From: Polynucleobacter sp. MG-27-Goln-C1
Lineage (GTDB): Bacteria; Pseudomonadota; Gammaproteobacteria; Burkholderiales; Burkholderiaceae
Length of the DNA stretch: 64,000 nucleotides
Direction: 5' to 3'
Assembly (NCBI RefSeq): GCF_018881905.1
Contig: NZ_JACVPM010000002.1
Coordinates: 248,001-312,000, forward strand
Shown here: piece after piece, positions 1 to 64,000 of the stretch
How the letters are laid out: every line of letters begins with the position of its first letter
Position numbering within the stretch: position 1 is the first letter of the stretch
Notes under the pieces: generated by a model
What the model was told of the DNA's origin: nothing
Seen by the model: the letters and a program-made list of their open reading frames with translations, nothing else
Database searches by the model: none
Made by a program: the position numbers and the translations under genes

Positions 1-30
1 GGCTGATTTTTTCTTATCATCCAAGGCCAT
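1..30 (-). CDS. recA: RecA recombinase, first 10 codons (cut by window edge)
   Basis: Reading leftward from an ATG at 30 gives MALDDKKKSA, which matches the usual amino terminus of betaproteobacterial RecA; the rest lies outside the window. An AAGGAA Shine-Dalgarno sits about 7 bases before the ATG, and a perfect LexA-type box lies upstream. RecA is the strand-exchange and LexA-coprotease protein of recombination and the SOS response. The call rests on ten residues plus the SOS box, so it is likely but not proven. Confidence 0.7.
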   Translation of the reverse strand, partial: MALDDKKKSA

Positions 31-102
31 TTTTTAATTCCTTTTCGCTATGTATTGGGCTATTTCCCGTAGTTTTCGTGCTTTTCAACAACTCAGAAGT
101 TA

Positions 103-118
103 CTGTATATAAAAACAG
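103..118. promoter_or_regulatory. LexA (SOS) box upstream of recA
   Basis: The sequence is CTGT, eight A/T bases, ACAG, exactly the CTGT-N8-ACAG LexA consensus, flanked by further complementary bases (TA before, TA after). It lies about 75 bp upstream of the recA start, as expected for an SOS-controlled recA promoter. Confidence 0.8.
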
Positions 119-148
119 TAGTATTTGCAAGCGGCTTTTTTAAGGAAT

Positions 149-682
149 TTACGGATTTTTTACTAGGCCATCCATGATTGAGGTGCGGTCCCAGTAGAAA
201 AATAGGGGGATAGCAATACCCCAAACAAGCCCAACCAAGATAAAACCAACGGTCTGACTGCCAGCACCCCAGCCCCCAGCACCCATGCGAATACCAGCCT
301 CATAGGACATTGGCCCGCAGATAGCCCCTAAAATGAAGCCTAAAACAGGCCTGCCTCTCAACCATGACAGGGAGCCATTAATTGTGCCGCCAACCAGCAC
401 CCATAAAACCCACATCCAAAGAGGTGATAAGTACGGGGAAGGCCAGTCATCCTGAAAATTAAGATATCCCAGGTGCATGATGATGGTGTCGGCGACGATG
501 CCATAAACCAAGACCTTGACAAGGAGCCTCAGGGCTAACTTGGGCGCATGATGACGCCAAATAGTGAAGGTGACATAAGTTAATGTGCCTAAGACAGCCC
601 AAAGGACCTGCTTATTGGCCGCACCCAAAACACATGCAAACCAACCAACTTGGAAAAAGACGAAGTTCCAAAATTTAGCCAT
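149..682 (-). CDS. DUF2878-like membrane protein
   Basis: A small integral membrane protein of unknown function, 177 aa from the chosen start, with about five hydrophobic helices and Gly/Trp-rich segments. The beginning MAKFWNFVFFQVGWFACV resembles DUF2878 proteins; that family assignment is from memory. The reading frame extends to a GTG at 721, but the ATG at 682 gives the start expected for the family, so I prefer it. The gene lies between recA and tRNA-Met, reads in the same direction as both, and belongs to the chromosomal flank rather than the island. Confidence 0.7.
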   Translation of the reverse strand: MAKFWNFVFFQVGWFACVLGAANKQVLWAVLGTLTYVTFTIWRHHAPKLALRLLVKVLVYGIVADTIIMHLGYLNFQDDWPSPYLSPLWMWVLWVLVGGTINGSLSWLRGRPVLGFILGAICGPMSYEAGIRMGAGGWGAGSQTVGFILVGLVWGIAIPLFFYWDRTSIMDGLVKNP

Positions 683-747
683 CGATCGAACCCAAGCGAC
701 ATTACCTAAGAAAAAGGCCACTGCCGGTGGGCAATGGCCTCTTGATA

Positions 748-824
748 TGGTGGCGAATCAGGGATTTGAACCCCGGACCTGCGGATTATGATTCCGTCGC
801 TCTAACCAGCTGAGCTAATTCGCC
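748..824 (-). tRNA. tRNA-Met (anticodon CAU), hybrid with island-supplied 5' half
   Basis: The minus strand from 824 to 748 folds as a full 77-nt tRNA with encoded CCA: acceptor stem GGCGAAT/ATTCGCC, D-loop AGCTCAGCTGGTTAGAGC, anticodon loop ATCATAA (CAU) and T-arm GGGGTTCAAATCCC. The elongator type is most likely because the first acceptor pair is G-C; a tRNA-Ile with modified CAU is the alternative. Bases 1-38 are duplicated at 11064-11102, so an element has integrated here and regenerated the gene. Confidence 0.95.
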
Positions 825-845
825 GAACTCGTTATTGTAAATGAT
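786..845. repeat. Left attachment repeat of the island
   Basis: This 60-bp segment recurs at 11064-11123 in the same orientation with a single mismatch (833 T against 11111 A). It starts at the last base of the anticodon loop of tRNA-Met and runs through the tRNA 5' end plus 21 bp upstream. Identity breaks sharply on both sides (A/T at 785/11063, T/C at 846/11124), as expected for att sites of a tyrosine-recombinase element. Confidence 0.9.
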
Positions 846-862
846 TGCAGTGGTGCTGTGCA
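834..862 (-). promoter_or_regulatory. Promoter of tRNA-Met, partly island-derived
   Basis: On the minus strand TACAAT (839-834) serves as -10, with TGCACA at 17 bp (862-857) or TTGCAC at 18 bp as -35. The -10 lies inside the att repeat, while the -35 lies in island DNA. At the other end of the island the original upstream sequence still has TACAAT preceded at 17 bp by TAGACA, so the integration exchanged the -35 element. Confidence 0.6.
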
Positions 863-882
863 AATGTGCGAGTCTGTGCAAA
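856..882. repeat. Direct repeat CTGTGCAAA x2, 18-bp period, inside the left att
   Basis: CTGTGCAAA occurs at 856-864 and 874-882 in the same orientation. The location just inside the element end is where arm-type integrase or excisionase sites are often found; the first copy overlaps the -35 region of tRNA-Met. The functional reading is an inference. Confidence 0.4.
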
Positions 883-945
883 CTCTGTCTATTTAAGCTG
901 TCCGTAGGTTTCTTTACGGTGCTGAATCCTGTCCGGCTTTCCCTG

Positions 946-1131
946 CTACGCAGAAACTGCTTTTTTTAACTTTTCTTGTGCTTTTGATACTTTTTGGCGC
1001 TTTCTTTCAGCGTCTAACGCTGTTTTGGCACGTTCTTTCTGCGCTTTTAATGCTTCTATGCGTGCCTGACTGGGATTAAGCGGCTTTATTGTGGCGACGG
1101 AATGCATTTCCGTTATTTCTTTGTATCTCAT
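946..1131 (-). CDS. Small basic helical protein, unknown function
   Basis: A 61-aa reading frame with a Lys/Arg/Glu/Ala-rich helical body (KPLNPSQARIEALKAQKERA...) and no membrane segment, consistent with a small nucleic-acid-binding or coiled-coil protein of a mobile element. The first ATG (1131) has no clear Shine-Dalgarno; an internal ATG at 1107 has a close GGA. It is divergent from the next gene at 1171. Function is unknown and the coding call is moderate, based on biased composition and position. Confidence 0.5.
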   Translation of the reverse strand: MRYKEITEMHSVATIKPLNPSQARIEALKAQKERAKTALDAERKRQKVSKAQEKLKKAVSA

Positions 1132-1170
1132 ATAGAGTATTTATTGAGAAAGCCAAATAAAAGGAACTAA

Positions 1171-1389
1171 ATGAATCTACATCGCTTTTATACCTTCACT
1201 GATGATGAAGGCAAAAACACAGAGCTTTCGGTTGGTGATGACAGAAATATGTATATCAATGGCAGAAAGATTATTACTGAAAGCAAACTAGAGTTGAGTT
1301 GGTGGGTGAACGTAGCGGCAGTACTGGCTGGAATAGGTGCAATAGGCTCTTTTTTACTTGAACTACTAAAAACCCTTAAATGGATTTGA
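1171..1389 (+). CDS. Small single-pass membrane protein, unknown function
   Basis: A 72-aa protein with an acidic polar first half and one hydrophobic helix at roughly residues 45-65 (WWVNVAAVLAGIGAIGSFLLELL), ending KTLKWI. The ATG is preceded by AAAGGAAC at good Shine-Dalgarno spacing, which supports real translation. It is one of the few plus-strand genes at the left end of the island. I do not recognise the family; small membrane proteins of this kind occur in phages and toxin-antitoxin or exclusion systems, but nothing specific points to one. Confidence 0.6.
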   Translation: MNLHRFYTFTDDEGKNTELSVGDDRNMYINGRKIITESKLELSWWVNVAAVLAGIGAIGSFLLELLKTLKWI

Positions 1390-1391
1390 GG

Positions 1392-1538
1392 CTAACCAAT
1401 CCGTAACGGTTGATGCGGCACGTTACTTGAACCAAAGATCGCTTGGAATAGTTTGTATGCTTGTGCTTGGTTCTGTGCGTAGAGAATTGTTTCTACCCAC
1501 ATTCCTGCTGCATTGACTGTTGCCTTATATCGCTTCAT
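1392..1538 (-). CDS. 48-aa conserved-looking small protein downstream of int1
   Basis: The minus strand from ATG 1538 to TAG 1392 encodes 48 aa beginning MKRYKATVNAAGMWVETILY, continuing AQNQAQAYKLFQAIFGSSNV and ending PHQPLRIG. The pattern (a beta-strand start, W-V-E-T, then an amphipathic helix) is like small phage or ICE proteins I have seen next to integrases, but I cannot name a family. It is co-directional with int1, and a palindrome copy lies between the int1 stop (1579) and this start. There is no strong Shine-Dalgarno, so translation may depend on the int1 transcript. Confidence 0.55.
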   Translation of the reverse strand: MKRYKATVNAAGMWVETILYAQNQAQAYKLFQAIFGSSNVPHQPLRIG

Positions 1539-1551
1539 ACAAGTATTTAGT

Positions 1552-1572
1552 GGTGTCGTTTTAAACGACACC
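1552..1572 (-). repeat. Island palindrome copy 1
   Basis: A perfect odd palindrome with 10-bp arms, GGTGTCGTTT, centre T, AAACGACACC. It is the only copy whose plus-strand centre reads TTTTAAA instead of TTTAAAA, so it is inverted relative to the other five. It lies 6 bp past the int1 stop and 13 bp before the 48-aa reading frame. Confidence 0.9.
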
Positions 1573-1578
1573 CATTAC

Positions 1579-2604
1579 CTAAACCAGTACCTTCAAAATC
1601 ACATCTCGTTTTTGCTCAAGTGTGTAGCCGACAGTTCCGTAGGTGTTGAAATCCGAACCTCCACTACTGTGCCCAGTAATACTTTCAGCGAGTCGCGTGG
1701 GTATATCGTTCCTAGCCTTCATCCTATCAATGATTGCGTGCCTAAACATATGACTTTTAAAGTCAAGCTCCTTTAGCGTCTTTTTAATGATTTGAGAACA
1801 ACTGGAGTTGCCGTTGTCTCTCGCATAATGCGGCACAAACCATTCGCTTCTTTTCGTTCTCGCAATCTTATATAGCTCTTTAGCGGCATCCAACGAAACT
1901 CCACACAATGGCACAGCACGAATACTTGATTTAGTCTTTCTATCGCTTAACGCATTCCGTCTAATCCACAAATGAGGTATGTCGTGCTCGAGCACACAGT
2001 CTTCCAGTCTTGCAAATACTGGTTCAGATAGCCTAAATCCGGTATTCAGCTGTATTAAGGCAACGAGCTTATGTGGTGTGGAGTTTCTTAGTAAACATTC
2101 TTTAACTTGATTGATTAGCTGGGTAGTAATAATGGGCATTGGACGCTTAATATCCCCTTCACCTCTAATCTTCAAAGCTCTAAATGGACTGAGTCTATCT
2201 ATATCCAAATGTTTGAATGCAACATTGAGCATCGCATTGAGTGTGTTGTTATGTTTCCTAACGCTTGTAGGGTTTAATCCACGCTGAAGCTGATAGTCTC
2301 GATATTCGGTGATGTGCCAATGCTTTAGTTCATCTAAAGTCAAATCACCAAAAAACTCTTTAAAGCTACGGAAGTGATAGTTCGCGTGTTTAACGAATGT
2401 AGGGCGATGAGCGGAAGCACTTTCATTCATATAAATCTTAAAAGCGTCAGTAATGGTAGGCATCCTGCCTTCCTTTTGCCTTGCTAAATGCTCACTTACT
2501 ACCTTAGCCAAAAACTCTTCTTCAAAGTTCATTCCGTTTACATTGATTAAACGCTCGACTTTGTCAAAGACGATTGGGTATGGTTTTATTACGATGCTAC
2601 GCAT
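1579..2604 (-). CDS. Tyrosine recombinase / integrase 1
   Basis: A 341-aa phage-type site-specific recombinase. The amino half (about 50-140) resembles a SAM-like core-binding domain; the catalytic domain shows R191 (TGFRLSE), K225 (RKTKSS), H285-x-x-R288 (HMFRH), H312 (TGHSS) and nucleophile Y322 (NTYG), so the active site looks complete. The start at 2604 has an AAGGAA Shine-Dalgarno. Being the recombinase nearest the left att it could drive excision or integration. It is the only gene lying wholly between palindrome copies 1 and 2, which are in inverted orientation. It is probably co-transcribed with the upstream DUF6641-like gene. The substrate site is unknown. Confidence 0.9.
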   Translation of the reverse strand: MRSIVIKPYPIVFDKVERLINVNGMNFEEEFLAKVVSEHLARQKEGRMPTITDAFKIYMNESASAHRPTFVKHANYHFRSFKEFFGDLTLDELKHWHITEYRDYQLQRGLNPTSVRKHNNTLNAMLNVAFKHLDIDRLSPFRALKIRGEGDIKRPMPIITTQLINQVKECLLRNSTPHKLVALIQLNTGFRLSEPVFARLEDCVLEHDIPHLWIRRNALSDRKTKSSIRAVPLCGVSLDAAKELYKIARTKRSEWFVPHYARDNGNSSCSQIIKKTLKELDFKSHMFRHAIIDRMKARNDIPTRLAESITGHSSGGSDFNTYGTVGYTLEQKRDVILKVLV

Positions 2605-2643
2605 AGTTTTCCTTATTAAAGTAAAGTTGGATTACTCAGCGAA

Positions 2644-2666
2644 GGGTGTCGTTTAAAACGACACCC
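2644..2666 (+). repeat. Island palindrome copy 2 (longest, 23 bp)
   Basis: A perfect palindrome with 11-bp arms around a central A: GGGTGTCGTTT / AAACGACACCC. It lies 9 bp past the DUF6641-like stop and 40 bp before the int1 start, in the junction of these two co-directional genes. Confidence 0.9.
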
Positions 2667-2675
2667 CTTACCAAC

Positions 2676-3116
2676 TTACTTCTGAAAACCCGCCTTTAGC
2701 GCCCCACTGGCTGTTTCGATTTGCGTATCTAGCTCACCTTGCTCAACAGCAGACTTAATGGTTTCCAATGCCTTCACTAAGTTTTGGGCACTATCAACTT
2801 CTACGCTGTGCTTACCTTTAGCAAGCTCAATGACTTTTGTTCCATATTTGACTGACACGCAGACTTTGCCAGCATCATTTTTAAACCACCATTCGCGTAT
2901 ACGCTTGGGGATTTCTACTTGGCGACGCAACCCCGTTTCCTTATCTTTGACGCTTTTAAACTTCGTCACCACAAAAGGTGTGCCATCTATATGACTTTTG
3001 GCTAGTTGGATTTGCTCCCACAACTTATTTGAAAGTTTATTTCTGCGAAACACGATTGCAGGAATATGGGTTGGCTTTTTAGCTGTTGTTAGCTTGAGTG
3101 AATCTAATGTGCTCAT
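2676..3116 (-). CDS. DUF6641-like protein
   Basis: A 146-aa soluble basic protein. The layout (MSTLDSLKL start, RRNKL, a KRIREWWF motif, VCVSVKYGTKVIELAKGK, and a final ELDTQIETASGALKAGFQK) matches what I recall as DUF6641, a family seen in phages and integrative elements of beta- and gammaproteobacteria; the name is from memory. The WW-containing strand region suggests a DNA- or protein-binding fold, but no function is established. It is upstream of int1 in the same direction, with palindrome copy 2 between them. The start has a good AAGGAG-like site (revcomp of ctcctt at 3122-3127). Confidence 0.75.
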   Translation of the reverse strand: MSTLDSLKLTTAKKPTHIPAIVFRRNKLSNKLWEQIQLAKSHIDGTPFVVTKFKSVKDKETGLRRQVEIPKRIREWWFKNDAGKVCVSVKYGTKVIELAKGKHSVEVDSAQNLVKALETIKSAVEQGELDTQIETASGALKAGFQK

Positions 3117-3656
3117 TTATTTCTCCTTGTTTATGAATGGGCACACTTAATGTATTGCCTGAAAACCTACGAGGACAACCTGTATTTGTCTGGCTATATG
3201 TAAGAAATGGATAGGAAATGTTACGAAATATTTGGTTTCATATAAATAACTATACAAATGAGATATAAAAGTTGGCACGCTGAATGTAATAGTGCTGTTA
3301 AATCCGTTCTGATGTGTGACGGTAAACAATAGGGTTGCTCATTACTCGCTGTATCGCACTACCTAGCTTGATGCTAGATGCCTTAAATGCCACACCACTG
3401 TGTAGAAGCGTTTGCGATGCTGTAATGGTTAGTAGCGTAGTAATACGCGAATGTAAGCAAATATAAAAATGTATAGGCTGAAAGTGAGTGGGACTGCCAC
3501 AATGAAACCCACAAACAATCCACAAAGCTACTGATATAGGCTGTGGAATTGTTGCGTTAGACGAGCACATAAAAGGTGATAGCAAAACCTACCTTATCTT
3601 GTTAAATCAAGTTGTGTGTATATCAGTTGTTAATCCTCAGTAAAGATGATTAGCTA

Positions 3657-3688
3657 CAAGCCACGCTTGCAAATAGAAGCGTGGCTTG
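3657..3688. repeat. Perfect 12-bp inverted repeat (hairpin)
   Basis: CAAGCCACGCTT (3657-3668) and AAGCGTGGCTTG (3677-3688) are perfect complements around an 8-nt loop. There is no U-tract on either strand, so it is not an ordinary terminator. It is bracketed by two direct copies of AGTAAAGATG at 3639 and 3697. Confidence 0.75.
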
Positions 3689-3719
3689 TGCTTCCTAGTA
3701 AAGATGCCTTAAAAGCAAT

Positions 3720-3849
3720 ACCAATATTTAATCTTGTAATCAATCAATTGAAAAAATGTGTGAGTAAAAGCGATAGCTTTTGCGAAACACAAGCAGACTG
3801 CAAAGCAGGTTGCTTATAAACTAATCTACTTACAATAAGATTAATTGGT
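3720..3849. other. Branched inverted-repeat structure, candidate RNA or origin
   Basis: The outer arms 3720-3739 and 3830-3849 pair over 17 bp (ACCAAT, TAATCTT and GTAA blocks, with one 3-nt bulge per strand). Inside are two hairpins: GTGT...AAAAGC-gata-GCTTTT...ACAC (3757-3790) and AAGCA-ga-CTGC-aaa-GCAG-gt-TGCTT (3791-3815). Together they form a three-way junction. This much nested complementarity in 130 bases is unlikely to be chance; the role is unknown. Confidence 0.55.
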
Positions 3850-3863
3850 AATTAATAGAAAAC

Positions 3864-3887
3864 AAAAAAGCTACCCAAAGATAGCTT
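3864..3887 (-). terminator. Rho-independent terminator of the lipoprotein gene
   Basis: On the minus strand AAGCTA, an 8-nt loop, TAGCTT is followed by TTTT, 19 bases past the lipoprotein stop codon. The stem is short, so efficiency may be modest. Confidence 0.55.
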
Positions 3888-3905
3888 AATAAAAGTTACC
3901 AAAGT

Positions 3906-4463
3906 TTATGTCTTAGGCACTAGTTTTTTTAGCTCCTCTACAATTTTTGTTGCAAAAGACTCATACATCCAATTCATTCTTGTGTCTGTATCCCCCATTG
4001 CGCCACCAAATGCATAAGTGATATCCACTTCAAAGCTATCAATTACCTTATCTCCATTTTTGACATATATCTGTCCAGTTATAGAATCAGCCCCCGCTAA
4101 AAATCCCAATAGGATTGCTGATACACCTGACCTAACTCTTATATTAGTAATGACAACATCAATTTTAGAGTTCGAATTATTATTTTGAGTTTGCAGGTAT
4201 TGATTTTCAAGTAAAGTTGAGTTGATTTTGTTGTATAGCCTATCTTTACTAAAATTTTCGTTATCCTTTAATTTATCTTGTGCGTTAGCATCTAGTGTGA
4301 CGGTTAAACTTTTAAGTGGTAAAAACTTAGTTATTTGCACTGTCTCTTCTTTGACATTAGATGTTTCTTTAATGTTAGATGTATTTCGATTTACTGTTGA
4401 CGCACATCCAGCAATAGCTAATGCAATCAGTACAGGAAAAATACTAAAAAATATTCTTTTCAT
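3906..4463 (-). CDS. Lipoprotein, DUF4410-like
   Basis: A 185-aa exported lipoprotein. Residues 1-20 form a signal peptide with lipobox AIAG-C20, so the mature protein should be anchored by Cys20. A polar Asn/Lys/Thr-rich linker follows, then a domain with a hydrophobic Gly-rich strand (SGVSAILLGFLAGADSITG) and a final amphipathic helix ending KKLVPKT; this resembles the DUF4410 fold (from memory). It is downstream of the outer-membrane barrel gene in the same direction but separated from it by a terminator. With that gene it forms the envelope cargo of the island; the function is unknown. Confidence 0.75.
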   Translation of the reverse strand: MKRIFFSIFPVLIALAIAGCASTVNRNTSNIKETSNVKEETVQITKFLPLKSLTVTLDANAQDKLKDNENFSKDRLYNKINSTLLENQYLQTQNNNSNSKIDVVITNIRVRSGVSAILLGFLAGADSITGQIYVKNGDKVIDSFEVDITYAFGGAMGDTDTRMNWMYESFATKIVEELKKLVPKT

Positions 4464-4484
4464 TTCAAATCCTTTTTGTTAAAT

Positions 4485-4511
4485 AAAAAAGCCACTTGTT
4501 ACAGTGGCTTT
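4485..4511 (-). terminator. Rho-independent terminator of the outer-membrane protein gene
   Basis: Minus strand: AAAGCCACT, 6-nt loop, AGTGGCTTT running into TTTTTT, 23 bases after the stop at 4535. A 9-bp perfect stem with a U-tract is a standard intrinsic terminator. Confidence 0.8.
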
Positions 4512-4534
4512 AAATGAAGATTTAAATATATAAC

Positions 4535-5197
4535 TTAAAACTTGTAACCTAAGCCAACTAAGATGTTTGTCGCATTAAGGCTTGATGTTACTGAAGTAGT
4601 CAATAAACGCCCACTCACTACAGCCGATTGATTAGATGTTTGATTGCCGTAGCTTGCGTAATTAACTTCACCGAAGCCGTATAAGCCTCCAGTAATGATT
4701 TGCTTATATCCCAAGCCAACAGAGTATCCTGTGTAATTAGTTGTATCGCCACCAGTATCGGCTGACGCTCCTGTAAATCCAACTTTTGCATAAGCAACTG
4801 CGTCAGCACCAACAGCTAAACCTGGCGATATGAAAATATTGTAAGAATTTTTCTTATTGTATGTACCACCAGCAACTGATGTTCCAGCAATGTTGTAGGT
4901 AATGTTTTGTTTCTGCCCTTCAATTGGTGAATACTCGGCACCAATGCCTAACAAGAAATCTTTATTGACAGCAAAGGTATAACCAAGTGTTGCTGTTCCA
5001 GCAAAACTATTGGAGTTATTCAATGAAATTGAAGATGGGACATTTACTCCACCATAGTTGAATGTAGTTGAAGTTGATGGAGCAACACTCTCATAACCAA
5101 TACCAACTTGACCGTAGAACCCTTCAAACTTTGACTGCGCCATTGCACTTGTGCCTGCCACAGCCAATAACGCGGCAACCAGTAATTTCTTTTTCAT
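4535..5197 (-). CDS. Outer-membrane beta-barrel protein (OmpA/Opa-like small porin fold)
   Basis: A 220-aa protein with a Sec signal peptide (MKKKLLVAALLAVAGTSAMAQ, cleavage after AMA), then alternating amphipathic strands with Tyr/Gly pairs (GFYGQVGIGYES, ATLGYTFAVNKDFLLGIGAEYS, YSVGLGYKQIITGGLYGFGEVNYASYG) and a terminal LVGLGYKF ending in Phe, the signature for BAM-dependent insertion. It should be an eight-stranded barrel. It is divergent from the winged-helix gene at 5359 with a 161-bp shared region holding two palindromes, which suggests regulation by that protein. Carrying a surface protein could alter phage or surface recognition of the host, but that is inference. Confidence 0.85.
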   Translation of the reverse strand: MKKKLLVAALLAVAGTSAMAQSKFEGFYGQVGIGYESVAPSTSTTFNYGGVNVPSSISLNNSNSFAGTATLGYTFAVNKDFLLGIGAEYSPIEGQKQNITYNIAGTSVAGGTYNKKNSYNIFISPGLAVGADAVAYAKVGFTGASADTGGDTTNYTGYSVGLGYKQIITGGLYGFGEVNYASYGNQTSNQSAVVSGRLLTTSVTSSLNATNILVGLGYKF

Positions 5198-5222
5198 TTT
5201 TAACCCTATAGTTTTTGATGTT

Positions 5223-5239
5223 GTTACAACATTTGTAAC
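5223..5239. promoter_or_regulatory. Palindrome GTTACAA-CAT-TTGTAAC, candidate operator
   Basis: A perfect 7-bp-arm palindrome with a 3-bp centre lies 26 bp upstream of the outer-membrane protein start, in the region shared with the winged-helix gene. The size and position fit a dimeric regulator's operator overlapping a promoter or leader. Binding by the neighbouring regulator is an inference. Confidence 0.5.
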
Positions 5240-5330
5240 TATGTATGGTTATAAGGATTGAGTACATTTAATATAGATACGAACTTCGTAGCTTAATTTC
5301 GTAGGAAATCTAAGTGATTGAAATTACAGT

Positions 5331-5354
5331 CTTTAAGTTATTAAAAACTTAAAG
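5331..5354. promoter_or_regulatory. Palindrome CTTTAAGTT-N6-AACTTAAAG before the winged-helix gene
   Basis: Perfect 9-bp arms around ATTAAA end 4 bp before the GTG start at 5359. It may be an autoregulatory operator or a leader hairpin hiding the start. It differs in sequence from the palindrome at 5223, so one protein need not bind both. Confidence 0.5.
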
Positions 5355-5358
5355 CACT

Positions 5359-5730
5359 GTGGATACTGAGCAACACTTACTAGTAATAGATTTACTTGTC
5401 GTTATACGCAAGCAAGCTACTCGCCACTTGCCAATTGGACATTCGTTTATCCCATACGATATTTTGGTTGTAGTGGTTGGTGACGCATTAAATAACAATG
5501 AACTTACTGTCAAAGCATTATTTGCTAGCTTGCCTTACAGCGATATGGGGTTGCGATATCACTTTCGCAAGCTAATAGAGGCTGGGTGGATTGAATTACA
5601 CTCAACAACAAGCGATGCTAGAGTTAAAAAAGTAAAGCCAACAGAAAAATTATCAATACAGTTTGCATTATTCTCAAATGCAATTACTACACAACTGCAA
5701 ACACCTCAAATCAGCCCTACAAGCACTTAA
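5359..5730 (+). CDS. Winged-helix DNA-binding protein (MarR-like size)
   Basis: A 123-aa protein with a helical first half (residues 5-45), a helix-turn-helix at about 48-75 (LTVKALFASLPYSDMGLRYHFRKLIEAGWIEL) and a basic wing at about 80-96 (DARVKKVKPTEKL). The phrase HFRKLIEAGWIEL...DARVK is typical of MarR/winged-helix regulators where the second helix selects between targets. The only plausible start is a GTG with no visible Shine-Dalgarno, close behind a palindrome, so expression may be tightly limited. It is divergent from the outer-membrane protein gene. It is probably a local regulator; DNA targets are unproven. Confidence 0.75.
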   Translation: MDTEQHLLVIDLLVVIRKQATRHLPIGHSFIPYDILVVVVGDALNNNELTVKALFASLPYSDMGLRYHFRKLIEAGWIELHSTTSDARVKKVKPTEKLSIQFALFSNAITTQLQTPQISPTST

Positions 5731-5773
5731 CGCAATATTGCGAATATCTGCTTAACAGGGATTATTAAAAACA

Positions 5774-5871
5774 GCGTATAGACGCCATACGCAAGTCTTC
5801 CTAATTCTGTGGGAGATAGACGACAAATCCACTAAATACCTATATATAACCAAATATGCAAAAGGTTATAT
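5774..5871. promoter_or_regulatory. Two inverted repeats upstream of integrase 2
   Basis: GCGTAT-N7-ATACGC (5774-5792) and ATATAACC-N12-GGTTATAT (5844-5851 with 5864-5871) lie in the 288-bp leader between the winged-helix gene and int2. The second has an AT-rich centre like an operator over a promoter. The remaining bases of this gap look like ordinary AT-rich leader with no further gene. Confidence 0.4.
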
Positions 5872-6018
5872 TTCGCCCGAAAAAATACACATCTCATTGA
5901 TTTATGGAAGGATTTTCATTTAATGCACATCGGACAAAAAGAGGTAGGAAAAAATAAACAAAGAAAACATACTTTAGACATAGCAAAACTTTGGTTGGGC
6001 ACAAAAAAGGAGCAGACT

Positions 6019-6603
6019 ATGTCAAAGCAAGCAAAAACACTCAGTCAGGTAGAACTACGCAGAGTACTTGATTACATTGCAACCCGTAAACACGCACTAC
6101 GTAATAGAGCAATGCTGTTAATCACCCATTTAGCCGGATTAAGATGTGGAGAGGTTGCGGCACTACGCTACAAAGATGTTGTAAGTGCTGATGGCATAGT
6201 TAGAGATGAAATACGCTTAAGTAGCGAACAGACAAAAGGTGGCGTGGCAAGAACGGTGTTCGTAAGCGAGCGCCTACGCAAGGAGTTAGAGCAATATGTC
6301 GCTTTCTTCCGCTTATGCAAGTTACAAGATTCAAATGTGAAGTTCTTTTACAGTCAGAAGCGTGATAGTGACGGCTTCACATCAAATACTTGTGCCCAGT
6401 ACTTTCATTATCTTTACAAAAAGGCAGGTATTGATGGTGCTAGCAGTCACAGCGGAAGACGTAGTTTTGCCACCGCTATTGCATCGAAGGGTGTCGGTAT
6501 AAAGGTTCTGCAAAAACTTTTAGGGCACAAAAATATTCAAACTACTTCGGTTTACATCTACGCTAGCGACGATATGCTCCGTAAAGCAGTTGAGTTAGTA
6601 TAA
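6019..6603 (+). CDS. Tyrosine recombinase 2, short catalytic-domain form
   Basis: From the ATG at 6019, which has an excellent AAGGAG site, the protein is 194 aa, about the size of FimB/FimE invertases and lacking a normal core-binding domain. Catalytic residues are R42 (AGLRCGE), K73 (QTKGG), H144-x-x-R147 (HSGRR), H170 (LLGHKN) and Y179 (TSVYIY). An upstream ATG at 5923 would add 32 residues but has no ribosome site. The short form suggests a DNA inversion or resolution role rather than phage-type integration; its sites could be the island palindromes, which is inference. It is the only plus-strand recombinase of the three. Confidence 0.85.
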   Translation: MSKQAKTLSQVELRRVLDYIATRKHALRNRAMLLITHLAGLRCGEVAALRYKDVVSADGIVRDEIRLSSEQTKGGVARTVFVSERLRKELEQYVAFFRLCKLQDSNVKFFYSQKRDSDGFTSNTCAQYFHYLYKKAGIDGASSHSGRRSFATAIASKGVGIKVLQKLLGHKNIQTTSVYIYASDDMLRKAVELV

Positions 6604-6605
6604 AA

Positions 6606-6631
6606 AAAGCCCGCTAACATCAGCGGGCTTT
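6606..6631. terminator. Hairpin terminator between convergent int2 and ATPase genes
   Basis: AAAGCCCGCT, 6-nt loop, AGCGGGCTTT: a perfect 10-bp stem. The minus strand continues with a long T-run (seven A on plus at 6602-6608), the plus strand only with TTT, so it serves mainly the ATPase gene and partly int2, whose stop is 2 bp away. Confidence 0.75.
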
Positions 6632-6637
6632 GAGTCA

Positions 6638-6652
6638 GTCGTTTAAAACGAC
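6638..6652 (+). repeat. Island palindrome copy 3 (15-bp core)
   Basis: GTCGTTT-A-AAACGAC, 7-bp arms; the next pair is a mismatch. It lies 4 bp past the ATPase stop codon and just beyond the terminator hairpin. Confidence 0.85.
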
Positions 6653-6656
6653 AGCA

Positions 6657-7352
6657 TTAGGCGGCGAGCTTTAAATGCCCACCATTCTTTTTGTAATGCT
6701 TATTGATTAAGTCCCTTGCAGCCTGCATTACTTCTCTTGCACTTCCGTTGCAAAGCCCAATAATCCCTAAAGCAACTTCGTCTGTAACGTGTGTTACGCC
6801 ATAGTCATTAAGTATTTGCTTGAACTTAGGAAGCCACGCTGTTGCAGGTGCCGCATTGAATTCAACACGAATACATCTATCCATAACGCCCCGCTCAATC
6901 ATTGATAGTCTGTTAGTGGTGAGAACAAAGATACACTCAGTGCCGCCGATACTCATTGCAGCTTTAAGCGAATCCATTGCCTCTACTCGCAAGTTATCAA
7001 CTTCGTCTAGTACAAAATAGTGATAACGGTTATAGGGCATCAGAATTGCTCTTTTCTTAATACCTTCAATAACCCCAGCTCCATTATCCCCACCTTGCGA
7101 TATACCAAAGTAAGTAACTACGGGTTCACTCTCGCCTGTTCGTGCTTGCTCAATCAAACTAGGCAATATTTTCGCTAATGCCGATTTGCCAGTGCCATTC
7201 ACCCCATATAGCAAGATGCCATTTTTACCGCTAGCGGGAAAACCATTCATACCAGACACACAGTCTTCAATCGTTTCCCGCGTTTCTTCCGAGTGATACA
7301 CAATGTCGTTTAAAACGACAGGGGTGTATTTTTCTTCAAAATCATTAAACAT
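6657..7352 (-). CDS. Clamp-loader-like AAA+ ATPase
   Basis: A 231-aa AAA+ protein. It begins like replication factor C subunits (EKYTPVVLNDIVYHSEE), then Walker A GVNGTGKS (50-57), Walker B FVLDEVDN (113-120), sensor 1 LTTN (144-147), an MDRC arginine-finger-like motif (R159) and sensor 2 GSAREV (R206). It lacks the carboxy-terminal collar domain of true clamp loaders. Such stand-alone RFC/DnaX-like ATPases occur on phages and plasmids and may load a helicase or remodel a recombination complex; the partner here is unknown. Palindrome copy 4 encodes residues 12-16 (VVLND). It follows the 262-aa gene in the same direction, behind that gene's terminator. Confidence 0.85.
   Translation of the reverse strand: MFNDFEEKYTPVVLNDIVYHSEETRETIEDCVSGMNGFPASGKNGILLYGVNGTGKSALAKILPSLIEQARTGESEPVVTYFGISQGGDNGAGVIEGIKKRAILMPYNRYHYFVLDEVDNLRVEAMDSLKAAMSIGGTECIFVLTTNRLSMIERGVMDRCIRVEFNAAPATAWLPKFKQILNDYGVTHVTDEVALGIIGLCNGSAREVMQAARDLINKHYKKNGGHLKLAA
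7304..7320 (+). repeat. Island palindrome copy 4, inside the ATPase gene
   Basis: TGTCGTTTAAAACGACA, 8-bp arms, lies 33-49 bases after the ATPase start codon. Its minus strand is read GTC GTT TTA AAC GAC (VVLND), part of a motif that in clamp-loader subunits often reads xxLxDIV. Confidence 0.9.
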
Positions 7353-7376
7353 TTACAACCTCCATTTTTATCGAAT

Positions 7377-7408
7377 AAAAAAGGGGCAAAGCAGTTACGC
7401 TTTACCCC
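7377..7408 (-). terminator. Rho-independent terminator of the 262-aa gene
   Basis: Minus strand: GGGGTAAAGC, 6-nt loop, GCTTTGCCCC then TTTTTT. It lies 15 bases past the stop at 7424 and about 25 bp before the ATPase start, so the ATPase gene probably needs its own promoter or read-through. Confidence 0.8.
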
Positions 7409-7423
7409 TGTAGTTACTACATA

Positions 7424-8212
7424 TTAAGCAGCGTTATTGATAGCGTCGCTTAATGTTGAGTCATTGCTAGCTTTAGCACGCTCGTCAGCTTTTGTTTTAA
7501 TGCTGTCTTTGTTAGCAGAGTAGTACGCAGACAAAGCAGTATTTACAGCTGTTTCGCTATACGTAACCGCATTAGCAACAAGTTCGCCGTTAGCTTGTTG
7601 TGTAGCAACAATAACCACTTGTTGCCCCACCTTTGCACTATCAAGCTGTTTAGCTAATGCTTCGCTACTAACTTTCGCTAAAGACTGTTCTGCAACAGTA
7701 TTTTTAGCAAGTTCAGCTTTAGCTTTAGTGCTTAAAGCATTGCCTTTAGCTAAGCGGATTTCTTGCACACCACCCCTGCTTTCAATAAAACCTGCAATTT
7801 GTGCTTCAGTTTTATTTTCAGCAAGTGCCGCACGTAAAACAATGCTGTAAGTGCTTGTACGACGTCTATCAGCACCAAACACACACTTAACAATTTTTGT
7901 AAGCGTATGTGATGTTTTAGCAAACACATACCCTTTTAAGTTAATGTGTGTCTTTAAATCTTCACGCATTTGTTCTGCTTTTTCATTGTCTTGCGACATT
8001 GAAAGATACGTGCCATAGCAACGTGCCAGCAACTTATATAACTGCTCATTGCTTGTACGAGCTACTGTGTTTTCCCAAGCCTCTCTATCCAGCACTAACT
8101 GCTCGATAAACGAGAACTTATAACTACTACTTTGAATATTGCTGTCGTTTAAAACGACAGTAGCGTTATCAGCAGTAGTTTTAACAGGGTTATTGAACAT
8201 TTTTTCTAACAT
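7424..8212 (-). CDS. Unknown 262-aa island protein
   Basis: A soluble, helix-rich protein without membrane segments. Residues 30-140 look like a globular helical domain with a basic stretch (KIVKCVFGADRRRTSTYSIVLRAAL); residues 150-262 are Ala/Lys/Ser-rich and repetitive, suggesting coiled coil or low complexity. I do not recognise the family. It starts MLEKMFNNP, similar to the ATPase start MFNDFE, and both carry VVLND encoded by a palindrome copy at almost the same distance from the start. It lies directly upstream of the ATPase and is divergent from the 8349 gene. The pairing suggests the two act together. Confidence 0.75.
   Translation of the reverse strand: MLEKMFNNPVKTTADNATVVLNDSNIQSSSYKFSFIEQLVLDREAWENTVARTSNEQLYKLLARCYGTYLSMSQDNEKAEQMREDLKTHINLKGYVFAKTSHTLTKIVKCVFGADRRRTSTYSIVLRAALAENKTEAQIAGFIESRGGVQEIRLAKGNALSTKAKAELAKNTVAEQSLAKVSSEALAKQLDSAKVGQQVVIVATQQANGELVANAVTYSETAVNTALSAYYSANKDSIKTKADERAKASNDSTLSDAINNAA
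8142..8160 (+). repeat. Island palindrome copy 5, inside the 262-aa gene
   Basis: CTGTCGTTT-A-AAACGACAG, 9-bp arms, lies 53-71 bases into the gene, read on the minus strand in the same frame as copy 4 (GTC GTT TTA AAC GAC, VVLND). Confidence 0.9.
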
Positions 8213-8319
8213 CTCAAACTCGCTTTCTTTTTTATTTAAAAATAAGATGTGTTAATAAAATATCAACCTCATCTATAACTACTATTTTACTTTTTATCGA
8301 TTTATTGAGATACTGCAAA

Positions 8320-8339
8320 GCAATTTGATGCAATTTGAT
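8320..8339. promoter_or_regulatory. Tandem 10-bp direct repeat GCAATTTGAT x2
   Basis: Two abutting exact copies lie 10 bp before the ATG at 8349, in the 136-bp divergent region. A 10-bp phase puts both on one face of the helix, so it may be a regulator or initiator site; only two units are present. Confidence 0.45.
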
Positions 8340-8348
8340 TGTTAATAA

Positions 8349-9089
8349 ATGACTAAAAATCCCGTTCACTTTCTTGCTCCTTATCCACTGTTTGGAACAA
8401 AGCAAAAACCACTATCAATTTCTTACCAACAAAGAAGTCCGTTTTATTGGTGGTGGGCATATTTACGTCGTAATGACAACTACCTAAAGTGTTGCGAGAG
8501 GAATGGCGCAGGCAAGCTCGCAGACTTGTATAAAGAGTTTGGGGATGTGAGAGAAGATGATTTTAAAAAATGGTGGAGTGAAAACAACAGGGGTGCTTAT
8601 CTATTTGGAGAGAAACGAAGTGCTCTTGTCCCAAAAGAACTAAGCGACAAGTCGGAGTGGGAAGAGGATTGGAATTCTGAGAATGTGCTCGTCTTAGCAC
8701 TGCCTCTCACAATGAGTAAAAGAGAGTTACAAAGTCGCATTGCCAAAATACTTAAAAAGAGGCATACGGCTAAAAGAGGCAGAACTGCAAAAAAATTAGA
8801 TAAAAGTACTGCTAGATTTCCGCTTAACCGAAACTACACAATTGAGAGTCTTCAAAAGGCACTAGATGTCTATGACTGCTTCACAAAGCTAGTAGAGTTA
8901 AATGGCAAAGCTAAGCTATGGGAGGTTGGAGTTGAATTGAGATTAGTTAGAGGTGCTATGCCATCACCGAATGATTTAAAACAAGATACAGCCGCTAAAC
9001 GAAACGTAATGGCGGCAACTGTTAAACGCTACCTCAAACAGGCTGAATCAATCATTGCCAATACTTCACTAGGTATCTTCCCCAGCTAG
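8349..9089 (+). CDS. Unknown 246-aa island protein, aromatic N-terminal motif
   Basis: A basic soluble protein beginning MTKNPVHFLAPYPLFGTKQK. The most striking part is an aromatic run near residues 30-45 (SPFYWWWAYLRRNDNYLKCCE) followed by FGDVREDDFKKWWSENNRGAYLFGE; residues 120-245 are helical and very Lys/Arg-rich. I have an impression of similar proteins in integrative elements but cannot name a family. There is no Shine-Dalgarno before the ATG, so it may be leaderless or start elsewhere. It leads a plus-strand pair with 9162 and is divergent from the 262-aa gene. Confidence 0.7.
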   Translation: MTKNPVHFLAPYPLFGTKQKPLSISYQQRSPFYWWWAYLRRNDNYLKCCERNGAGKLADLYKEFGDVREDDFKKWWSENNRGAYLFGEKRSALVPKELSDKSEWEEDWNSENVLVLALPLTMSKRELQSRIAKILKKRHTAKRGRTAKKLDKSTARFPLNRNYTIESLQKALDVYDCFTKLVELNGKAKLWEVGVELRLVRGAMPSPNDLKQDTAAKRNVMAATVKRYLKQAESIIANTSLGIFPS

Positions 9090-9161
9090 CTGGCAACCCA
9101 TTAGCTATCGGATTATGTTACTTTTGCTATGGACAGCAACTAACTTGAATTAGGAATGGAT

Positions 9162-9614
9162 ATGGCAAGAGCACCGTTTAATGGTAAAAAAATGGTTGAA
9201 GCGGCAGAGGCTGGCGAGCTGTCACCTACTCAAGTTCGTCAAGCACTAAAAAGAGCTTCAGAACTTGGTTTATACGCGGAAGCGAAGAGACTTACAGAAT
9301 TTCTAGTGCAAGCAAATGAGTTTGCTGACGATGGCGCACCCAAAGAACTAAAAGAGCGTGTAGCAAAAGGAATTAGCCTACTAAAAGGGCTGGGATACCA
9401 TCCGACTCGAACTCAGCGAAAGTTAGGTAAAAAAGGAGTTGTCATTACGCTTAACGACATCGCCATAAAACCAACTGTCGGCGATAACTTTAGACGGATG
9501 GTGTCTGCTGGCTACAAAGACTACACAACAGAAGCTATTGTTTGCGACTACCCGCAAGTCTTCAGCAAAGATGCAGTTGATGCGTCCACACTGAAATTAA
9601 AGAAATTTAAGTAA
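9162..9614 (+). CDS. Unknown 150-aa island protein
   Basis: Start taken at the ATG 9162 because AGGA lies 7 bases before it; an ATG at 9156 would add two residues. The first 60 residues form helices (PTQVRQALKRASELGLYAEAKRLTEFL) of helix-turn-helix-like spacing; the middle is basic (HPTRTQRKLGKKG) and the end is a compact domain ending LKLKKFK. I do not recognise it. It lies downstream of the 8349 gene, 72 bp apart, and is convergent with integrase 3; palindrome copy 6 fills the 35-bp gap between their stops. Confidence 0.7.
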   Translation: MARAPFNGKKMVEAAEAGELSPTQVRQALKRASELGLYAEAKRLTEFLVQANEFADDGAPKELKERVAKGISLLKGLGYHPTRTQRKLGKKGVVITLNDIAIKPTVGDNFRRMVSAGYKDYTTEAIVCDYPQVFSKDAVDASTLKLKKFK

Positions 9615-9627
9615 ACAGGCTATAAAA

Positions 9628-9648
9628 GGTGTCGTTTAAAACGACACC
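9628..9648 (+). repeat. Island palindrome copy 6
   Basis: GGTGTCGTTT-A-AAACGACACC, 10-bp arms, lies exactly between two convergent stop codons (9614 and 9650). As RNA it would form a hairpin, but neither strand has a U-tract, so it is not a clear terminator. Confidence 0.9.
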
Positions 9649-9649
9649 A

Positions 9650-10861
9650 CTAAGCCAGCTTCTCAGCATTCATCATTGGGGTGATTTTGCTGTAATGCCG
9701 CTCAATCATTAAGACGCTTGTACCCATCTGCTTAGCCAGCGTGTGAATATCTACCCCACTAGCCAATGCCTGCGTTGCATAGGTATGCCTCAAGCTATAC
9801 AGCGTTCTATTCTGCCCAGCACCATTTTTGAGCAATCCGCTCTTTTTCATTAAGTGCCGAAAGATGTTTTCCAGCAAATGGGGCATTTCACCTGTGGGGA
9901 GCGTAAATATCAATCTATCGAGTTTTATTTCGATTATTTCCCCCAAACTGGCATATGGGAGCTTCTGCCAGTGCATTAACCCCTCTAAAACCTCTAAAAC
10001 AGCGTTTTTAGCGATTAAATACCTCTGCCCTGTCTTGCCACTCACCCATATGCGTAAGTACCGCTTATCGCCGATATAGTGCCATTGCAGGTGCTTCCAC
10101 CTCAGCGGCATAGACTCGGTGCTGTGCCTTACCCCTGTATTCACCAAAAACTGAATGTAAGCGGCACACAGCACTCTGACTTCACCCGAATGCCTATGGT
10201 GCACATCTTTTTGCCAAATCGGAAAGTAGGTATACAACTGCTCTAACTCTTCTTGTGTGAAAGCGGGACGAGGCTCGCTCTTTGCACCAGCAATGTTTAG
10301 CAACGGAACAATCTTATTTTGCGAAATCTGTCCAAGCTCTTTTGCCAACGTCACCACTCTGTTGTATGCCAGTGCGTGATGTTTTTTAGTTGTCGCTTTT
10401 GATTCTTTGCCCATTACCGAAGTTCTCCACGCTTCAAAGTCTGCAACTAACTCTTGCGTGATTTCACCAACTTTGTATTTTCCGAAAAATGGAATGAGAT
10501 ATTTTTGCCAGATAAAGAAATAATCTTTGTAGTTACGCTCACCTCTCTTGCCATTCGAAGTACGACGCATATTTGCCATCTCTTCTAATGCTAACTGTCC
10601 AAATGTTTTTTCTGTGAGTGCCAATCCTGCGTCAATTTTTATGCGGACAGTTTCATAAAGAACTATGGCATTGCGTCTAGCTTCAGTTAGCTCGTCTGTA
10701 CCAGTGCTTGCCGAATGCCACTTGTTATTTGCCAGCTTAAAGCGGCATTGCCATTGTGCCGACTGGGGACGCTTATAGACAGTAACCTTCCCGTCTATAA
10801 GCCTTATAGCCTTTGGGGTTGCGGGGATGGGGTTTGCAAAGAGTTGATTGAGATTAGACAT
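9650..10861 (-). CDS. Tyrosine recombinase / integrase 3, phage type
   Basis: A 403-aa integrase with an amino-terminal arm-binding-like domain (residues 20-80), a core-binding domain (about 85-190) and a catalytic domain with R245 (TGVRHSTE), K276 (SGKTGQ), Y355-x-x-R358 (YSLRHTYAT, Tyr in place of the usual His), T381 (MGTS, in place of His) and nucleophile Y390 (ERHYSKI). These substitutions are common in the LGTSV-type branch, so the enzyme may well be active. It lies 200 bp from the right att repeat and points away from it, which makes it the best candidate for the integrase that placed the island in tRNA-Met. Confidence 0.9.
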   Translation of the reverse strand: MSNLNQLFANPIPATPKAIRLIDGKVTVYKRPQSAQWQCRFKLANNKWHSASTGTDELTEARRNAIVLYETVRIKIDAGLALTEKTFGQLALEEMANMRRTSNGKRGERNYKDYFFIWQKYLIPFFGKYKVGEITQELVADFEAWRTSVMGKESKATTKKHHALAYNRVVTLAKELGQISQNKIVPLLNIAGAKSEPRPAFTQEELEQLYTYFPIWQKDVHHRHSGEVRVLCAAYIQFLVNTGVRHSTESMPLRWKHLQWHYIGDKRYLRIWVSGKTGQRYLIAKNAVLEVLEGLMHWQKLPYASLGEIIEIKLDRLIFTLPTGEMPHLLENIFRHLMKKSGLLKNGAGQNRTLYSLRHTYATQALASGVDIHTLAKQMGTSVLMIERHYSKITPMMNAEKLA

Positions 10862-11029
10862 ACACGCTTAGTGTGCTGTCGTCTTGCATTTTCTACGACG
10901 ATTATTTTTGCTTCGTCGTCAAAATCTCACACGACGTTCTGCGAACGCAGATTAGTGCGTGTAAGTATTTTTTGATGCCATTGTTTTTGGTGTGTAGTGG
11001 GCGGGATTTTTTGGGTATGCTTAAAACAA

Positions 11030-11051
11030 TGTTTTAGAACTGTTTTAGTAC
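11030..11051. repeat. Tandem 11-bp direct repeat just inside the right att
   Basis: TGTTTTAGAAC and TGTTTTAGTAC abut (10 of 11 identical), ending 12 bp before the att repeat. The position fits arm-type sites for integrase or an excisionase. The rest of 10862-11029 is AT-rich with scattered CGACG/CGTCG words and no gene. Confidence 0.45.
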
Positions 11052-11063
11052 TCAAAAATATTT

Positions 11064-11123
11064 TTATGATTCCGTCGCTCTAACCAGCTGAGCTAATTCG
11101 CCGAACTCGTAATTGTAAATGAT
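11064..11123. repeat. Right attachment repeat with orphan 5' half of tRNA-Met
   Basis: It is identical to 786-845 except for one base. Bases 11064-11102 are tRNA-Met positions 1-38 without the 3' half, so this is a remnant, not a gene. The ancestral promoter (TACAAT at 11112-11117, TAGACA at 11135-11140 on the minus strand) is still attached to it and may now transcribe the remnant into the island. Confidence 0.9.
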
Positions 11124-11156
11124 CAGGCGCCTTCTGTCTAAACCAAAGGGCTCAAA

Positions 11157-11567
11157 CTACTTAATCTGAAAGACGCTGACTGCCTCATCCCGGTTGTAGC
11201 GAATAAAAACCTCGATTTTCTTAGCTAGAAAGAGCTTTTTCAGAACCTCATCCTTATTTTCAAAAATGATGGCTGTTTGCTCTGGAAAGCGAGAAAAGGG
11301 ATCGCTCATCACCTCGATAGGCTGTCCATCCACCTTAATGAGGCGAATGGTGCGCTTATATAGCCGGTCAGGCTGAATGAAAATCAGACGCTTGACGTAC
11401 TTATCTAAAACTAGCTTTTGCCCCTGTTCATTGGTCTTGAAGTAATAGACCAACTCATCTTTGCCATTGGTAGTGACATCCCGCTCCTCATCCCACTTGG
11501 CGAATGCGGTTGAGCTGGCAATCACACAAAAAATTGCTACCACCAATAATCTATAAAGATGCATCAT
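11157..11567 (-). CDS. Exported protein of unknown function
   Basis: A 136-aa protein with a clear Sec signal peptide (MMHLYRLLVVAIFCVIASSTAFA, cleavage before KWDEE). The mature part is about 113 aa, charged, with alternating strands (DELVYYFKTNEQGQKLVLDKYVKRLIFI) and no cysteines or membrane helices, so it is probably periplasmic. I do not recognise a family. It is the first chromosomal gene past the island and, before integration, probably lay just upstream of tRNA-Met in the same direction. It is divergent from the MOSC gene with a 46-bp gap. Confidence 0.75.
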   Translation of the reverse strand: MMHLYRLLVVAIFCVIASSTAFAKWDEERDVTTNGKDELVYYFKTNEQGQKLVLDKYVKRLIFIQPDRLYKRTIRLIKVDGQPIEVMSDPFSRFPEQTAIIFENKDEVLKKLFLAKKIEVFIRYNRDEAVSVFQIK

Positions 11568-11613
11568 TTACTTTCTTAGTTCGACCATTTCATCTTATCA
11601 GTCAACTGCACCT

Positions 11614-12225
11614 ATGCGACTTCTCTCCATATCTTCAGGCAAAGTCATGCCACTGTTTGGGTCTCATCACCCGAACTACTCAACAGTGGCCTCGGCTATT
11701 AACAAACAACCCGTCAGCACTCTTGCTATCCCTGCGCCCATAGAAATCACTCGAATAGGAGTTGCGGGTGATGAACAAGCAGACCTCTCGGTACATGGCG
11801 GAATAGAGAAAGCCATTTACGTCTACTCAATTGAGCACTATGCATTTTGGAATGAGCTGCTCTCTCGGGAAACTAAAAAATTAGTTCAGCTTCCCCTAGG
11901 TGCTTTCGGTGAAAACTTCACCATTGAGGGTTTAGTAGAAACTGAGATATTTATTGGAGATCAAATGCAGATTGGTGATCTTCAATTTACCGTGGTCAAA
12001 CTACGCGAGCCCTGCTTTAAGTTCAACGCCAAGATGGGCTACAAAGGCGCAGCTAAAGCCATGCTGCAATCAGGATTTAGTGGGTGGTATCTTCGCGTCA
12101 ATCAAACTGGTGTACTTTCAGCAGGCGCTGAAATCCAGGTGCTACCAGGCCAAAGAATCACATCAATAGCCGATCAAAATCAAGCACTCTTTAATCGTGG
12201 CAATCAGAAAAATCTTTGGGATTAA
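11614..12225 (+). CDS. MOSC domain protein, YiiM-like
   Basis: A 203-aa MOSC-domain protein. MOSC (molybdenum cofactor sulfurase C-terminal) proteins transfer or handle sulfur or molybdenum cofactor; YiiM-type members detoxify N-hydroxylated bases with molybdoenzyme partners. The core signatures are GDEQADLSVHGGIEKAIYVYSIEHYAFW (about 52-80), LGAFGENFTIEGL and the CFKFNAKMG segment with the conserved Cys in the cofactor-binding region. It is a single gene followed by a bidirectional terminator shared with the MFS gene. Confidence 0.85.
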   Translation: MRLLSISSGKVMPLFGSHHPNYSTVASAINKQPVSTLAIPAPIEITRIGVAGDEQADLSVHGGIEKAIYVYSIEHYAFWNELLSRETKKLVQLPLGAFGENFTIEGLVETEIFIGDQMQIGDLQFTVVKLREPCFKFNAKMGYKGAAKAMLQSGFSGWYLRVNQTGVLSAGAEIQVLPGQRITSIADQNQALFNRGNQKNLWD

Positions 12226-12262
12226 TTGCTGTAATTAATCGCTGTAATTCATTTCTAGCAAT

Positions 12263-12297
12263 AAAAAACCCGACCACATAGTGGTCGGGTTTAGTTT
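12263..12297. terminator. Bidirectional terminator between MOSC and MFS genes
   Basis: AAACCCGACCAC, 3-nt loop, GTGGTCGGGTTT: a 12-bp perfect stem with T-runs on both strands, between two convergent genes. Confidence 0.85.
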
Positions 12298-12317
12298 TTG
12301 AAACAGACTAGTAAAGC

Positions 12318-13988
12318 TTAGTCTTTAGCGTAGATATCTACGTCTTTAGTTTCTTTAACAAACAGTACGCCGATTACCAATGTCATCGCAGCGATGATGA
12401 TTGGGTACCAGAGACCGTAGTAAATGTTACCGTTTTGCGCTACCAAGGCGAAGGAGATCGTTGGCAACAAGCCACCGAACCAACCGTTACCGATATGGTA
12501 TGGCAAGGACATAGAGGTGTAACGAATGCGAGTTGGGAACATCTCAACTAACATCGCAGCGATTGGGCCATAAACCATGGTTACCAAGAGCACCAAAATT
12601 ACCAAGATACCAAGAACTGCAGGGTAGTTGATCGCAGCAGGATCAGCCTTTGCAGGATAGCCAGCAGCATTCAATGCATCGCGAATTGCTTTCTTGAACT
12701 CTGCATCTTTTGCTTTCGCATCAGCTGGAGCCATACCTTTAGCGGAGTAGCCTTGAATCTCTGTATCGCCAATCTTCACAACAGCAGTACCACCAGCTGG
12801 GCCAGCGATTGTTGAGTAGCTCGCAGAGTTAGAAGCCATCACCTGCTTTGCAATATCGCAAGAGCTAGTGAACTTTGCAGTACCCGTTGGATTGAACTGG
12901 AATGTACATTCATTCACATCAGCAGTAATAGTTGCTGGTGCAGTTGCCATTGCCTTTTCCAATGCTGGGTTAGCAAAGTGGGTTAAGCCGTTAAACAAGG
13001 AAACTGGCGTATTAGGGATGTACAAAATGATGGCAAACAAGAGGCCAGCCATGATGATTACCTTACGACCAATTCTGTCAGATAGGCTACCGAATATTAC
13101 GAAGAATGGTGTACCGATTACCAAAGAAGCAGCAATCAACAAGTTCGCAGCCTTAGGATCTACTTTCAACACTTGGGTGAGGTAGAACAAAGCATAGAAC
13201 TGACCTGTGTACCAAACCACCGCTTGACCTGCAACCAGACCAAACAATGCCAAGATAACAATCTTCAAGTTCTTCCATTGACCGAATGACTCTGTCAAAG
13301 GAGCTTTAGACAATTTGCCTTCTTCTTTCATCTTCTTGAAAGCTGGTGACTCATTCATGGACAAACGAATCCATACAGAGATCGCCAACAATGCGATAGA
13401 AGCGATGAAAGGAATACGCCAACCCCAAACGTCAAAGTCTGCGCCTGTGAATTCACGTGTGAACAAAATCACGAGCAAGGACAAGAACAAGCCAAGAGTA
13501 GCTGTTGTCTGAATCCATGATGTGTACGCACCACGCTTACCATTTGGAGCATGCTCAGCAACGTAAGTTGCAGCACCGCCGTACTCACCGCCCAATGCCA
13601 AACCTTGAAGCATGCGCAATGCGATCAAGATCACAGGAGCAGCAACACCGATAGTGGCGTAGTTAGGAAGAATACCCACGATGAATGTAGCACCACCCAT
13701 CAACAGAATCGTCACCAAGAAGGTGTATTTACGACCAATCAAATCACCTAAGCGACCGAATACCAAAGCGCCGAATGGGCGAACGATAAAACCGGCAGCA
13801 AAAGCTAGTAAAGCGAAAATGAAGGCAGAGCCAGCATCTAAGCCTGAGAAGAATTGCTTGGCAATAACGGCAGCCAATGAACCGTAAAGATAAAAGTCGT
13901 ACCACTCAAAAACCGTACCTAAAGATGAAGCAAAAATAACTTTGCGTTCTTCAGCGGTCATTGGGGCTGCTTTAGTTGATGTTGACAT
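12318..13988 (-). CDS. MFS transporter, metabolite:H+ symporter (MHS) type, with large extra loop
   Basis: A 556-aa inner-membrane symporter of the MHS branch (as ProP, ShiA, KgtP), shown by SSLGTVFEWYDFYLYG, RPFGALVFGRLGDLIGRK, LALGGEYGGAATYVAEHAP and a second GSLSDRIGRK. These usually have about 430 residues; here a hydrophilic insert of about 125 residues (approximately 335-460), with two Cys and Ala/Lys-rich helices, separates late transmembrane helices and should lie in the periplasm. The substrate cannot be read from sequence; an organic acid is likely. The start at 13988 has TTAGGAG upstream. Confidence 0.85.
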   Translation of the reverse strand: MSTSTKAAPMTAEERKVIFASSLGTVFEWYDFYLYGSLAAVIAKQFFSGLDAGSAFIFALLAFAAGFIVRPFGALVFGRLGDLIGRKYTFLVTILLMGGATFIVGILPNYATIGVAAPVILIALRMLQGLALGGEYGGAATYVAEHAPNGKRGAYTSWIQTTATLGLFLSLLVILFTREFTGADFDVWGWRIPFIASIALLAISVWIRLSMNESPAFKKMKEEGKLSKAPLTESFGQWKNLKIVILALFGLVAGQAVVWYTGQFYALFYLTQVLKVDPKAANLLIAASLVIGTPFFVIFGSLSDRIGRKVIIMAGLLFAIILYIPNTPVSLFNGLTHFANPALEKAMATAPATITADVNECTFQFNPTGTAKFTSSCDIAKQVMASNSASYSTIAGPAGGTAVVKIGDTEIQGYSAKGMAPADAKAKDAEFKKAIRDALNAAGYPAKADPAAINYPAVLGILVILVLLVTMVYGPIAAMLVEMFPTRIRYTSMSLPYHIGNGWFGGLLPTISFALVAQNGNIYYGLWYPIIIAAMTLVIGVLFVKETKDVDIYAKD

Positions 13989-14295
13989 CAGTAGCTCCTA
14001 ACTATTTTTATTGAAATAAAAAACAACGGGTCGATTATGCTTTGAAAAAAATCAAAGAAATCCACTAGTTAGGGTAATTCCCCATCAAATCGGCTCGGGG
14101 TTTTCCCGAGAATTTAGCAATTAGATGGGGTCTAAACAACAATTTGAAGTGAATGGCTCCAAATACACGGATCGAGCAATGCGCCCAATTAAAGTGCACA
14201 CTCTATCTATATAGCCTACAAAATTCGCTCTAATAGAGACTAAATACAAACAATAAAAAACTTTTTCAATAAAGTACTTCAATGGAGAAATCAGC
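13989..14295. other. 307-bp divergent regulatory region
   Basis: It lies between the MFS and gamma-glutamyltransferase genes and holds no gene. A hairpin CTCGGG-gtttt-CCCGAG (14094-14110) lies in the likely leader of the MFS gene. The right part is AT-rich and should hold the promoter of the gamma-glutamyltransferase gene, which has a GGAG site. Confidence 0.5.
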
Positions 14296-15894
14296 ATGCA
14301 GCAAAAATGGGGTATTCGGGGCATGGCAGTGGCGCCCCACTCTTTGGCGTCCGAATCTGCGTTAGCAGTTTTAAGAGAGGGTGGAAATGCCCTAGAAGCC
14401 ATGATCGCTGCAGCAGCAACGATTGCGGTTGTATATCCCCACATGAACTCTATTGGTGGCGACTCTTTCTGGGTAATTCACTCGCCTGGCAAGGCTATGG
14501 GTGGAATTGACGCCTGTGGTGCAGCGGCTGGCCTAGCAACCAAGCAGTGGTGCGCTGAGCGCGGAATTACAAAGGCTATCCCCTTCCGAGGCGCTGTTGC
14601 AGCTAATACCGTAGCCGGCACCATCTCTGGCTGGGGAGCAGCACAGCAACTTTCAAAACAAGGTTTGGGTGGAAAACTCCCCTTATCCCGTTTGCTAGCC
14701 GATGCGATTCACTATGCTGAAGCTGGTGTGCCCGTCACATTCAGCCAATCCAGCCTCACCGCTAAAAAACGGGGTGAGCTGCAAGATATCCCAGGATTTG
14801 CCGAAACATTCTTAGTGAACGGCAAGTCGCCCGAAGTAGGCAGCATCTTTAAACAAGAGCGTCTTGCAAAAACCCTGCGCCAAATTTCTCGCAAAGGGAC
14901 TGAAGATTACTATCGTGGTGATTTAGCTGAGCTCATTGCTAAAGAACTCACTGAAATTGGTAGCCCACTCAGACTGGGCGATCTTCACCGTCATCAAGCC
15001 AAACTCATTGACCCGCTTGAGCTGAAACACAGCATGGGTAATGTATACAACATGACACCACCAACCCAAGGTGTAGTGTCATTAATGATCATCGGAATCT
15101 TGGATCAACTTAATCTAAAACGCTTCAAAGTGGATAGCGCTGAATATGTTCACCACTGTGTTGAAGCTACCAAGCAAGCCTTCATGGTCAGAGATAAATA
15201 TGTCACTGATCCTGCTTACATGACCAAGCATGCACAATCTTTCTTATCCCCTGCTTTCTTAAAGAAGCTAGCAAAAAATATTGATCCTGAAAAAGCTTTG
15301 CCCTGGGGTCAGGGTAAAGGCCCAGCCGATACTATTTGGATGGGTGTAGTTGATGGCAATGGAAATTGCGTTTCGTTCATTCAAAGTATTTATCACGAGT
15401 TTGGTGCTGGTATCGTGCTGCCTAAGTCTGGGGTGAACTGGCAAAACCGCGGCTGCAGCTTCTCGCTTGATCCAAAAACGCTCAATCACCTTGAGCCCTA
15501 TCGCAAACCATTCCATACATTAAATCCTGCAATGGCTTTATTTAAGGATGGCCGGTCTATGGTGTACGGCACGATGGGTGGCGATGGCCAACCCCAAACA
15601 CAATGCGCAGTCTTTACTCGAACAGCAACATATGGGCTTGATCCACAAGATGCCATCAGTCGACCACGCTGGCTCTTAGGAAGAACTTGGGGACAAACTA
15701 GCGACAGCTTAAAGTTAGAGTCGCGCTTTAGTCCATGGGTGGCAAAAGAACTTCATGCCTTGGGTCATGAAATTGAGATGCTCGATGCCTTTGATGAAAC
15801 CGTTGGACACGCAGGCTGCATTATTCGCGATCCATCCGGCACACTGCATGGTGGCTGGGATCCGCGTAGTGATGGTGCCGTTAGCGCGTTTTAG
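14296..15894 (+). CDS. Gamma-glutamyltransferase family Ntn-hydrolase
   Basis: A 532-aa member of the gamma-glutamyltranspeptidase family, which cleaves or transfers gamma-glutamyl or related amide groups after autocatalytic cleavage. The family pattern is clear: MAVAPHSLASESALAVLREGGNALEA near the start, NSIGGDSFW, and the self-cleavage site PAD-T346-IWMGVVD giving a small subunit starting at Thr346, then GTMGGDGQPQ. There is no signal peptide, unlike periplasmic Ggt, so a cytoplasmic role (for example oxamate or glutathione-related amide hydrolysis) is likely. The last bases overlap the convergent TRIC gene by 14 bp. Confidence 0.85.
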   Translation: MQQKWGIRGMAVAPHSLASESALAVLREGGNALEAMIAAAATIAVVYPHMNSIGGDSFWVIHSPGKAMGGIDACGAAAGLATKQWCAERGITKAIPFRGAVAANTVAGTISGWGAAQQLSKQGLGGKLPLSRLLADAIHYAEAGVPVTFSQSSLTAKKRGELQDIPGFAETFLVNGKSPEVGSIFKQERLAKTLRQISRKGTEDYYRGDLAELIAKELTEIGSPLRLGDLHRHQAKLIDPLELKHSMGNVYNMTPPTQGVVSLMIIGILDQLNLKRFKVDSAEYVHHCVEATKQAFMVRDKYVTDPAYMTKHAQSFLSPAFLKKLAKNIDPEKALPWGQGKGPADTIWMGVVDGNGNCVSFIQSIYHEFGAGIVLPKSGVNWQNRGCSFSLDPKTLNHLEPYRKPFHTLNPAMALFKDGRSMVYGTMGGDGQPQTQCAVFTRTATYGLDPQDAISRPRWLLGRTWGQTSDSLKLESRFSPWVAKELHALGHEIEMLDAFDETVGHAGCIIRDPSGTLHGGWDPRSDGAVSAF

Positions 15895-16510
15895 TAATAA
15901 ACAATTTGGGTACGCGCAGGTCCCAGTAAATGGCAGCTGCGCGTAATCCAAAAATAGCGAGCATACAAATTACAGATCCCTCTAGCGTGTACGTGGGAAG
16001 GAAATTTAAAATCAGAATATAGATACAGCAACCTAAGGTAACGGGTATTGCATACAGTTCATGCGACATCAGCAAAGTTTTTCTACCAGCCAAGATATCG
16101 CGAAGCAGGCCGCCACCAATTGCAGTGACTACACCCAAAATTACTGGCGCAACTGGCAAGCCAAATCCGAGATTCCAAGCCTTATCAGCCCCCTGAATTC
16201 CAAACAAGGCAGCACCCAGGCCATCGATGTAGAGCATCCAACGATAAATCTGTGGCTGCGTAAAAAAAGATTCCGCTACGAAAGTAATAATGCAGGCGGC
16301 CAATGCGACCCAAATATAAATTTGTGCAATGGACCAAAATGCTGGCACATCCAAAATGATGTCGCGCAGAGTCCCACCGCCAATAGCGGTAATCACGCCC
16401 AGAACCAGCACGCCAAAAAGATCCACACCCCGATCAGCAATAGCTAGAACACCTGTTACCGCAAATGCGATGGTGGCAATAATGCCAATCCAGAAATTAA
16501 TTTGATCCAT
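15881..16510 (-). CDS. Trimeric intracellular cation (TRIC)/UPF0126 family channel
   Basis: A 209-aa inner-membrane protein with seven predicted helices built as two repeats, each with the family motif: GVITAIGGGTLRDIIL and GVVTAIGGGLLRDILA. Prokaryotic members (YadS, YicG) resemble TRIC channels and conduct cations; some behave as glycine transporters. The final helix is followed by LRVPKLFITKTR. It stands alone, convergent with the gamma-glutamyltransferase gene and divergent from the maiA-like gene. Confidence 0.85.
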   Translation of the reverse strand: MDQINFWIGIIATIAFAVTGVLAIADRGVDLFGVLVLGVITAIGGGTLRDIILDVPAFWSIAQIYIWVALAACIITFVAESFFTQPQIYRWMLYIDGLGAALFGIQGADKAWNLGFGLPVAPVILGVVTAIGGGLLRDILAGRKTLLMSHELYAIPVTLGCCIYILILNFLPTYTLEGSVICMLAIFGLRAAAIYWDLRVPKLFITKTR

Positions 16511-16591
16511 AGCATCTAGTCTAAATCACCCACACCAGCCAATCAATGAAGTCCTCAATATACTGAGGGCAATGCCATAAAGGAATCCCTC

Positions 16592-17272
16592 ATGAAAACT
16601 CAGCTCTATAGTTTTTGGCGCAGCTCAGCAGCCTTTCGGGTGCGTATTGCCCTTAACTTAAAAGGGCTTGATTATGAAGTGATTCCAGTCAATATTGTTA
16701 AAAGCGGAGGCGTCCACACTGCTGGCGAATACGCTAATAAAAATCCCAATCGCTTAGTGCCACTCTATACCGACGGCACTCACAATATTCACCAATCTCT
16801 TGCCATCATTGAATATCTCGAAGAGATTCATGCAAGCCCGCCGCTACTTCCGCGGTCTCCAATCGATCGAGCATGGGTGCGCGCAGTAGCGATGGATATC
16901 GCGATTGATGTTCACCCAATTGGCAATGTACGAGTGTTGCGCTACTTAATCAGACAATTAGGTCTCGGTATGGAGGCGAAAGATAACTGGAATCAACACT
17001 GGATGACCCTAGGCTTAACCAGCTTAGAAAAACAATTGAGCTCGGACTCCAGAGTGGGTCGCTTTGCTTATGGTGATCAACCCGGCTTGATTGATATTTG
17101 CTTGGTGCCACAAATTTTTAATGGGCTTAGCGCAAAGCTCGATATGAAAGCCTATCCAACACTGATGAAGATATTTAATGAGTGCATGAAACTACCCGCA
17201 TTTATTGGCGCTTCTTGGGAAAAGCAAATCGATGCAGAGGGATCAAACCCCCCTGCTCCACCACAAGAATAA
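16592..17272 (+). CDS. maiA: Maleylacetoacetate isomerase (zeta-class GST)
   Basis: A 226-aa glutathione S-transferase of zeta class, which isomerises maleylacetoacetate (or maleylpyruvate) to the fumaryl form in aromatic catabolism. The diagnostic SSAAFRVRIALNLKGLDYE at residues 11-29 carries the glutathione-binding serine motif; NPNRLVPLY and QSLAIIEYLEE complete the thioredoxin-like domain, and DIAIDVHPIGNVRVLRYL is the zeta-class helix. No fumarylacetoacetase or homogentisate gene is next to it, so the pathway is not shown here. It overlaps the AEC gene by 30 bp tail to tail. Confidence 0.85.
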   Translation: MKTQLYSFWRSSAAFRVRIALNLKGLDYEVIPVNIVKSGGVHTAGEYANKNPNRLVPLYTDGTHNIHQSLAIIEYLEEIHASPPLLPRSPIDRAWVRAVAMDIAIDVHPIGNVRVLRYLIRQLGLGMEAKDNWNQHWMTLGLTSLEKQLSSDSRVGRFAYGDQPGLIDICLVPQIFNGLSAKLDMKAYPTLMKIFNECMKLPAFIGASWEKQIDAEGSNPPAPPQE

Positions 17273-18172
17273 AGACAGTGTTAACAAAGAACCAATTGTG
17301 GTTAAAAGCACCACTCGAGAAATCATTCGGCCATCTGCGTTGTAGTACTGGGCCAACATAAATGGGCCGGTACCAGTAGGAAGTGCAGCTAGCATCACGA
17401 CGGCGCTTAACCACAACGCGGGTAAATCCAAGATTGGTCCTGCTATCAACCATGCAACCAGCGGCTGAAGAATCAATTTTGCAAAACTAACACCCCACGC
17501 CTCTTGCGGGGCTGACTTTTCCTTTTGCATCAAAAAAAGTCCGATAGAAACCAACGCACAAGGAGTTGCAGCTGCAGCCAGGAAAGAAATAACTTGCTCT
17601 AATGGGTCATACAAAACCAGGTCCGTAGATGACCATAGCAAACCCGCTACAGGCGCAAGCAATAATGGATTAGTGCACAGCGACTTGAGCACGTTCCAAA
17701 CAATTTCATGGGATTTTTTGTGAGACTGTATGCCAGTCTCAATTAGGACGGTCGCTATGGCGAACATCACAAATACAATAAAAGTAGAAATGATTGCTGG
17801 CGCCAAACCATCCTGACCGAGCGCTAGAACACAGAGTGGAATACCCATATATCCCGTGTTGGAGTAAGACGCACTCAAACCTGAAAAACTTGCAGCCACT
17901 AAATCTCGATTGCGCACCCAACTAACTATTAAGACCAGAATGAATACCGTCAAGCAACTCAGAAAAAAAGCAGTGATGAACCCTGGCTGCCAGAGCGTTT
18001 GCCAACTACTACTAGAGGCAAAATGAAATAACTGGGCAGGTAAGGCGAGCCACACTACAAAGCGATTTAGTTCAATAGATGCGCTTTGCCCTAATTTGCC
18101 TGTTCTCCCACAAATAAAGCCAATCAGAATGAGGGCAAATACCGGAAAGACAACATTAAAGACGTAGAACAA
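17243..18172 (-). CDS. AEC family transporter (auxin efflux carrier/malonate type)
   Basis: A 309-aa membrane protein with about ten helices in two five-helix halves. The family marks are the beginning VVFPVFALILIGFICGR, NTGYMGIPLCVLALGQDG with the conserved Asn-Pro-like helix break, and LPTGTGPFMLAQYY near the end. AEC transporters move malonate, auxin-like or other small carboxylates; substrate is unknown. It lies 20 bp downstream of the carbonic anhydrase gene in the same direction and may share its transcript. Confidence 0.85.
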   Translation of the reverse strand: MFYVFNVVFPVFALILIGFICGRTGKLGQSASIELNRFVVWLALPAQLFHFASSSSWQTLWQPGFITAFFLSCLTVFILVLIVSWVRNRDLVAASFSGLSASYSNTGYMGIPLCVLALGQDGLAPAIISTFIVFVMFAIATVLIETGIQSHKKSHEIVWNVLKSLCTNPLLLAPVAGLLWSSTDLVLYDPLEQVISFLAAAATPCALVSIGLFLMQKEKSAPQEAWGVSFAKLILQPLVAWLIAGPILDLPALWLSAVVMLAALPTGTGPFMLAQYYNADGRMISRVVLLTTIGSLLTLSLFLWWSRGV

Positions 18173-18192
18173 TTTAGGCGTGCTTTTTTAAA

Positions 18193-18717
18193 TTAAGCAA
18201 TTTTCTTCAGAGTTTGCTGGTAGCGCTGTGCGTTTTTGACATAACGACCAGCAATGTCTTCAATGCCAGCAATCTGCTCTGGGGTTAGCGTCTTCACTGC
18301 CTTGGCAGGAGAACCCAAAATCATTGAACCATCCGGAAATTCTTTACCCTCGGTAACTAATGCGCCAGCACCCACTAAACAGTTTTTACCAATTTTGGCG
18401 CCGTTCAAAATCACAGCCCCAATACCAATTAAGCTGCCATCGCCAATGTGGCAACCATGCAGCATTACTTGGTGACCAACGGTGACATTCTTGCCAATGA
18501 TGAGGGGGTAGCCAGGGTCAGTATGCAAAATTGAAGCATCTTGCACATTGCTGCCCTCGCCAATTTGAATCAAATCGTTATCGCCGCGGATAACTACCTT
18601 GGGCCACACACTCGCATTTTTATGTAGTTCGACATTACCGATAACTTCTGCGCTCTCGGCGACCCAAGCCCCCTCGTCTAAGCGGGGAGCATTTCCATCT
18701 AGTTCAAATATAGCCAT
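18193..18717 (-). CDS. Gamma-class carbonic anhydrase family protein
   Basis: A 174-aa left-handed beta-helix protein with hexapeptide repeats. The metal-site histidines are in ILHTD (about 66), [15 protein letters not shown] (about 83 and 88), as in gamma-carbonic anhydrases (CamH/YrdA type). Such proteins trimerise and bind Zn or Fe; many show weak or no CO2 hydration activity, so activity is not certain. The ending [25 protein letters not shown] is the usual carboxy-terminal helix. It is upstream of the AEC transporter. Confidence 0.88.
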
Positions 18718-18752
18718 GACACATTATAGGTAATGGCTATATTTAATAAAGC

Positions 18753-19955
18753 CTACCAGTTAGGCTCACGATCAGGAGTCGAAGATATCCGGTGAATACT
18801 CAAATCAGCACCCTCAAACTCTTCTTCTTGTGACATCCGGATGCCTAAAACAGCCTTGAGCAATCCATAGACCACAAATCCACTTACAAGCGCTATAGCA
18901 ACTCCTAAGCCGCTTCCAATTAACTGACCCAAGAAAGTCACACCACCAATACCGCCGAGCGCTTTGGCACCAAAGATGCCTGCAGCCAGTCCACCCCATA
19001 AACCGCATAGACCATGAAGAGGCCAGACGCCCAATACATCATCAATCTTCCAGCGGTTTTGCACTAAGGTAAACATATACACAAAGAGTGCACCGGCAAT
19101 TAAGCCAACCACTAGGGCGCCCATCGGATGCATCAAATCTGACCCTGCGCAAACTGCAACCAAGCCGGCTAAAGGGCCGTTATAGGTAAAGCCCGGATCG
19201 TTGCGACCAATAACCCATGCAGCCAGCGTGCCGCCAACCATTGCCATCAAGGAATTCATTGCTACTAAGCCGCTGACCTTATCAATAGTCTGCGCACTCA
19301 TGACGTTAAATCCAAACCAACCTACCGCCAAAATCCAAGCGCCTAATGCCAGGAATGGAATGCTTGATGGTGGATGTGCCGCAACATTGCCATCTTTGGT
19401 ATAGCGACCACGACGTGCACCCAAAAGAATGACTGCTGGCAATGCGATCCAACCACCAACCGCGTGCACTACAACCGATCCCGCGAAGTCATGAAACTCT
19501 TCACCAGTAAGTGACTTGATCCATGCTTGGATGCCGTAATGCTGATTCCAGGCAATACCCTCAAAGAAGGGGTAGATGAAACCAACCAGAATAAAAGTGG
19601 CAATTAATTGAGGATTGAACTTCGCGCGCTCGGCAATACCGCCAGAGATGATTGCTGGAATAGCAGCAGCGAAGGTCAGCAAGAAAAAGAATTTAACTAG
19701 TTCATAGCCATTTTTCTCGGCCAATAATTCTGCGCCAGAGAAAAAGTCTACGCCGTAGGCAATGCTGTAACCAATAAAGAAATAAGCAATGGTCGATACT
19801 GCAAAATCAACCAAGATTTTGACCAAAGCATTAACTTGATTCTTTTTGCGAACGGTCCCAAGCTCCAAAAATGCAAACCCAGCGTGCATAGCCAGAACCA
19901 TAATGGCGCCGAGCAAAATAAATAAGACATCGCTGCCTGACTTCAAAGTTTCCAT
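18753..19955 (-). CDS. amt: Ammonium transporter
   Basis: A 400-aa Amt/Rh channel with eleven predicted helices. The pore pair is visible: H in SVVVHAVGGW (about 166) and H in PLHGLCGLWGGL (about 314), plus the Phe-gate region IAWNQHY and AGLVAVCAGSDLMHPMGA. It imports ammonium across the inner membrane. The carboxy tail (GADLSIHRISSTPDREPNW) is where PII protein docks in relatives, but no glnK lies next to it. A TGCACT-N5-AGTGCA element upstream suggests control by NtrC. Confidence 0.92.
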   Translation of the reverse strand: METLKSGSDVLFILLGAIMVLAMHAGFAFLELGTVRKKNQVNALVKILVDFAVSTIAYFFIGYSIAYGVDFFSGAELLAEKNGYELVKFFFLLTFAAAIPAIISGGIAERAKFNPQLIATFILVGFIYPFFEGIAWNQHYGIQAWIKSLTGEEFHDFAGSVVVHAVGGWIALPAVILLGARRGRYTKDGNVAAHPPSSIPFLALGAWILAVGWFGFNVMSAQTIDKVSGLVAMNSLMAMVGGTLAAWVIGRNDPGFTYNGPLAGLVAVCAGSDLMHPMGALVVGLIAGALFVYMFTLVQNRWKIDDVLGVWPLHGLCGLWGGLAAGIFGAKALGGIGGVTFLGQLIGSGLGVAIALVSGFVVYGLLKAVLGIRMSQEEEFEGADLSIHRISSTPDREPNW

Positions 19956-20018
19956 TGAAATACCCCTTTATGTTTTTGCAGCATTATGGGGAATATAAGG
20001 ACCGAATTTGGGGATCAA

Positions 20019-20035
20019 TGCACTCATTTAGTGCA
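20019..20035. promoter_or_regulatory. NtrC-like box TGCACT-CATTT-AGTGCA
   Basis: A perfect inverted repeat fitting the NtrC consensus TGCACY-N5-RGTGCA, 64 bp before the ammonium transporter start and 58 bp before the divergent 20093 gene. I could not find a convincing sigma-54 -24/-12 element between it and the transporter, so the mechanism is open. Confidence 0.5.
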
Positions 20036-20092
20036 ATTTAATGCCCTAAATATGGTTTATTATCAAAATTACATACACCCAAGGGAGAACCC

Positions 20093-20455
20093 ATGAAAAA
20101 AGTTTTAGTTCTATTGGCCGCTTTAGGCGCATTTTCTGGCTTAGTACAGGCTCAAGAAAAAGTTCAAGTATTGAGCACACAAGAGCTCGTGAACGTTTGT
20201 AAATTGCCAGCTAGCCCGGAATCCCGCAGCTTTTGTGTAGGCTACACAACGGCCATTTACGACACCTATTTAGCTACACGTCATCCACAGCGCGCTAAGC
20301 CCTATATTTGCGTTAAACAACCAGCTCCGTCACGTGATGAAGTTATTGGCGACTTTGTAAAGTTTGGTCAATCCAATCAGCAAACTGCTGATAAACCAGC
20401 GGCAGGTGTTTTCTTGGGCTTCTTGGCAGCACGCTTTCCTTGCGCCAGAAAATAA
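20093..20455 (+). CDS. Exported Rap1a/Tai-like protein
   Basis: A 120-aa periplasmic protein with signal peptide MKKVLVLLAALGAFSGLVQAQ and a mature domain holding four Cys (VCKLP, SFCVGY, YICVK, FPCAR). The pattern LVNVCK...SFCVGYTTAIYDTYLATR...ICVK...DEVIGDFVKFG...AAGVFLGFLAARFPC resembles the Rap1a/Tai4 domain, known from type VI amidase immunity proteins. No effector gene is next to it, so it is more likely a housekeeping member of the fold. The start follows AAGGGAGAA. It is divergent from amt. Confidence 0.75.
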   Translation: MKKVLVLLAALGAFSGLVQAQEKVQVLSTQELVNVCKLPASPESRSFCVGYTTAIYDTYLATRHPQRAKPYICVKQPAPSRDEVIGDFVKFGQSNQQTADKPAAGVFLGFLAARFPCARK

Positions 20456-20505
20456 TTCAAAACATTTAGCTTAATCAATATTTAAAGACACAAGGAACAG
20501 TTGAT

Positions 20506-20793
20506 ATGAAAAAAATTATCGCTATTACTGCTGCAACTCTAGCAATCGCAGGTTGCTCAAACATGAGTAATACGGAGCAACGCACTTTATCTGGCGCCGG
20601 TATCGGTGCAGCAGCCGGTGCAGTTGGCACAGCTATTTTCCATGGCAACCCAATCTGGGGTGCAGTTGGTGGCGCAGCAGTTGGTGCAGCATCTGGTTAT
20701 GTATACGATGCCTACAAAAAAGAACAGGCTTCTGAGTACAACTCTGGTTACAACGCTGGAAAAAATAATCAGCCTGCTAAAGCTCCTCAGTAA
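20506..20793 (+). CDS. Glycine-zipper lipoprotein
   Basis: A 95-aa outer-membrane lipoprotein: signal peptide with lipobox AIAG-C17 and then a glycine-zipper stretch (GAGIGAAAGAVGTAIFHGNPIWGAVGGAAVGAASGYVYD) like YMGG/SlyB-type proteins, which stack in membranes. The tail YKKEQASEYNSGYNAGKNNQPAKAPQ is polar. It lies 50 bp after the Rap1a-like gene with its own Shine-Dalgarno (AAGGAAC), possibly one operon, and ends before a strong terminator. Its role is structural or stress-related by analogy. Confidence 0.8.
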   Translation: MKKIIAITAATLAIAGCSNMSNTEQRTLSGAGIGAAAGAVGTAIFHGNPIWGAVGGAAVGAASGYVYDAYKKEQASEYNSGYNAGKNNQPAKAPQ

Positions 20794-20840
20794 TTCTAGG
20801 CAGCTCTAAAGACTAGATTAACTCTAGCAGTAGCAAAATA

Positions 20841-20875
20841 AAAAACCCGACTTGCGTAATGCAAGTCGGGTTTTT
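20841..20875. terminator. Bidirectional terminator between the lipoprotein gene and htpG
   Basis: AAAAACCCGACTTGC, 5-nt loop, GCAAGTCGGGTTTTT: a 15-bp perfect stem with T-runs on both strands, between convergent genes. Confidence 0.9.
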
Positions 20876-20892
20876 CTTTAGGCTCTTGAGAA

Positions 20893-22794
20893 TTAAGAAA
20901 GCAAAAGCTGATTAATGCGTTTCACATAAGCCGCTGGATCATTCAACTGACCGCCCTCAGCCAGGAGAGCTTGATCAAATAAAACCTGGGCCCACTCATC
21001 AAAATGCTGATCATCTGATTTCAACTTCTGTAGTAAGGGATGCTCTGGATTGATCTCCAGGATAGGCTTGGTATCCGGCGCCTGTTGGCCCGCAGCTTTC
21101 AGCATGCGCAATAAATTTCCGGAGAGTTCATTCTCATCGGAAACTAAACATGCTGGAGAATCCGTCAGACGAAAAGTTACACGCACATCCTTAACCTTGT
21201 CTTCCAGCGCCGCTTTCATACGATCGAGTAAGCCCTTGAAATTCTTCTCAGTTTCTTCGTGCTCTTTCTTTTCTTTCTCATCGCTGAGGTTGCCAAGATC
21301 CAGCCCGCCCTTTGCCACCGAGGTCATTTGCTTGCCATCAAACTCGGTGAAGAAAGAAAGCATCCACTCATCCACTCGATCGGACAGTAATAAGACTTCA
21401 ACACCCTTCTTGCGGAAGATTTCTAAATGGGGGCTATTTTTAGCAGCATTAAAAGTATCACCAGTGACGTAGTAAATCTTGTCCTGACCTTCTTTCATAC
21501 GAGAAACATATTCAGTCAAGGAGATAGTTTGATCCGCAAAGTCGGTTTGCGTACTTGCAAAACGTAAGAGTTTTAAGATGCGCTCTTGATTTGCCTGATC
21601 CTCACCAATGCCCTCTTTAAGCACTTGTCCAAACTGAGTCCAGAAAGTGCGGTATTTTTCTTTCTTAGCCTCATCATCACTATTAGCCAAATCTTCCAAC
21701 ATGCTTAATACACGTTTAGTAGAACTTTCGCGAATGATTTTGACATCCCGCGATTCCTGCAAAATTTCACGAGAGACATTTAAAGGCAAGTCTGTCGAAT
21801 CAATCACGCCGGTAACAAAACGCAGATACATCGGCATTAATTGCTCAGCATCATCCATGATGAATACCCGCTTCACATATAACTTGATGCCACCGCGTTT
21901 ATTGCGATCCCATAAATCAAATGGGGCACGTGCCGGCACATATAACAGTTGCGTAAATTCACTACGCCCTTCAACTCGATTTAGCGAATAGCACAAGGGG
22001 TTTTCATAATCATGTGACAAGTGTTTATAAAAATCATCGTACTGCTCTTCGGTGATTTCAGACTTTGAGCGGGCCCATAAAGCGCTGGACTGATTAATGC
22101 TCTCGAGCCCATCCTTGATGACTTGCTCTTTTTTATCCGCATCCCACTCTTCTTTATTCATCTGAATAGGCAAAGAGATATGATCGGAATACTTGCGAAT
22201 AATTGACTTGAGTTTATGAGTGGAGAGGAAATCATCCTCACCTTCACGAAGATGCATCGTGATAGATGTCCCACGCTGCGGGCGATCAATGCTTTCTACC
22301 ATAAATTCGCCCGAGCCATCAGACTCCCAGCGAACACCATCAGCAGCTGGCAAGCCTGCTCGACGAGTCTCAACAGTAATGCGGTCAGCCACAATAAAGG
22401 CCGAATAGAAACCCACGCCAAACTGCCCAATTAGAGCAGCATCTTTTTGCTGGTCGCCTGAGAGCTTAGAGAAAAATTCTTTTGTGCCAGAGCGAGCGAT
22501 CGTACCCAAGTTGGAAATCACCTCTTCGCGGCTCATACCAATTCCATTATCAGAAATGGTGACTGTTTTAGCTGCTTTATCAAAGCTAACTTTGATCTTG
22601 AGCTCAGGATCATCGCCATACCAATCAGGATGCTCTATTCCCTCAAAGCGGAGCTTGTCTGAAGCATCAGATGCATTAGAGATCAACTCACGGAGAAAGA
22701 TTTCCTTGTTGGAATACAAGGAATGAATCATCAGTTGTAAAAGTTGCTTTACCTCGGCTTGAAAGCCTAAAGTTTCTTTGCTGGTTACAGTCAT
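20893..22794 (-). CDS. htpG: Molecular chaperone HtpG (Hsp90)
   Basis: A 633-aa bacterial Hsp90. The start at 22794 ([19 protein letters not shown]) has a GAGGGAAGAGGGAA ribosome site; a frame extension to 22821 is not needed. The GHKL ATP-binding domain is clear ([40 protein letters not shown]), then the middle domain with [18 protein letters not shown] and R-containing NVSREILQ, and a dimerisation tail. It is an ATP-dependent cytoplasmic chaperone. Length is normal. The promoter region was not resolved. Confidence 0.97.
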
Positions 22795-22830
22795 GCGTAT
22801 TCCCTCTTCCCTCTTAATCAATGAACATAA

Positions 22831-22847
22831 CCCCCACTAATTGGGGG
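22831..22847. terminator. GC-rich hairpin downstream of the rhodanese gene/before htpG
   Basis: CCCCCA-ctaat-TGGGGG forms a 6-bp stem in the gap between htpG and the rhodanese gene, both on the minus strand. The bases after it on that strand (TTATGTT) are a poor U-tract, so it may be a terminator of the rhodanese gene or part of the htpG leader. Confidence 0.35.
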
Positions 22848-22884
22848 CTATTTAATGTATTTCAAGATCTATGTAGCCTGAAAT

Positions 22885-23295
22885 TTATCCTGGATGTGGC
22901 TTTGAATGCTTCTCAGCCATAGGCAATTCAGCCTTTTTCCAAGCGCTAAAACCACCCTCTAGATGGCAAACCTCGGGAACCCCCATCTTTTGGAGGGCTT
23001 CTGTTGCCAGAGCGGAGCGCCACGCGGATGCGCAATAGAGCACTAAGCGCTTACCTTCTCCAAAAACCGGCTTGTAATACGGGCTGTCCGGATCAACCCA
23101 AAACTCCAGCATGCCACGAGGCGCATGAATGGCATTTGGAATCATGCCATCACGCTCCAACTCCCTCACATCCCGAATATCCACGAAAACCGTATTTTGA
23201 TCATCTAGGAGTTTTTGCGCTTGCTCCAATGGAACGGTCTCAATTTGCGCCATCGCATTTGCAATTAATTCTTGATAGCCTAATTTCAATTTCAT
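22885..23295 (-). CDS. Rhodanese-like sulfurtransferase
   Basis: A 136-aa single rhodanese domain with an intact active site: VLYCASAWRSALA carries catalytic Cys (about 89) and the CxSxxRS loop typical of persulfide-forming enzymes; VFVDIRDVRELERDGMIPNAIHAPRGMLEF is the CDC25-like entry motif. The start at 23295 has AGGAG 8 bases before it (a TTG one codon earlier is unlikely). It is cytoplasmic, moving sulfane sulfur to an unknown acceptor. It is divergent from the antiporter gene. Confidence 0.9.
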   Translation of the reverse strand: MKLKLGYQELIANAMAQIETVPLEQAQKLLDDQNTVFVDIRDVRELERDGMIPNAIHAPRGMLEFWVDPDSPYYKPVFGEGKRLVLYCASAWRSALATEALQKMGVPEVCHLEGGFSAWKKAELPMAEKHSKPHPG

Positions 23296-23376
23296 CAAAA
23301 TCTCCTAAATTGCTAACACTTCTACTCTATTAGATTTATGCCTATTCTGGCAGGCTTGCCCTGCTAATATGTCTAC

Positions 23377-24639
23377 ATGAACTTTACCCCTACAGAGCTT
23401 GGTGCAAGCATTATTTTTGCCATCGCAGTGCTGCATACTTTTTGCACTGCGTATTTTGAAACGCTTGCCAAAAAATCTCCAAGGCATGCCGGTCTATGGC
23501 ACCTACTGGGTGAAGTAGAAATCGTCTTTGGATTTTGGGCGGCTATTCTGATTATTTTTATGTGGCTTGCAAATGATTTAGCCACAGCAAAAGAGTACGC
23601 CAACAAGCGGAACTTCACGGAGCCGCTATTTGTTTTTGCCATCATGGTCGTTGCGGGTAGCAAACCTATTTTGCATTTCGCAACCCAAATTCTTCACAAG
23701 CTGGGTCAGGCATTGCAATTGGTCTTGCGCACCAAGCAGGCTCCAACCCTATATTTCCTTACCCTCAGCATCACTCCCTTGCTGGGCTCCCTCATTACTG
23801 AGCCTGCGGCAATGACGCTGGCAGCATTCTTATTGCGAGACTTGGTCTATCGCCATAAATGTTCCACCCCACTTTTGTTTGGCACTCTAGGTGTGTTGTT
23901 CGTTAATATCTCGATTGGTGGCACGCTGACTAATTTCGCAGCGCCACCGGTGCTGATGGTGGCCTCAACATGGGGCTGGGATAGTGCATTCATGTTTGCT
24001 AACTTTGGCCTCGAGGCAACGATTGCTATATTTATCAATGCAACGATTGCAACACTGCTCTTTCATAAGCAACTCATTGAACCCACGAGCAAATCTGATC
24101 ACGTTCGCATTCCACTGACTATTACGGCGATTCATTTACTCTTTTTGCTGGGCATTGTGGTCTTCGCGCATGACCCAGTGATCTTCATGTGGCTCTTGCT
24201 ATTTTTTATTGGCTACACGACCGCCTATCCAAAACATCAAAGTCCGCTCATTTTGCGTGAAGCCTTACTGGTGGGATTCTTCTTGGGTGGATTGGTTGTC
24301 TTAGGCGCACTGCAAGGATGGTGGCTACAACCGATCCTGGAAACTATGAGCCCTACTGCGGTTTTCTATGGCAGCCTGGCCTTAACTGCGATTACCGACA
24401 ATGCGGCGCTGACGTATTTGGGATCACTGGTACAAGGTACTTCACCAGAATTCAAGCTAGCCTTGGTTGGCGGTGCAGTGGCAGGTGGCGGTTTAACCGT
24501 CATTGCCAACGCCCCTAACCCGGCTGGACTCGCTATTTTGCGCAGTTACTTCCCTAATGCAGCGGTTTCAGCAGGATTACTGTTTGTAGCCGCCATTCCA
24601 CCAACAATTGTTGCGATTCTGGCTCTACGTCTGCTCTAA
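23377..24639 (+). CDS. Putative Na+/H+ antiporter
   Basis: A 420-aa membrane protein with about eleven helices, resembling the putative Na+/H+ antiporter family PF07399 (from memory). Conserved-looking elements are TLSITPLLGSLITEPAAMTLAAFLL, SIGGTLTNFAAPPVLMVASTWGWD and the symmetrical late motif LALTAITDNAALTYLGSLV followed by VAGGGLTVIANAPNPAGLAILR; Asp/Asn in helix breaks fit an ion-exchange site as in the NhaD/ArsB superfamily. Its ion specificity is not established. It stands alone and 57 bp upstream of miaB. Confidence 0.8.
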   Translation: MNFTPTELGASIIFAIAVLHTFCTAYFETLAKKSPRHAGLWHLLGEVEIVFGFWAAILIIFMWLANDLATAKEYANKRNFTEPLFVFAIMVVAGSKPILHFATQILHKLGQALQLVLRTKQAPTLYFLTLSITPLLGSLITEPAAMTLAAFLLRDLVYRHKCSTPLLFGTLGVLFVNISIGGTLTNFAAPPVLMVASTWGWDSAFMFANFGLEATIAIFINATIATLLFHKQLIEPTSKSDHVRIPLTITAIHLLFLLGIVVFAHDPVIFMWLLLFFIGYTTAYPKHQSPLILREALLVGFFLGGLVVLGALQGWWLQPILETMSPTAVFYGSLALTAITDNAALTYLGSLVQGTSPEFKLALVGGAVAGGGLTVIANAPNPAGLAILRSYFPNAAVSAGLLFVAAIPPTIVAILALRLL

Positions 24640-24696
24640 ACGTCTTATCCCGTAAAATCTGAGCTTCGCCCCCAGCTATAAACCTGAGAACGGCAT

Positions 24697-26055
24697 ATGA
24701 AAAAGCTCTATATAAAAACCTTTGGCTGTCAAATGAACGAGTACGACTCGGGCAAGATGGCCGACCTCTTACATGCCGATGAAGGCATGGTCATGACTGA
24801 TACTCCCGAAGATGCAGATGTGGTTCTCTTGAACACCTGCTCGATTCGCGAAAAAGCTGAAGACAAAGTATTTTCTGACTTGGGACGTCTGCGCGAACTC
24901 AAGAAAACTAAGCCCAATTTATTGATTGGTGTTGGCGGCTGCGTTGCTAGCCAAGAAGGCCAACAAATTATCAGCAGAGCCCCCTACGTCGATGTTGTCT
25001 TCGGACCGCAAACTTTGCATCGCTTATCTGATCTCATTACACAACGTCGCGAGACCGGCAGACCTCAAGTAGATATCTCTTTCCCTGAAATAGAAAAGTT
25101 TGATCATCTTCCTGCCTCTCGTCAAACTCGTGGCTCAGCTTACGTCTCCATTATGGAAGGCTGCTCAAAGTATTGCAGCTACTGTGTGGTCCCTTACACT
25201 CGAGGCGAAGAAGTATCGCGCCCCTTTGATGATGTATTGACTGAAGTAGCTGGTCTTGCAGCCCAAGGCGTAAAAGAAATTGTCTTACTCGGTCAAAACG
25301 TGAATGCCTACCTTGGCAAGATGGGTGATACAGAAGAGATTGCAGACTTTGCATTGCTCATTGAATACATCGCCGAAATTCCGGGCGTAGAGAGAATTCG
25401 CTTTACTACTAGCCACCCAAAAGAATTTACACAGCGCCTAATTGATGTCTACGCAAAAGTTCCTAAGTTAGTAAGCCATTTGCACTTACCAGTGCAGCAT
25501 GCATCTGACTCTGTTTTATCCGCAATGAAACGGGGCTACACAGCCTTAGAATACAAGAGCATTATTCGTAAGATGCGCGCTGTGAGGCCCGACTTGACTC
25601 TCTCCAGTGACTTTATTGTGGGCTTTCCGGGCGAGACCGATGAAGACTTTGCAAAGTTACTCAAGATGGTTGAAGAGCTCAATTTTGATAACAGCTTTTG
25701 CTTTATCTTCAGTGCGCGTCCTGGCACCCCCGCAGCCAATCTGAGTGATGACACACCTTATGAGGTCAAACTCAAGCGTCTACAAACGCTGCTTGCTCTA
25801 GTGGAATCACAAGCAAATCAGATTAGCAAAAATATGTTGGGCAATATTGAACGGGTGCTTGTTGAAGGACTAGCAAAGGATGGCGTGAACTTGCAAGGTC
25901 GCGCTGCCAATAATCGCGTGATTCACTTTACTGCGCCAGATCAAGATATTGAATCGCTCATCGGCCAAATGGTAGATATCCGCATTACCGAAGTTCTGAA
26001 CTACACCCTTCGAGGTGATCTGATTAGTGAAGCCATCCTCACTCCCGCCCATTAA
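24697..26055 (+). CDS. miaB: tRNA-2-methylthio-N6-isopentenyladenosine methylthiotransferase
   Basis: A 452-aa radical-SAM enzyme that adds the methylthio group to i6A37 of tRNAs reading UNN codons. The UPF0004 domain has Cys in [24 protein letters not shown] and [11 protein letters not shown]; the radical-SAM cluster is [18 protein letters not shown]; a TRAM domain ends the protein (about 380-445). Both Fe-S clusters are therefore intact. It heads a miaB-ybeY-corC-lnt operon; ybeY begins 1 bp after its stop. The phoH (ybeZ) gene usual between miaB and ybeY is absent. Confidence 0.96.
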
Positions 26056-26056
26056 G

Positions 26057-26533
26057 ATGACAGGCAAACAAGCTTCTTCCTCTAAATTAGAGATTGATAT
26101 TCAATTTGCTAGCGCCGCTATTGAAGATAAAGTGCTTGCCATTACGTCTTTAGCGGCAATTAAAAAATGGGTGAAATCAGCAGTTCAATTGAATGGACTC
26201 ATCACTCTGCGCTTTGTTAATGCAGCCGAAGGTAAAAAACTAAACTTTGCTTTTCGCAATAAAGACTATGCGACTAATGTGCTCACCTTTCCATACGAGC
26301 TCAGCAAAAAGACCATAGCTGCGGATATTATTTTTTGCCTTCCCGTAGTTCAAAAAGAAGCATCTGACCAAAGCAAAGCTGTTAAGGCTCATTTGGCTCA
26401 CCTGATTATTCATGGCTGCCTGCATGCCCAAGGGCTTGACCATGAGAACGATAAAGATGCAAAAAAGATGGAGAGCAAAGAAATCATTCTTCTTAAATCT
26501 TTAGGATTTACCAATCCCTACGCACCTATTTAA
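26057..26533 (+). CDS. ybeY: Endoribonuclease YbeY (rRNA maturation factor)
   Basis: A 158-aa zinc-dependent RNase for 16S rRNA 3'-end maturation and ribosome quality control. The metal motif is HLIIHGCLHAQGLDHEND, the H-x3-H-x5-H signature, and the RF..NKDYATNVLTFPYE block is conserved. The ATG at 26057 is chosen because it abuts the miaB stop; the frame extends further up inside miaB. The amino end is somewhat shorter and more Ser/Lys-rich than in enteric YbeY. It is part of the miaB-lnt operon. Confidence 0.93.
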   Translation: MTGKQASSSKLEIDIQFASAAIEDKVLAITSLAAIKKWVKSAVQLNGLITLRFVNAAEGKKLNFAFRNKDYATNVLTFPYELSKKTIAADIIFCLPVVQKEASDQSKAVKAHLAHLIIHGCLHAQGLDHENDKDAKKMESKEIILLKSLGFTNPYAPI

Positions 26534-26589
26534 AGCATCTTTAAGACTTCCTTCACTGAATTTACTGATTTCTGCGATATTCTTGCTAT

Positions 26590-27429
26590 ATGCCTGACCC
26601 CAATAAATCCCTTTTAGAGCGCTTGGCCGAATTTTTAACGCCGCAGCCAACTAGCCCAGCAGAGCGTCGCCAAGAACTGATTGATACCCTCAGAGAAGCC
26701 CAGACAGAAGGCTTAATTGATGCAGATGCCCTCTCCATGATTGAGGGCGTGTTCCAAGTGGGTCAATTGTGTGCTCGTGATATTTTGATTCCTAGAGCCC
26801 AGATTGACTGGATTGATATCAATCAACCCCTGTCAGAAATTATCAAAAGTGTGATTACTGCTGCTCACTCACGCTTTCCTGTATTTGAGGGTGGCCGTGA
26901 CAACGTCATTGGCACCTTACTAGCTAAAGATTTATTGCGCCACTCGACTGAAAAAGATTTTCAGGTACGTGATTGGCTCCGCCCCGCAGTATTTATTCCA
27001 GAATCTAAACGTTTAAGCGTTTTGCTGCGTGACTTCAAAGATAACCGCAATCACTTAGCGATTGTTGTAGATGAATACAGCGGCGTTGCAGGTGTAATTA
27101 CGATTGAAGACGTGCTAGAACAAATTGTTGGTGATATTGAAGACGAGCATGATATTGATGAAGAGGCAGATAACCTCATCTCTTTAGACAATGGTGATAT
27201 TCGGGTTAAAGGCATTACTGAGCTCGAGCAATTTAATGAGACGCTAGGCACCCAATTTCATGATGACGATATTGAAACAGTTGCGGGCTTAGTCATTCAG
27301 CATCTTGGACGAGTACCTAAGATGGGTGAGCTGATCGAGATCGACGGCATTGAATTTGAGATTCAGCGCGCTGATCCAAGACAGATTCATATCCTGCTGG
27401 CACGACAACTCCCGAAAAAATCTTCCTGA
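26590..27429 (+). CDS. corC: CorC/YbeX-type CBS-domain transporter-associated protein
   Basis: A 279-aa cytoplasmic protein with two CBS domains (about 70-185: ARDILIPRAQIDWIDI... and YSGVAGVITIEDVLEQIVGDIEDEHD) and a carboxy-terminal CorC_HlyC domain (about 195-275). It corresponds to E. coli YbeX/CorC, linked to Mg2+/Co2+ efflux and to ribosome metabolism. The acidic run EDEHDIDEEAD is characteristic. It lies between ybeY and lnt, the standard order, with an 8-bp gap to lnt. Confidence 0.93.
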   Translation: MPDPNKSLLERLAEFLTPQPTSPAERRQELIDTLREAQTEGLIDADALSMIEGVFQVGQLCARDILIPRAQIDWIDINQPLSEIIKSVITAAHSRFPVFEGGRDNVIGTLLAKDLLRHSTEKDFQVRDWLRPAVFIPESKRLSVLLRDFKDNRNHLAIVVDEYSGVAGVITIEDVLEQIVGDIEDEHDIDEEADNLISLDNGDIRVKGITELEQFNETLGTQFHDDDIETVAGLVIQHLGRVPKMGELIEIDGIEFEIQRADPRQIHILLARQLPKKSS

Positions 27430-27437
27430 GAATTACC

Positions 27438-28961
27438 TTGATTGATCAGCAATCGGCAAGACCAAGTAATGGCGTCAATTTATTGGCGCTATTTTTTCTG
27501 GGCGCATTGCTAGCTGCTGTTGCAGAACTACCCTATGGTGGCTGGATACAAATCCCGGTCTTGAGTTTGATTTGGTGGCGAATGAGTCAGCAATCCATTC
27601 TCTCGATTAAAAATCAATTTATTTCTGGAATGGTATTTGGCCTAGGTTACTTTGTTGTAGGTCTATGGTGGATCTACATTAGCCTGCATGACATAGGTGG
27701 AATGCATGCTGTAGTTTCTTGCTTAGCGGTATTTTTACTGGCTGCTGGCATGGCTTTATTTTTCTCTAGCGCCTCGCTGTCCCTTTGCCTACCTAGACGA
27801 AGATATCTAACAGGTCTAGTACTAGCTGCCTCCTGGGTGCTTATTGAATACCTACGTAGTGTGGTGCTAACGGGCTTTCCTTGGATGGGATTTGCTGAAG
27901 CACAATTCAATGGGCCCTTCGCACCAGTAGCACCATTCTTCGGCGGTCTAGCCTGCACTTTTTTAGTGGTGTGGATTTCTTGGGAGACTACGCAGCTAAG
28001 GAAAAATATTGTCTTTAGCTCTACCTGCATTATTTCCGCTGTCGCCCTTACGCAGCTTGCGAGCTTTTGGGTTTTCACAAAACCGATTGGCGAACCGCTA
28101 AGCGTTCGTTTAATTCAGGGAAATTTTGAGCAAAGCCTCAAATTCAATCCCAAGGCAATCGAAGAGCAATTTAGTTTTTATACCAATGCCATTGAGAGTC
28201 AATCATCCGATCTCATCATCACTCCAGAGACTGCTTATCCCTGGCCCCAGAACAATCTTCCTGCCGGCTTACTGGGATCGCTCCAACAGTTTTCCACGAA
28301 TACCTCGAGCAACATCTTGCTAGGTGTCATTGGTGAATCGCGTGACTCCACCGAAGTGCAATACACCAACCGTGCACTTGGACTTTCGCCCAATTCACCA
28401 AGCTATCAATATGACAAGTCTCACTTAGTGCCCTTTGGAGAATTTATTCCACCTGGATTTCATTGGTTTGTGAGCGCCTTCCAGGTGCCTATGAGCGACT
28501 TCGCCCGCGGCAAATTAGATCAAGCCCCTTTCAGTATTGTTCGCCCTGGTAAAGATGCGATTCAGGCCGCAATCACTATTTGCTATGAAGACGTCTTTGG
28601 CGGGGAGCTAGCCTCCCGAATTCATCACAGCAGTAAACCCGTCAACCTGTTGATCAATATGACTAATCTGGCCTGGTTTGGGGATTCCCAGGCGCCAGCG
28701 CAACAATTACGTCTATCGCAGCTGCGCTCCCTTGAGACTGGACTGCCAGCTCTACGCGCCACAAATACAGGTATTACGGCAGCGCTTGGGCCAGACGGCA
28801 AAGTGTTGTCTCAGTTAAGTGAATTTACCCAAGGCGTACTCAGCCTCAAGATTCAAGCCTACTCAGGCGCAACCCCTTATGTGATTTGGGGAAATGCGCC
28901 CATTTTGAGCCTTTCTTGCCTCTTGCTTATCTTGGGTCTTATTCGCCAAAAACGAATCTAA
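27438..28961 (+). CDS. lnt: Apolipoprotein N-acyltransferase
   Basis: A 507-aa inner-membrane enzyme for the third acylation of lipoproteins, needed for Lol-dependent sorting. About six to seven helices precede a nitrilase-like periplasmic domain with the catalytic triad Glu (ITPETAYPWP), Lys (YDKSHLVPFGEF) and Cys (ITICYEDVFG). Translation appears to start at a TTG at 27438, 8 bp after the corC stop; a later start would cut the first helix. It is the last gene of the miaB operon and would process the lipoproteins encoded in this window. Confidence 0.94.
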   Translation: MIDQQSARPSNGVNLLALFFLGALLAAVAELPYGGWIQIPVLSLIWWRMSQQSILSIKNQFISGMVFGLGYFVVGLWWIYISLHDIGGMHAVVSCLAVFLLAAGMALFFSSASLSLCLPRRRYLTGLVLAASWVLIEYLRSVVLTGFPWMGFAEAQFNGPFAPVAPFFGGLACTFLVVWISWETTQLRKNIVFSSTCIISAVALTQLASFWVFTKPIGEPLSVRLIQGNFEQSLKFNPKAIEEQFSFYTNAIESQSSDLIITPETAYPWPQNNLPAGLLGSLQQFSTNTSSNILLGVIGESRDSTEVQYTNRALGLSPNSPSYQYDKSHLVPFGEFIPPGFHWFVSAFQVPMSDFARGKLDQAPFSIVRPGKDAIQAAITICYEDVFGGELASRIHHSSKPVNLLINMTNLAWFGDSQAPAQQLRLSQLRSLETGLPALRATNTGITAALGPDGKVLSQLSEFTQGVLSLKIQAYSGATPYVIWGNAPILSLSCLLLILGLIRQKRI

Positions 28962-28982
28962 TCGCTATTTCATGGTTCGCTA

Positions 28983-29021
28983 GCTTAGCCATGTAAAATC
29001 AAAGGCTTAGCCAGGTAAATC
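28983..29021. repeat. Imperfect 17-bp direct repeat before glyQ
   Basis: GCTTAGCCATGTAAAATC (28983) and GCTTAGCCAGGTAAATC (29005) are tandem-like copies 22 bp apart; the second holds the glyQ ribosome site, the first a possible -10. Possibly a local duplication. Confidence 0.5.
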
Positions 29022-29906
29022 ATGCTTACTTTTCAGCAAATCATTCTCAAACTCCAAGATTACTGGGACCAACAAGGTTGCGCCCTATTGCAACCTATTG
29101 ACCTTGAGGTCGGTGCCGGTACATCTCATACAGCCACTTTCTTGAGGGCCATTGGCCCGGAACCATGGAAAGCCGCTTACGTCCAACCTTCGCGTAGACC
29201 AAAAGATGGTCGCTATGGAGAAAATCCGAACCGCTTACAGCATTACTACCAATACCAGGTGGTACTGAAGCCTGCGCCAGAAAACATTCTTGAGCTTTAC
29301 TTAGGCTCACTTGCTGCTTTAGGTCTCGATCTTCAAAAGAACGATGTGCGTTTTGTAGAGGACGACTGGGAAAACCCAACCTTGGGCGCATGGGGCTTGG
29401 GCTGGGAAGTCTGGCTTAACGGCATGGAAGTGACGCAGTTCACCTATTTCCAGCAAGTTGGCGGTATTGACTGCAAACCTGTTTTGGGAGAGATCACTTA
29501 CGGTATTGAGCGCTTGGCGATGTATATCCAAAATTGCTCTAACGTATACGACCTCGTTTGGGCAGATGGCATCTCGTATGGTGACGTGTATCACCAGAAT
29601 GAAGTCGAGCAGTCTTGCTACAACTTTGAGCACTCCAATACCGACTTATTGTTTGCAAACTTCACCAATTATGAAAGTGAAGCCAAGCGCTTGATGGAAG
29701 TGCCATTAGCTTTACCTGCTTATGAAATGGTACTCAAGGCTGGGCATACCTTTAACTTACTAGATGCCCGTGGCGCCATCTCAGTTACTGAGCGTGCGGC
29801 CTATATTGGACGCATCCGCAATCTATCTCGCGCAGTAGCACAGGCTTACTTTGAGTCTCGTGAGAAGTTGGGATTCCCGATGTGCCAACGTCAATCTAAA
29901 GCCTAA
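29022..29906 (+). CDS. glyQ: Glycine--tRNA ligase alpha subunit
   Basis: A 294-aa catalytic subunit of the bacterial heterotetrameric (alpha2beta2) glycyl-tRNA synthetase. Signatures are [47 protein letters not shown] and [22 protein letters not shown], which hold class II motifs, plus [22 protein letters not shown] at the end. Length is standard. glyS begins 16 bp downstream. Confidence 0.97.
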
Positions 29907-29922
29907 GTAGCTCGATCCAATT

Positions 29923-32061
29923 ATGAGTACACCGAATTCCCTTTCTCAGTCAGACAATCTTCTGATTGAAGTATTTACTGAAGAGCTTCCACCGAAATCT
30001 TTGCGTCGCTTAGGTGACGCTTTTAGTGAAGGTATTTTTTCCACACTCAAGGCCGCTGGCCTCTTGAGCGAAAACTCTGTTGCTGCAAGCTTTGCTACAC
30101 CGCGTCGCCTTGCTGTTCAGGTAACCAATGTCTTGAGCCAAGCACCAGACTATCCAGTACGTGAAAAATTACTACCGACCAGCATTGCTTTTGATGCTGA
30201 TGGCAAGCCGACTGCGCCACTACAAAAGAAATTGGCTTCCTTGGGTTACGCTGATATCGACTTCTCCACCTTAGAAAAAGCTGGTGAAGGAAAAAATGAA
30301 GCGCTGTATCTTAATGTCATCGCCAAAGGCGCAGCATTAGAGCAAACTGCACAGCAAGCCCTCGAGCAGACGCTGAACAAATTACCTATTGCCAAAATGA
30401 TGCACTACCAAGTGCTACAGAAAAATGGTGAATTGGCGGATGTTGAGTTTGCACGTCCCGCACACCGCATCATCGCTCTGCATGGCAAGCAAACATTGCA
30501 TATCAGTGCACTGGGCATTGACGCAGAAAATCAAACAGAAGGTCATCGCTTTCTGGCTCCTGGCGTTATTACGATTGCCTCTGCAGATCAATATGAATCC
30601 GACCTCACCACTAAAGCAAAAGTATTGCCAAGCTTTAACAAGCGTCGTGAATTTATTGAGGCTGCATTATTAAAAGCTGCTGGCACTGATTTGGTATTGA
30701 TGCCAGATAGCTTGCTAGATGAAGTGACCGCTTTAGTTGAGTGGCCAGCAATCTATGAATGTCATTTTGATCAAGAGTTCTTGGAAGTTCCACAAGAATG
30801 CTTGATTCTGACAATGCAGACCAATCAAAAATACTTTGCTTTGACTGACAAGCAAGGTAAGTTACGCAATCGTTTCCTCATTGTTTCCAACATCGAGACT
30901 GATAAACCAGAAGCGATTATTTCCGGTAACGAGCGCGTAGTACGCCCACGTCTATCCGATGCACGCTTCTTTTTTCAACAAGATCAAAAACGTCCGCTGG
31001 CATCCCGCGTAGCTGATCTTGGAAAAGTGGTCTATCACAATCAGCTTGGTAATCAACTAGACCGCACTAAGCGTGTTCAAGGGATTGCAGTGGGTATTGC
31101 CAAAGCCTTATCGGCTGATGAGGCGCTAGCCAGTCGTGCCGCTGAGATTGCTAAAACCGATTTGCTAACTGATATGGTTGGCGAGTTCCCAGAGCTCCAA
31201 GGCATCATGGGTCGCTACTATGCAACCCACGATGGTGAAAATGCGGAAGTAGCATCTGCTTGCAGCGAACATTACATGCCGCGCTTTGCTGGTGATGCTT
31301 TGCCACAGAGCCAAACTGGCACCATCCTAGCAATTGCGGATAAGCTAGAAACTCTCGTTGGTATTTGGGGTGTTGGTCTTGCGCCTACAGGTGATAAAGA
31401 CCCCTATGCCCTTCGTCGTCATGCTCTCGGAATCTGCCGTCTCCTGCTTGAAAAGAACCTTAGCCTAAATCTGCCTGACTTAATTGAACTGGCACGCAAA
31501 CAATTTCCGCAAAAAGACGTCCAGGAAAAAGCCAAGACTGAAGATATTTACGCCTTCATCATTGATCGTCTTCGCGCTTACTTACGCGACCAAGCAGTTG
31601 CAGGTAAGCCGTTCACTACCGAAGAGATTGATGCAGTATTAAGTCAGTCACCAGCCCAGCTCAATGATTTAATTGATCGCCTCACTGCGTTGCGTGAATT
31701 TAATGCCCTAGCCGAAGCGGCCCAGCTGGCTGCCGCTAACAAACGTATCAGCAATATCTTGAAAAAGAATGCTACTGCTATTCCGGCTAATTGCTCAAGC
31801 ACACTCTTGCAGCTTCCTGCTGAAATCGCATTACATCAGGCGCTAGAGAAACTGACTCCAACACTGACAGCGGCTTACGAAAAACGTCAGTTCGTGGATC
31901 TATTAAAAGCACTCGTTGCTCTCAGCGCACCAATTGATCAGTTCTTTGCCGATGTGATGGTGATGGATCCAAATCCAGAGTTGCGCGATAACCGCCTGGC
32001 TCTCCTGCAACAACTTCACCAGAAAATGAATCTCATTGCCGACCTCGGCAAATTAGCATGA
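29923..32061 (+). CDS. glyS: Glycine--tRNA ligase beta subunit
   Basis: A 712-aa subunit providing tRNA recognition for glycyl-tRNA synthetase. Family motifs are LLIEVFTEELPPKSL at the start, ATPRRLAVQV, ECLILTMQTNQKYFAL, GNERVVRPRLSDARFFFQQD, and an HD-like and anticodon-binding carboxy half (DPYALRRHALGICRLLLEK). It has the usual length and no frameshift. Its last 4 bases overlap the gmhB start (ATGA), showing translational coupling. Confidence 0.97.
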   Translation: MSTPNSLSQSDNLLIEVFTEELPPKSLRRLGDAFSEGIFSTLKAAGLLSENSVAASFATPRRLAVQVTNVLSQAPDYPVREKLLPTSIAFDADGKPTAPLQKKLASLGYADIDFSTLEKAGEGKNEALYLNVIAKGAALEQTAQQALEQTLNKLPIAKMMHYQVLQKNGELADVEFARPAHRIIALHGKQTLHISALGIDAENQTEGHRFLAPGVITIASADQYESDLTTKAKVLPSFNKRREFIEAALLKAAGTDLVLMPDSLLDEVTALVEWPAIYECHFDQEFLEVPQECLILTMQTNQKYFALTDKQGKLRNRFLIVSNIETDKPEAIISGNERVVRPRLSDARFFFQQDQKRPLASRVADLGKVVYHNQLGNQLDRTKRVQGIAVGIAKALSADEALASRAAEIAKTDLLTDMVGEFPELQGIMGRYYATHDGENAEVASACSEHYMPRFAGDALPQSQTGTILAIADKLETLVGIWGVGLAPTGDKDPYALRRHALGICRLLLEKNLSLNLPDLIELARKQFPQKDVQEKAKTEDIYAFIIDRLRAYLRDQAVAGKPFTTEEIDAVLSQSPAQLNDLIDRLTALREFNALAEAAQLAAANKRISNILKKNATAIPANCSSTLLQLPAEIALHQALEKLTPTLTAAYEKRQFVDLLKALVALSAPIDQFFADVMVMDPNPELRDNRLALLQQLHQKMNLIADLGKLA

Positions 32062-32630
32062 GCATCAGCTCTTCTAAACTAATCATTCTTGATCGCGATG
32101 GCGTGATCAATGAAGATCGAGATGATTATGTGAAGTCGAGTGATGAGTGGATTCCACTACCCGGCAGCCTTGAAGCAATTGCACTACTCAATCAAGCGGG
32201 TTATCAAATCGCCGTAGCAACCAACCAGTCCGGTTTGGCGCGTGGTTATTTCAATATCAATGACCTCCATGCCATGCATGGCAAGATGGATAAACTGCTC
32301 AAGCCTCTGGGTGGTCATATTGACAGTATTTTCTTCTGCCCACATACCGATGCCAATGCATGCGATTGCCGTAAGCCATTGCCAGGGATGATGAAGGAGA
32401 TTGCGCTACGCTATAAAAAGAATCAGAGCGCTACGCCTTTATTAGGAGTGCCGATTGTGGGCGACTCCTTGCGTGATCTGCAAGCAGGTATTGCTCTTGG
32501 CGCCAGCCCGCATTTAGTATTGACTGGCAAGGGTAGCAAAACTTTAGATAAAGGCGGACTACCGGAAGGCACTCAAATTCATGCTGATTTGATGGCGTTT
32601 GCGAATGCACTCTTACAAGATAAGGTTTAA
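32058..32630 (+). CDS. gmhB: D-glycero-beta-D-manno-heptose 1,7-bisphosphate 7-phosphatase
   Basis: A 190-aa HAD-superfamily phosphatase. It starts with the DxDG nucleophile motif ILDRDGVINED, has the TNQSG motif (VATNQSGLARG), a zinc-binding C-x-H...C-x-C loop (FFCPHTDANACDCRKPLPG) and late motif GDSLRDLQAG. It removes the 7-phosphate in ADP-heptose synthesis for LPS inner core. It overlaps glyS and precedes the acyltransferase gene by 7 bp, so all are likely in one transcript. Confidence 0.93.
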   Translation: MSISSSKLIILDRDGVINEDRDDYVKSSDEWIPLPGSLEAIALLNQAGYQIAVATNQSGLARGYFNINDLHAMHGKMDKLLKPLGGHIDSIFFCPHTDANACDCRKPLPGMMKEIALRYKKNQSATPLLGVPIVGDSLRDLQAGIALGASPHLVLTGKGSKTLDKGGLPEGTQIHADLMAFANALLQDKV

Positions 32631-32637
32631 TGCAAAT

Positions 32638-33372
32638 ATGACTTTTATTCGCTCAGCGCTGTTTACCCTCTTCTTGCTGATATTCACCCCAATCTGGTCG
32701 GTGCTTTGCATACTAGTATTCCCTTTCCTCAATCCCGAGAATCGCTATCGCTTTATCGGACTCTGGAATAAGGTCGTGATCTGGATTTTGCAACCCCTCT
32801 GCGGCATTCGATACGAAATTCGCGGAATGGAAAACATGATGGCGGTATTGGATAAGCCCGTTGTTGTTCTTAGCAAGCATCAATCTGCTTACGAAACCAT
32901 TTTTTATATCGCCAAGCTTCCTAAACAAGTCTGCTTCGTTTTCAAAAGAGAACTGCTTTGGATTCCTTTCTTTGGCTGGGCTTTAGCTTTACTTAAGATG
33001 ATTCATATCAATCGTAATAGCAAAGAAACTGCCGCCCTCTCAGTGGTCGGACAAGGCAAAAAGCGCTTAAGTGAAGGCAAATGGATTTTATTGTTTCCGG
33101 AGGGCACTAGAACTCCTACTGGGTCACATCAGCCTTACAGCAAAGGTGGCGCAAGGCTTGCGAGCGCAACTGAAGCGCTGGTTATCCCAATTGCCCACAA
33201 CGCGGGTCGTTGCTGGCCTAAGAATAGCTTTCTAAAGCAACCTGGAACGGTCATCTTCTCAATCGGCCCTGCCATTACTTCTGCCGGAAAAACTGGTGGG
33301 CAACTACATCAAGAAGTGGAAAAGTGGATTGAAGCTGAAATGCGAGTGATTGATCCTACTGCTTACGAGTAA
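32638..33372 (+). CDS. plsC: 1-acyl-sn-glycerol-3-phosphate acyltransferase family protein
   Basis: A 244-aa membrane-associated acyltransferase of the PlsC family. The amino-terminal hydrophobic segment (FTLFLLIFTPIWSVLCILVFPFL) anchors it; catalytic motif is LSKHQSAYET (H-x4-E in place of the more common H-x4-D), then VFKRELLWIPFFGWAL and FPEGTRTPTG. It likely makes phosphatidate from lysophosphatidate. The start at 32638 is chosen over an upstream TTG that would overlap gmhB. It is convergent with rsmA. Confidence 0.85.
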   Translation: MTFIRSALFTLFLLIFTPIWSVLCILVFPFLNPENRYRFIGLWNKVVIWILQPLCGIRYEIRGMENMMAVLDKPVVVLSKHQSAYETIFYIAKLPKQVCFVFKRELLWIPFFGWALALLKMIHINRNSKETAALSVVGQGKKRLSEGKWILLFPEGTRTPTGSHQPYSKGGARLASATEALVIPIAHNAGRCWPKNSFLKQPGTVIFSIGPAITSAGKTGGQLHQEVEKWIEAEMRVIDPTAYE

Positions 33373-33382
33373 AACCAGGGTC

Positions 33383-34162
33383 TCAGTGGGCTAAAGTTTT
33401 GGCCCACTCAATATAGCGCTCCACCGAAATATCTTGAGCGCGCGCTTTTAATTCTGACTCAGATAAAGACAGTCGATCAGCAAAGGCTGATAAGTTAGTG
33501 CGTAGCATTTTTCTTCTTTGAGAGAACGCTGCTGCCACTACTTTTTCTAAAGCATGCCACTGCGCATCACTTAAACTGAAATCTCGTCTTGGGATCATGC
33601 GTACAACAGCAGAATTGACTTTAGGCTGCGGATCAAAAGCTTCGGGTGGAACTTCTAAAACTTGCTCCATGTCATAGCGAGCCTGCAACATGACTGAAAG
33701 TCTGCTGAATTCAGAACCGCCAGCCTTGGAGACCATGCGCTCAACGACTTCAGCTTGAAGCATAAATACCTGCTCATCAATCGCATGCGCGGCGGAAACG
33801 AGATGAAAAAGTAATGGGGAGGAGATGTTGTAAGGCAAGTTACCAACTACCTTACATAGGCCGCTATTGGCTGGACGTGCGTTTGCCCATTCTAAAAAAT
33901 CAAACTTCAGCGCATCTCCCTCAATGACATTCAGGCCCTTGAGATTTTCTTGATTCCAATAGGCCACTAAATCTCGATCAATCTCTAAAAGATCTAAGTG
34001 GTCGAGATTGCTTAATAAAGGCCTTGTTAAAGCACCAAGGCCCGGACCAATTTCAATCACGTGCATATTTTCACTGGGATTGATTGCTGCAACGATGGAA
34101 TAAATTACTCCAGAGTCTTGCAAAAAGTTTTGGCCAAATCGTTTACGGGCGCGATGCGTCAT
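33383..34162 (-). CDS. rsmA: 16S rRNA (adenine1518-N6/adenine1519-N6)-dimethyltransferase
   Basis: A 259-aa SAM-dependent enzyme (KsgA) that dimethylates A1518 and A1519 in helix 45. The start RKRFGQNFLQDSGVI, SAM motif IEIGPGLGALTRPLL and catalytic VVGNLPYNISSPLLFHL are all present. The ATG overlaps the pdxA stop by 4 bp, so it is translationally coupled in the lptD-surA-pdxA-rsmA operon, an order well known from enteric and other bacteria. Confidence 0.96.
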   Translation of the reverse strand: MTHRARKRFGQNFLQDSGVIYSIVAAINPSENMHVIEIGPGLGALTRPLLSNLDHLDLLEIDRDLVAYWNQENLKGLNVIEGDALKFDFLEWANARPANSGLCKVVGNLPYNISSPLLFHLVSAAHAIDEQVFMLQAEVVERMVSKAGGSEFSRLSVMLQARYDMEQVLEVPPEAFDPQPKVNSAVVRMIPRRDFSLSDAQWHALEKVVAAAFSQRRKMLRTNLSAFADRLSLSESELKARAQDISVERYIEWAKTLAH

Positions 34163-35187
34163 ATCTTTTGATTCTTTACGTTCTTTATATTTACTGCCAA
34201 TTGATAAGCCAGTCGCAAAGCCTCTAACATGCTACCTGGGTCTGCAAGCCCTTTACCAGCAATGTCCAGCGCTGTGCCATGATCTACTGAGGTACGAATA
34301 ATTGGCAAACCTAAGGTGACGTTTACCCCTCCACCAAAGCTCACAAACTTGAATGGCGCCAGACCTTGATCGTGATACATCGCAATAAACGCATCCACAC
34401 TATCCAAGGCCTTAGCATCAAACATTGTGTCGCCTGGATAAGGTCCAGTTACCTCAATACCCAAATCTTTGGCAGCCTCTATCGCTGGCGCAATCACATC
34501 AATTTCTTCGCGCCCAAGATAACCTGACTCACCTGCATGTGGGTTGAGGCCCGCTACACGAATAACGGGCTTTGCAATACCAAATTTTGTTCGCAAATCC
34601 TGATCGACGATCTGAATCATTTCTAGAATATGCTGAAAATTGAGTGCCTCTGGAACTGTACTTAAAGGCAGATGTGTTGTGACCAACGCCACCCGAAGGT
34701 CACGGCTTTTATGTAGACCTAAAAATCCTGCTGGCAATGTCGCACATAACATCATGACAACATGTTCTTGATGGCAAAGCTTGGCTAGATATTCAGTATG
34801 GCCAGTAAACACGGTATCGCTTGAGACAACCCCCTCGTTGATGACGCTCTTTTGAATTGGTGCAGTTACCATCGCGTCAAAGCGACCATCTAGACATCCC
34901 TTAACAGCGGTATCCAGAATATTGAGGACATACTGCGCATTGACGGGATTTAGTTGACCAGCAACTACCGGGGCAGCGAGTGGAATGGGCTCTACTATCA
35001 AGCGAGTTGATAACGCCTTGGGGATATCAACCACCGAAACTAAACTGGAGTCTCCAAGCACGGTAATCGCACTTGCAGGCTGCTCCTGCAAAAAAGCGAT
35101 TGCAGCTGCAATAGAGACCTCTGGACCAACCCCTGCAGGCTCTCCAGAGCTGATAACTAAGTTAACGAGGGCTGGCTGCTGGATCAT
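34159..35187 (-). CDS. pdxA: 4-hydroxythreonine-4-phosphate dehydrogenase
   Basis: A 342-aa NAD-dependent, metal-requiring enzyme of the DXP-dependent pyridoxal phosphate pathway. Motifs are SSGEPAGVGPEVS near the start, GHTEYLAKL, VTTHLPL, GLNPHAGESGYLGREEID and YHDQGLAPFKF with the metal-binding histidines. The start lies 26 bp inside the surA end; a shorter start would lose the GEPAG motif region. It is third in the lptD operon. Confidence 0.95.
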   Translation of the reverse strand: MIQQPALVNLVISSGEPAGVGPEVSIAAAIAFLQEQPASAITVLGDSSLVSVVDIPKALSTRLIVEPIPLAAPVVAGQLNPVNAQYVLNILDTAVKGCLDGRFDAMVTAPIQKSVINEGVVSSDTVFTGHTEYLAKLCHQEHVVMMLCATLPAGFLGLHKSRDLRVALVTTHLPLSTVPEALNFQHILEMIQIVDQDLRTKFGIAKPVIRVAGLNPHAGESGYLGREEIDVIAPAIEAAKDLGIEVTGPYPGDTMFDAKALDSVDAFIAMYHDQGLAPFKFVSFGGGVNVTLGLPIIRTSVDHGTALDIAGKGLADPGSMLEALRLAYQLAVNIKNVKNQKI

Positions 35188-36610
35188 CTGCGTTAATGAT
35201 CTTCACCGTAGCAGTGTCGCGTAGCTCACGTAACCAATCCTGATAAGCCTGCTCAAATTTGCGCTCACGAATTGCTGCGCGGGCAAATTGGCGCTGCTTC
35301 TCTACAGTTAACTGCGCTTCACGACGCTCTAGCACCTGAATTAAATGCCAACCAAACTCGGACTTCACGGGATTGCTAACCTCACCAATTTGCAAGCGAT
35401 TCATAGCTTGATCGAATTCAGGAACTAAGTCGCCAGGACCCATCCAACCCAGATTGCCACCGTTCGCAGCAGACCCATCCTCAGAATACTTTTTAGCTAA
35501 CTCACCAAAATCAGCAGTCTTTGCGCGAACCTGATCGCGGTAACCTGCTAGCCGTCTTTCGGCATCCTGATCCGTCAGCCCTGCACGACTACGCAACAAA
35601 ATGTGGCGCGACAAAGTCTGCGTCACCATAATATTTTGCGGGGTAGATGAAGTCTCTTGAGGCGCAGCTTGCTGTGGCTCAGGTGCGCCAGCTGCTAGGG
35701 CACGTCTGTCAAGAACCTTGAGGACGTGATACCCAGCAGGACTTTTAACCACTGCATTCGCAACCTGTCCGCTACCAGTATTTCTGACAGCCTCGTAAAA
35801 CAATTGCGGCAAGCGATCTGGTGTGCGGTATCCCAACTCTTGAAACTTAATCTTTGGATTCTCTTTTGCAGCCATTGCACCCAATTGCAAGAAATCGACA
35901 TCTCCACGCGCTTCACGCAACAACGATTCTGCTTTTTTCTTTGCATCAGCTTGGCCTCCTGCGCCTGCACCCGCATCGGCTGGTACGAAGATCTGCGCTA
36001 CATCAATTTCCTCTGGCTCACCTTTTGCAGCTGGAGTGGAACGTGTTGGCTTTCCTCCACCAGCCACTGCACGATTGCGGTCTGCAATAAAGTTATCTAC
36101 TTCCGCATCAGAGATCTTAATCTTGCCCTCTACTTCACGCTCACGGTAACGATTAATAACTACGTCATCACGTAACATCTGACGATAGCGCTCATAGCTA
36201 CTTCCAGTTGCAGCGATTTTTACCTTCAACTCAGCTAAGGTTAATTTGTTCTTAGAGGCAATATCAGCAATAATTTTGTCAAGTTCTTTACCGGTAACAA
36301 CGACTCCTTCTTGCTCAGCATTTTGTAGTTGAATCTTTTCAATGATGAGGCGCTCAAGAATGGTCTTACGTAAAGTGGCAGCATCAGGTAATTTAGTGCC
36401 CTGCTTTTGTAATGCAGCAATACGATCATCAATCTCTTTACGTGTTACGTAACCAGTATTAACGACTGCAGCAACACCATCAATATTGCGAATTTTGCTA
36501 TCGCTCGTAGTCTTTGAGCTATCTTGCGCAAATGCAAGCTGAGAGATAAAAGCAGCGCCAGCCAAAATTATGGCTGCAAGGGCTTGGTTAAATCGATTCC
36601 TACGCATCAT
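35162..36610 (-). CDS. surA: Periplasmic peptidyl-prolyl isomerase and chaperone SurA
   Basis: A 482-aa chaperone for outer-membrane proteins, including LptD encoded just upstream. It has a signal peptide (ALAAIILAGAAFISQLAFAQ), a SurA amino-terminal domain (about 45-190), and two parvulin PpiC domains (about 200-315 and 335-440; the second is canonical with SEDGSAANGGNLGWMGPGDLVPEFDQAM). A low-complexity Ala/Gly/Pro linker sits inside the first parvulin region. The start overlaps the lptD stop (ATGA). Confidence 0.94.
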   Translation of the reverse strand: MMRRNRFNQALAAIILAGAAFISQLAFAQDSSKTTSDSKIRNIDGVAAVVNTGYVTRKEIDDRIAALQKQGTKLPDAATLRKTILERLIIEKIQLQNAEQEGVVVTGKELDKIIADIASKNKLTLAELKVKIAATGSSYERYRQMLRDDVVINRYREREVEGKIKISDAEVDNFIADRNRAVAGGGKPTRSTPAAKGEPEEIDVAQIFVPADAGAGAGGQADAKKKAESLLREARGDVDFLQLGAMAAKENPKIKFQELGYRTPDRLPQLFYEAVRNTGSGQVANAVVKSPAGYHVLKVLDRRALAAGAPEPQQAAPQETSSTPQNIMVTQTLSRHILLRSRAGLTDQDAERRLAGYRDQVRAKTADFGELAKKYSEDGSAANGGNLGWMGPGDLVPEFDQAMNRLQIGEVSNPVKSEFGWHLIQVLERREAQLTVEKQRQFARAAIRERKFEQAYQDWLRELRDTATVKIINADDPAASPR

Positions 36611-39153
36611 TGATAGTTCTCATATGTTGAGGGTGGTATAGGCTTGGAAGTAGGCATATATCCAGGAACATTAAGCTTCATGATATCAACTGGATTACTA
36701 CCAGCACTACCAAAGCCCCTAAATTCTATTTGGAATAAAACCTGGGTGGTGGTTATTTGTGAGGTATTGAGCATTTGCGAGTAGGCTCCACGGAAAGTCC
36801 AGCAGTCGCGCATCCACTCCAATGCCACTAGAGTATTGAGTGTTTTAGTAGTTAATGCGTCATAACCCCAACGACCTAAGACGGAAACCTCACGCGTCAG
36901 TGGCCACTGGCCTGAGATGTTGTATTGGTCAGTTGTCGTCTGCGCCAAGGTTGCTGGAGTAGGGCCAAAAGCCTGTGTAGGAGGAGTCCAAACGTTTCGA
37001 TATCCAAAATTCACACTTCTACCCGGCGTAGGACGCCAACTGCCGCCAACTGTAGTTTGAACAAATTTATTTAACTGCGTGTTGTATTGGCCGAACATGT
37101 CTGCGCTAAAGTTTCCAAGCAGGCGGACCGAGGCTGATCCTAAGGTATCTGAATAGGTTGTGGGATTGGCAATATTGCCATTAAGACCCACCTTTTGCCC
37201 CGTAAAAGATTGACGCTGAGCAACAGTTACGTTTGCACGCTCCGCACCGGTACTTGCCTCAATCATGCGGCTAGTTAGACCCCCGGTTAATTTATTGTTA
37301 TCGGCAATACGGTCATTACCAATAAACGTATTTTCACTAAAGATCTGCGTCACGCCAAAGCCGGCATCAGCCGTATCGAACAATGGTGTCAAAGCCTGGT
37401 TTTGATACGGGGTATAAACATAATAGGCTCTCGGCTCCATGGTAAGGAGCATGTCGCGCCCAAAGAAGCCTTTTAATTCTGCTGCATCTCTTTCAAAGGC
37501 AAGGCCTGAGTCCAAACTAAATGTTGGGATAGTGAACCCTTGCGCCGGAGGCGCAGCACCCAAGGGGTTATTACTAGTCACCGCTGCGGTAGCAGCATAA
37601 GTATTCGACTGGAAGCTCACCTTAGGGGTAATGTAATAGCCAGGAGTAATCTGAGGCAAAGACATAGCACCTTTGATTACAGTACGATCCGCCTGGCTAT
37701 AGAGATAGCCTGCTGGAGCATAAGCAAGGTTACTGTTTACGTTATAGGCAAAGCGGGTGTAATCCGTTGAGAACGTAGTGATTGGCCCGGAGGGTAATGT
37801 CAGATACTTACCGCTAGCATCTGAAACCGTTGGGGTTAAGCGATTGGTATAAGACGCATTGATATTTGGTAATACGTTGTACGGCGACTGAACTGGTGCA
37901 GTCAGGTCTGGCTGCAAGGTTTGGAAAGTAACTGCCTTTGCTGAAACAATCCAGTTACTCAGACTCCCGGTTAAGTTCTTGGTTGTTCCAAGCTCCTGAC
38001 GAAACTGATTAGTTACCGCCCCCGCAATACTTTGAGAAAAGTCTGTGGGGTACAAGCTATCTGAAACCCGTGCAATATTGGCATAGCCCGTCCATGCGCC
38101 TGCAATTGGGATGCCACCCAACCCCAATAAGTCCCCACTAAAGTTCTGTCTTTGCTGCCAGTCATAGCGCCAGCGATCGGTACCGGTTTTGCGGTCATAA
38201 GGGAGATAGTCTCCACCCAAGCTACCAGCGTATTGCTGATCCAAAAATTGGTATTTAGCGCCCAGCTGAACACCCCGTTGACCCATCACTCGCGGTATCA
38301 ACAACAAATCACGATTTGGAGCGATGTTGACGTAGTACGGCTGCGTCACATCAATACCATTGTTAGAGTTGTACCCCGCTACAGGAGCCAATATTCCAGA
38401 GCGGCGTTGATTTGATGTTGGCGCACTAAAGTAAGGTACGTAAGCAATAGGCACATCAAAGAATCGCATGACACCATGCGTACCCACCATTTCTTTTTGC
38501 TCGTTATCAATCTCGAGCGTACTTGCCGTGAAATACCAATCTAAATTTTCAGGGGTACAGGTTGTGTAGGTTGCCTTATCAAATACAAATACATCTGAAG
38601 TTTCGATGGTTAATTTTTTTGCATTACCACTGGCTCGGTTATCGCGCAGCTCGTAATTCGGGGTTTCCATTTCGCCTTCGCGGGCATCAACTCTAAAGCG
38701 CGCCTTCGGACCCTTGAAGGATGCATTGCCTTTTGAAAACTCAGTATTGCCTGATAAATTCGCCACATCAGAATCGGGATCGTATTTAATTTCATCCGCT
38801 TTAATCACGGCGCCATTACGACGAATTTGTGCACGCCCTTTTAGGCGCATTTCACGATCGACAATTCCATCAATCGAATCGCTGGACGTAAATGTCAAAG
38901 CATTACCGTCAGCGATAGGTTTACCAACCCGCAATTGATCGTCCAACTTTAAGACGGTGACATCGCCGCGATCAGGAATTAAAACGGAGTTAGCGGAGCT
39001 GCCTAAAGACTGCGCAGAAGGGGGTAAAGGTGCGGGTGCTTGAGCAGCACTTGGAAGCGCAAATTGCGACAATCCAACCCCCATCATTACGCGCAGGGTG
39101 ACAGCTAAAAAAAGAGGGGCGCAAAGGCCGGCGCGACGGCGATAATGACTCAT
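36607..39153 (-). CDS. lptD: LPS-assembly protein LptD
   Basis: An 848-aa outer-membrane translocon that inserts LPS in the outer leaflet with LptE. It starts with a long basic signal sequence (about 1-38), then an OstA/LptA-like jellyroll (about 80-220: LKGRAQIRRNGAVIKADEIKYDPDSDVANLSGN), and a large beta-barrel (SAPTSNQRRSGILAPVAGYNSNNGIDVTQPYY...). Two Cys pairs typical of the family are partly visible (YTTCTPEN, MRDCWTF). It heads the operon with surA, pdxA and rsmA and is divergent from amgK with only 33 bp between starts, so promoters overlap. Confidence 0.95.
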   Translation of the reverse strand: MSHYRRRAGLCAPLFLAVTLRVMMGVGLSQFALPSAAQAPAPLPPSAQSLGSSANSVLIPDRGDVTVLKLDDQLRVGKPIADGNALTFTSSDSIDGIVDREMRLKGRAQIRRNGAVIKADEIKYDPDSDVANLSGNTEFSKGNASFKGPKARFRVDAREGEMETPNYELRDNRASGNAKKLTIETSDVFVFDKATYTTCTPENLDWYFTASTLEIDNEQKEMVGTHGVMRFFDVPIAYVPYFSAPTSNQRRSGILAPVAGYNSNNGIDVTQPYYVNIAPNRDLLLIPRVMGQRGVQLGAKYQFLDQQYAGSLGGDYLPYDRKTGTDRWRYDWQQRQNFSGDLLGLGGIPIAGAWTGYANIARVSDSLYPTDFSQSIAGAVTNQFRQELGTTKNLTGSLSNWIVSAKAVTFQTLQPDLTAPVQSPYNVLPNINASYTNRLTPTVSDASGKYLTLPSGPITTFSTDYTRFAYNVNSNLAYAPAGYLYSQADRTVIKGAMSLPQITPGYYITPKVSFQSNTYAATAAVTSNNPLGAAPPAQGFTIPTFSLDSGLAFERDAAELKGFFGRDMLLTMEPRAYYVYTPYQNQALTPLFDTADAGFGVTQIFSENTFIGNDRIADNNKLTGGLTSRMIEASTGAERANVTVAQRQSFTGQKVGLNGNIANPTTYSDTLGSASVRLLGNFSADMFGQYNTQLNKFVQTTVGGSWRPTPGRSVNFGYRNVWTPPTQAFGPTPATLAQTTTDQYNISGQWPLTREVSVLGRWGYDALTTKTLNTLVALEWMRDCWTFRGAYSQMLNTSQITTTQVLFQIEFRGFGSAGSNPVDIMKLNVPGYMPTSKPIPPSTYENYQ

Positions 39154-39186
39154 AGATCCAGACCCGCCTTATTATACGAATCGACC

Positions 39187-40188
39187 ATGACTGACTCTCG
39201 CTTAAACACCCTCCGTAACTGGCTAAAAGGCCTTGAACCTAGCTGGCAATTAGATCTCCCCACTTTGGCCCCCGCCTCGGCAGATGCCAGCTTTCGGCGG
39301 TATTTCCGGATTGAGTCCAAAAACCCGGATTTTCCGACTCTGATCGTGATGGATGCCCCACCCCAACATGAGCCTTTAGATGCCTTCATCAAGGTGGATT
39401 TATTGTTCGAAAATGCCGGTCTAAACGTCCCGAAAATTTTAGAAAAGAATGTGGCTGAAGGCTTCCTTTTACTTAACGACCTTGGCACGAAAACTTATCT
39501 TGCAGAGCTTAATTCTGAGAGCGCCGATCATCTTTATAAAGATGCAACCCATGCTTTAGTTCAAATGCAATTAGCAAGCAAAACGGATGTTTTGCCAAAC
39601 TACGATGAAGCACTCTTGCAGCGTGAGTTAGATTTATTTCCTGAGTGGTATCTAAAGAAACACTTGCATATCGAATTAACTGAACTTCAAGATTCTCAAA
39701 TTAAGCAAGCATTTGAACTCATCATTCAAAACAATCTTGCGCAGGCAAAAGTCTATGTTCATCGTGACTACCACTCACGCAACTTGATGGTGACTGATAA
39801 AAATAATCCTGGAGTGATCGATTTTCAAGATGCGGTTTATGGCCCCATCACTTACGATGCATCTTCACTCTGGCGTGATGCTTACATTGCATGGCCAGAA
39901 GAGCGTGTAATTGATTGGGTGATTAAATTTTGGGAAGCTGGCCGCAAAGAAGGATTGCCAATGCCTGATGATTTTGGTCAGTTCTATCGTGACTTTGAGT
40001 GGATGGGTTTACAACGCCACCTGAAAGTCTTAGGTATTTTTGCAAGACTGTTTCATCGCGATGGTAAAGATGGTTATCTCAAAGATATCCCATTAGTACT
40101 GGAGTATGCGATTGCTACTGCAAATCGCTATATTGAATTAAAGCCCTTGGCACGCATACTAGAATCAACGCGCCCCAATAAGGAATAA
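39187..40188 (+). CDS. amgK: Anomeric N-acetylmuramate/N-acetylglucosamine kinase
   Basis: A 333-aa kinase of the aminoglycoside-phosphotransferase fold that phosphorylates MurNAc (and GlcNAc) at C1 in peptidoglycan recycling. The catalytic loop is VHRDYHSRNLMV followed by VIDFQDAVYGPITYDASSLWRD (DFG-like metal Asp). The ATG at 39187 is chosen; the frame reaches back into lptD. The next gene is murU, 12 bp downstream, the same pair as in Pseudomonas, which supports the specific name over a generic phosphotransferase. Confidence 0.88.
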   Translation: MTDSRLNTLRNWLKGLEPSWQLDLPTLAPASADASFRRYFRIESKNPDFPTLIVMDAPPQHEPLDAFIKVDLLFENAGLNVPKILEKNVAEGFLLLNDLGTKTYLAELNSESADHLYKDATHALVQMQLASKTDVLPNYDEALLQRELDLFPEWYLKKHLHIELTELQDSQIKQAFELIIQNNLAQAKVYVHRDYHSRNLMVTDKNNPGVIDFQDAVYGPITYDASSLWRDAYIAWPEERVIDWVIKFWEAGRKEGLPMPDDFGQFYRDFEWMGLQRHLKVLGIFARLFHRDGKDGYLKDIPLVLEYAIATANRYIELKPLARILESTRPNKE

Positions 40189-40200
40189 CAGCAAACTGTC

Positions 40201-40917
40201 ATGAATAAGCGCAATCTCATTCCATGCTTTTTACTGGCCGCTGGTCGAGGGGAGCGCATGCGTCCACTAACAGATGAATTACCTAAGCCACTCCTCACGA
40301 TTAAGAAAAAATCCCTACTTGCCTGGCATTTGGAAGCGCTGAGTGCAGCAGGCATTAAAGATGTTGTCATTAACCATGCCTGGCTTGGCGTCAAGATTGA
40401 GGAGGCTTTGAGTAATGGCAGTCAATTTGGCCTCAAAATCGCCTACTCCCCAGAAACCAGCCCCCTAGAAACAGCAGGTGGAATTCGCAAGGCACTGCCT
40501 TTGCTTAACCCTAGCGATTATTTCCTAGTCATCAATGGGGATGTTTTTAGCCCAAATCTACCGATTGAGCAGCTTTTGGAGATAGCCTCCACTTTGCGAA
40601 GCATGCCAAATCAGCCTTTGGCACATCTGTTGATGGTTCCCAACCCAGTTCAGCACCCTGAGGGAGACTTTTATCTCAAGAACTCCCAAGTAGCTGCTGA
40701 GCCCCTAGATGGCGCTGAAAAACTCACTTTTTCCGGAATTGGCCTGTATCACCGAGATCTCTTCAAAGATGTAGAGTTGGATGTACCCACCAAGTTAGCC
40801 CCACTCCTGAGAAGGGCTATGGCCGACAATAGAGTGTCCGGTGAAAAATATACCGGTCCGTGGCACGATGTAGGTACGCCCCAACGATTACAAGAGCTCA
40901 ATGCAGCGCATGAATAA
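40201..40917 (+). CDS. murU: N-acetylmuramate alpha-1-phosphate uridylyltransferase
   Basis: A 238-aa nucleotidyltransferase making UDP-MurNAc from MurNAc-1-phosphate. The NTP-binding loop is LLAAGRGERMRPLTDELPKPLL, the metal site is INGDVF, and PLETAGGIRKALPLL binds the sugar phosphate. It is paired with amgK. Together with anmK at 53044 it completes an anabolic recycling route that avoids MurA. Its last 8 bases overlap the pepP start. Confidence 0.9.
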   Translation: MNKRNLIPCFLLAAGRGERMRPLTDELPKPLLTIKKKSLLAWHLEALSAAGIKDVVINHAWLGVKIEEALSNGSQFGLKIAYSPETSPLETAGGIRKALPLLNPSDYFLVINGDVFSPNLPIEQLLEIASTLRSMPNQPLAHLLMVPNPVQHPEGDFYLKNSQVAAEPLDGAEKLTFSGIGLYHRDLFKDVELDVPTKLAPLLRRAMADNRVSGEKYTGPWHDVGTPQRLQELNAAHE

Positions 40918-42280
40918 GTCCAATATTTACCAACAACGTCGGATTGAACTAGCAAAACTGATCTGCGCCAAAACTGGTGGGGGCATCGCCATCATTACTA
41001 CGGCACCTGAGACTTCCCGCAATCGAGATAGCGAATTTCCTTATCGTCACGATAGTGATTTTTTCTACCTCACCGGTTTTGAAGAGCCGGGTGCAACACT
41101 GGTACTCAAGATTGCTGGATCAACATCGCAAGCTCAACTAGAGTCCCATCTTTTTTGTAGGCCTAAAGACGCGGAGCGCGAGATTTGGGATGGTATTCGC
41201 TTAGGGCCAGACGCAGCACCTTCAATCTTGGGTGTGGAGTATGCGCACAGCAATCATGAGTTAGATAACAAGCTGGGTGAATTATTAGCGGATCAAGAAG
41301 CTGTCTATATTCGCCTCTCTGAAAGTGCAGAGACAGATCGTCGCTTACGTCATTGGATGAAACAAGTGCGAGCTCAGGCCCGTGCCGGCGTTAACCCACC
41401 CTCAGAGTTTCATGATGTAGAGAGCTTGATTCATGAAATGCGGCTCTTTAAAGATGCGCATGAAATTGACATCATGCGTCGCGCTGCCCAAATTTCTGCG
41501 CGCGCCCATATTCGTGCAATGCAAGCCTGCAAACCCGGTATGCGTGAATATCATCTCGAAGCCGAACTTCTTCATGAGTTCCGCTATAGCGGTGCACAAA
41601 GCGTTGCGTACAACAGCATTGTTGCTGGTGGTGCCAACTCCTGCATTCTGCATTACCGCGCTGGCGATACTGAACTGCGCAGTGGTGAACTCTGCTTAAT
41701 AGACGCAGGATGTGAACTAGATGGCTATGCTTCCGACATTACTCGTACATTCCCAGTCAATGGCAAGTTCACAGGACCTCAACGGGCGCTCTACGAAATC
41801 ACGCTAGCTTCGCAAGAGGCGGCCATTGCAGCAACTAAGCCTGGTAATACATTTATGCAGCCACATGAAGCTGCGCTTAAGGTGCTGACACAAGGATTGC
41901 TTGATGAAAAGCTTCTCAAGCTTGCAGAACTGGGCTCACTAGATAACGCAATTGAGACTGGCGCTTATCGTCGTTTCTATATGCACCGCACCTCACACTG
42001 GTTAGGTATGGATGTACATGATGTTGGCTCCTATCGTGAACCGCTAAGCACATCAACAGACTCTTCAGAGAAGCCTTGGCGCCTTCTGAAGCCCGGCATG
42101 GTTCTCACTATTGAACCAGGCTTATATGTTCGTCCAGCAGATGATGTAGATGAACGCTTTTGGAATATCGGTATTCGTATTGAAGATGATGCCGTTGTCA
42201 ACGACTCTGGTTGTGAATTGATTTCTCGAGGCGTGCCAGTCAAAGCCGATGAAATCGAAGCGCTGATGAAGAATAATTAA
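40910..42280 (+). CDS. pepP: Xaa-Pro aminopeptidase P
   Basis: A 456-aa dinuclear-manganese peptidase removing amino-terminal residues before proline. The pita-bread fold ligands are visible: LIDAGCELDGYASDITRTF (two Asp), HRTSHWLGMDVHDVG (His), MVLTIEPGLY (Glu) and GIRIEDD (Glu). The amino-terminal domain includes YRHDSDFFYLTGFEEPGATLVL. Two ATGs (40901, 40910) are possible; 40910 is nearer the family start. It overlaps murU and is followed by a ubiquinone-type hydroxylase. Confidence 0.93.
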   Translation: MNKSNIYQQRRIELAKLICAKTGGGIAIITTAPETSRNRDSEFPYRHDSDFFYLTGFEEPGATLVLKIAGSTSQAQLESHLFCRPKDAEREIWDGIRLGPDAAPSILGVEYAHSNHELDNKLGELLADQEAVYIRLSESAETDRRLRHWMKQVRAQARAGVNPPSEFHDVESLIHEMRLFKDAHEIDIMRRAAQISARAHIRAMQACKPGMREYHLEAELLHEFRYSGAQSVAYNSIVAGGANSCILHYRAGDTELRSGELCLIDAGCELDGYASDITRTFPVNGKFTGPQRALYEITLASQEAAIAATKPGNTFMQPHEAALKVLTQGLLDEKLLKLAELGSLDNAIETGAYRRFYMHRTSHWLGMDVHDVGSYREPLSTSTDSSEKPWRLLKPGMVLTIEPGLYVRPADDVDERFWNIGIRIEDDAVVNDSGCELISRGVPVKADEIEALMKNN

Positions 42281-42290
42281 ATTGCCAAGC

Positions 42291-43448
42291 ATGTCAGCAA
42301 CACATTTTGATATTGCGATTCAGGGTGGCGGGCCAGTTGGTTTAGCCTGCGCGGCATGGTGCTTGCAAAAGTTTCCAGAAGCTAAGATTGCATTACTCGA
42401 TCGCAATCCTGTAGAGGATGCTGATTTAGCCGCTGCTGATAGCAGAGGAATTGCTTTATCGCACGGTAGCAAACTCTTGCTCGACACTATTAATGCATGG
42501 CCTACTGAGTGTGCGAATATTCATCGAGTCCATGTGTCGCAAGCAGGTCGTTTTGGTCGCGCCCTCATGACTCGCGAAGAATTGAAACAAGATGCACTTG
42601 GTCACATCATTCGTTATCGTGATATTCACCTGACTTTGCGCAAAGCTTTAAGAGCTATTGAAACAAAAAGTCCGAATTTTGTTTGGAAGCATCTTGATGC
42701 GCAAGCAGATACATCAAACATTCAAGCCAAATGTGTAGTGCATGCTGAAGGTGGTTTATTTAAAACTCAGGACTGGGTAGAGTCTGGCCGAGACTATGAG
42801 CAATCTGCTTTGGTTGGTTTGGTTGAGGTTGAGAATGCTGCGCCCTATCAGGCGTGGGAGCGATTTACATCTGAAGGACCTTTGGCAGTGTTGCCAAGTC
42901 ACTATGGCCCCAACATCCTGAATCTGGTTTGGTGTGGAAACCCAAGTTCTTCACAAGCACGACTCGCTTTAAGTGATGTTGAATTTCTGAAAAGCCTGCA
43001 AGCCGAGTTCGGTTCACGAATTGGACAATTCCTCAAAATCCAAGACCGCCGCCTCTATGAGTTGGGACTCAATTACCGCAAAGAAATTACTCAGGGAAAT
43101 GCAGTTTGGATTGGCAATGCTGCACAGACTTTGCATCCCGTTGCAGGACAGGGCCTAAACCTTGGATTGAGGGATGCCTATCTCTTGGCCGAAAAGCTGA
43201 GCGCCTTATTCTCGAAGCCTGAAGATCAAAAAACGCCTCTAGCTATTGAAAATACCTTGCAGGACTACGCCCAAAGTCGCAAGGCTGATCGGTCTGCCAC
43301 TATTGGCTTAACCGACTTCATGGCCAGAATCTTCACTTCAAACCTATTTCCCATTGTGGTCGGTCGTGGATTGGCTTTATCGGCCCTCCAATGGCTCCCG
43401 TCAGTCAAAACAGCCATAGCTCGCCAGATGATGTTTGGCAGGCGCTAA
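42291..43448 (+). CDS. UbiH/UbiF/VisC-type FAD-dependent hydroxylase
   Basis: A 385-aa flavin monooxygenase of the ubiquinone hydroxylase group. The FAD dinucleotide motif is IAIQGGGPVGLACAAW at the start, and the second FAD motif is WIGNAAQTLHPVAGQGLNLGLRDAYLLAEKL. It probably hydroxylates the ubiquinone ring; which position (UbiH, UbiI or UbiF activity) cannot be told from sequence alone. ATG 42291 is chosen over a TTG at 42282. It is 10 bp from pepP, the usual pepP-ubiH order, and precedes dusB. Confidence 0.87.
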   Translation: MSATHFDIAIQGGGPVGLACAAWCLQKFPEAKIALLDRNPVEDADLAAADSRGIALSHGSKLLLDTINAWPTECANIHRVHVSQAGRFGRALMTREELKQDALGHIIRYRDIHLTLRKALRAIETKSPNFVWKHLDAQADTSNIQAKCVVHAEGGLFKTQDWVESGRDYEQSALVGLVEVENAAPYQAWERFTSEGPLAVLPSHYGPNILNLVWCGNPSSSQARLALSDVEFLKSLQAEFGSRIGQFLKIQDRRLYELGLNYRKEITQGNAVWIGNAAQTLHPVAGQGLNLGLRDAYLLAEKLSALFSKPEDQKTPLAIENTLQDYAQSRKADRSATIGLTDFMARIFTSNLFPIVVGRGLALSALQWLPSVKTAIARQMMFGRR

Positions 43449-43502
43449 GGGGCTTAAATAGCCTCCCAAATCCACGCATTAGTCGTTTGATCTAAATCAC
43501 GG

Positions 43503-43527
43503 AATCTGCCTATTTTTTAGGCAGATT
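43503..43527. other. 10-bp perfect hairpin between ubi gene and dusB
   Basis: AATCTGCCTA-TTTTT-TAGGCAGATT lies 55 bp after the ubiquinone hydroxylase stop and 71 bp before dusB. There is no U-tract after it, so it could be a processing site, a weak terminator or an operator for the dusB-fis transcript. Confidence 0.5.
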
Positions 43528-43598
43528 TGGGCTGACTTGTGCTAAAGTGACACCCTTTCCCAAGCGCTTAAAGCCCTCCAGAACCCAGCCCGAAACAG

Positions 43599-44615
43599 AT
43601 GAAGATTGGCCCACACCTCCTCGCAAATAGATTATTTGTTGCCCCGATGGCTGGGGTAACGGATCGTCCATTTCGCCAGCTTTGCAAAAAGCTGGGTGCT
43701 GGTTATGCCGTCTCTGAAATGATTGCCTCGAACGCATTGCTGTGGAAGAGTGAAAAAACCCAGCGTCGCGCCAATCACCAAGGTGAATTTAAGCCAATCG
43801 CAGTGCAAATCGCAGGGGCTGATCCGCAGATGATGGCTGCTGCAGCCAAACTTAATGTCGATCATGGTGCCCAGATCATTGATATCAATATGGGTTGCCC
43901 AGCCAAAAAGGTTTGTAATGTCGCAGCTGGTTCTGCCCTGTTAAGAGACGCACCCTTGGTGCAGCAAATTTTAGAAGCCGTAGTGCAAGCTGTAGGTGTA
44001 GGGCCCGATGCAGTTCCCGTGACCTTAAAGATTCGCACGGGCTGGGATCGCGAACATAAAAATGCGATTGACATTGCCCGCCTAGCTGAGAAATCTGGCA
44101 TCTCTATGTTGACAGTTCATGGCCGCACCAGAGCCGACCTTTATCACGGCGAAGCGGAATATGAAACCATTACCGCAGTAAAGAATAGCGTTGCCATTCC
44201 AGTGGTTGCTAACGGTGATATCACCACTCCAGAAAAAGCAGAATTTGTTTTAAAAGAGACTGGTGCCGATGCGATCATGATTGGTCGCGCCGCTCAAGGA
44301 CGTCCTTGGATCTTTCGTGAGATCAATCACTTTCTGGAAACGGGCGGCAAATTACCAACGCCGCAGATTAATGAGATTCAAGAGATCATGAATGCCCATC
44401 TGATTGATCACTATGAGTTCTATGGCGAATATGTCGGCTTGCGCACAGCGCGTAAGCATATCGGTTGGTATTGCAAGGGCTTGCGTGATTCACATGCCTT
44501 TCGCCAAAGAATGAATACCGCCGATGATTGCAAAACCCAATTACAGATGGTGAATGATTTTTTCAATGAAATGAAATCCCACTCTGATCGTTTGTTATTT
44601 TTAGAAGCAGCCTAA
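43599..44615 (+). CDS. dusB: tRNA-dihydrouridine synthase B
   Basis: A 338-aa FMN-dependent enzyme reducing uridine to dihydrouridine in the tRNA D-loop. Family marks are LFVAPMAGVTDRPFRQLCKKLGAGYAVSEMI, DINMGCPAKKVCNVAAGSALL with the catalytic Cys, and KIRTGWD, VHGRTRADLYHGEAEY, VVANGDITTPEKAEF, MIGRAAQGRPWIF. It forms the classical dusB-fis operon with the next gene, 25 bp downstream. Confidence 0.95.
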   Translation: MKIGPHLLANRLFVAPMAGVTDRPFRQLCKKLGAGYAVSEMIASNALLWKSEKTQRRANHQGEFKPIAVQIAGADPQMMAAAAKLNVDHGAQIIDINMGCPAKKVCNVAAGSALLRDAPLVQQILEAVVQAVGVGPDAVPVTLKIRTGWDREHKNAIDIARLAEKSGISMLTVHGRTRADLYHGEAEYETITAVKNSVAIPVVANGDITTPEKAEFVLKETGADAIMIGRAAQGRPWIFREINHFLETGGKLPTPQINEIQEIMNAHLIDHYEFYGEYVGLRTARKHIGWYCKGLRDSHAFRQRMNTADDCKTQLQMVNDFFNEMKSHSDRLLFLEAA

Positions 44616-44640
44616 ATTTAGTTTTTTACTTAATCGATCC

Positions 44641-44880
44641 ATGACTACCAAGCACCCCATCACTGAATGTATTGAGACCCAACTCCAACGTTATTTGGAT
44701 GATCTCAAAGGAACACCCCCATCTGACCTATACCAAATGGTTCTCGCAGTAGTTGAAAAGCCGATGCTCGAATTAGTCATGCGGCACGCGAAACAGAATC
44801 AATCTTTGGCTGCCCAATACCTTGGCATCAACCGCAACACGCTGCACAAGAAGTTGGTTGAACACCAGCTTCTGAAATAA
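44641..44880 (+). CDS. fis: DNA-binding protein Fis
   Basis: A 79-aa nucleoid-associated protein. The carboxy-terminal helix-turn-helix MRHAKQNQSLAAQYLGINRNTLHKKLVEHQLLK is the canonical Fis/NtrC-type motif; the amino part (RYLDDLKGTPPSDLYQMVLAVVEKPML) is the dimerisation region. It is slightly shorter than the 98-aa enteric protein, normal for betaproteobacteria. It follows dusB in one operon and precedes purH by 48 bp. Confidence 0.95.
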   Translation: MTTKHPITECIETQLQRYLDDLKGTPPSDLYQMVLAVVEKPMLELVMRHAKQNQSLAAQYLGINRNTLHKKLVEHQLLK

Positions 44881-44928
44881 ATCAGGCCTCAATACCCCAT
44901 TCTTTATTAATTAATCCTTCTGAAAAAT

Positions 44929-46509
44929 ATGATCCGCACAGCCCTACTCTCTGTTTCTGATAAAAATGGCATTGTGCCGTTCGCCAAATCCCTTCATGAG
45001 CAAGGCGTCAAGCTGATCTCTACTGGCGGCACCGCAAAATTGTTAGCTGAAAATAATCTACCCGTAGTGGAAGTGTCTTCACTGACTAAGTTTCCAGAGA
45101 TGCTAGATGGTCGTGTAAAGACATTACACCCAATGGTGCATGGTGGTTTGTTAGCTCGTAGGGATTTTCCTGAGCATATGGCTGCCTTGAAAGAACATGG
45201 TATCGACACGATCGACATGCTGGTTATTAACCTCTATCCGTTTAATGAGACCGTTGCTAAGGCGGATTGCTCATTTGAAGATGCGGTTGAGAACATTGAT
45301 ATTGGCGGCCCAGCAATGTTGCGTGCTGCTGCTAAGAACCATCAAGATGTGACCGTACTCATTTCACCTGAAGATTACGCACCCGTACTCGAAGAAATGA
45401 AAGCCAATAAGAACGTAGTTTCTTATAAGACCAATTTGGGTCTGGCTAAAAAAGTATTTGCCCATACCGCCCAATACGACGGTGCGATTGCGAATTATCT
45501 ATCTGCATTAGGTGATGACCTCGATCACAAGAAGCGTTCTGCTTACCCAGAAACGCTGCACCTTGCCTTTGAAAAAGTACAAGAGATGCGTTATGGCGAG
45601 AACCCACACCAATCAGCAGCTTTCTATAAAGATATCTACCCAGTTGATGGCGCGCTTGCCAACTACAAACAATTACAAGGCAAAGAGCTCTCCTACAACA
45701 ACATTGCGGATGCTGACTCTGCCTGGGAATGCGTCAAGAGCTTCACTGGTAATGCTGGCGGTGCTGCAGCATGTGTCATCATCAAGCACGCCAATCCTTG
45801 TGGCGTAGCTGTTGCCGCCAACGCCCTCGAGGCCTACCAAAAGGCATTCAAAACAGATCCAAGCTCAGCCTTTGGCGGAATTATTGCCTTCAACGTGCCA
45901 TGTGATGGCGCCGCAGCCGAAGCGATTTCTAAGCAGTTTGTAGAAGTATTGATTGCGCCTAGCTTTAGCGCCGAAGCCAAAGCGATTTTTGCCGCCAAGC
46001 AAAATGTACGTCTTTTAGAAATTCCTTTGGGCACTGCATTTAATACTTTTGACTTCAAACGTGTTGGTGGTGGCTTACTCGTTCAGTCTCCAGATGCGAA
46101 GAACGTCCTTGAAAACGAAATGCGCGTTGTTAGCAAGCGTCTCCCAACTCCAAGCGAAATGCACGACATGATGTTTGCATGGCGCGTTGCCAAGTTTGTG
46201 AAATCCAATGCGATTGTGTATTGCGCTAACGGCATGACCCTCGGTATTGGCGCTGGCCAAATGAGCCGAGTAGACTCTGCTCGCATGGCAAGCATTAAGG
46301 CCGAGAACGCAGGCTTAAGCCTCAAAGGTTCTGCAGTGGCAAGTGACGCCTTCTTCCCCTTCCGCGATGGCTTGGATGTCGTTGTGAACGGTGGTGCAAG
46401 CTGCGCCATCCAGCCTGGTGGCAGCATGCGTGATGATGAAATCATTGCAGCAGCTGATGAGCACGGCATTGCCATGATCTTTACTGGCACACGCCACTTC
46501 CGCCACTAA
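44929..46509 (+). CDS. purH: Bifunctional AICAR formyltransferase/IMP cyclohydrolase
   Basis: A 526-aa enzyme for the last two steps of purine synthesis. The amino-terminal MGS-like cyclohydrolase domain (about 1-145) shows [32 protein letters not shown] and [19 protein letters not shown]; the transformylase domain has [24 protein letters not shown] and [15 protein letters not shown]. Length is standard. ruvC begins 6 bp after its stop. Confidence 0.97.
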
Positions 46510-46515
46510 GCACTT

Positions 46516-47037
46516 ATGCGCTGGATAGGAATCGACCCGGGTCTACGAACTACTGGTTTTGGTGTCATTGATGTTGATGGCCAAAAACTGAGCTACGTGG
46601 CCTCTGGGACGATTGAAAGTGGTGATCCAGACCAAGGTCTTCCTGTGAGATTGGGAATCTTGTACGCGGGCATTAAGGAAGTGCTGGAGACCTACCAACC
46701 AGAGCAAGCAGCTATTGAAGAAGTATTCCTGAACGTGAACCCTCGCTCTACCCTGATGCTAGGTCAGGCGCGAGGTGCGGTGATTGCAGCTCTAGTGTCT
46801 GACAAACTCTCTGTTGCAGAGTTCAGCGCACTCAGGGTGAAGCAGTCCATCGTGGGAACCGGTAGAGCTACTAAGCCTCAAGTTCAAGAAATGGTGAAGC
46901 GCTTGCTGCGCCTTAGCCGAGCCCCTGGAACGGATGCGGCCGATGCTTTGGGAGTAGCGATTTGCGCTGCGCATCACGCCCAGATTCCGAAAGCAATTAC
47001 TGCTGCTCTTACACCCAAAAAGACTAGCAAGAAATAA
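46516..47037 (+). CDS. ruvC: Crossover junction endodeoxyribonuclease RuvC
   Basis: A 173-aa Holliday-junction resolvase. Catalytic acidic residues are in [14 protein letters not shown] (Asp7), [22 protein letters not shown] (Glu), and [16 protein letters not shown] (paired Asp near 140). It begins just after purH and is followed by ruvA and ruvB, so one transcript can make the whole RuvABC resolvasome. Tail KKTSKK is basic. Confidence 0.96.
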
Positions 47038-47063
47038 CAATATAAACAGGTTAAGATCTTTAC

Positions 47064-47648
47064 ATGATTGGTCGCATACAAGGCATTCTCGTTTCGGTTC
47101 ACCCTCCTCGCCTCTTGGTAGATTGCCAAGGCGTTGGCTATGAGATCGATGTGCCAATGAGCACCCTGTATCAACTCCCAGAGACCAATCAAAAAATTAC
47201 ACTTCTCACGCACTTCCAAGTTCGTGAAGATGCCCAGCAACTTTTTGGTTTTGCCACTGAAATTGAGCGTGAGGCATTTAGACAGCTCATCAAGATTAGT
47301 GGTGTTGGTTCACGCACTGCCCTTGCCGTACTTTCTGGCATGAGCGTCAATGAATTAGCTCAAGCCATTGCCATGCAAGAAGCAGGACGTCTGACTCAAG
47401 TCCCCGGCATTGGTAAAAAGACTGCTGAACGCCTTTGCCTAGAACTCAAAGGTAAGTTAGCTCCAGATTTAGGAATTGTTGGTGGTAAACCCCAGGCGAT
47501 TGAAGCGAGTAGTGAAGTTTTGCAAGCCCTTCTTGCACTGGGTTATTCAGAAAAAGAAGCGCATCTTGCCCTCAAACAAATACCGCCTGATACCACTGTG
47601 TCCGATGGTATCCGCATGGGCCTCAAATACCTCTCGAAGTCCTCTTAA
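47064..47648 (+). CDS. ruvA: Holliday junction branch migration subunit RuvA
   Basis: A 194-aa junction-binding tetramer subunit. Domain I is [31 protein letters not shown], domain II holds the helix-hairpin-helix motifs ([19 protein letters not shown] and [19 protein letters not shown]), and the flexible domain III (about 145-194) contacts RuvB. It lies 26 bp after ruvC and 31 bp before ruvB. Confidence 0.96.
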
Positions 47649-47679
47649 CTAGTCACCCAAACACCACTACACTTGCAGC

Positions 47680-48747
47680 ATGGCAATCCACACAGAAGAC
47701 CTCAGCTCAATTCCCGAAGACTTGCCGGAAGGTAATGACCGCATCGTTAGCGGTGCAGCCGGCAACTCGGAAGCCGTCTTCGAAAGAGCCTTGCGCCCAA
47801 AACAGCTTGATGAGTATGTTGGCCAAACTAAAGCACGTGCCCAACTAGAAATCTTTATTACTGCAACTCGAGCTCGTCAAGAAGCTCTAGACCACGTTCT
47901 CTTGTTTGGTCCTCCGGGACTTGGTAAAACTACCCTAGCCCATATCATTGCCAGAGAGCTTGGTGTGAACTTGCGCCAAACTAGCGGCCCCGTTCTAGAG
48001 AGACCTGGTGACCTCGCAGCTTTACTGACCAATTTAGAAGCAAACGATGTGCTCTTTATTGATGAGATTCATCGCCTCTCTCCTGTGGTCGAAGAAATTC
48101 TGTATCCCGCACTTGAGGACTACAGCCTCGACATCATGATTGGTGAAGGTCCTGCGGCACGCAGCGTCAAAATAGATCTCAAGCCCTTCACGCTCATTGG
48201 TGCAACAACACGTGCTGGCATGCTCACTAATCCACTGCGCGATCGCTTTGGAATTGTGGCAAGACTCGAGTTCTACACCACTGAAGAGCTCACCAAAATT
48301 ATTACACGCTCTGCCAGCCTACTCAAAGCTGATATTGACCCAGAGGGATCCATTGAGATTGCGAAGCGTGCTAGGGGCACCCCACGTATCGCTAATCGCC
48401 TATTACGTCGCGTACGTGACTATGCCGAAGTCAAAGGTACGGGCACCATTACTAAAGACATGGCTGATGCCGCATTAAAGATGCTCGATGTTGATCCAAG
48501 CGGATTTGATGTGATGGATCGTAAATTACTAGAAGCCATCTTGCATAAGTTTGACGGTGGCCCTGTTGGTATTGATAACTTAGCAGCTGCTATTGGCGAA
48601 GAGCGTGACACCATTGAGGATGTCTTGGAGCCCTACCTGATTCAACAGGGCTATCTACAAAGAACCTCACGTGGCAGAGTGGCAACTCGTCAGGCTTATG
48701 AGCACTTTGGCCTCACGCCACCGAGCAACTCAAACAACCTAGACTAA
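47680..48747 (+). CDS. ruvB: Holliday junction branch migration ATPase RuvB
   Basis: A 355-aa AAA+ motor of branch migration. Walker A is [12 protein letters not shown], Walker B is LFIDEIHRL, sensor 1 is GATTRAGML, the Arg finger is in LRDRFG, and a winged-helix domain ends the protein ([44 protein letters not shown]). It is last in the purH-ruvCAB cluster, followed by a terminator. Confidence 0.97.
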
Positions 48748-48764
48748 ATCTTAAAGCTCCAATG

Positions 48765-48791
48765 AAAAGACCCGCAATAGCGGGTCTTTTT
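48765..48791. terminator. Bidirectional terminator after ruvB
   Basis: AAAAGACCCGC-aata-GCGGGTCTTTT, an 11-bp perfect stem with T-runs on both strands, between convergent ruvB and the autotransporter-like gene. Confidence 0.9.
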
Positions 48792-48810
48792 CCATCAATC
48801 CAAATGCTTT

Positions 48811-51576
48811 CTACAATCCAATTGTGTAAGTAGCCATTACAGTTGTAGTAGAGACGCCTTGATAAGGCTCTTGACGGTAGATGCCTGTAACACCCAAGCG
48901 CTGATTCTTAACAACATCGTAATAAGCACCAAGCATTGCTGTTGAGCGGGTCTTCACAGGATTGGCATTAAAGTTCACTGGAGTCAAGCCATTAATGCCT
49001 GTCGCAGAATAAGTACCGTTTGCAGTATTAGTATCGCTTTCAACACCAGCACTAGCAAAGACAGTTGCCTTAGGGATAAATCTATATGAAGCGCCTACTC
49101 CAGCCAGAGCAGTAGTCGCATTGGTATTTAACGCGCTGTAAGTCAACGGTGCCGTTACTGTTGTTGAGGTGCCTTCGGTATAGCCGCCCATATTATTCTG
49201 GGTATAGCGCATCCCTATGTAGGGGGCAACAATTACTTGTGGCGCAATTGCAAAACCATACTTGGCAGTAAGTTGTGCGCCTTGACTATTTAACTGGGAT
49301 GATCCTGCACCTGCCTCTGATGTTCCAACAGCTTGACGGTTTACCGTCGCATTCTTTTGACCGTATGCTGCAGATACTTTCACTTCGGTGCCTGTTCCAT
49401 CGGCACGCTCATTCCACGCTCCAAACAAACCAATTAATGGGGTGTTATTAGCAAGATTAACCGTACTACCAGCGTTATTCACGGATAAATTCTGATCAGC
49501 ATAAGCACCAATACGAACTTGAGGATGCACTTTATAAGCTGCAATTAATAATGCACTGGTGTTGTTCAAACCATTTGCCGCTGATACCGCTGTATTGCGA
49601 CCGCCAGCAGAAATACAAATCCCGTTAGGGCCAAACTCAGTACAGTCGTAAGAAAAACTATTAGCCAATACAGAGTTCTGAAGGGTATAAGTACTCTGGA
49701 GTGCAGAAGCACTGTTTACTAAAGATTGTTGTGTCTCGGCCGTAGTGAATGCATATACATTGAGGTAGGCATTATTGGCGTCGTAGGAAAGATTGTTTGC
49801 TGAAGAAAGATTGGTACTCAGGCTAGCAAAAGATCCTGTTAGACCACTTGTAGCATTAACGATTGAATAGCGAGCAGCTGTATATGATCCTGCAGCAGCG
49901 CTTAAGCTGAGAGTACCGCCTAATTTAGCAGTTCCATCTACAACCAATTTATCCACATTGGTAGAGGAAATTCGTAGACTCAGGGTACCAGTAGATGTTT
50001 GAACAAATATTCCGCTAGCAGTATGGGTAACTCCAGACGAAGAAGTATTGGCACTACCAATGCCCATCCAACCACTATTTTCAAAGCGAGAATATGAGCC
50101 GGCTGCAACGGATACCTGTCCATCAATTACACCGCTAGCACCATTCACAATAAGACTGCCTATGGCAGCAGTTGCACCGCTTGCAGTGGTGGTTTTAATT
50201 GCATAATCACCCGCAGCTGCTCGTAGGGTTCCGTAGTTCACGAGAGTGCCAAAAGTACCCTGCATTAGCACTGCGCTACTCGCAGAACCGCCAGTAACTG
50301 CAACAGTTCCGTAGTTAGACACTACACCACCATATTGAGTAGCCGTAGTACAAGCAGCATATCCACAACTACTACCCGTCTCGATACCATTCCCACCTGA
50401 AACATTAATAGTGCTGGTGTTAATAACATCAGAGCCTAATCCAGCTACCATGGAGGTGGTAGGTGCGGAATTCTTGATCGGGTCGTAGACCTTCGTAGCT
50501 GATCCGGAGACACTGATAATTTGATCCCCAATATTTGCTTGGTAAGCCTTTGTAATTCCGTCCTGAACATATACGCCAATCACATTACCTTGATACATGG
50601 AATTTGCAGAAGTCAGGTAACTTCCAACTTTGATTTCTGTCCAAGTGATTTTGGGTTGTCCAGTAGCTACATCAATCGTATTCAGATCAACCGTTGCAAC
50701 ATATGCTTTTACCTTATTACCAGCAAGATCTACTGCATCCGCAACTAAGTTATAAACCCCCGGCTTACCAGCACTAGTAATGCCCTCAAAGTGAGTGATA
50801 AGTGATACATCGGGAGAGGAAAATGTATATGTTTTTCCGCTAGATTGATTATGGATATAAGAATAATTACCTACGACACTGTTGTAAGTACCAGCATATC
50901 CACCAGAGATAAGATTGTTATAGACGCCATAAGCAGTATTACTAGTTACGCCGGTAATCGTGTTTGCAAACGAAGTACCCACCAACGGAACGGATAAATA
51001 AGTGCCAGCTGAAATGTTGTAGACATAAGAATTACCGGTCGATAAACGGGTGTCAAAGTTACCGATAGCCTGATTACCAAAAGTACTATGTCCAAGGGTA
51101 TTTAGAATAGGCTCTCCGCCAGCTAGATTGGTTGGCAATAGGGTTGTAATAACCCCCGTTGCTGAATCCACTAAATAACCAAGATCTCCAGCCGCTCCAT
51201 CTGAAGATGCGGCAGTTTTATAGCTACCTGTAACCCTCAAAATTCCAGAGCTAGAACCAAAGCTTGGGCCATATGGAGTATTACTGATTGCACCCGGAAA
51301 ATTCGAAAGATTTGAGGTTGCAGCCGGATAAGGAATCGAAGTTGAATTGGATATGGAGCCGCTGTACAACAAGCCACCGGTATTGGCATTCGAAATAAGA
51401 AAGTCACCCGTGATGTTAGTGTCGCGAATTCCAGTGACAGTAGAAATTGAACTTCCGCCATACTGAAATGATGTGAAGCCTGGCATAACAGTCAGGTCGA
51501 TATCAGCGGCGGGACTCAATCCAGAAATGGTAAATGCGGAGATGCTCAATATCGAGCGGAAAAAAGTAGTTTTCAT
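48811..51576 (-). CDS. Autotransporter-domain outer-membrane protein
   Basis: A 921-aa secreted surface protein. It has a signal peptide (about 1-24, ending LSPAA), a long Ser/Thr/Gly/Asn-rich passenger (about 25-640) with repeated short strands (GNYSYIHNQSSGKTYTFSSPDVSLITHFEGIT) and a pertactin-like stretch (IGSLIVNGASGVIDGQVSVAAGSYSRFENSG), and a barrel of about 260 residues ending VMATYTIGL. It has only four Cys, in two pairs. It probably displays the passenger on the cell surface; no protease motif was recognised. It is preceded by a leader with no neighbour in the same direction until tyrS, so it has its own promoter. Confidence 0.82.
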   Translation of the reverse strand: MKTTFFRSILSISAFTISGLSPAADIDLTVMPGFTSFQYGGSSISTVTGIRDTNITGDFLISNANTGGLLYSGSISNSTSIPYPAATSNLSNFPGAISNTPYGPSFGSSSGILRVTGSYKTAASSDGAAGDLGYLVDSATGVITTLLPTNLAGGEPILNTLGHSTFGNQAIGNFDTRLSTGNSYVYNISAGTYLSVPLVGTSFANTITGVTSNTAYGVYNNLISGGYAGTYNSVVGNYSYIHNQSSGKTYTFSSPDVSLITHFEGITSAGKPGVYNLVADAVDLAGNKVKAYVATVDLNTIDVATGQPKITWTEIKVGSYLTSANSMYQGNVIGVYVQDGITKAYQANIGDQIISVSGSATKVYDPIKNSAPTTSMVAGLGSDVINTSTINVSGGNGIETGSSCGYAACTTATQYGGVVSNYGTVAVTGGSASSAVLMQGTFGTLVNYGTLRAAAGDYAIKTTTASGATAAIGSLIVNGASGVIDGQVSVAAGSYSRFENSGWMGIGSANTSSSGVTHTASGIFVQTSTGTLSLRISSTNVDKLVVDGTAKLGGTLSLSAAAGSYTAARYSIVNATSGLTGSFASLSTNLSSANNLSYDANNAYLNVYAFTTAETQQSLVNSASALQSTYTLQNSVLANSFSYDCTEFGPNGICISAGGRNTAVSAANGLNNTSALLIAAYKVHPQVRIGAYADQNLSVNNAGSTVNLANNTPLIGLFGAWNERADGTGTEVKVSAAYGQKNATVNRQAVGTSEAGAGSSQLNSQGAQLTAKYGFAIAPQVIVAPYIGMRYTQNNMGGYTEGTSTTVTAPLTYSALNTNATTALAGVGASYRFIPKATVFASAGVESDTNTANGTYSATGINGLTPVNFNANPVKTRSTAMLGAYYDVVKNQRLGVTGIYRQEPYQGVSTTTVMATYTIGL

Positions 51577-51709
51577 ATAGCCAATAAGTTGAAGTAATTA
51601 ACTTTTTAGCTAAAATTCTCGCGAATTATGGCAAAAATACATCGTTAAAATTTATATTAATTAAAACCAAAAAAATTAGTTTTAAATGCTTTTTGCTGCG
51701 TTAAAAAAG

Positions 51710-52942
51710 TTAAGTTAAAGTTACCTTAGCAAACTTACGCTTACCTACCTGCACTACATACGTACCGGCCTCAACTTTCAATTGCTTATCGGTAACTGTT
51801 GCGCCATCAATCTTCACACCGTTTTGTTCAATGTTGCGATTGGCTTCTGATGTTGATGGCGCTAATCCGGCAGCTTTCAGAAGATTGGCGATCTGCATTG
51901 GGGCGCCAGAAAGATTTACTTCTGGAATGTCGTCAGGTACGCCACCTTTAGCGCGATGATTAAAGTCTTCCAATGCTTTTTCTGCAGCAGCCTGCGAATG
52001 AAAGCGTGCCACGATTTCTTGTGCGAGCAGTACTTTGCAATCTTTTGGATTTCTGCCAGCAGCCACTTCTTGTTTCATTAAATCAATTTCAGCCATCGGG
52101 CGGAATGACAGCAAGGTGAAGTAATCCCACATCAACTCATCGGAGATACTCAAGAGCTTGCCAAACATCTCACCAGCAGGCTCGCTGATGCCAATGTAAT
52201 TCCCTTTGGACTTACTCATCTTGTCTACGCCATCCAAACCAACGAGGAGAGGCATTGTCAAAATACATTGCGGCTCTTGGCCATACTCACGTTGGAGCTC
52301 GCGCCCAACTAAGAGATTAAATTTCTGATCAGTACCGCCAAGCTCTAAGTCACTCTTCAAAGCAACAGAGTCATAGCCTTGCATCAATGGATACAAGAAC
52401 TCATGTACAGAGATGGGCACGCCGTTACGGTAGCGCTTGGTAAAGTCATCGCGCTCTAGCATTTGCGCAACGGTATATCGAGCTGCCAACTGAATCATGC
52501 CGCGCGCACCTAGAGGATCGCACCACTCGCTGTTGTAACGGACTTCCGTTTTAGCAGGATCAAGCACCATGCTGGCTTGTCGATAGTAAGTCTGAGCATT
52601 GACAGCAATTTCTTCGGCGGTCAGTGGTGGACGGGTTGCATTGCGTCCTGAAGGATCACCAATCATGCTGGTGAAATCACCAATCAAGAAAATGACCGTA
52701 TGGCCCAAATCTTGCAGCTGACGTAACTTGTTCAAAACAACGGTATGGCCCAAATGAATATCAGGCGCCGTTGGATCTAAACCCAACTTAATACGCAAAG
52801 GTGTACCTGTCGCCTGGCTCTTAGCCAGCTTCTGAATCCAATCCGCCTCAACCAATAACTCATCACAACCCCTTTTAGTCACTTCAAGGGCTGCAAAAAC
52901 TTCAGGGGTCAGTGGGTATTTTTGTTCTGGTTTAGCCGTCAT
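51710..52942 (-). CDS. tyrS: Tyrosine--tRNA ligase
   Basis: A 410-aa class I synthetase, TyrS1/TyrZ-like long form. HIGH-type motif is [21 protein letters not shown] and the KMSKS motif is [32 protein letters not shown] binds tyrosine/adenylate; a carboxy-terminal S4 RNA-binding domain follows (about 345-405, [13 protein letters not shown]). It is divergent from anmK, 101 bp apart. Confidence 0.95.
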
Positions 52943-53043
52943 GCTGATTGGGTTAACTTAGTGACTTACGTAGTCGGTTAAATTAGTATTTAAATTGCTA
53001 AAGCATAATTGTCGCATTCCTGAGAACAAAGTCCTGATACCGC

Positions 53044-54174
53044 ATGAATAAGCCTCAATCCCTCTATATTGGCCTAATGTCTGGCACTAGCCTAGATGGG
53101 ATAGATGCCGTGCTGGCAAAGATAGAATCCTCCGGGGAAGCATGCCTTCTAGACTCCGTAAGCGTTGCCTTTAGCCCCGAATTACGTAAAGCCCTACTAG
53201 ATCTCCAGACCCCTGGACCAAACGAGATTCACCGGGAAAACCAGGCCGCTAATGCCTTGGCAGGAGCCTATGCAGATGCAGTCAAGCAATTACTTACTCA
53301 GGCCAAGCTGTCTCCTGCAGATATCAGCGCGATTGGCGCTCACGGCCAGACTATTCGTCACCAAGCCGATCTTGCGCATCACCTTGCCTATACTCATCAA
53401 ACCCTCAATCCAGCACTTCTGGCAGAGTTGACCGGAATTGATGTCATCGCAGACTTTAGAAGTCGTGATTTAGCAGCAGGAGGTCATGGTGCACCTCTAG
53501 TGCCAGCCTTTCATGCGCAACAATTTGCTACAGATAAAAATATCGCCGTGCTTAATCTTGGCGGCATTGCTAACCTGACGCTATTACCCAAAGAGGGTGA
53601 AGTGAAGGGCTTTGATTGCGGCCCCGGCAATATGTTGATGGACGCTTGGATTGCAGATCAACAAGGTCATGCCTTTGATGAGAACGGTACTTGGGCATCA
53701 CAAGGCAAAATCAATCAAGCGCTGTTATCAAGAATGATGACAGATGCATTTTTTGCAAAAGCGCCACCAAAGAGTACAGGGCGTGATGACTTTCATCTAG
53801 AGTGGCTGCATAAGCAAATTGGCTCCGACAACATCGATGCCGAAGATGTACAAGCAACACTATTGCACTTAACTGTGGACTCAGCTTTGCAAGCTTTAGA
53901 AAGCTATGCCCCGCAAACCCAGACACTGGTTGTCTGCGGTGGTGGTGCGCGCAATGTTGCCCTGCTAGATTTATTTAAAACCAGAGCTGAAGTCTTATTC
54001 AAAAACTCACTAGAGATTGTGACCAGCGATACGCTTGGCATTGATCCACAACTCGTAGAAGGCCTCGCGTTCGCATGGCTTGCTTGGGCCCATAAAGAAA
54101 AACGGCCAGCAAATTTGCCAGCCGTTACGGGAGCGAAGGGTCCTAGAATTCTAGGCGCTTGCTATCCTGCGTAA
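53044..54174 (+). CDS. anmK: Anhydro-N-acetylmuramic acid kinase
   Basis: A 376-aa ASKHA-fold kinase that opens and phosphorylates anhydroMurNAc from cell-wall turnover. Motifs are YIGLMSGTSLDGIDAVL at the start, IGAHGQTIRHQ, VIADFRSRDLAAGGHGAPLVPAFH, LNLGGIANLTLL, FDCGPGNMLMD and LVVCGGGARN. With amgK and murU in this window it shows an active MurNAc recycling pathway. It is convergent with erpA, stop codons 18 bp apart. Confidence 0.94.
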   Translation: MNKPQSLYIGLMSGTSLDGIDAVLAKIESSGEACLLDSVSVAFSPELRKALLDLQTPGPNEIHRENQAANALAGAYADAVKQLLTQAKLSPADISAIGAHGQTIRHQADLAHHLAYTHQTLNPALLAELTGIDVIADFRSRDLAAGGHGAPLVPAFHAQQFATDKNIAVLNLGGIANLTLLPKEGEVKGFDCGPGNMLMDAWIADQQGHAFDENGTWASQGKINQALLSRMMTDAFFAKAPPKSTGRDDFHLEWLHKQIGSDNIDAEDVQATLLHLTVDSALQALESYAPQTQTLVVCGGGARNVALLDLFKTRAEVLFKNSLEIVTSDTLGIDPQLVEGLAFAWLAWAHKEKRPANLPAVTGAKGPRILGACYPA

Positions 54175-54192
54175 TTAAATTACTTTCTCTCT

Positions 54193-54579
54193 TTAAGCAG
54201 AGAAAGAAGATCCGCAACCACAAGTAGTTTGCGCATTTGGATTTTTGATTACGAACTGTGAACCATTGATATCTTCTTTGTAATCAATCTCAGCGCCAAC
54301 TAAATATTGGAAGCTCATTGAATCTACCAATAAAGTCACACCATTCTTTTCAAAGAGTGTGTCATCTTCATTCACAGCATCATCAAATGTGAAACCATAC
54401 TGAAATCCTGAGCAACCACCGCCTTGAACAAACACGCGCAGTTTTAATTCAGGATTGCCTTCTTCGGCAATCAAGTCAGCCACTTTTGCAGCAGCGCTAT
54501 CCGTAAACACCAATGGGGTTGGCGGTTCAGCTAAATCTTGTGCAGGTTGCACAGTTTCTTGCGTAGCTAATTGGGTCAT
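54193..54579 (-). CDS. erpA: Iron-sulfur cluster insertion protein ErpA
   Basis: A 128-aa A-type carrier delivering Fe-S clusters to apoproteins. The three ligand cysteines are visible in [11 protein letters not shown] (about 55-65) and [11 protein letters not shown] at the end, the exact family pattern. The start has an AGGAG-like site. It lies downstream of argC in the same direction, 83 bp apart. A hairpin CTTTCTCT...AGAGAAAG overlaps its last codons (54183-54206) but has only a weak U-run. Confidence 0.93.
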
Positions 54580-54662
54580 GATTTACTCCTAATTCAAAAG
54601 GCAATAACTTATTTTAGGCTTTTAATTCCAAGTGTGCTGAAGGGTCTTTCCTGCTAGCCCCA

Positions 54663-55721
54663 TTATGGTGAAACAGCAATCTGCGTTAATCCAGTGGTCT
54701 CAGGCAAGCCAAACATCAGGTTCATGCACTGAACGCCCTGGCCTGAGGCACCTTTCACCAAGTTGTCCTCAACCACCAAAATGACTAAAGTATCGCCGTC
54801 ACCGGGACGATGAATGGCAATCCGCAAGCCATTACTACCCCGCACGGAGCGTGTTTCTGGGTGACTACCAGCTGGCATCACATCTACAAAAGGCTCACCC
54901 TTATAGAAATCCTCATATAGCTTTTGGAAATCCACCTTCATTCCAGCCTCAGTCAAGCGAACATAAAGGGTTGAATGAATGCCCCTAATCATTGGCGTCA
55001 AATGCGGCACAAATGTCAGGCCAATCTGATCATGACCAGCGATAGCCTTTAAGCCTTGGACGATTTCTGGAAGATGGCGATGGCCTTTAACACCGTAAGC
55101 CTTGAAGTTATCACTAGACTCTGACAATAAGGTACCAATCTCCGCTTTACGTCCAGCACCAGATGTACCGGACTTTGAGTCAGAAATAATATGCGTGCCA
55201 TCAATCAGTTGCTTGCCACCAGTAGACTTTGGTGAGAGCAATGGAGCAAGTCCAAGCTGCACAGAAGTTGGGTAGCAACCAGCCAAACCTACTACGCGCG
55301 CTTTTTTAATTTCTTCACGATTGATTTCAGCCAAACCATAAACTGCTTCAGCCAAAATTTCTGGGCAGCCATGCTCCATGCCATACCACTTAGCAAATTC
55401 TTTAACGTCTTTCAAACGGAAGTCAGCAGCGAGATCCAAGATCTTCACATTATTAGCAAGCAACTCTTTAGCTTGCGCCATTGCCACGCCATGCGGTGTT
55501 GCAAAGAACACCACGTCACATTCATTTAACTTGGCTTCATTTGGTGTCGTGAATTTCAGATCAATGCGGCCACGTAAGGATGGAAACATCTCAGCTACTG
55601 GCATGCCAGCTTCTGTACGAGAAGTAATTGCCTGAATTTTTACTTCGGGGTGTTGCGCCAATAAACGCAGTAATTCCACTCCGGTATATCCAGTGCCGCC
55701 TACAATGCCAACTTTAATCAT
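54663..55721 (-). CDS. argC: N-acetyl-gamma-glutamyl-phosphate reductase
   Basis: A 352-aa NADPH-dependent enzyme of arginine synthesis (third step). It starts [21 protein letters not shown] (nucleotide-binding), holds the catalytic Cys in [18 protein letters not shown] and the substrate loop [14 protein letters not shown] and GHRHLPEI. The ATG at 55721 with GGAG upstream is chosen over a TTG at 55733. It follows rpsI after a terminator. Confidence 0.95.
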
Positions 55722-55781
55722 GCCATTCTCCAAAATGCCGACTGATGAATTTTATTTCTTTAATACCTAGATTGTAGAAAC

Positions 55782-55807
55782 AAAAAGGGCCGCTTGCGCG
55801 ACCCTTT
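55782..55807 (-). terminator. Rho-independent terminator of rplM-rpsI
   Basis: Minus strand: AAAGGGTCGC-gcaa-GCGGCCCTTT then TTG, a 10-bp stem with one wobble pair, 27 bp after the rpsI stop. Confidence 0.75.
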
Positions 55808-55833
55808 CGATAAAACTGAAGCGACTGAAAGAA

Positions 55834-56235
55834 TTAGCGCTTGCTGAACTGCTTACGACGACGCGCGCCATGCAGACCAACTTTTTTACGCTCAACTTCA
55901 CGAGCATCGCGAGTTACCAAACCTGCTTTAGACAGGGCTGGCTTCAAAGTGATGTCGTAGTCCATCAATGCACGAGTTACACCGTGACGAACTGCACCAG
56001 CTTGGCCAGTTTCACCGCCACCGCTAACGTTTACTTTGATATCAAAGGTTGTTAGGTGGGCTGTGAGAGCCAAAGGCTGACGAGCGATCATGCGTGATGT
56101 TTCGCGAGCAAAGTAAGCATCGATAGGTTTACCGTTAACGATAATCTCACCTTTGCCAGATTTAATGAATACACGTGCTACAGAGCTCTTGCGACGTCCT
56201 GTACCGTAATTCCAATTTCCGTAATTAATAGCCAT
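55834..56235 (-). CDS. rpsI: 30S ribosomal protein S9
   Basis: A 133-aa protein of the small subunit head. Marks are [50 protein letters not shown] and the basic tail [19 protein letters not shown] that reaches the decoding P site. It follows rplM by 9 bp, the universal rplM-rpsI operon. Confidence 0.98.
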
Positions 56236-56244
56236 TTGGTTTCC

Positions 56245-56673
56245 TTAAATCTCTAACGCTTTTGGCTGTTGAGCCGCATGCGGATGATTGGCGTCGCCGT
56301 AGACTTTCAATTTCTTGATCATGGCATAGCCTAGTGGGCCTTTTGGCAACATACCCTTCACAGCCTTCTCCAAAGCGCGACCTGGGAAACGATCTTGCAT
56401 CTTGTCGAAGTTAGTCGAGCTAATACCACCTGGGTATCCGCTGTGACGGTAATAAATTTTGTTCAAGCCTTTTGTGCCTGTAACACGCAGCTTAGAAGAG
56501 TTGATGACAACAATGAAGTCGCCGGTATCAACGTGTGGGGTGTATTCAGGCTTGTGCTTGCCGCGTAGACGGAGTGCCACTTCACTGGCGACACGACCGA
56601 GGACTTTGTCCGTAGCGTCAATCACGAACCATTCATGCACTACCTCATGGGATTTTGCAGAAAAAGTTTTCAT
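56245..56673 (-). CDS. rplM: 50S ribosomal protein L13
   Basis: A 142-aa large-subunit protein: [52 protein letters not shown], then [13 protein letters not shown] and [31 protein letters not shown]. It is first in the operon with rpsI. A strong intrinsic terminator with its own upstream promoter lies 160 bp ahead on the same strand, either a separate small RNA or an attenuated leader of this operon. Confidence 0.98.
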
Positions 56674-56832
56674 GATTTCTCAAATTGTTATAGTCAAAAA
56701 AAATTACTCCAATCAAATTACGTCCACCTTGGCCCTGCTTATGTTTGCAAGCTCGCAGATTCTGTAATTCACTTGGTACAACAATTACCGCTGACTGGTT
56801 CGGTAATTCAGTAAAGCCTTGAATTGTAACCT

Positions 56833-56861
56833 AAAAAAAACCCAGGAACGAGTCCTGGGTT
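56833..56861 (-). terminator. Intrinsic terminator of the candidate small RNA
   Basis: Minus strand: AACCCAGGA-ctcgt-TCCTGGGTT then eight T. It is strong, and no protein gene ends upstream of it, so it must serve a non-coding transcript or an attenuator. Confidence 0.88.
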
Positions 56862-56934
56862 GGAATCCACCTATGTTTAAGTGGAGGAGACACTGGGAGG
56901 TAAGTCGCAGTCTTGTATAAGACTGACTACCAAT
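56833..56934 (-). ncRNA. Candidate small RNA or rplM leader attenuator, about 100 nt
   Basis: The transcript predicted from a promoter at 56941-56970 would start near 56934 and stop at the terminator 56833. It can form CAGTCTT-atac-AAGACTG (about 56914-56931), then a hairpin TCCAC...GTGGA near 56873-56886, then the terminator. The C-rich motifs CCTCCC and TCTCCTCC are single-stranded-like and complementary to Shine-Dalgarno sequences, as in several regulatory RNAs. No reading frame of note lies in it. I did not recognise a named family. Confidence 0.55.
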
Positions 56935-56940
56935 ATGGTT

Positions 56941-56970
56941 ATTCTACACAAGAAATATGGTGCGACGCAA
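56941..56970 (-). promoter_or_regulatory. Promoter of the candidate small RNA
   Basis: TTGCGT (56970-56965) and TAGAAT (56946-56941) on the minus strand are spaced 18 bp, close to the sigma-70 consensus, and point at the hairpins and terminator just downstream. Confidence 0.55.
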
Positions 56971-57092
56971 GAAAATTGACCAAAATCAAGTTTTTGATGC
57001 TTTTTTGCAAAATTGGGCCAGCAACTGAAGTTCGCCATTATTGGTAAACTATTGATAATATTGATTAATTTTCGAATTTAGGGGTCACTAGC

Positions 57093-57518
57093 ATGGAATG
57101 TCGAGTAACTTGGTTGGGTAATGGCGGAATGGCCTTTTCAGCGGAAACCGGTAGCGGTCACCAAGTCACCATGGATGGCCCACCTGAAGCCGGAGGCAAA
57201 AATAGCGCCCCAAGGCCTATGGAGCTGATTTTGGCGGGAACTGGCGGCTGCTCTGCCTTTGATGTGGTTCTCATCCTACAACGCGCCCGTCAAGAGATTA
57301 GCGCCTACGATGTCCAGTTAACGGCCGAGCGAGCAGAGACTGACCCCAAGGTATTTACAAAAATTAACCTGCATTTCACGGTTAAAGGCAAAAATCTCGA
57401 TTTAGCCAAGGTTGAACGTGCAGTGAAGCTATCTCACGAAAAGTACTGCTCGGCGACAACCATGCTCGCCAAAACAGCAGAAATCACCTATTCCATTGAA
57501 ATCCAGAACGACGAATAA
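57093..57518 (+). CDS. OsmC/Ohr family protein
   Basis: A 141-aa OsmC-fold protein. Marks are MDGPPEAGGKNSAPRPMELILAGTGGCSAFDVVLILQ with the first conserved Cys and VERAVKLSHEKYCSATTMLAKTAEITY with the second, so a thiol-peroxidase-type pair is present. Members reduce organic hydroperoxides; this YhfA-like branch is poorly characterised. It stands alone between the small RNA region and RNase P RNA. An AT-rich leader precedes it. Confidence 0.88.
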   Translation: MECRVTWLGNGGMAFSAETGSGHQVTMDGPPEAGGKNSAPRPMELILAGTGGCSAFDVVLILQRARQEISAYDVQLTAERAETDPKVFTKINLHFTVKGKNLDLAKVERAVKLSHEKYCSATTMLAKTAEITYSIEIQNDE

Positions 57519-57530
57519 GTATTTGGAAAG

Positions 57531-57839
57531 TGCAGAGTCAATCGATAAGCCGGATTCTGTCGCCTAGATTTGCATCTAGGGGCAATCATTCCTCTAGGCC
57601 GGCAGTTACCTGACGGCTCAAGCTCCCTACCCGCAGACTCAGCGGGACGCCTCATCGCCTGCTTACTTGGGATTGCTCCAGGTGGAGGTTACCGCGTTTC
57701 ACCGTAACTAAATACGCTCGTCTCTGTGGCCCTATTCCTCACGTCACCGTGGATGGCCGTTAGCCATCACCCTTCCCTATGGAGTCCGGACTTTCCTCCC
57801 CCTCAATAAAGAGGCGGCGATTGCCCAATTGACTCTGCG
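57531..57839 (-). ncRNA. rnpB: RNase P RNA, bacterial type A
   Basis: The minus strand from about 57839 carries the RNase P signatures: GAGGAAAGTCCGGACTCC (P4 and CR-I), GGGTGATGGCTAACGGCC, a GAAACGCGGTAACCTCCAC region, GTAAGCAGGCGATGAGGCG, and the closing ACAGAATCCGGCTTATCG which pairs in P4. The two ends GCAGAGTCAA and TTGACTCTGC are complementary (P1). Length is about 308 nt. This ribozyme processes tRNA precursors with RnpA. It accounts for the whole 57519-57902 gap. Confidence 0.95.
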
Positions 57840-57902
57840 CCTGCAGTCTAACGCAGTCGCAGAAATTAATCTTAAAAATGCAATACGGGATTAAAGATTG
57901 GC

Positions 57903-58961
57903 TTAAGCCAAAGTCCAGGCAATAGTCTCGCCAGCACGTAGCGGCACAATCGTGGCATCACCCAAAGGAAGTTCCGCTGGAATGTTTTGCGTCTGCTTCA
58001 CCAAAGTAATTTTCTTGGTATTGCGGGGTAGTGAATAAAAGTCAGGCCCAAAGAAACTGGCGAAACCCTCAAGCTTATCTAACTTACCAACACTCTCAAA
58101 TGCCTCAGCATATAAACCCAAGGCATTGAAAGCACTGTAGCAACCAGCACAACCACAAGCAGCCTCTTTGGCACCCTTAGCGTGTGGCGCACTATCAGTG
58201 CCCAAGAAAAATCTTGGGCTGCCACTTGTTGCAGCTTCGAGCAAGGCAACACGATGCTCTTCACGCTTGAGTACTGGCAAGCAATAATTGTGCGGACGAA
58301 TACCGCCAGCAAAAATTGCATTGCGATTCATTAATAAATGTTGTGGCGTGATAGTGGCAGCTAAGCTATTTTTTCCAGCAGTTTGCGCATCACGTACATA
58401 GTGCGCGGCCTGCTTGGTAGTGATGTGTTCAAACACAATCTTGAGCTCAGGAAAATCTTTGCGTAACGGCTCGAGCACTTGATCAATAAATACTGCCTCG
58501 CGATCAAAGATATCAATCTCAGCACTAGTCACTTCACCGTGTACCAATAAAGGCATACCGACAGCCTGCATCGCTTCAAGTGCAGCATAACAACGCTTGA
58601 TATCGCTAACACCAGCATCACTATTGGTTGTTGCTCCAGCGGGATACAACTTAAATCCAACAATACCAGCAGCTTTTGCTTTGCGCACTTCATCCGCCGA
58701 AGTGTTATCCGTGAGATATAAAGTCATCAAGGGGGTAAAGCTAGTCACACCCAATGATTGAAGATTCGTTTCAATTCGACCGCGATAGGCATTTGCTAAA
58801 TCAACCGTAGTTACTGGTGGCTTCAAATTCGGCATGATGATAGCGCGTGCAAATTGGCGCGCAGTATCTGCTAATACATCTTTCATGACTTCGCCATCAC
58901 GAATATGCAAATGCCAATCATCTGGCTGAATGAGTTGAATTTGGGTTGAGGTATTAGTCAT
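57903..58961 (-). CDS. pyrC: Dihydroorotase (class II)
   Basis: A 352-aa zinc amidohydrolase of pyrimidine synthesis. Motifs are [13 protein letters not shown] (metal histidines), [23 protein letters not shown] with the lysine that is carbamylated, [21 protein letters not shown] and [16 protein letters not shown] (catalytic Asp). The size matches E. coli PyrC. It lies 2 bp from the glycerate kinase stop in the same direction. Confidence 0.95.
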
Positions 58962-58963
58962 AA

Positions 58964-60286
58964 TTATTTTTCAAGCAAGATGATGCGGAAATCATTCACA
59001 TTTGTCAGTGTAGGGCCAGTTTCCACCAAAGCATCTAATTGCGCAAAAAAATCATAGCAATCGTGCCGATCTAGATACTGCGAAGGGATCAAGCCTTGCT
59101 TATTGGCAGCTTGGCGAATCTCAGGGGTAAACCACGCACCGGCATTCTTCTCGCTGCCATCGATACCGTCGGTGTCAGCAGCTAGAGCAGAAATATTGGC
59201 AATATCTGTAGAAGCTGCAAAAAGTGAAAGTAAATATTCGCTACAGCGACCACCGCGACCTTTTATTCCACTAGGAATAGTGACGGTACACTCACCGCCG
59301 GAGATGAGGGCGACTGGCTTACTACTCTCAGCAAGCGAATGCTGACGTGCTAAGGCGGCTTGCTCGATGCCCACATCCTGCGCCTCGCCAGTAATGGTGT
59401 CACCTAAAATGACGGGCTCATAACCTTGTGTGCGGACATAATCTGCTGCTGCCTCAAGACTCTTATATGCAGTAGCGATCACATGATTGCTTACTGCAGT
59501 ATTTTGTAGATCAGCCTCTTTTAAGGTTTCTGGAATTTCACCAGCGACACCGCGCTGTAAGTGAGATAAAACAGATCCTGGAATAGAGTCAGGACCTAAG
59601 CGGTGCTTAGTCAAAACATTCAGAGCATCTTGGTAAGTCGAATAATCTGGGGCACAAGGTCCACTTGCAATATCTGCGGGGGCATCCCCCGTGACATCAG
59701 AAATCAGCAAAGCCTCGACTCGAGCCCCTCTTGTAATTGCTAGTCTTGCTAAATTTCCACCCTGAATCGCTGATAAGTGTTTACGAACAACATTCATCTC
59801 TTCAATCGGCGCGCCAGACCGCAATAGCGCTTCAGTAGTCTTACGCATATCTTCAATACTGATACCCGCTTGAGGCAGGGTTAGCAGGCTAGAGCCGCCG
59901 CCAGAGATCAAGGCAATCAGAATATCGCCTTGATTCAACTCACTTACTAAGCGGTAGATTTCTTTAGCGCCATCCATACCGGCCTGATCAGGCACAGGAT
60001 GACCCGCTTCAATAATTTGGATATGGCTAGTTGGAGAGTGGTGCCCGTATCTCGTCAACACTACGCCCTCAAGAATTACATTGGGCCAATGATTCTTCGC
60101 ATGAGACTCTAGAGCTGTTGCCATAGATGCACTTGCCTTGCCCGCTCCCACTACCAAACATCTTCCTTTTGGCTCTGAACCCGGAGCGAAGATCTTCCCA
60201 AGATATTCAGGGACGATTTTCTTGGGATCAGCAACTGCTAAAGCTGCTGCAAAGGCATTTTTGAGAATAGTTTCTTGCTGGCGCAT
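58964..60286 (-). CDS. Glycerate 2-kinase (MOFRL/TtuD family)
   Basis: A 440-aa kinase of the GckA/TtuD family making 2-phosphoglycerate from glycerate. The amino-terminal DUF4147 region (about 10-245) shows [35 protein letters not shown] and [17 protein letters not shown]; the carboxy MOFRL domain (about 320-430) has [32 protein letters not shown] and [17 protein letters not shown]. No other glycerate-pathway gene is beside it. It is between pyrC and the ABC transporter, all in one direction. Confidence 0.9.
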
Positions 60287-60295
60287 GCAGATATT

Positions 60296-62119
60296 CTAAT
60301 CAAGAGCAGTGCGCTCTTGCATTTGCCACATCTCAGCATATCGACCATTGGCAGCTAAAAGCTCAGCATGCGTTCCACGCTCAATAATCTGACCATGATC
60401 CATTACCAAAATTTGATCGGCATGAACAATCGTAGAGAGCCTGTGGGCAATGATCAATGTCGTACGATTTTTAGCCAAACCAAGCAACTCCTCCTGAAAT
60501 GCTCTCTCCGTCTTGGAATCTAAGGCTGATGTCGCCTCATCAAAAATAAGCATCGCCGGCTTTTTAAGCAAAGTACGGGCGATCGCGACACGCTGTTTCT
60601 CACCACCCGACAACTTCAATCCACGCTCACCCACTTGAGTGTCATAACCATCAGGAAGATGCTTAATAAAACGATCTATCTGTGCAGCTCTAGCAGCCTC
60701 GTGGACCTCTTCAATTGACGCATTGGGATTTCCATAAGCAATGTTGTAACCAATCGTGTCATTAAATAAAACGGTATCTTGCGGAACGATACCAATCGCT
60801 TTGCGTAAGCTCGACTGAGTAACATCCACAATATTTTGATCATCAATCAGGATCTTGCCAGACTGAACGTCATAGAAACGAAACAGTAAGCGAGCCAAGG
60901 TACTCTTACCAGCACCACTCTGCCCTACGACTGCAGTAATCGTTCCTGCTGGAATGTTAAAACTCACATCCTTGAGAATTTTACGCTTAGCATCGTAATG
61001 AAAAGAGACATTGTCAAAACGAACATCTGGACCACGGCCTTGATTGCCAATATGCAAAGGCTGTGCATTAGGTACATCTGCAATCTCTTTCTCTGTGTTG
61101 AGAAGAGAGAACATACGATCCATATCAGTCAAGGCCTGCTTGATCTCGCGATAGATTACCCCTAAGAAATTCAATGGGATGTACAGCTGAATCATCAATG
61201 TATTCACCAAGACCAAATCACCCAAGGTCATAGATCCATCAATCACACCCTGCGTTGCGCGCCACAAAATCAGAACTAATCCAATGGCAATAATTGCTTG
61301 CTGTCCAAGATTCAGAACGGCTAAGGATTTCTGGGACTTCACTGCAGCTGTTTGGTAGCGGATGAGATTTTGATCGTAACGACTAGCCTCAAAGGCTTCG
61401 TTGCCAAAGTACTTTACGGTCTCAAAATTCAATAGGGAGTCAATCGCTTTCTGATTGGCCTTTGAATCCATATCATTCATAGTACGTCGGAAATGCGTCC
61501 GCCACTCTGTCACTACGACCGTAAAGGCAATGTAGAGCACCAATGCAATCAAGGTAATAACAGCAAACCAAATATCGTATGCGTAAGCCAGGTAGCCAAG
61601 CACCAAACAAAACTCAATCAGGGTTGGCAGGATGCTATACAAGGAATAGGAAATCAGCGACTGAATACCGCGAGTTCCCCGCTCAATATCTCGACTGACT
61701 CCGCCGGTCTGACGAGCCAAATGAAAGCTGAGTGCTAAGGAATGTAAATGCTCAAAGACTTGTAGAGCCACCTTGCGTACTGCGTTTTGAGTGACGCGTG
61801 CAAAGAGGGATTCGCGCAGTTCGGTAAATAAGGAAGCAGACACCCTTAAGAGGCCATAAGCCAGAATCAATCCGGCCGGTACTACTAATAACGCTTGGGG
61901 AGAGTCAGCTTTGATGTTGAGCTCATCAATCAATTGCTTCATCAAAATTGGAATGCCAAGATTGGTGACCTTAGCCGCCACTAAGCATGTCAGGGCTATC
62001 GCAACCCTAAATCTGTACTCTAATAAATAGGGAAGTAAATCACGAATGACTTTCCAGTCGTTTCCCGATGATGGCTTTGGATTTCCTGCCGAATGGTGAT
62101 GCCCTGATGAATGTCTCAT
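60296..62119 (-). CDS. ABC exporter of the Atm1/HMT family
   Basis: A 607-aa half-transporter (membrane domain fused to ATPase), of the type that exports glutathione-linked sulfur or metal species. Six helices occupy about 35-330; the signature EFCLVLGYLAYAYDIWFAVITL and NFETVKYFGNEAFEASRYD are Atm1-like. The ATPase has Walker A GQSGAGKSTLA, Q-loop GIVPQDTVLFN, signature LSGGEKQRVAIARTL, Walker B AMLIFDEATSALDS and the H-loop IAHRLST. It begins with a His-rich leader. Substrate is inferred only from family. Confidence 0.9.
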   Translation of the reverse strand: MRHSSGHHHSAGNPKPSSGNDWKVIRDLLPYLLEYRFRVAIALTCLVAAKVTNLGIPILMKQLIDELNIKADSPQALLVVPAGLILAYGLLRVSASLFTELRESLFARVTQNAVRKVALQVFEHLHSLALSFHLARQTGGVSRDIERGTRGIQSLISYSLYSILPTLIEFCLVLGYLAYAYDIWFAVITLIALVLYIAFTVVVTEWRTHFRRTMNDMDSKANQKAIDSLLNFETVKYFGNEAFEASRYDQNLIRYQTAAVKSQKSLAVLNLGQQAIIAIGLVLILWRATQGVIDGSMTLGDLVLVNTLMIQLYIPLNFLGVIYREIKQALTDMDRMFSLLNTEKEIADVPNAQPLHIGNQGRGPDVRFDNVSFHYDAKRKILKDVSFNIPAGTITAVVGQSGAGKSTLARLLFRFYDVQSGKILIDDQNIVDVTQSSLRKAIGIVPQDTVLFNDTIGYNIAYGNPNASIEEVHEAARAAQIDRFIKHLPDGYDTQVGERGLKLSGGEKQRVAIARTLLKKPAMLIFDEATSALDSKTERAFQEELLGLAKNRTTLIIAHRLSTIVHADQILVMDHGQIIERGTHAELLAANGRYAEMWQMQERTALD

Positions 62120-62143
62120 CGCTCTATCTTAGTCACTTCCACT

Positions 62144-62587
62144 CTAGTGCGCAGAGAATAACTTCAAAATTGCTTCGCCATTACTGCGAGAGAAACATTT
62201 GCTAGCAGCATCAGCAAAAGGTAGCCACTGATAAGCTACATGCTCTCTAGGGGCCAATTGAACTTGCGTGTCATCGGGTACTAGTAATGAAAACCAATGC
62301 TCAGCATTTCTAGTTACGCCAGGGGCATAGCGGTGACGCCACTGCGGATAGATCTCATACTCGATCTGATGGCGCATATTTTGCAAGGAACCTGCTGGAA
62401 GAGAATCAACATCAATCCCCGTCTCTTCAAGGACTTCCCGCGCAGCAGCTACACCGAGATCCTCGTCAAGGGAATCCACACTGCCAGTAACAGATTGCCA
62501 GAAATTGGCTTTATCGGCCCGCTCTATTAGCAAGACCTCCCCATTCGATTTGTGAATAACTACTAAAACCGAAATGGGGATTTTCAA
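62144..62587 (-). CDS. nudB: Dihydroneopterin triphosphate diphosphatase (NudB-like)
   Basis: A 147-aa Nudix hydrolase. The Nudix box is GSVDSLDEDLGVAAAREVLEETGIDV (about 36-61), which carries the REVxEExG metal-binding motif. KIPISVLVVIHKSNGEVLLIERADKANFWQSVTGSV and the later EHWFSLLVPDDTQVQLAPREHVAYQWLPFADA fit NudB, the folate-pathway enzyme, commonly found next to aspS as here. It is 20 bp downstream of aspS in the same direction. Confidence 0.88.
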   Translation of the reverse strand: MKIPISVLVVIHKSNGEVLLIERADKANFWQSVTGSVDSLDEDLGVAAAREVLEETGIDVDSLPAGSLQNMRHQIEYEIYPQWRHRYAPGVTRNAEHWFSLLVPDDTQVQLAPREHVAYQWLPFADAASKCFSRSNGEAILKLFSAH

Positions 62588-62608
62588 GATGCCCTAAGAC
62601 TTTCCTGC

Positions 62609-64000
62609 TTAAGCAGCTGGAGCAGCTTGGCGCAAACGAATATGCAATTCTTTTAACTGACGCTCATCCACTGGGCTAGGAGCCTGTGTCAATAAGCACT
62701 GTGCACGTTGCGTTTTAGGGAAGGCGATCACATCACGAATAGACTCAGCACCGGTCATCATAGTGACGATACGATCCAGGCCAAACGCAATACCACCATG
62801 CGGAGGCGCACCATATTGCAAGGCATCTAACAAGAATCCAAACTTGGCCTGCGCTTCTTCAGCGCCGATCTTCAAGGCACGGAATACCTGGCTCTGAACT
62901 ACCTCTTGGTGAATACGGACTGATCCGCCACCAATCTCGCTGCCGTTCAAAACCATGTCATAGGCTTTAGCTAAGCACTTACCAGGATTTGATTCGAGGT
63001 ACTGCATGTGCTCATCTTTAGGGCTAGTGAATGGATGGTGACATGCGACCCAACGGGCATTGTCGTCATCGTATTCAAACATTGGGAAATCAACTACCCA
63101 CAATGGCTTCCAACCTTCAGTAGATAGACCATGCTCTTTACCCCAAGCGGAATGACCAATCTTCAAACGCAAGCCACCGATAGCGTCATTGACTACTTTT
63201 TCTTTATCAGCACCGAAGAAAATAATGTCGCCATCTTTAGCACCAGTGCGCTTCAAGATGCCTTCAATCGCAGCATCATGCAAGTTCTTCACGATAGGTG
63301 ATTGCAAACCATTGCGACCTTCAGCAACAGAATTCACCTTGATCCAAGCTAAACCTTTGGCGCCATAGATTGCTACAAATTGAGTGTAGTCATCAATTTC
63401 ACTACGGCTAATTTCAGCACCGCCAGGTACGCATAAACCAACTACGCGCCCACCCTCTTGGTTTGCTGCGCCAGAGAACACCTTGAAATCCACATCTTTC
63501 ATCAAGTCAGTCAATTCGGTGAATTCAAAATTCACACGCAGATCTGGCTTATCTGAACCGAAGCGCGCCATACCTTCTGAATAAGGCATCGTTGGGAATG
63601 GATTAGGCAACTCAACATTCATGGTGGTTTTGAAAATATGACGAATCATATTTTCAAATAATTCACGGATTTCTAATTCATCTAGGAAGGCTGTTTCACA
63701 GTCGATCTGTGTAAATTCAGGCTGACGGTCAGCACGCAAATCTTCATCACGGAAACACTTCGTAATTTGGTAGTAACGATCAAATCCAGCCACCATCAAC
63801 AACTGTTTAAACAACTGAGGGGACTGCGGCAAGGCAAAGAACTGACCATCATGAACACGTGAAGGAACTAAATAGTCGCGCGCACCTTCAGGAGTGCTCT
63901 TCGTCAACATCGGCGTTTCAATATCAATAAAACCAGCAGCATCTAAGTAGCGACGGCATTCCATGGCAACGTTGTAACGTAAACGCAAATTCTTTTGCAT
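62609..64000 (-). CDS. aspS: Aspartate--tRNA ligase, 3' part (5' end outside the window)
   Basis: The frame runs to the window edge, giving the last 463 residues of about 600; the Met at the edge is internal, so the anticodon-binding domain is missing from view. Visible class II motifs are [23 protein letters not shown] (motif 2) and [14 protein letters not shown] (motif 3); the GAD insert domain (about residues 150-280 of this part) shows it is the bacterial form. In lineages lacking asparagine synthetase such enzymes are non-discriminating, which cannot be decided here. Confidence 0.95.

Follow-up and report, generated by a model that had tools for sequence, protein, structure and literature searches.

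The window analysed here, a 64-kb stretch of the Polynucleobacter sp. MG-27-Goln-C1 genome, harbors a small mobile element of ~10.3 kb delimited by a 60-nt direct repeat at a tRNA-Met gene (Table 1). An Rfam scan of window positions 1-16000 returned nothing except tRNA. Among the core genes of the element, p262 has no clear family match to Pfam, PHROG or NCBIfam profiles and no match in phage and plasmid collections, and its profile matches 19 of 299 genomes sampled from the family (18 of the same genus and one of another). Foldseek found no clear structural match for its model (mean pLDDT 75.5, pTM 0.51), the best E value being 1.9 against PDB and 0.26 against a viral library. A second structure comparison reached best Z scores of 4.8 for p262 and 5.3 for the DUF6641 protein (model with mean pLDDT 86.6, pTM 0.75), from which no relative can be named.

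Table 1. Features of the mobile element and its palindromic sites, in window coordinates. Fractions refer to related elements with an assigned site type.
Feature	Position	Strand	Remarks
tRNA-Met	748-824	-	5' half covered by 60-nt repeat
attL-like 60-nt repeat copy	786-845		5' half of tRNA-Met plus flank
dyad copy 1	1552-1572		core 9 bp past int341 stop; identical in L219 and L049
int341, tyrosine recombinase, 341 aa	1579-2604	-	present in 7/49
dyad copy 2	2644-2666		core 13 bp past DUF6641 stop
DUF6641 protein, 146 aa, core gene	2676-3116	-	PF20346 E=4.2e-15; 43/49
int226, Xer-like tyrosine recombinase, core gene	5923-6603	+	conserved part is catalytic domain only; 48/49
dyad copy 3	6638-6652		between converging int226 and AAA ends; 4 bp past AAA stop, 34 past int226 stop
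AAA, clamp-loader-like AAA ATPase, core gene	6657-7352	-	phrog_168 E=5.8e-19; 48/49
dyad copy 4	7304-7320		within AAA gene at +33; encodes VVLND
p262, family unassigned, core gene	7424-8212	-	49/49; candidate site-binding protein
dyad copy 5	8142-8160		within p262 gene at +54; encodes VVLND
p246, family unassigned, core gene	8349-9089	+	43/49 by single-linkage clusters
dyad copy 6	9628-9648		core 4 bp past int403 stop; between converging p152 and int403 ends
int403, tyrosine recombinase, 403 aa, core gene	9650-10861	-	adjoins attR; 48/49; other candidate binder
attR-like 60-nt repeat copy	11064-11123		98% identical to 786-845 copy

The element carries six exact copies of the 15-mer GTCGTTT-W-AAACGAC (starts 1555, 2648, 6638, 7305, 8144 and 9631). 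No additional match with up to two mismatches occurs in the 64 kb; shuffled sequence yields a mean of 0.15 and a maximum of 2. Including the outer pairing bases, the arms of copies 1 to 6 measure 10, 11, 7, 8, 9 and 10 bp, so that exact search of the window confirmed the original prediction of a six-copy palindrome family with arms of 7-11 bp. Its confinement to the island also holds at the genome level, where the chance-frequency occurrence that would have spoken against the family was not seen: the whole genome (2,009,108 bases, 11 contigs) contains the same six 15-mers, all between the two 60-nt repeat copies and none outside the element. On the + strand, five copies have A as the centre base and one has T. 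The 8-bp arms proposed earlier, GGGTGTCG/CGACACCC, fit copy 2 and not the other copies, the common palindrome unit being TGTCGTTTWAAACGACA, with an outer T/A pair in 5/6 copies. The VVLND residues encoded by copy 5 fall in the p262 N-terminus, which is modelled without structure.

At the four sites common to the window element and two relatives, L219 and L049, 204 of 204 core bases are unchanged, versus 305 of 480 in the flanks. The original view of the dyads as a maintained family that is not part of a duplicated gene is supported; free substitution in the arms among relatives was not observed in these shared cores. Copy 3 is retained in L219 and has one substitution in L049. Within the genus, the exact 15-mer occurs in 122/186 genomes, often clustered, versus 11/186 for a reversed-pattern control counted by hand. 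Outside the genus, among the matches listed, six Pelagibacteraceae share both flanks, and the three named Bacillales matches have one common flank family, two of them sharing both flanks; judged on these sequences, each group looks like one conserved stretch, a coincidence in coding DNA. No mention of the motif letters or of DUF6641 was found in the literature searched.

Related elements in Polynucleobacter carry lineage-specific versions of the dyad that differ symmetrically, in both arms: GTCGTTT..AAACGAC (G), GTCCTTT..AAAGGAC (C), GTTGTTT..AAACAAC (T), TGTCGTG-N5-CACGACA (H) and GTCGG..CCGAC. Types were assigned by hand in 49 of 64 loci, 15 being untyped; 20 islands were drawn from first-listed, mostly clustered matches, which biases array statistics to rich islands, and 60 regions were chosen from p262/AAA match lists. 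The X/Y group, whose two types intergrade, was found mostly via the targeted pattern GTCG-N7-CGAC and not by de novo search; this pattern occurs 46 times in 22 X/Y loci versus 2.7 in shuffled loci and is therefore not due to chance, with 10 of the 22 loci (L277 and L273 included) having a single site. The de novo lists for L253, L275 and L225 also contain other repeats. G-type loci contain 2-8 site copies per 12-20-kb stretch, and types are mixed: all seven C-type loci also carry one or two G sites, and 4/15 G-type loci carry C sites.

The sites occupy recurrent places. A site lies at +45 to +84 within p262 in 9/15 G, 5/7 C, 1/1 T and 3/4 H elements; for the 1-16 bp that follow the int403 stop, the counts are 9/15 for G, 3/7 for C and 4/4 for H elements. 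More generally, 41/86 G, 17/37 C and 14/22 H sites lie up to 40 bp past a stop codon, where 3-4% would be expected at random. Among X/Y sites, 8/39 lie in that position and 22/39 up to 150 bp before a start codon (random 8%). In Y-type elements a site stands 72-85 bp upstream of p262 in 9/12 and 82-84 bp upstream of int403 in 10/12; in X-type elements one is found 87-88 bp upstream of int403 in 6/10 and near p262 in 0/10. Three of the seven C-type elements have a site 89-124 bp upstream of int403, and six of the seven have one at 266 bp from a tRNA-Phe fragment.

The explanation that we favor, with about an even chance of being correct, is that an element-encoded protein, symmetric and probably a dimer, binds the palindrome as double-stranded DNA, the site being operator- or stoperator-like and also used near att; an operator was among the alternatives originally listed, and site placement supports it. 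The predicted binder would repress its own gene and the integrase gene, the sites acting as operators, and a bound site could form a two-way roadblock at gene ends in the manner of a stoperator; because the dyad is symmetric, a single site would serve both converging genes. The same protein may also join the att complex. The candidate binders are p262 and int403, and the data favor neither. Columns discriminating G- from C-type elements number two in int403 and none in p262, apart from the one residue that the palindrome encodes. L231 carries G sites, yet its p262 and int226 are closest to those of C-type elements (AAA ties), a mismatch that argues against p262; L246 combines an int403 98% identical to that of the window with sites of which five are H-type and two match the G type exactly, which argues against int403. 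Two genomes with five and six G sites (G014 and G017) have no p262 match and no int403 relative at E<=1e-60. These genomes, the mixed types, the X-type elements with no site near p262 and the p262 model with no clear structural match count against the proposed binding site.

Sites also occur on tandem 1-3-kb gene cassettes at tRNA-Phe with tRNA-derived repeats, an arrangement that was new to us. Of 107 tRNA-Phe fragments, 21 are flanked by both G and C sites, 20 by G alone and 8 by C alone (overlapping loci L237, L232, L264 and L275 were excluded from this count and from the gene-3'-end control below). Near tRNA-Phe, 42 G sites are exact and four are one-off, and cassettes in genomes lacking p262 retain exact sites. 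Sites on such non-autonomous cassettes could allow helper elements to act in trans. It is conceivable, although on balance unlikely, that the palindromes constitute an address code, in which each autonomous element with the six genes has mostly one version and tRNA-Phe cassettes without those genes carry G, C or both at preferred distances from a tRNA-derived att core. Either helper type could then act on them, in an integron-like cassette trade that would be anchored on a tRNA gene and powered in trans by more than one kind of non-equivalent helper. If true, site type would predict which helper acts on which cassette and provide a sequence handle on the travel of integrase-less gene cassettes between aquatic genomes.

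The original prediction had also read the palindrome as a loxP/FRT-like core. Cutting within it by a tyrosine recombinase, such as the Xer-like int226 that lacks an N-terminal binding domain, would shuffle modules or gain cassettes. In a first alignment-break test 132 ends fell within 10 bp of sites versus 9.7, and 62/139 G sites had an alignment end no more than 10 bp away, versus ~6 at shifted positions. An excess persists over site-free gene 3' ends (within 10 bp, 59% for G and 40% for C versus 19%; within 40 bp, 72% and 81% versus 59%), but this control attributes much of the break excess to a gene-end effect. Within 10 bp, the identical site also anchors the alignment by itself. Half-flank families, in which a given gene end meets several partners at the site, are purely descriptive because the gene-end effect applies there too. 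The AAA-p262-p246 module is inverted between the window element and L048 on one side and L226, L228 and L235 on the other, and where L227 and L229 have a single site, L226 has two with 4.56 kb between them. However, a flank-pair screen passed no inversion candidate, and the window element, L219 and L049 are collinear in core gene order and orientation despite identical sites in p262 and beside several genes. H-type centres vary between copies within one element, whereas the G-type centre is of fixed length and identical between sites; its being A/T in 417/422 matches says little because the search that retrieved the loci required an A/T centre. Moreover, int226 contains no discriminating column, and its identity across the G and C types reaches 91%, with L277 set aside for such cross-type comparisons. 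Collinearity, the varying H-type centre and the shrinking break excess weaken the recombination core, and we judge it rather unlikely.

An RNA hairpin at gene ends, acting as a terminator or as the target of an RNA-binding protein, is less probable still. It would agree with the many sites directly past stop codons, and in 5/6 window copies the fold is better than in any of 200 shuffles; this originally listed alternative is poorly supported for cassette G and C-type sites. Outer-arm pairing above a re-pairing null is seen at positions 3-5 of H-type sites, and G elements and the X/Y group each show it at a single position; cassette G and C-type sites show none. A T run follows copy 6 and some H-type copies; among the six window copies a T run right after the stem was found for copy 6 alone, which is terminator-like on the - strand, and a loose terminator scan also returned copy 4 (tail TTGTGTAT). 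The invariant A/T-rich middle of G and C sites arises by search construction, but near-misses are few, as in the tRNA-Phe counts above. Also against a hairpin, X/Y sites stand upstream of start codons, and some sites have ordinary terminator-like hairpins next to them or nearby as separate structures.

Each element has several identical dyads together with a conserved AAA ATPase, which might recall dispersed parS-like sites for partition or replication, the partner being the clamp-loader-like AAA protein. This reading is very unlikely given that distances to the p262 start, the int403 start and att are regular, that none of the genes scanned matched a ParA/ParB family in Pfam, PHROG or NCBIfam, and that cassettes keep exact sites in genomes without p262. 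A selfish REP/MITE-like short repeat, suggested by the apparently recent copy 4, of which L219 and L049 have a half-site only, is highly improbable, because site type follows element lineage and homologous place and chromosomal dispersal is absent (0 copies outside the element in the host genome, G000).

The proposed operator- or stoperator-like site can be compared with several known systems. In dual regulators and excision factors such as P2 Cox or 186 Apl, one element protein binds several sites at att and in promoters. The likeness lies in a single proposed protein for att and promoter sites; no member of this regulator family was detected among the element genes with Pfam, PHROG and NCBIfam. 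Alteromonas has additive flexible genomic islands in which a tRNA end is repeated. Those of Methylophilaceae likewise combine variable gene sets with a repeated tRNA end, as in the cassettes, and PMC10872708, which describes them, mentions no palindromic site. Tycheposons, according to the same paper, are cargo elements of aquatic bacteria that are associated with tRNA genes and encode tyrosine recombinases; they resemble the present elements in these traits. Compared with integron attC arrays, the cassette arrays here stand at tRNA-Phe with tRNA-derived repeats. According to PMC6550527 and PMC9283540, stoperators of cluster A mycobacteriophages (L5, Bxb1, TipsytheTRex) occur in many copies in promoters and short intergenic gaps; those of the L5 type are asymmetric 13-bp sequences that follow the direction of transcription, number 20-30 per genome and bind a known monomeric repressor. 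On that description, the systems share dispersed identical sites in a mobile genome, distinct related versions in each relative (here with some mixed loci) and a site beside the gene of the repressor, a putative one in the present elements. The Polynucleobacter site differs in being a symmetric dyad of 15-17 bp without the asymmetry and orientation of stoperators, in having fewer copies and in occurring also near att. If our reading is right, this freshwater genus would have a second control system of the stoperator kind, one in which the sites are symmetric and shifts of site specificity can be seen.

The dyads are a maintained, lineage-specific system of an integrative-element family. All six palindromes announced in the original prediction are exact in the window, and their confinement to the island holds for the whole host genome, which carries no further copy. 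A 60-nt repeat spanning the 5' half of the tRNA-Met gene plus flank marks either end of the element, whose genes encode three tyrosine recombinases, a DUF6641 protein, a clamp-loader-like AAA protein and proteins of unknown family.

Loci L219-L278 from related genomes make up an integrative-element family with a six-gene core (DUF6641, the Xer-like recombinase int226, the unnamed families p246 and p262, AAA and the tyrosine recombinase int403), in variable module order and orientation. Among the 49 loci with a hand-assigned site type, single-linkage clustering found p262 in all, int226, AAA and int403 in 48 each, and p246 and DUF6641 in 43 each. Dyads G (GTCGTTT..AAACGAC), C (GTCCTTT..AAAGGAC), T (GTTGTTT..AAACAAC) and H (TGTCGTG-N5-CACGACA) were the top-repeated palindromes of the loci so typed in a de novo search; the X/Y group (GTCGG..CCGAC) was detected mainly by a targeted pattern, with 46 matches in 22 loci versus 2.7 after shuffling. 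Site types are impure, each of seven C-type loci having one or two G sites and C sites being present in L227, L228, L266 and L270; these other-type sites lie at least partly within adjoining cassettes. Also, locus L246 (genome G100) is a mosaic, with int403 and DUF6641 97-98% identical to those of the window, two exact G-type sites near the recombinase gene int341 and DUF6641, and five H-type sites elsewhere.

Within the genus, the G-type 15-mer is present in 122 of 186 genomes (own genome counted) and the C-type GTCCTTTWAAAGGAC in 87. Tallied from the 15-mer and p262 scans, a G site occurs in 57/66 genomes with a p262 match versus 65/120 without, so many sites sit in genomes lacking p262. Outside the genus, among the matches listed, the Pelagibacteraceae loci L079, L095, L100, L110, L119 and L129 have the 17-mer inside a single conserved stretch whose flanks they share, probably a coincidence within a gene.

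Features located by coordinate in the window and in related loci
Sequence	Position	Feature	Remark
Window	946-1131	61-aa small open frame close to attL	Relatives in 33/49 typed elements
Window	7305-7319	Peptide VVLND	In AAA
Window	8144-8158	Peptide VVLND	In p262, a different protein
L043	3438-13052	Tandem 1-3-kb cassettes beside tRNA-Phe fragments	Example; same in L037-L047, L051-L053
L243	10927	H-type dyad in long hairpin, then T run on one strand	Terminator-like
L244	8064	As L243	Terminator-like
L245	9603	As L243	Terminator-like
L275	6178, 8249, 14456	Distinct repeated palindrome GCGTAA-N7-TTACGC	Untyped relative of the element

Loci L219 (genome G060) and L049 (G032) share the core genes of the window element in the same order and orientation. 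Four sites are common to the window and both loci; their 17-bp cores agree at 204/204 compared bases, against 305/480 in ungapped 20-bp flanks, a figure somewhat depressed by indels. Copy 3 is retained in L219 and has a single substitution in L049. At copy 4, in the AAA gene, both relatives have only a half-site beside shared Asn-Asp codons; this copy is new in the window.

Site location is regular across typed elements. In the X/Y group a site lies upstream of int403 in 16/22 elements (-82 to -88), and upstream of p262 in 9/12 Y elements (-72 to -85) and 0/10 X elements. The p262 site of G, C, T and H elements is intragenic (+45 to +84), encoding VVLND (G), VLLKD (C) or VVLNN (T), and thus the DNA site sets the peptide; two window proteins share VVLND because each of their genes contains the site, in an identical reading frame. 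Other sites lie within 43 bp past the stops of int403, DUF6641, AAA, int226 and p246, one overlapping the stop by 1 base. Such placement matches the behaviour of regulator binding sites, with additional copies at gene ends.

Top cross-type identity, L277 excluded, is 98% for int403, 97% for DUF6641, 91% for int226, 84% for AAA, 76% for p246 and 63% for p262; once L277 is included, the values for int226, AAA and p262 become 99%, 90% and 92%. In the mosaic L229, which has C sites, AAA, int226 and p246 are nearest to G-type elements and int403 (97%) and p262 (70%) to C-type elements, which points to p262 or int403 as the predicted site-binding protein. Between these two, L231 (G sites, p262 nearest C-type elements) and L246 argue opposite ways. 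Apart from residues encoded by the site itself, p262 has none that discriminates G from C.

As for strand exchange, alignment ends cluster at sites, falling within 10, 20 and 40 bp of 58.6, 64.8 and 71.7% of G sites (n=145) and 39.7, 56.4 and 80.8% of C sites (n=78), compared with 8.6, 14.2 and 23.6% of random positions (n=1026). Site-free gene 3' ends display a large part of this effect (18.8, 42.6 and 59.0%, n=937), so a direct part of the sites in recombination is possible, and not required by the data. Each of the six window copies can form an RNA hairpin, but pairing past the core, which is clear in H-type sites (some of them fused with terminator-like hairpins) and slight both among G elements and within the X/Y group, stays at chance level for C-type sites and for the G sites of cassettes; for G and C, double-stranded sites are the simpler reading.

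Sites also accompany tRNA genes. ARAGORN found tRNA-Phe in 15 and tRNA-Met in 3 of the 20 first-fetched islands, the tRNA-Phe islands holding tandem cassettes of ~1-3 kb whose boundaries are repeats of the 3' portion of the tRNA, in one orientation per locus. On the 3' side of 107 tRNA-Phe fragments, 41 have a G site and 29 a C site within 350 bp (23 of the latter at 100-125 bp), 21 having both; on the opposite side (n=108), 16 fragments have G nearby and 12 have C. Within 260 bp of 108 distinct fragments, the best G match was exact for 42 fragments and one off for 4, and the best C match exact for 29 and one off for 8; two-off matches (8 for G, 17 for C) include the other type. Of 17 tRNA-Met fragments, 5 have G on the 5' side (four at 121 bp, one at 84) and 3 have it on the opposite side, with C absent from both sides. 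In 6/7 C-type elements (L233, L234, L256, L257, L259, L264) a C site begins 266 bp away from where a tRNA-Phe fragment starts, a spacing that may simply reflect homologous surroundings. The cassette cargo covered, nine L043 proteins and a single L045 protein, includes a bicarbonate transporter, a cupredoxin, GGDEF and HD proteins, a glycosyltransferase and a superoxide dismutase. An int403-like integrase lies across the tRNA from the cassettes, at a distance of ~285-355 bp, in L038, L040 and L044, that of L038 with an internal stop. We infer that many cassettes may be mobilised in trans; on a bolder reading, helpers and cassettes may have an address code in common.

Taken as a maintained system, the dyads most resemble an operator/stoperator set with putative additional use near att sites. 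They fall outside the mycobacteriophage stoperator system since, in contrast to it, the Polynucleobacter sites are symmetric.
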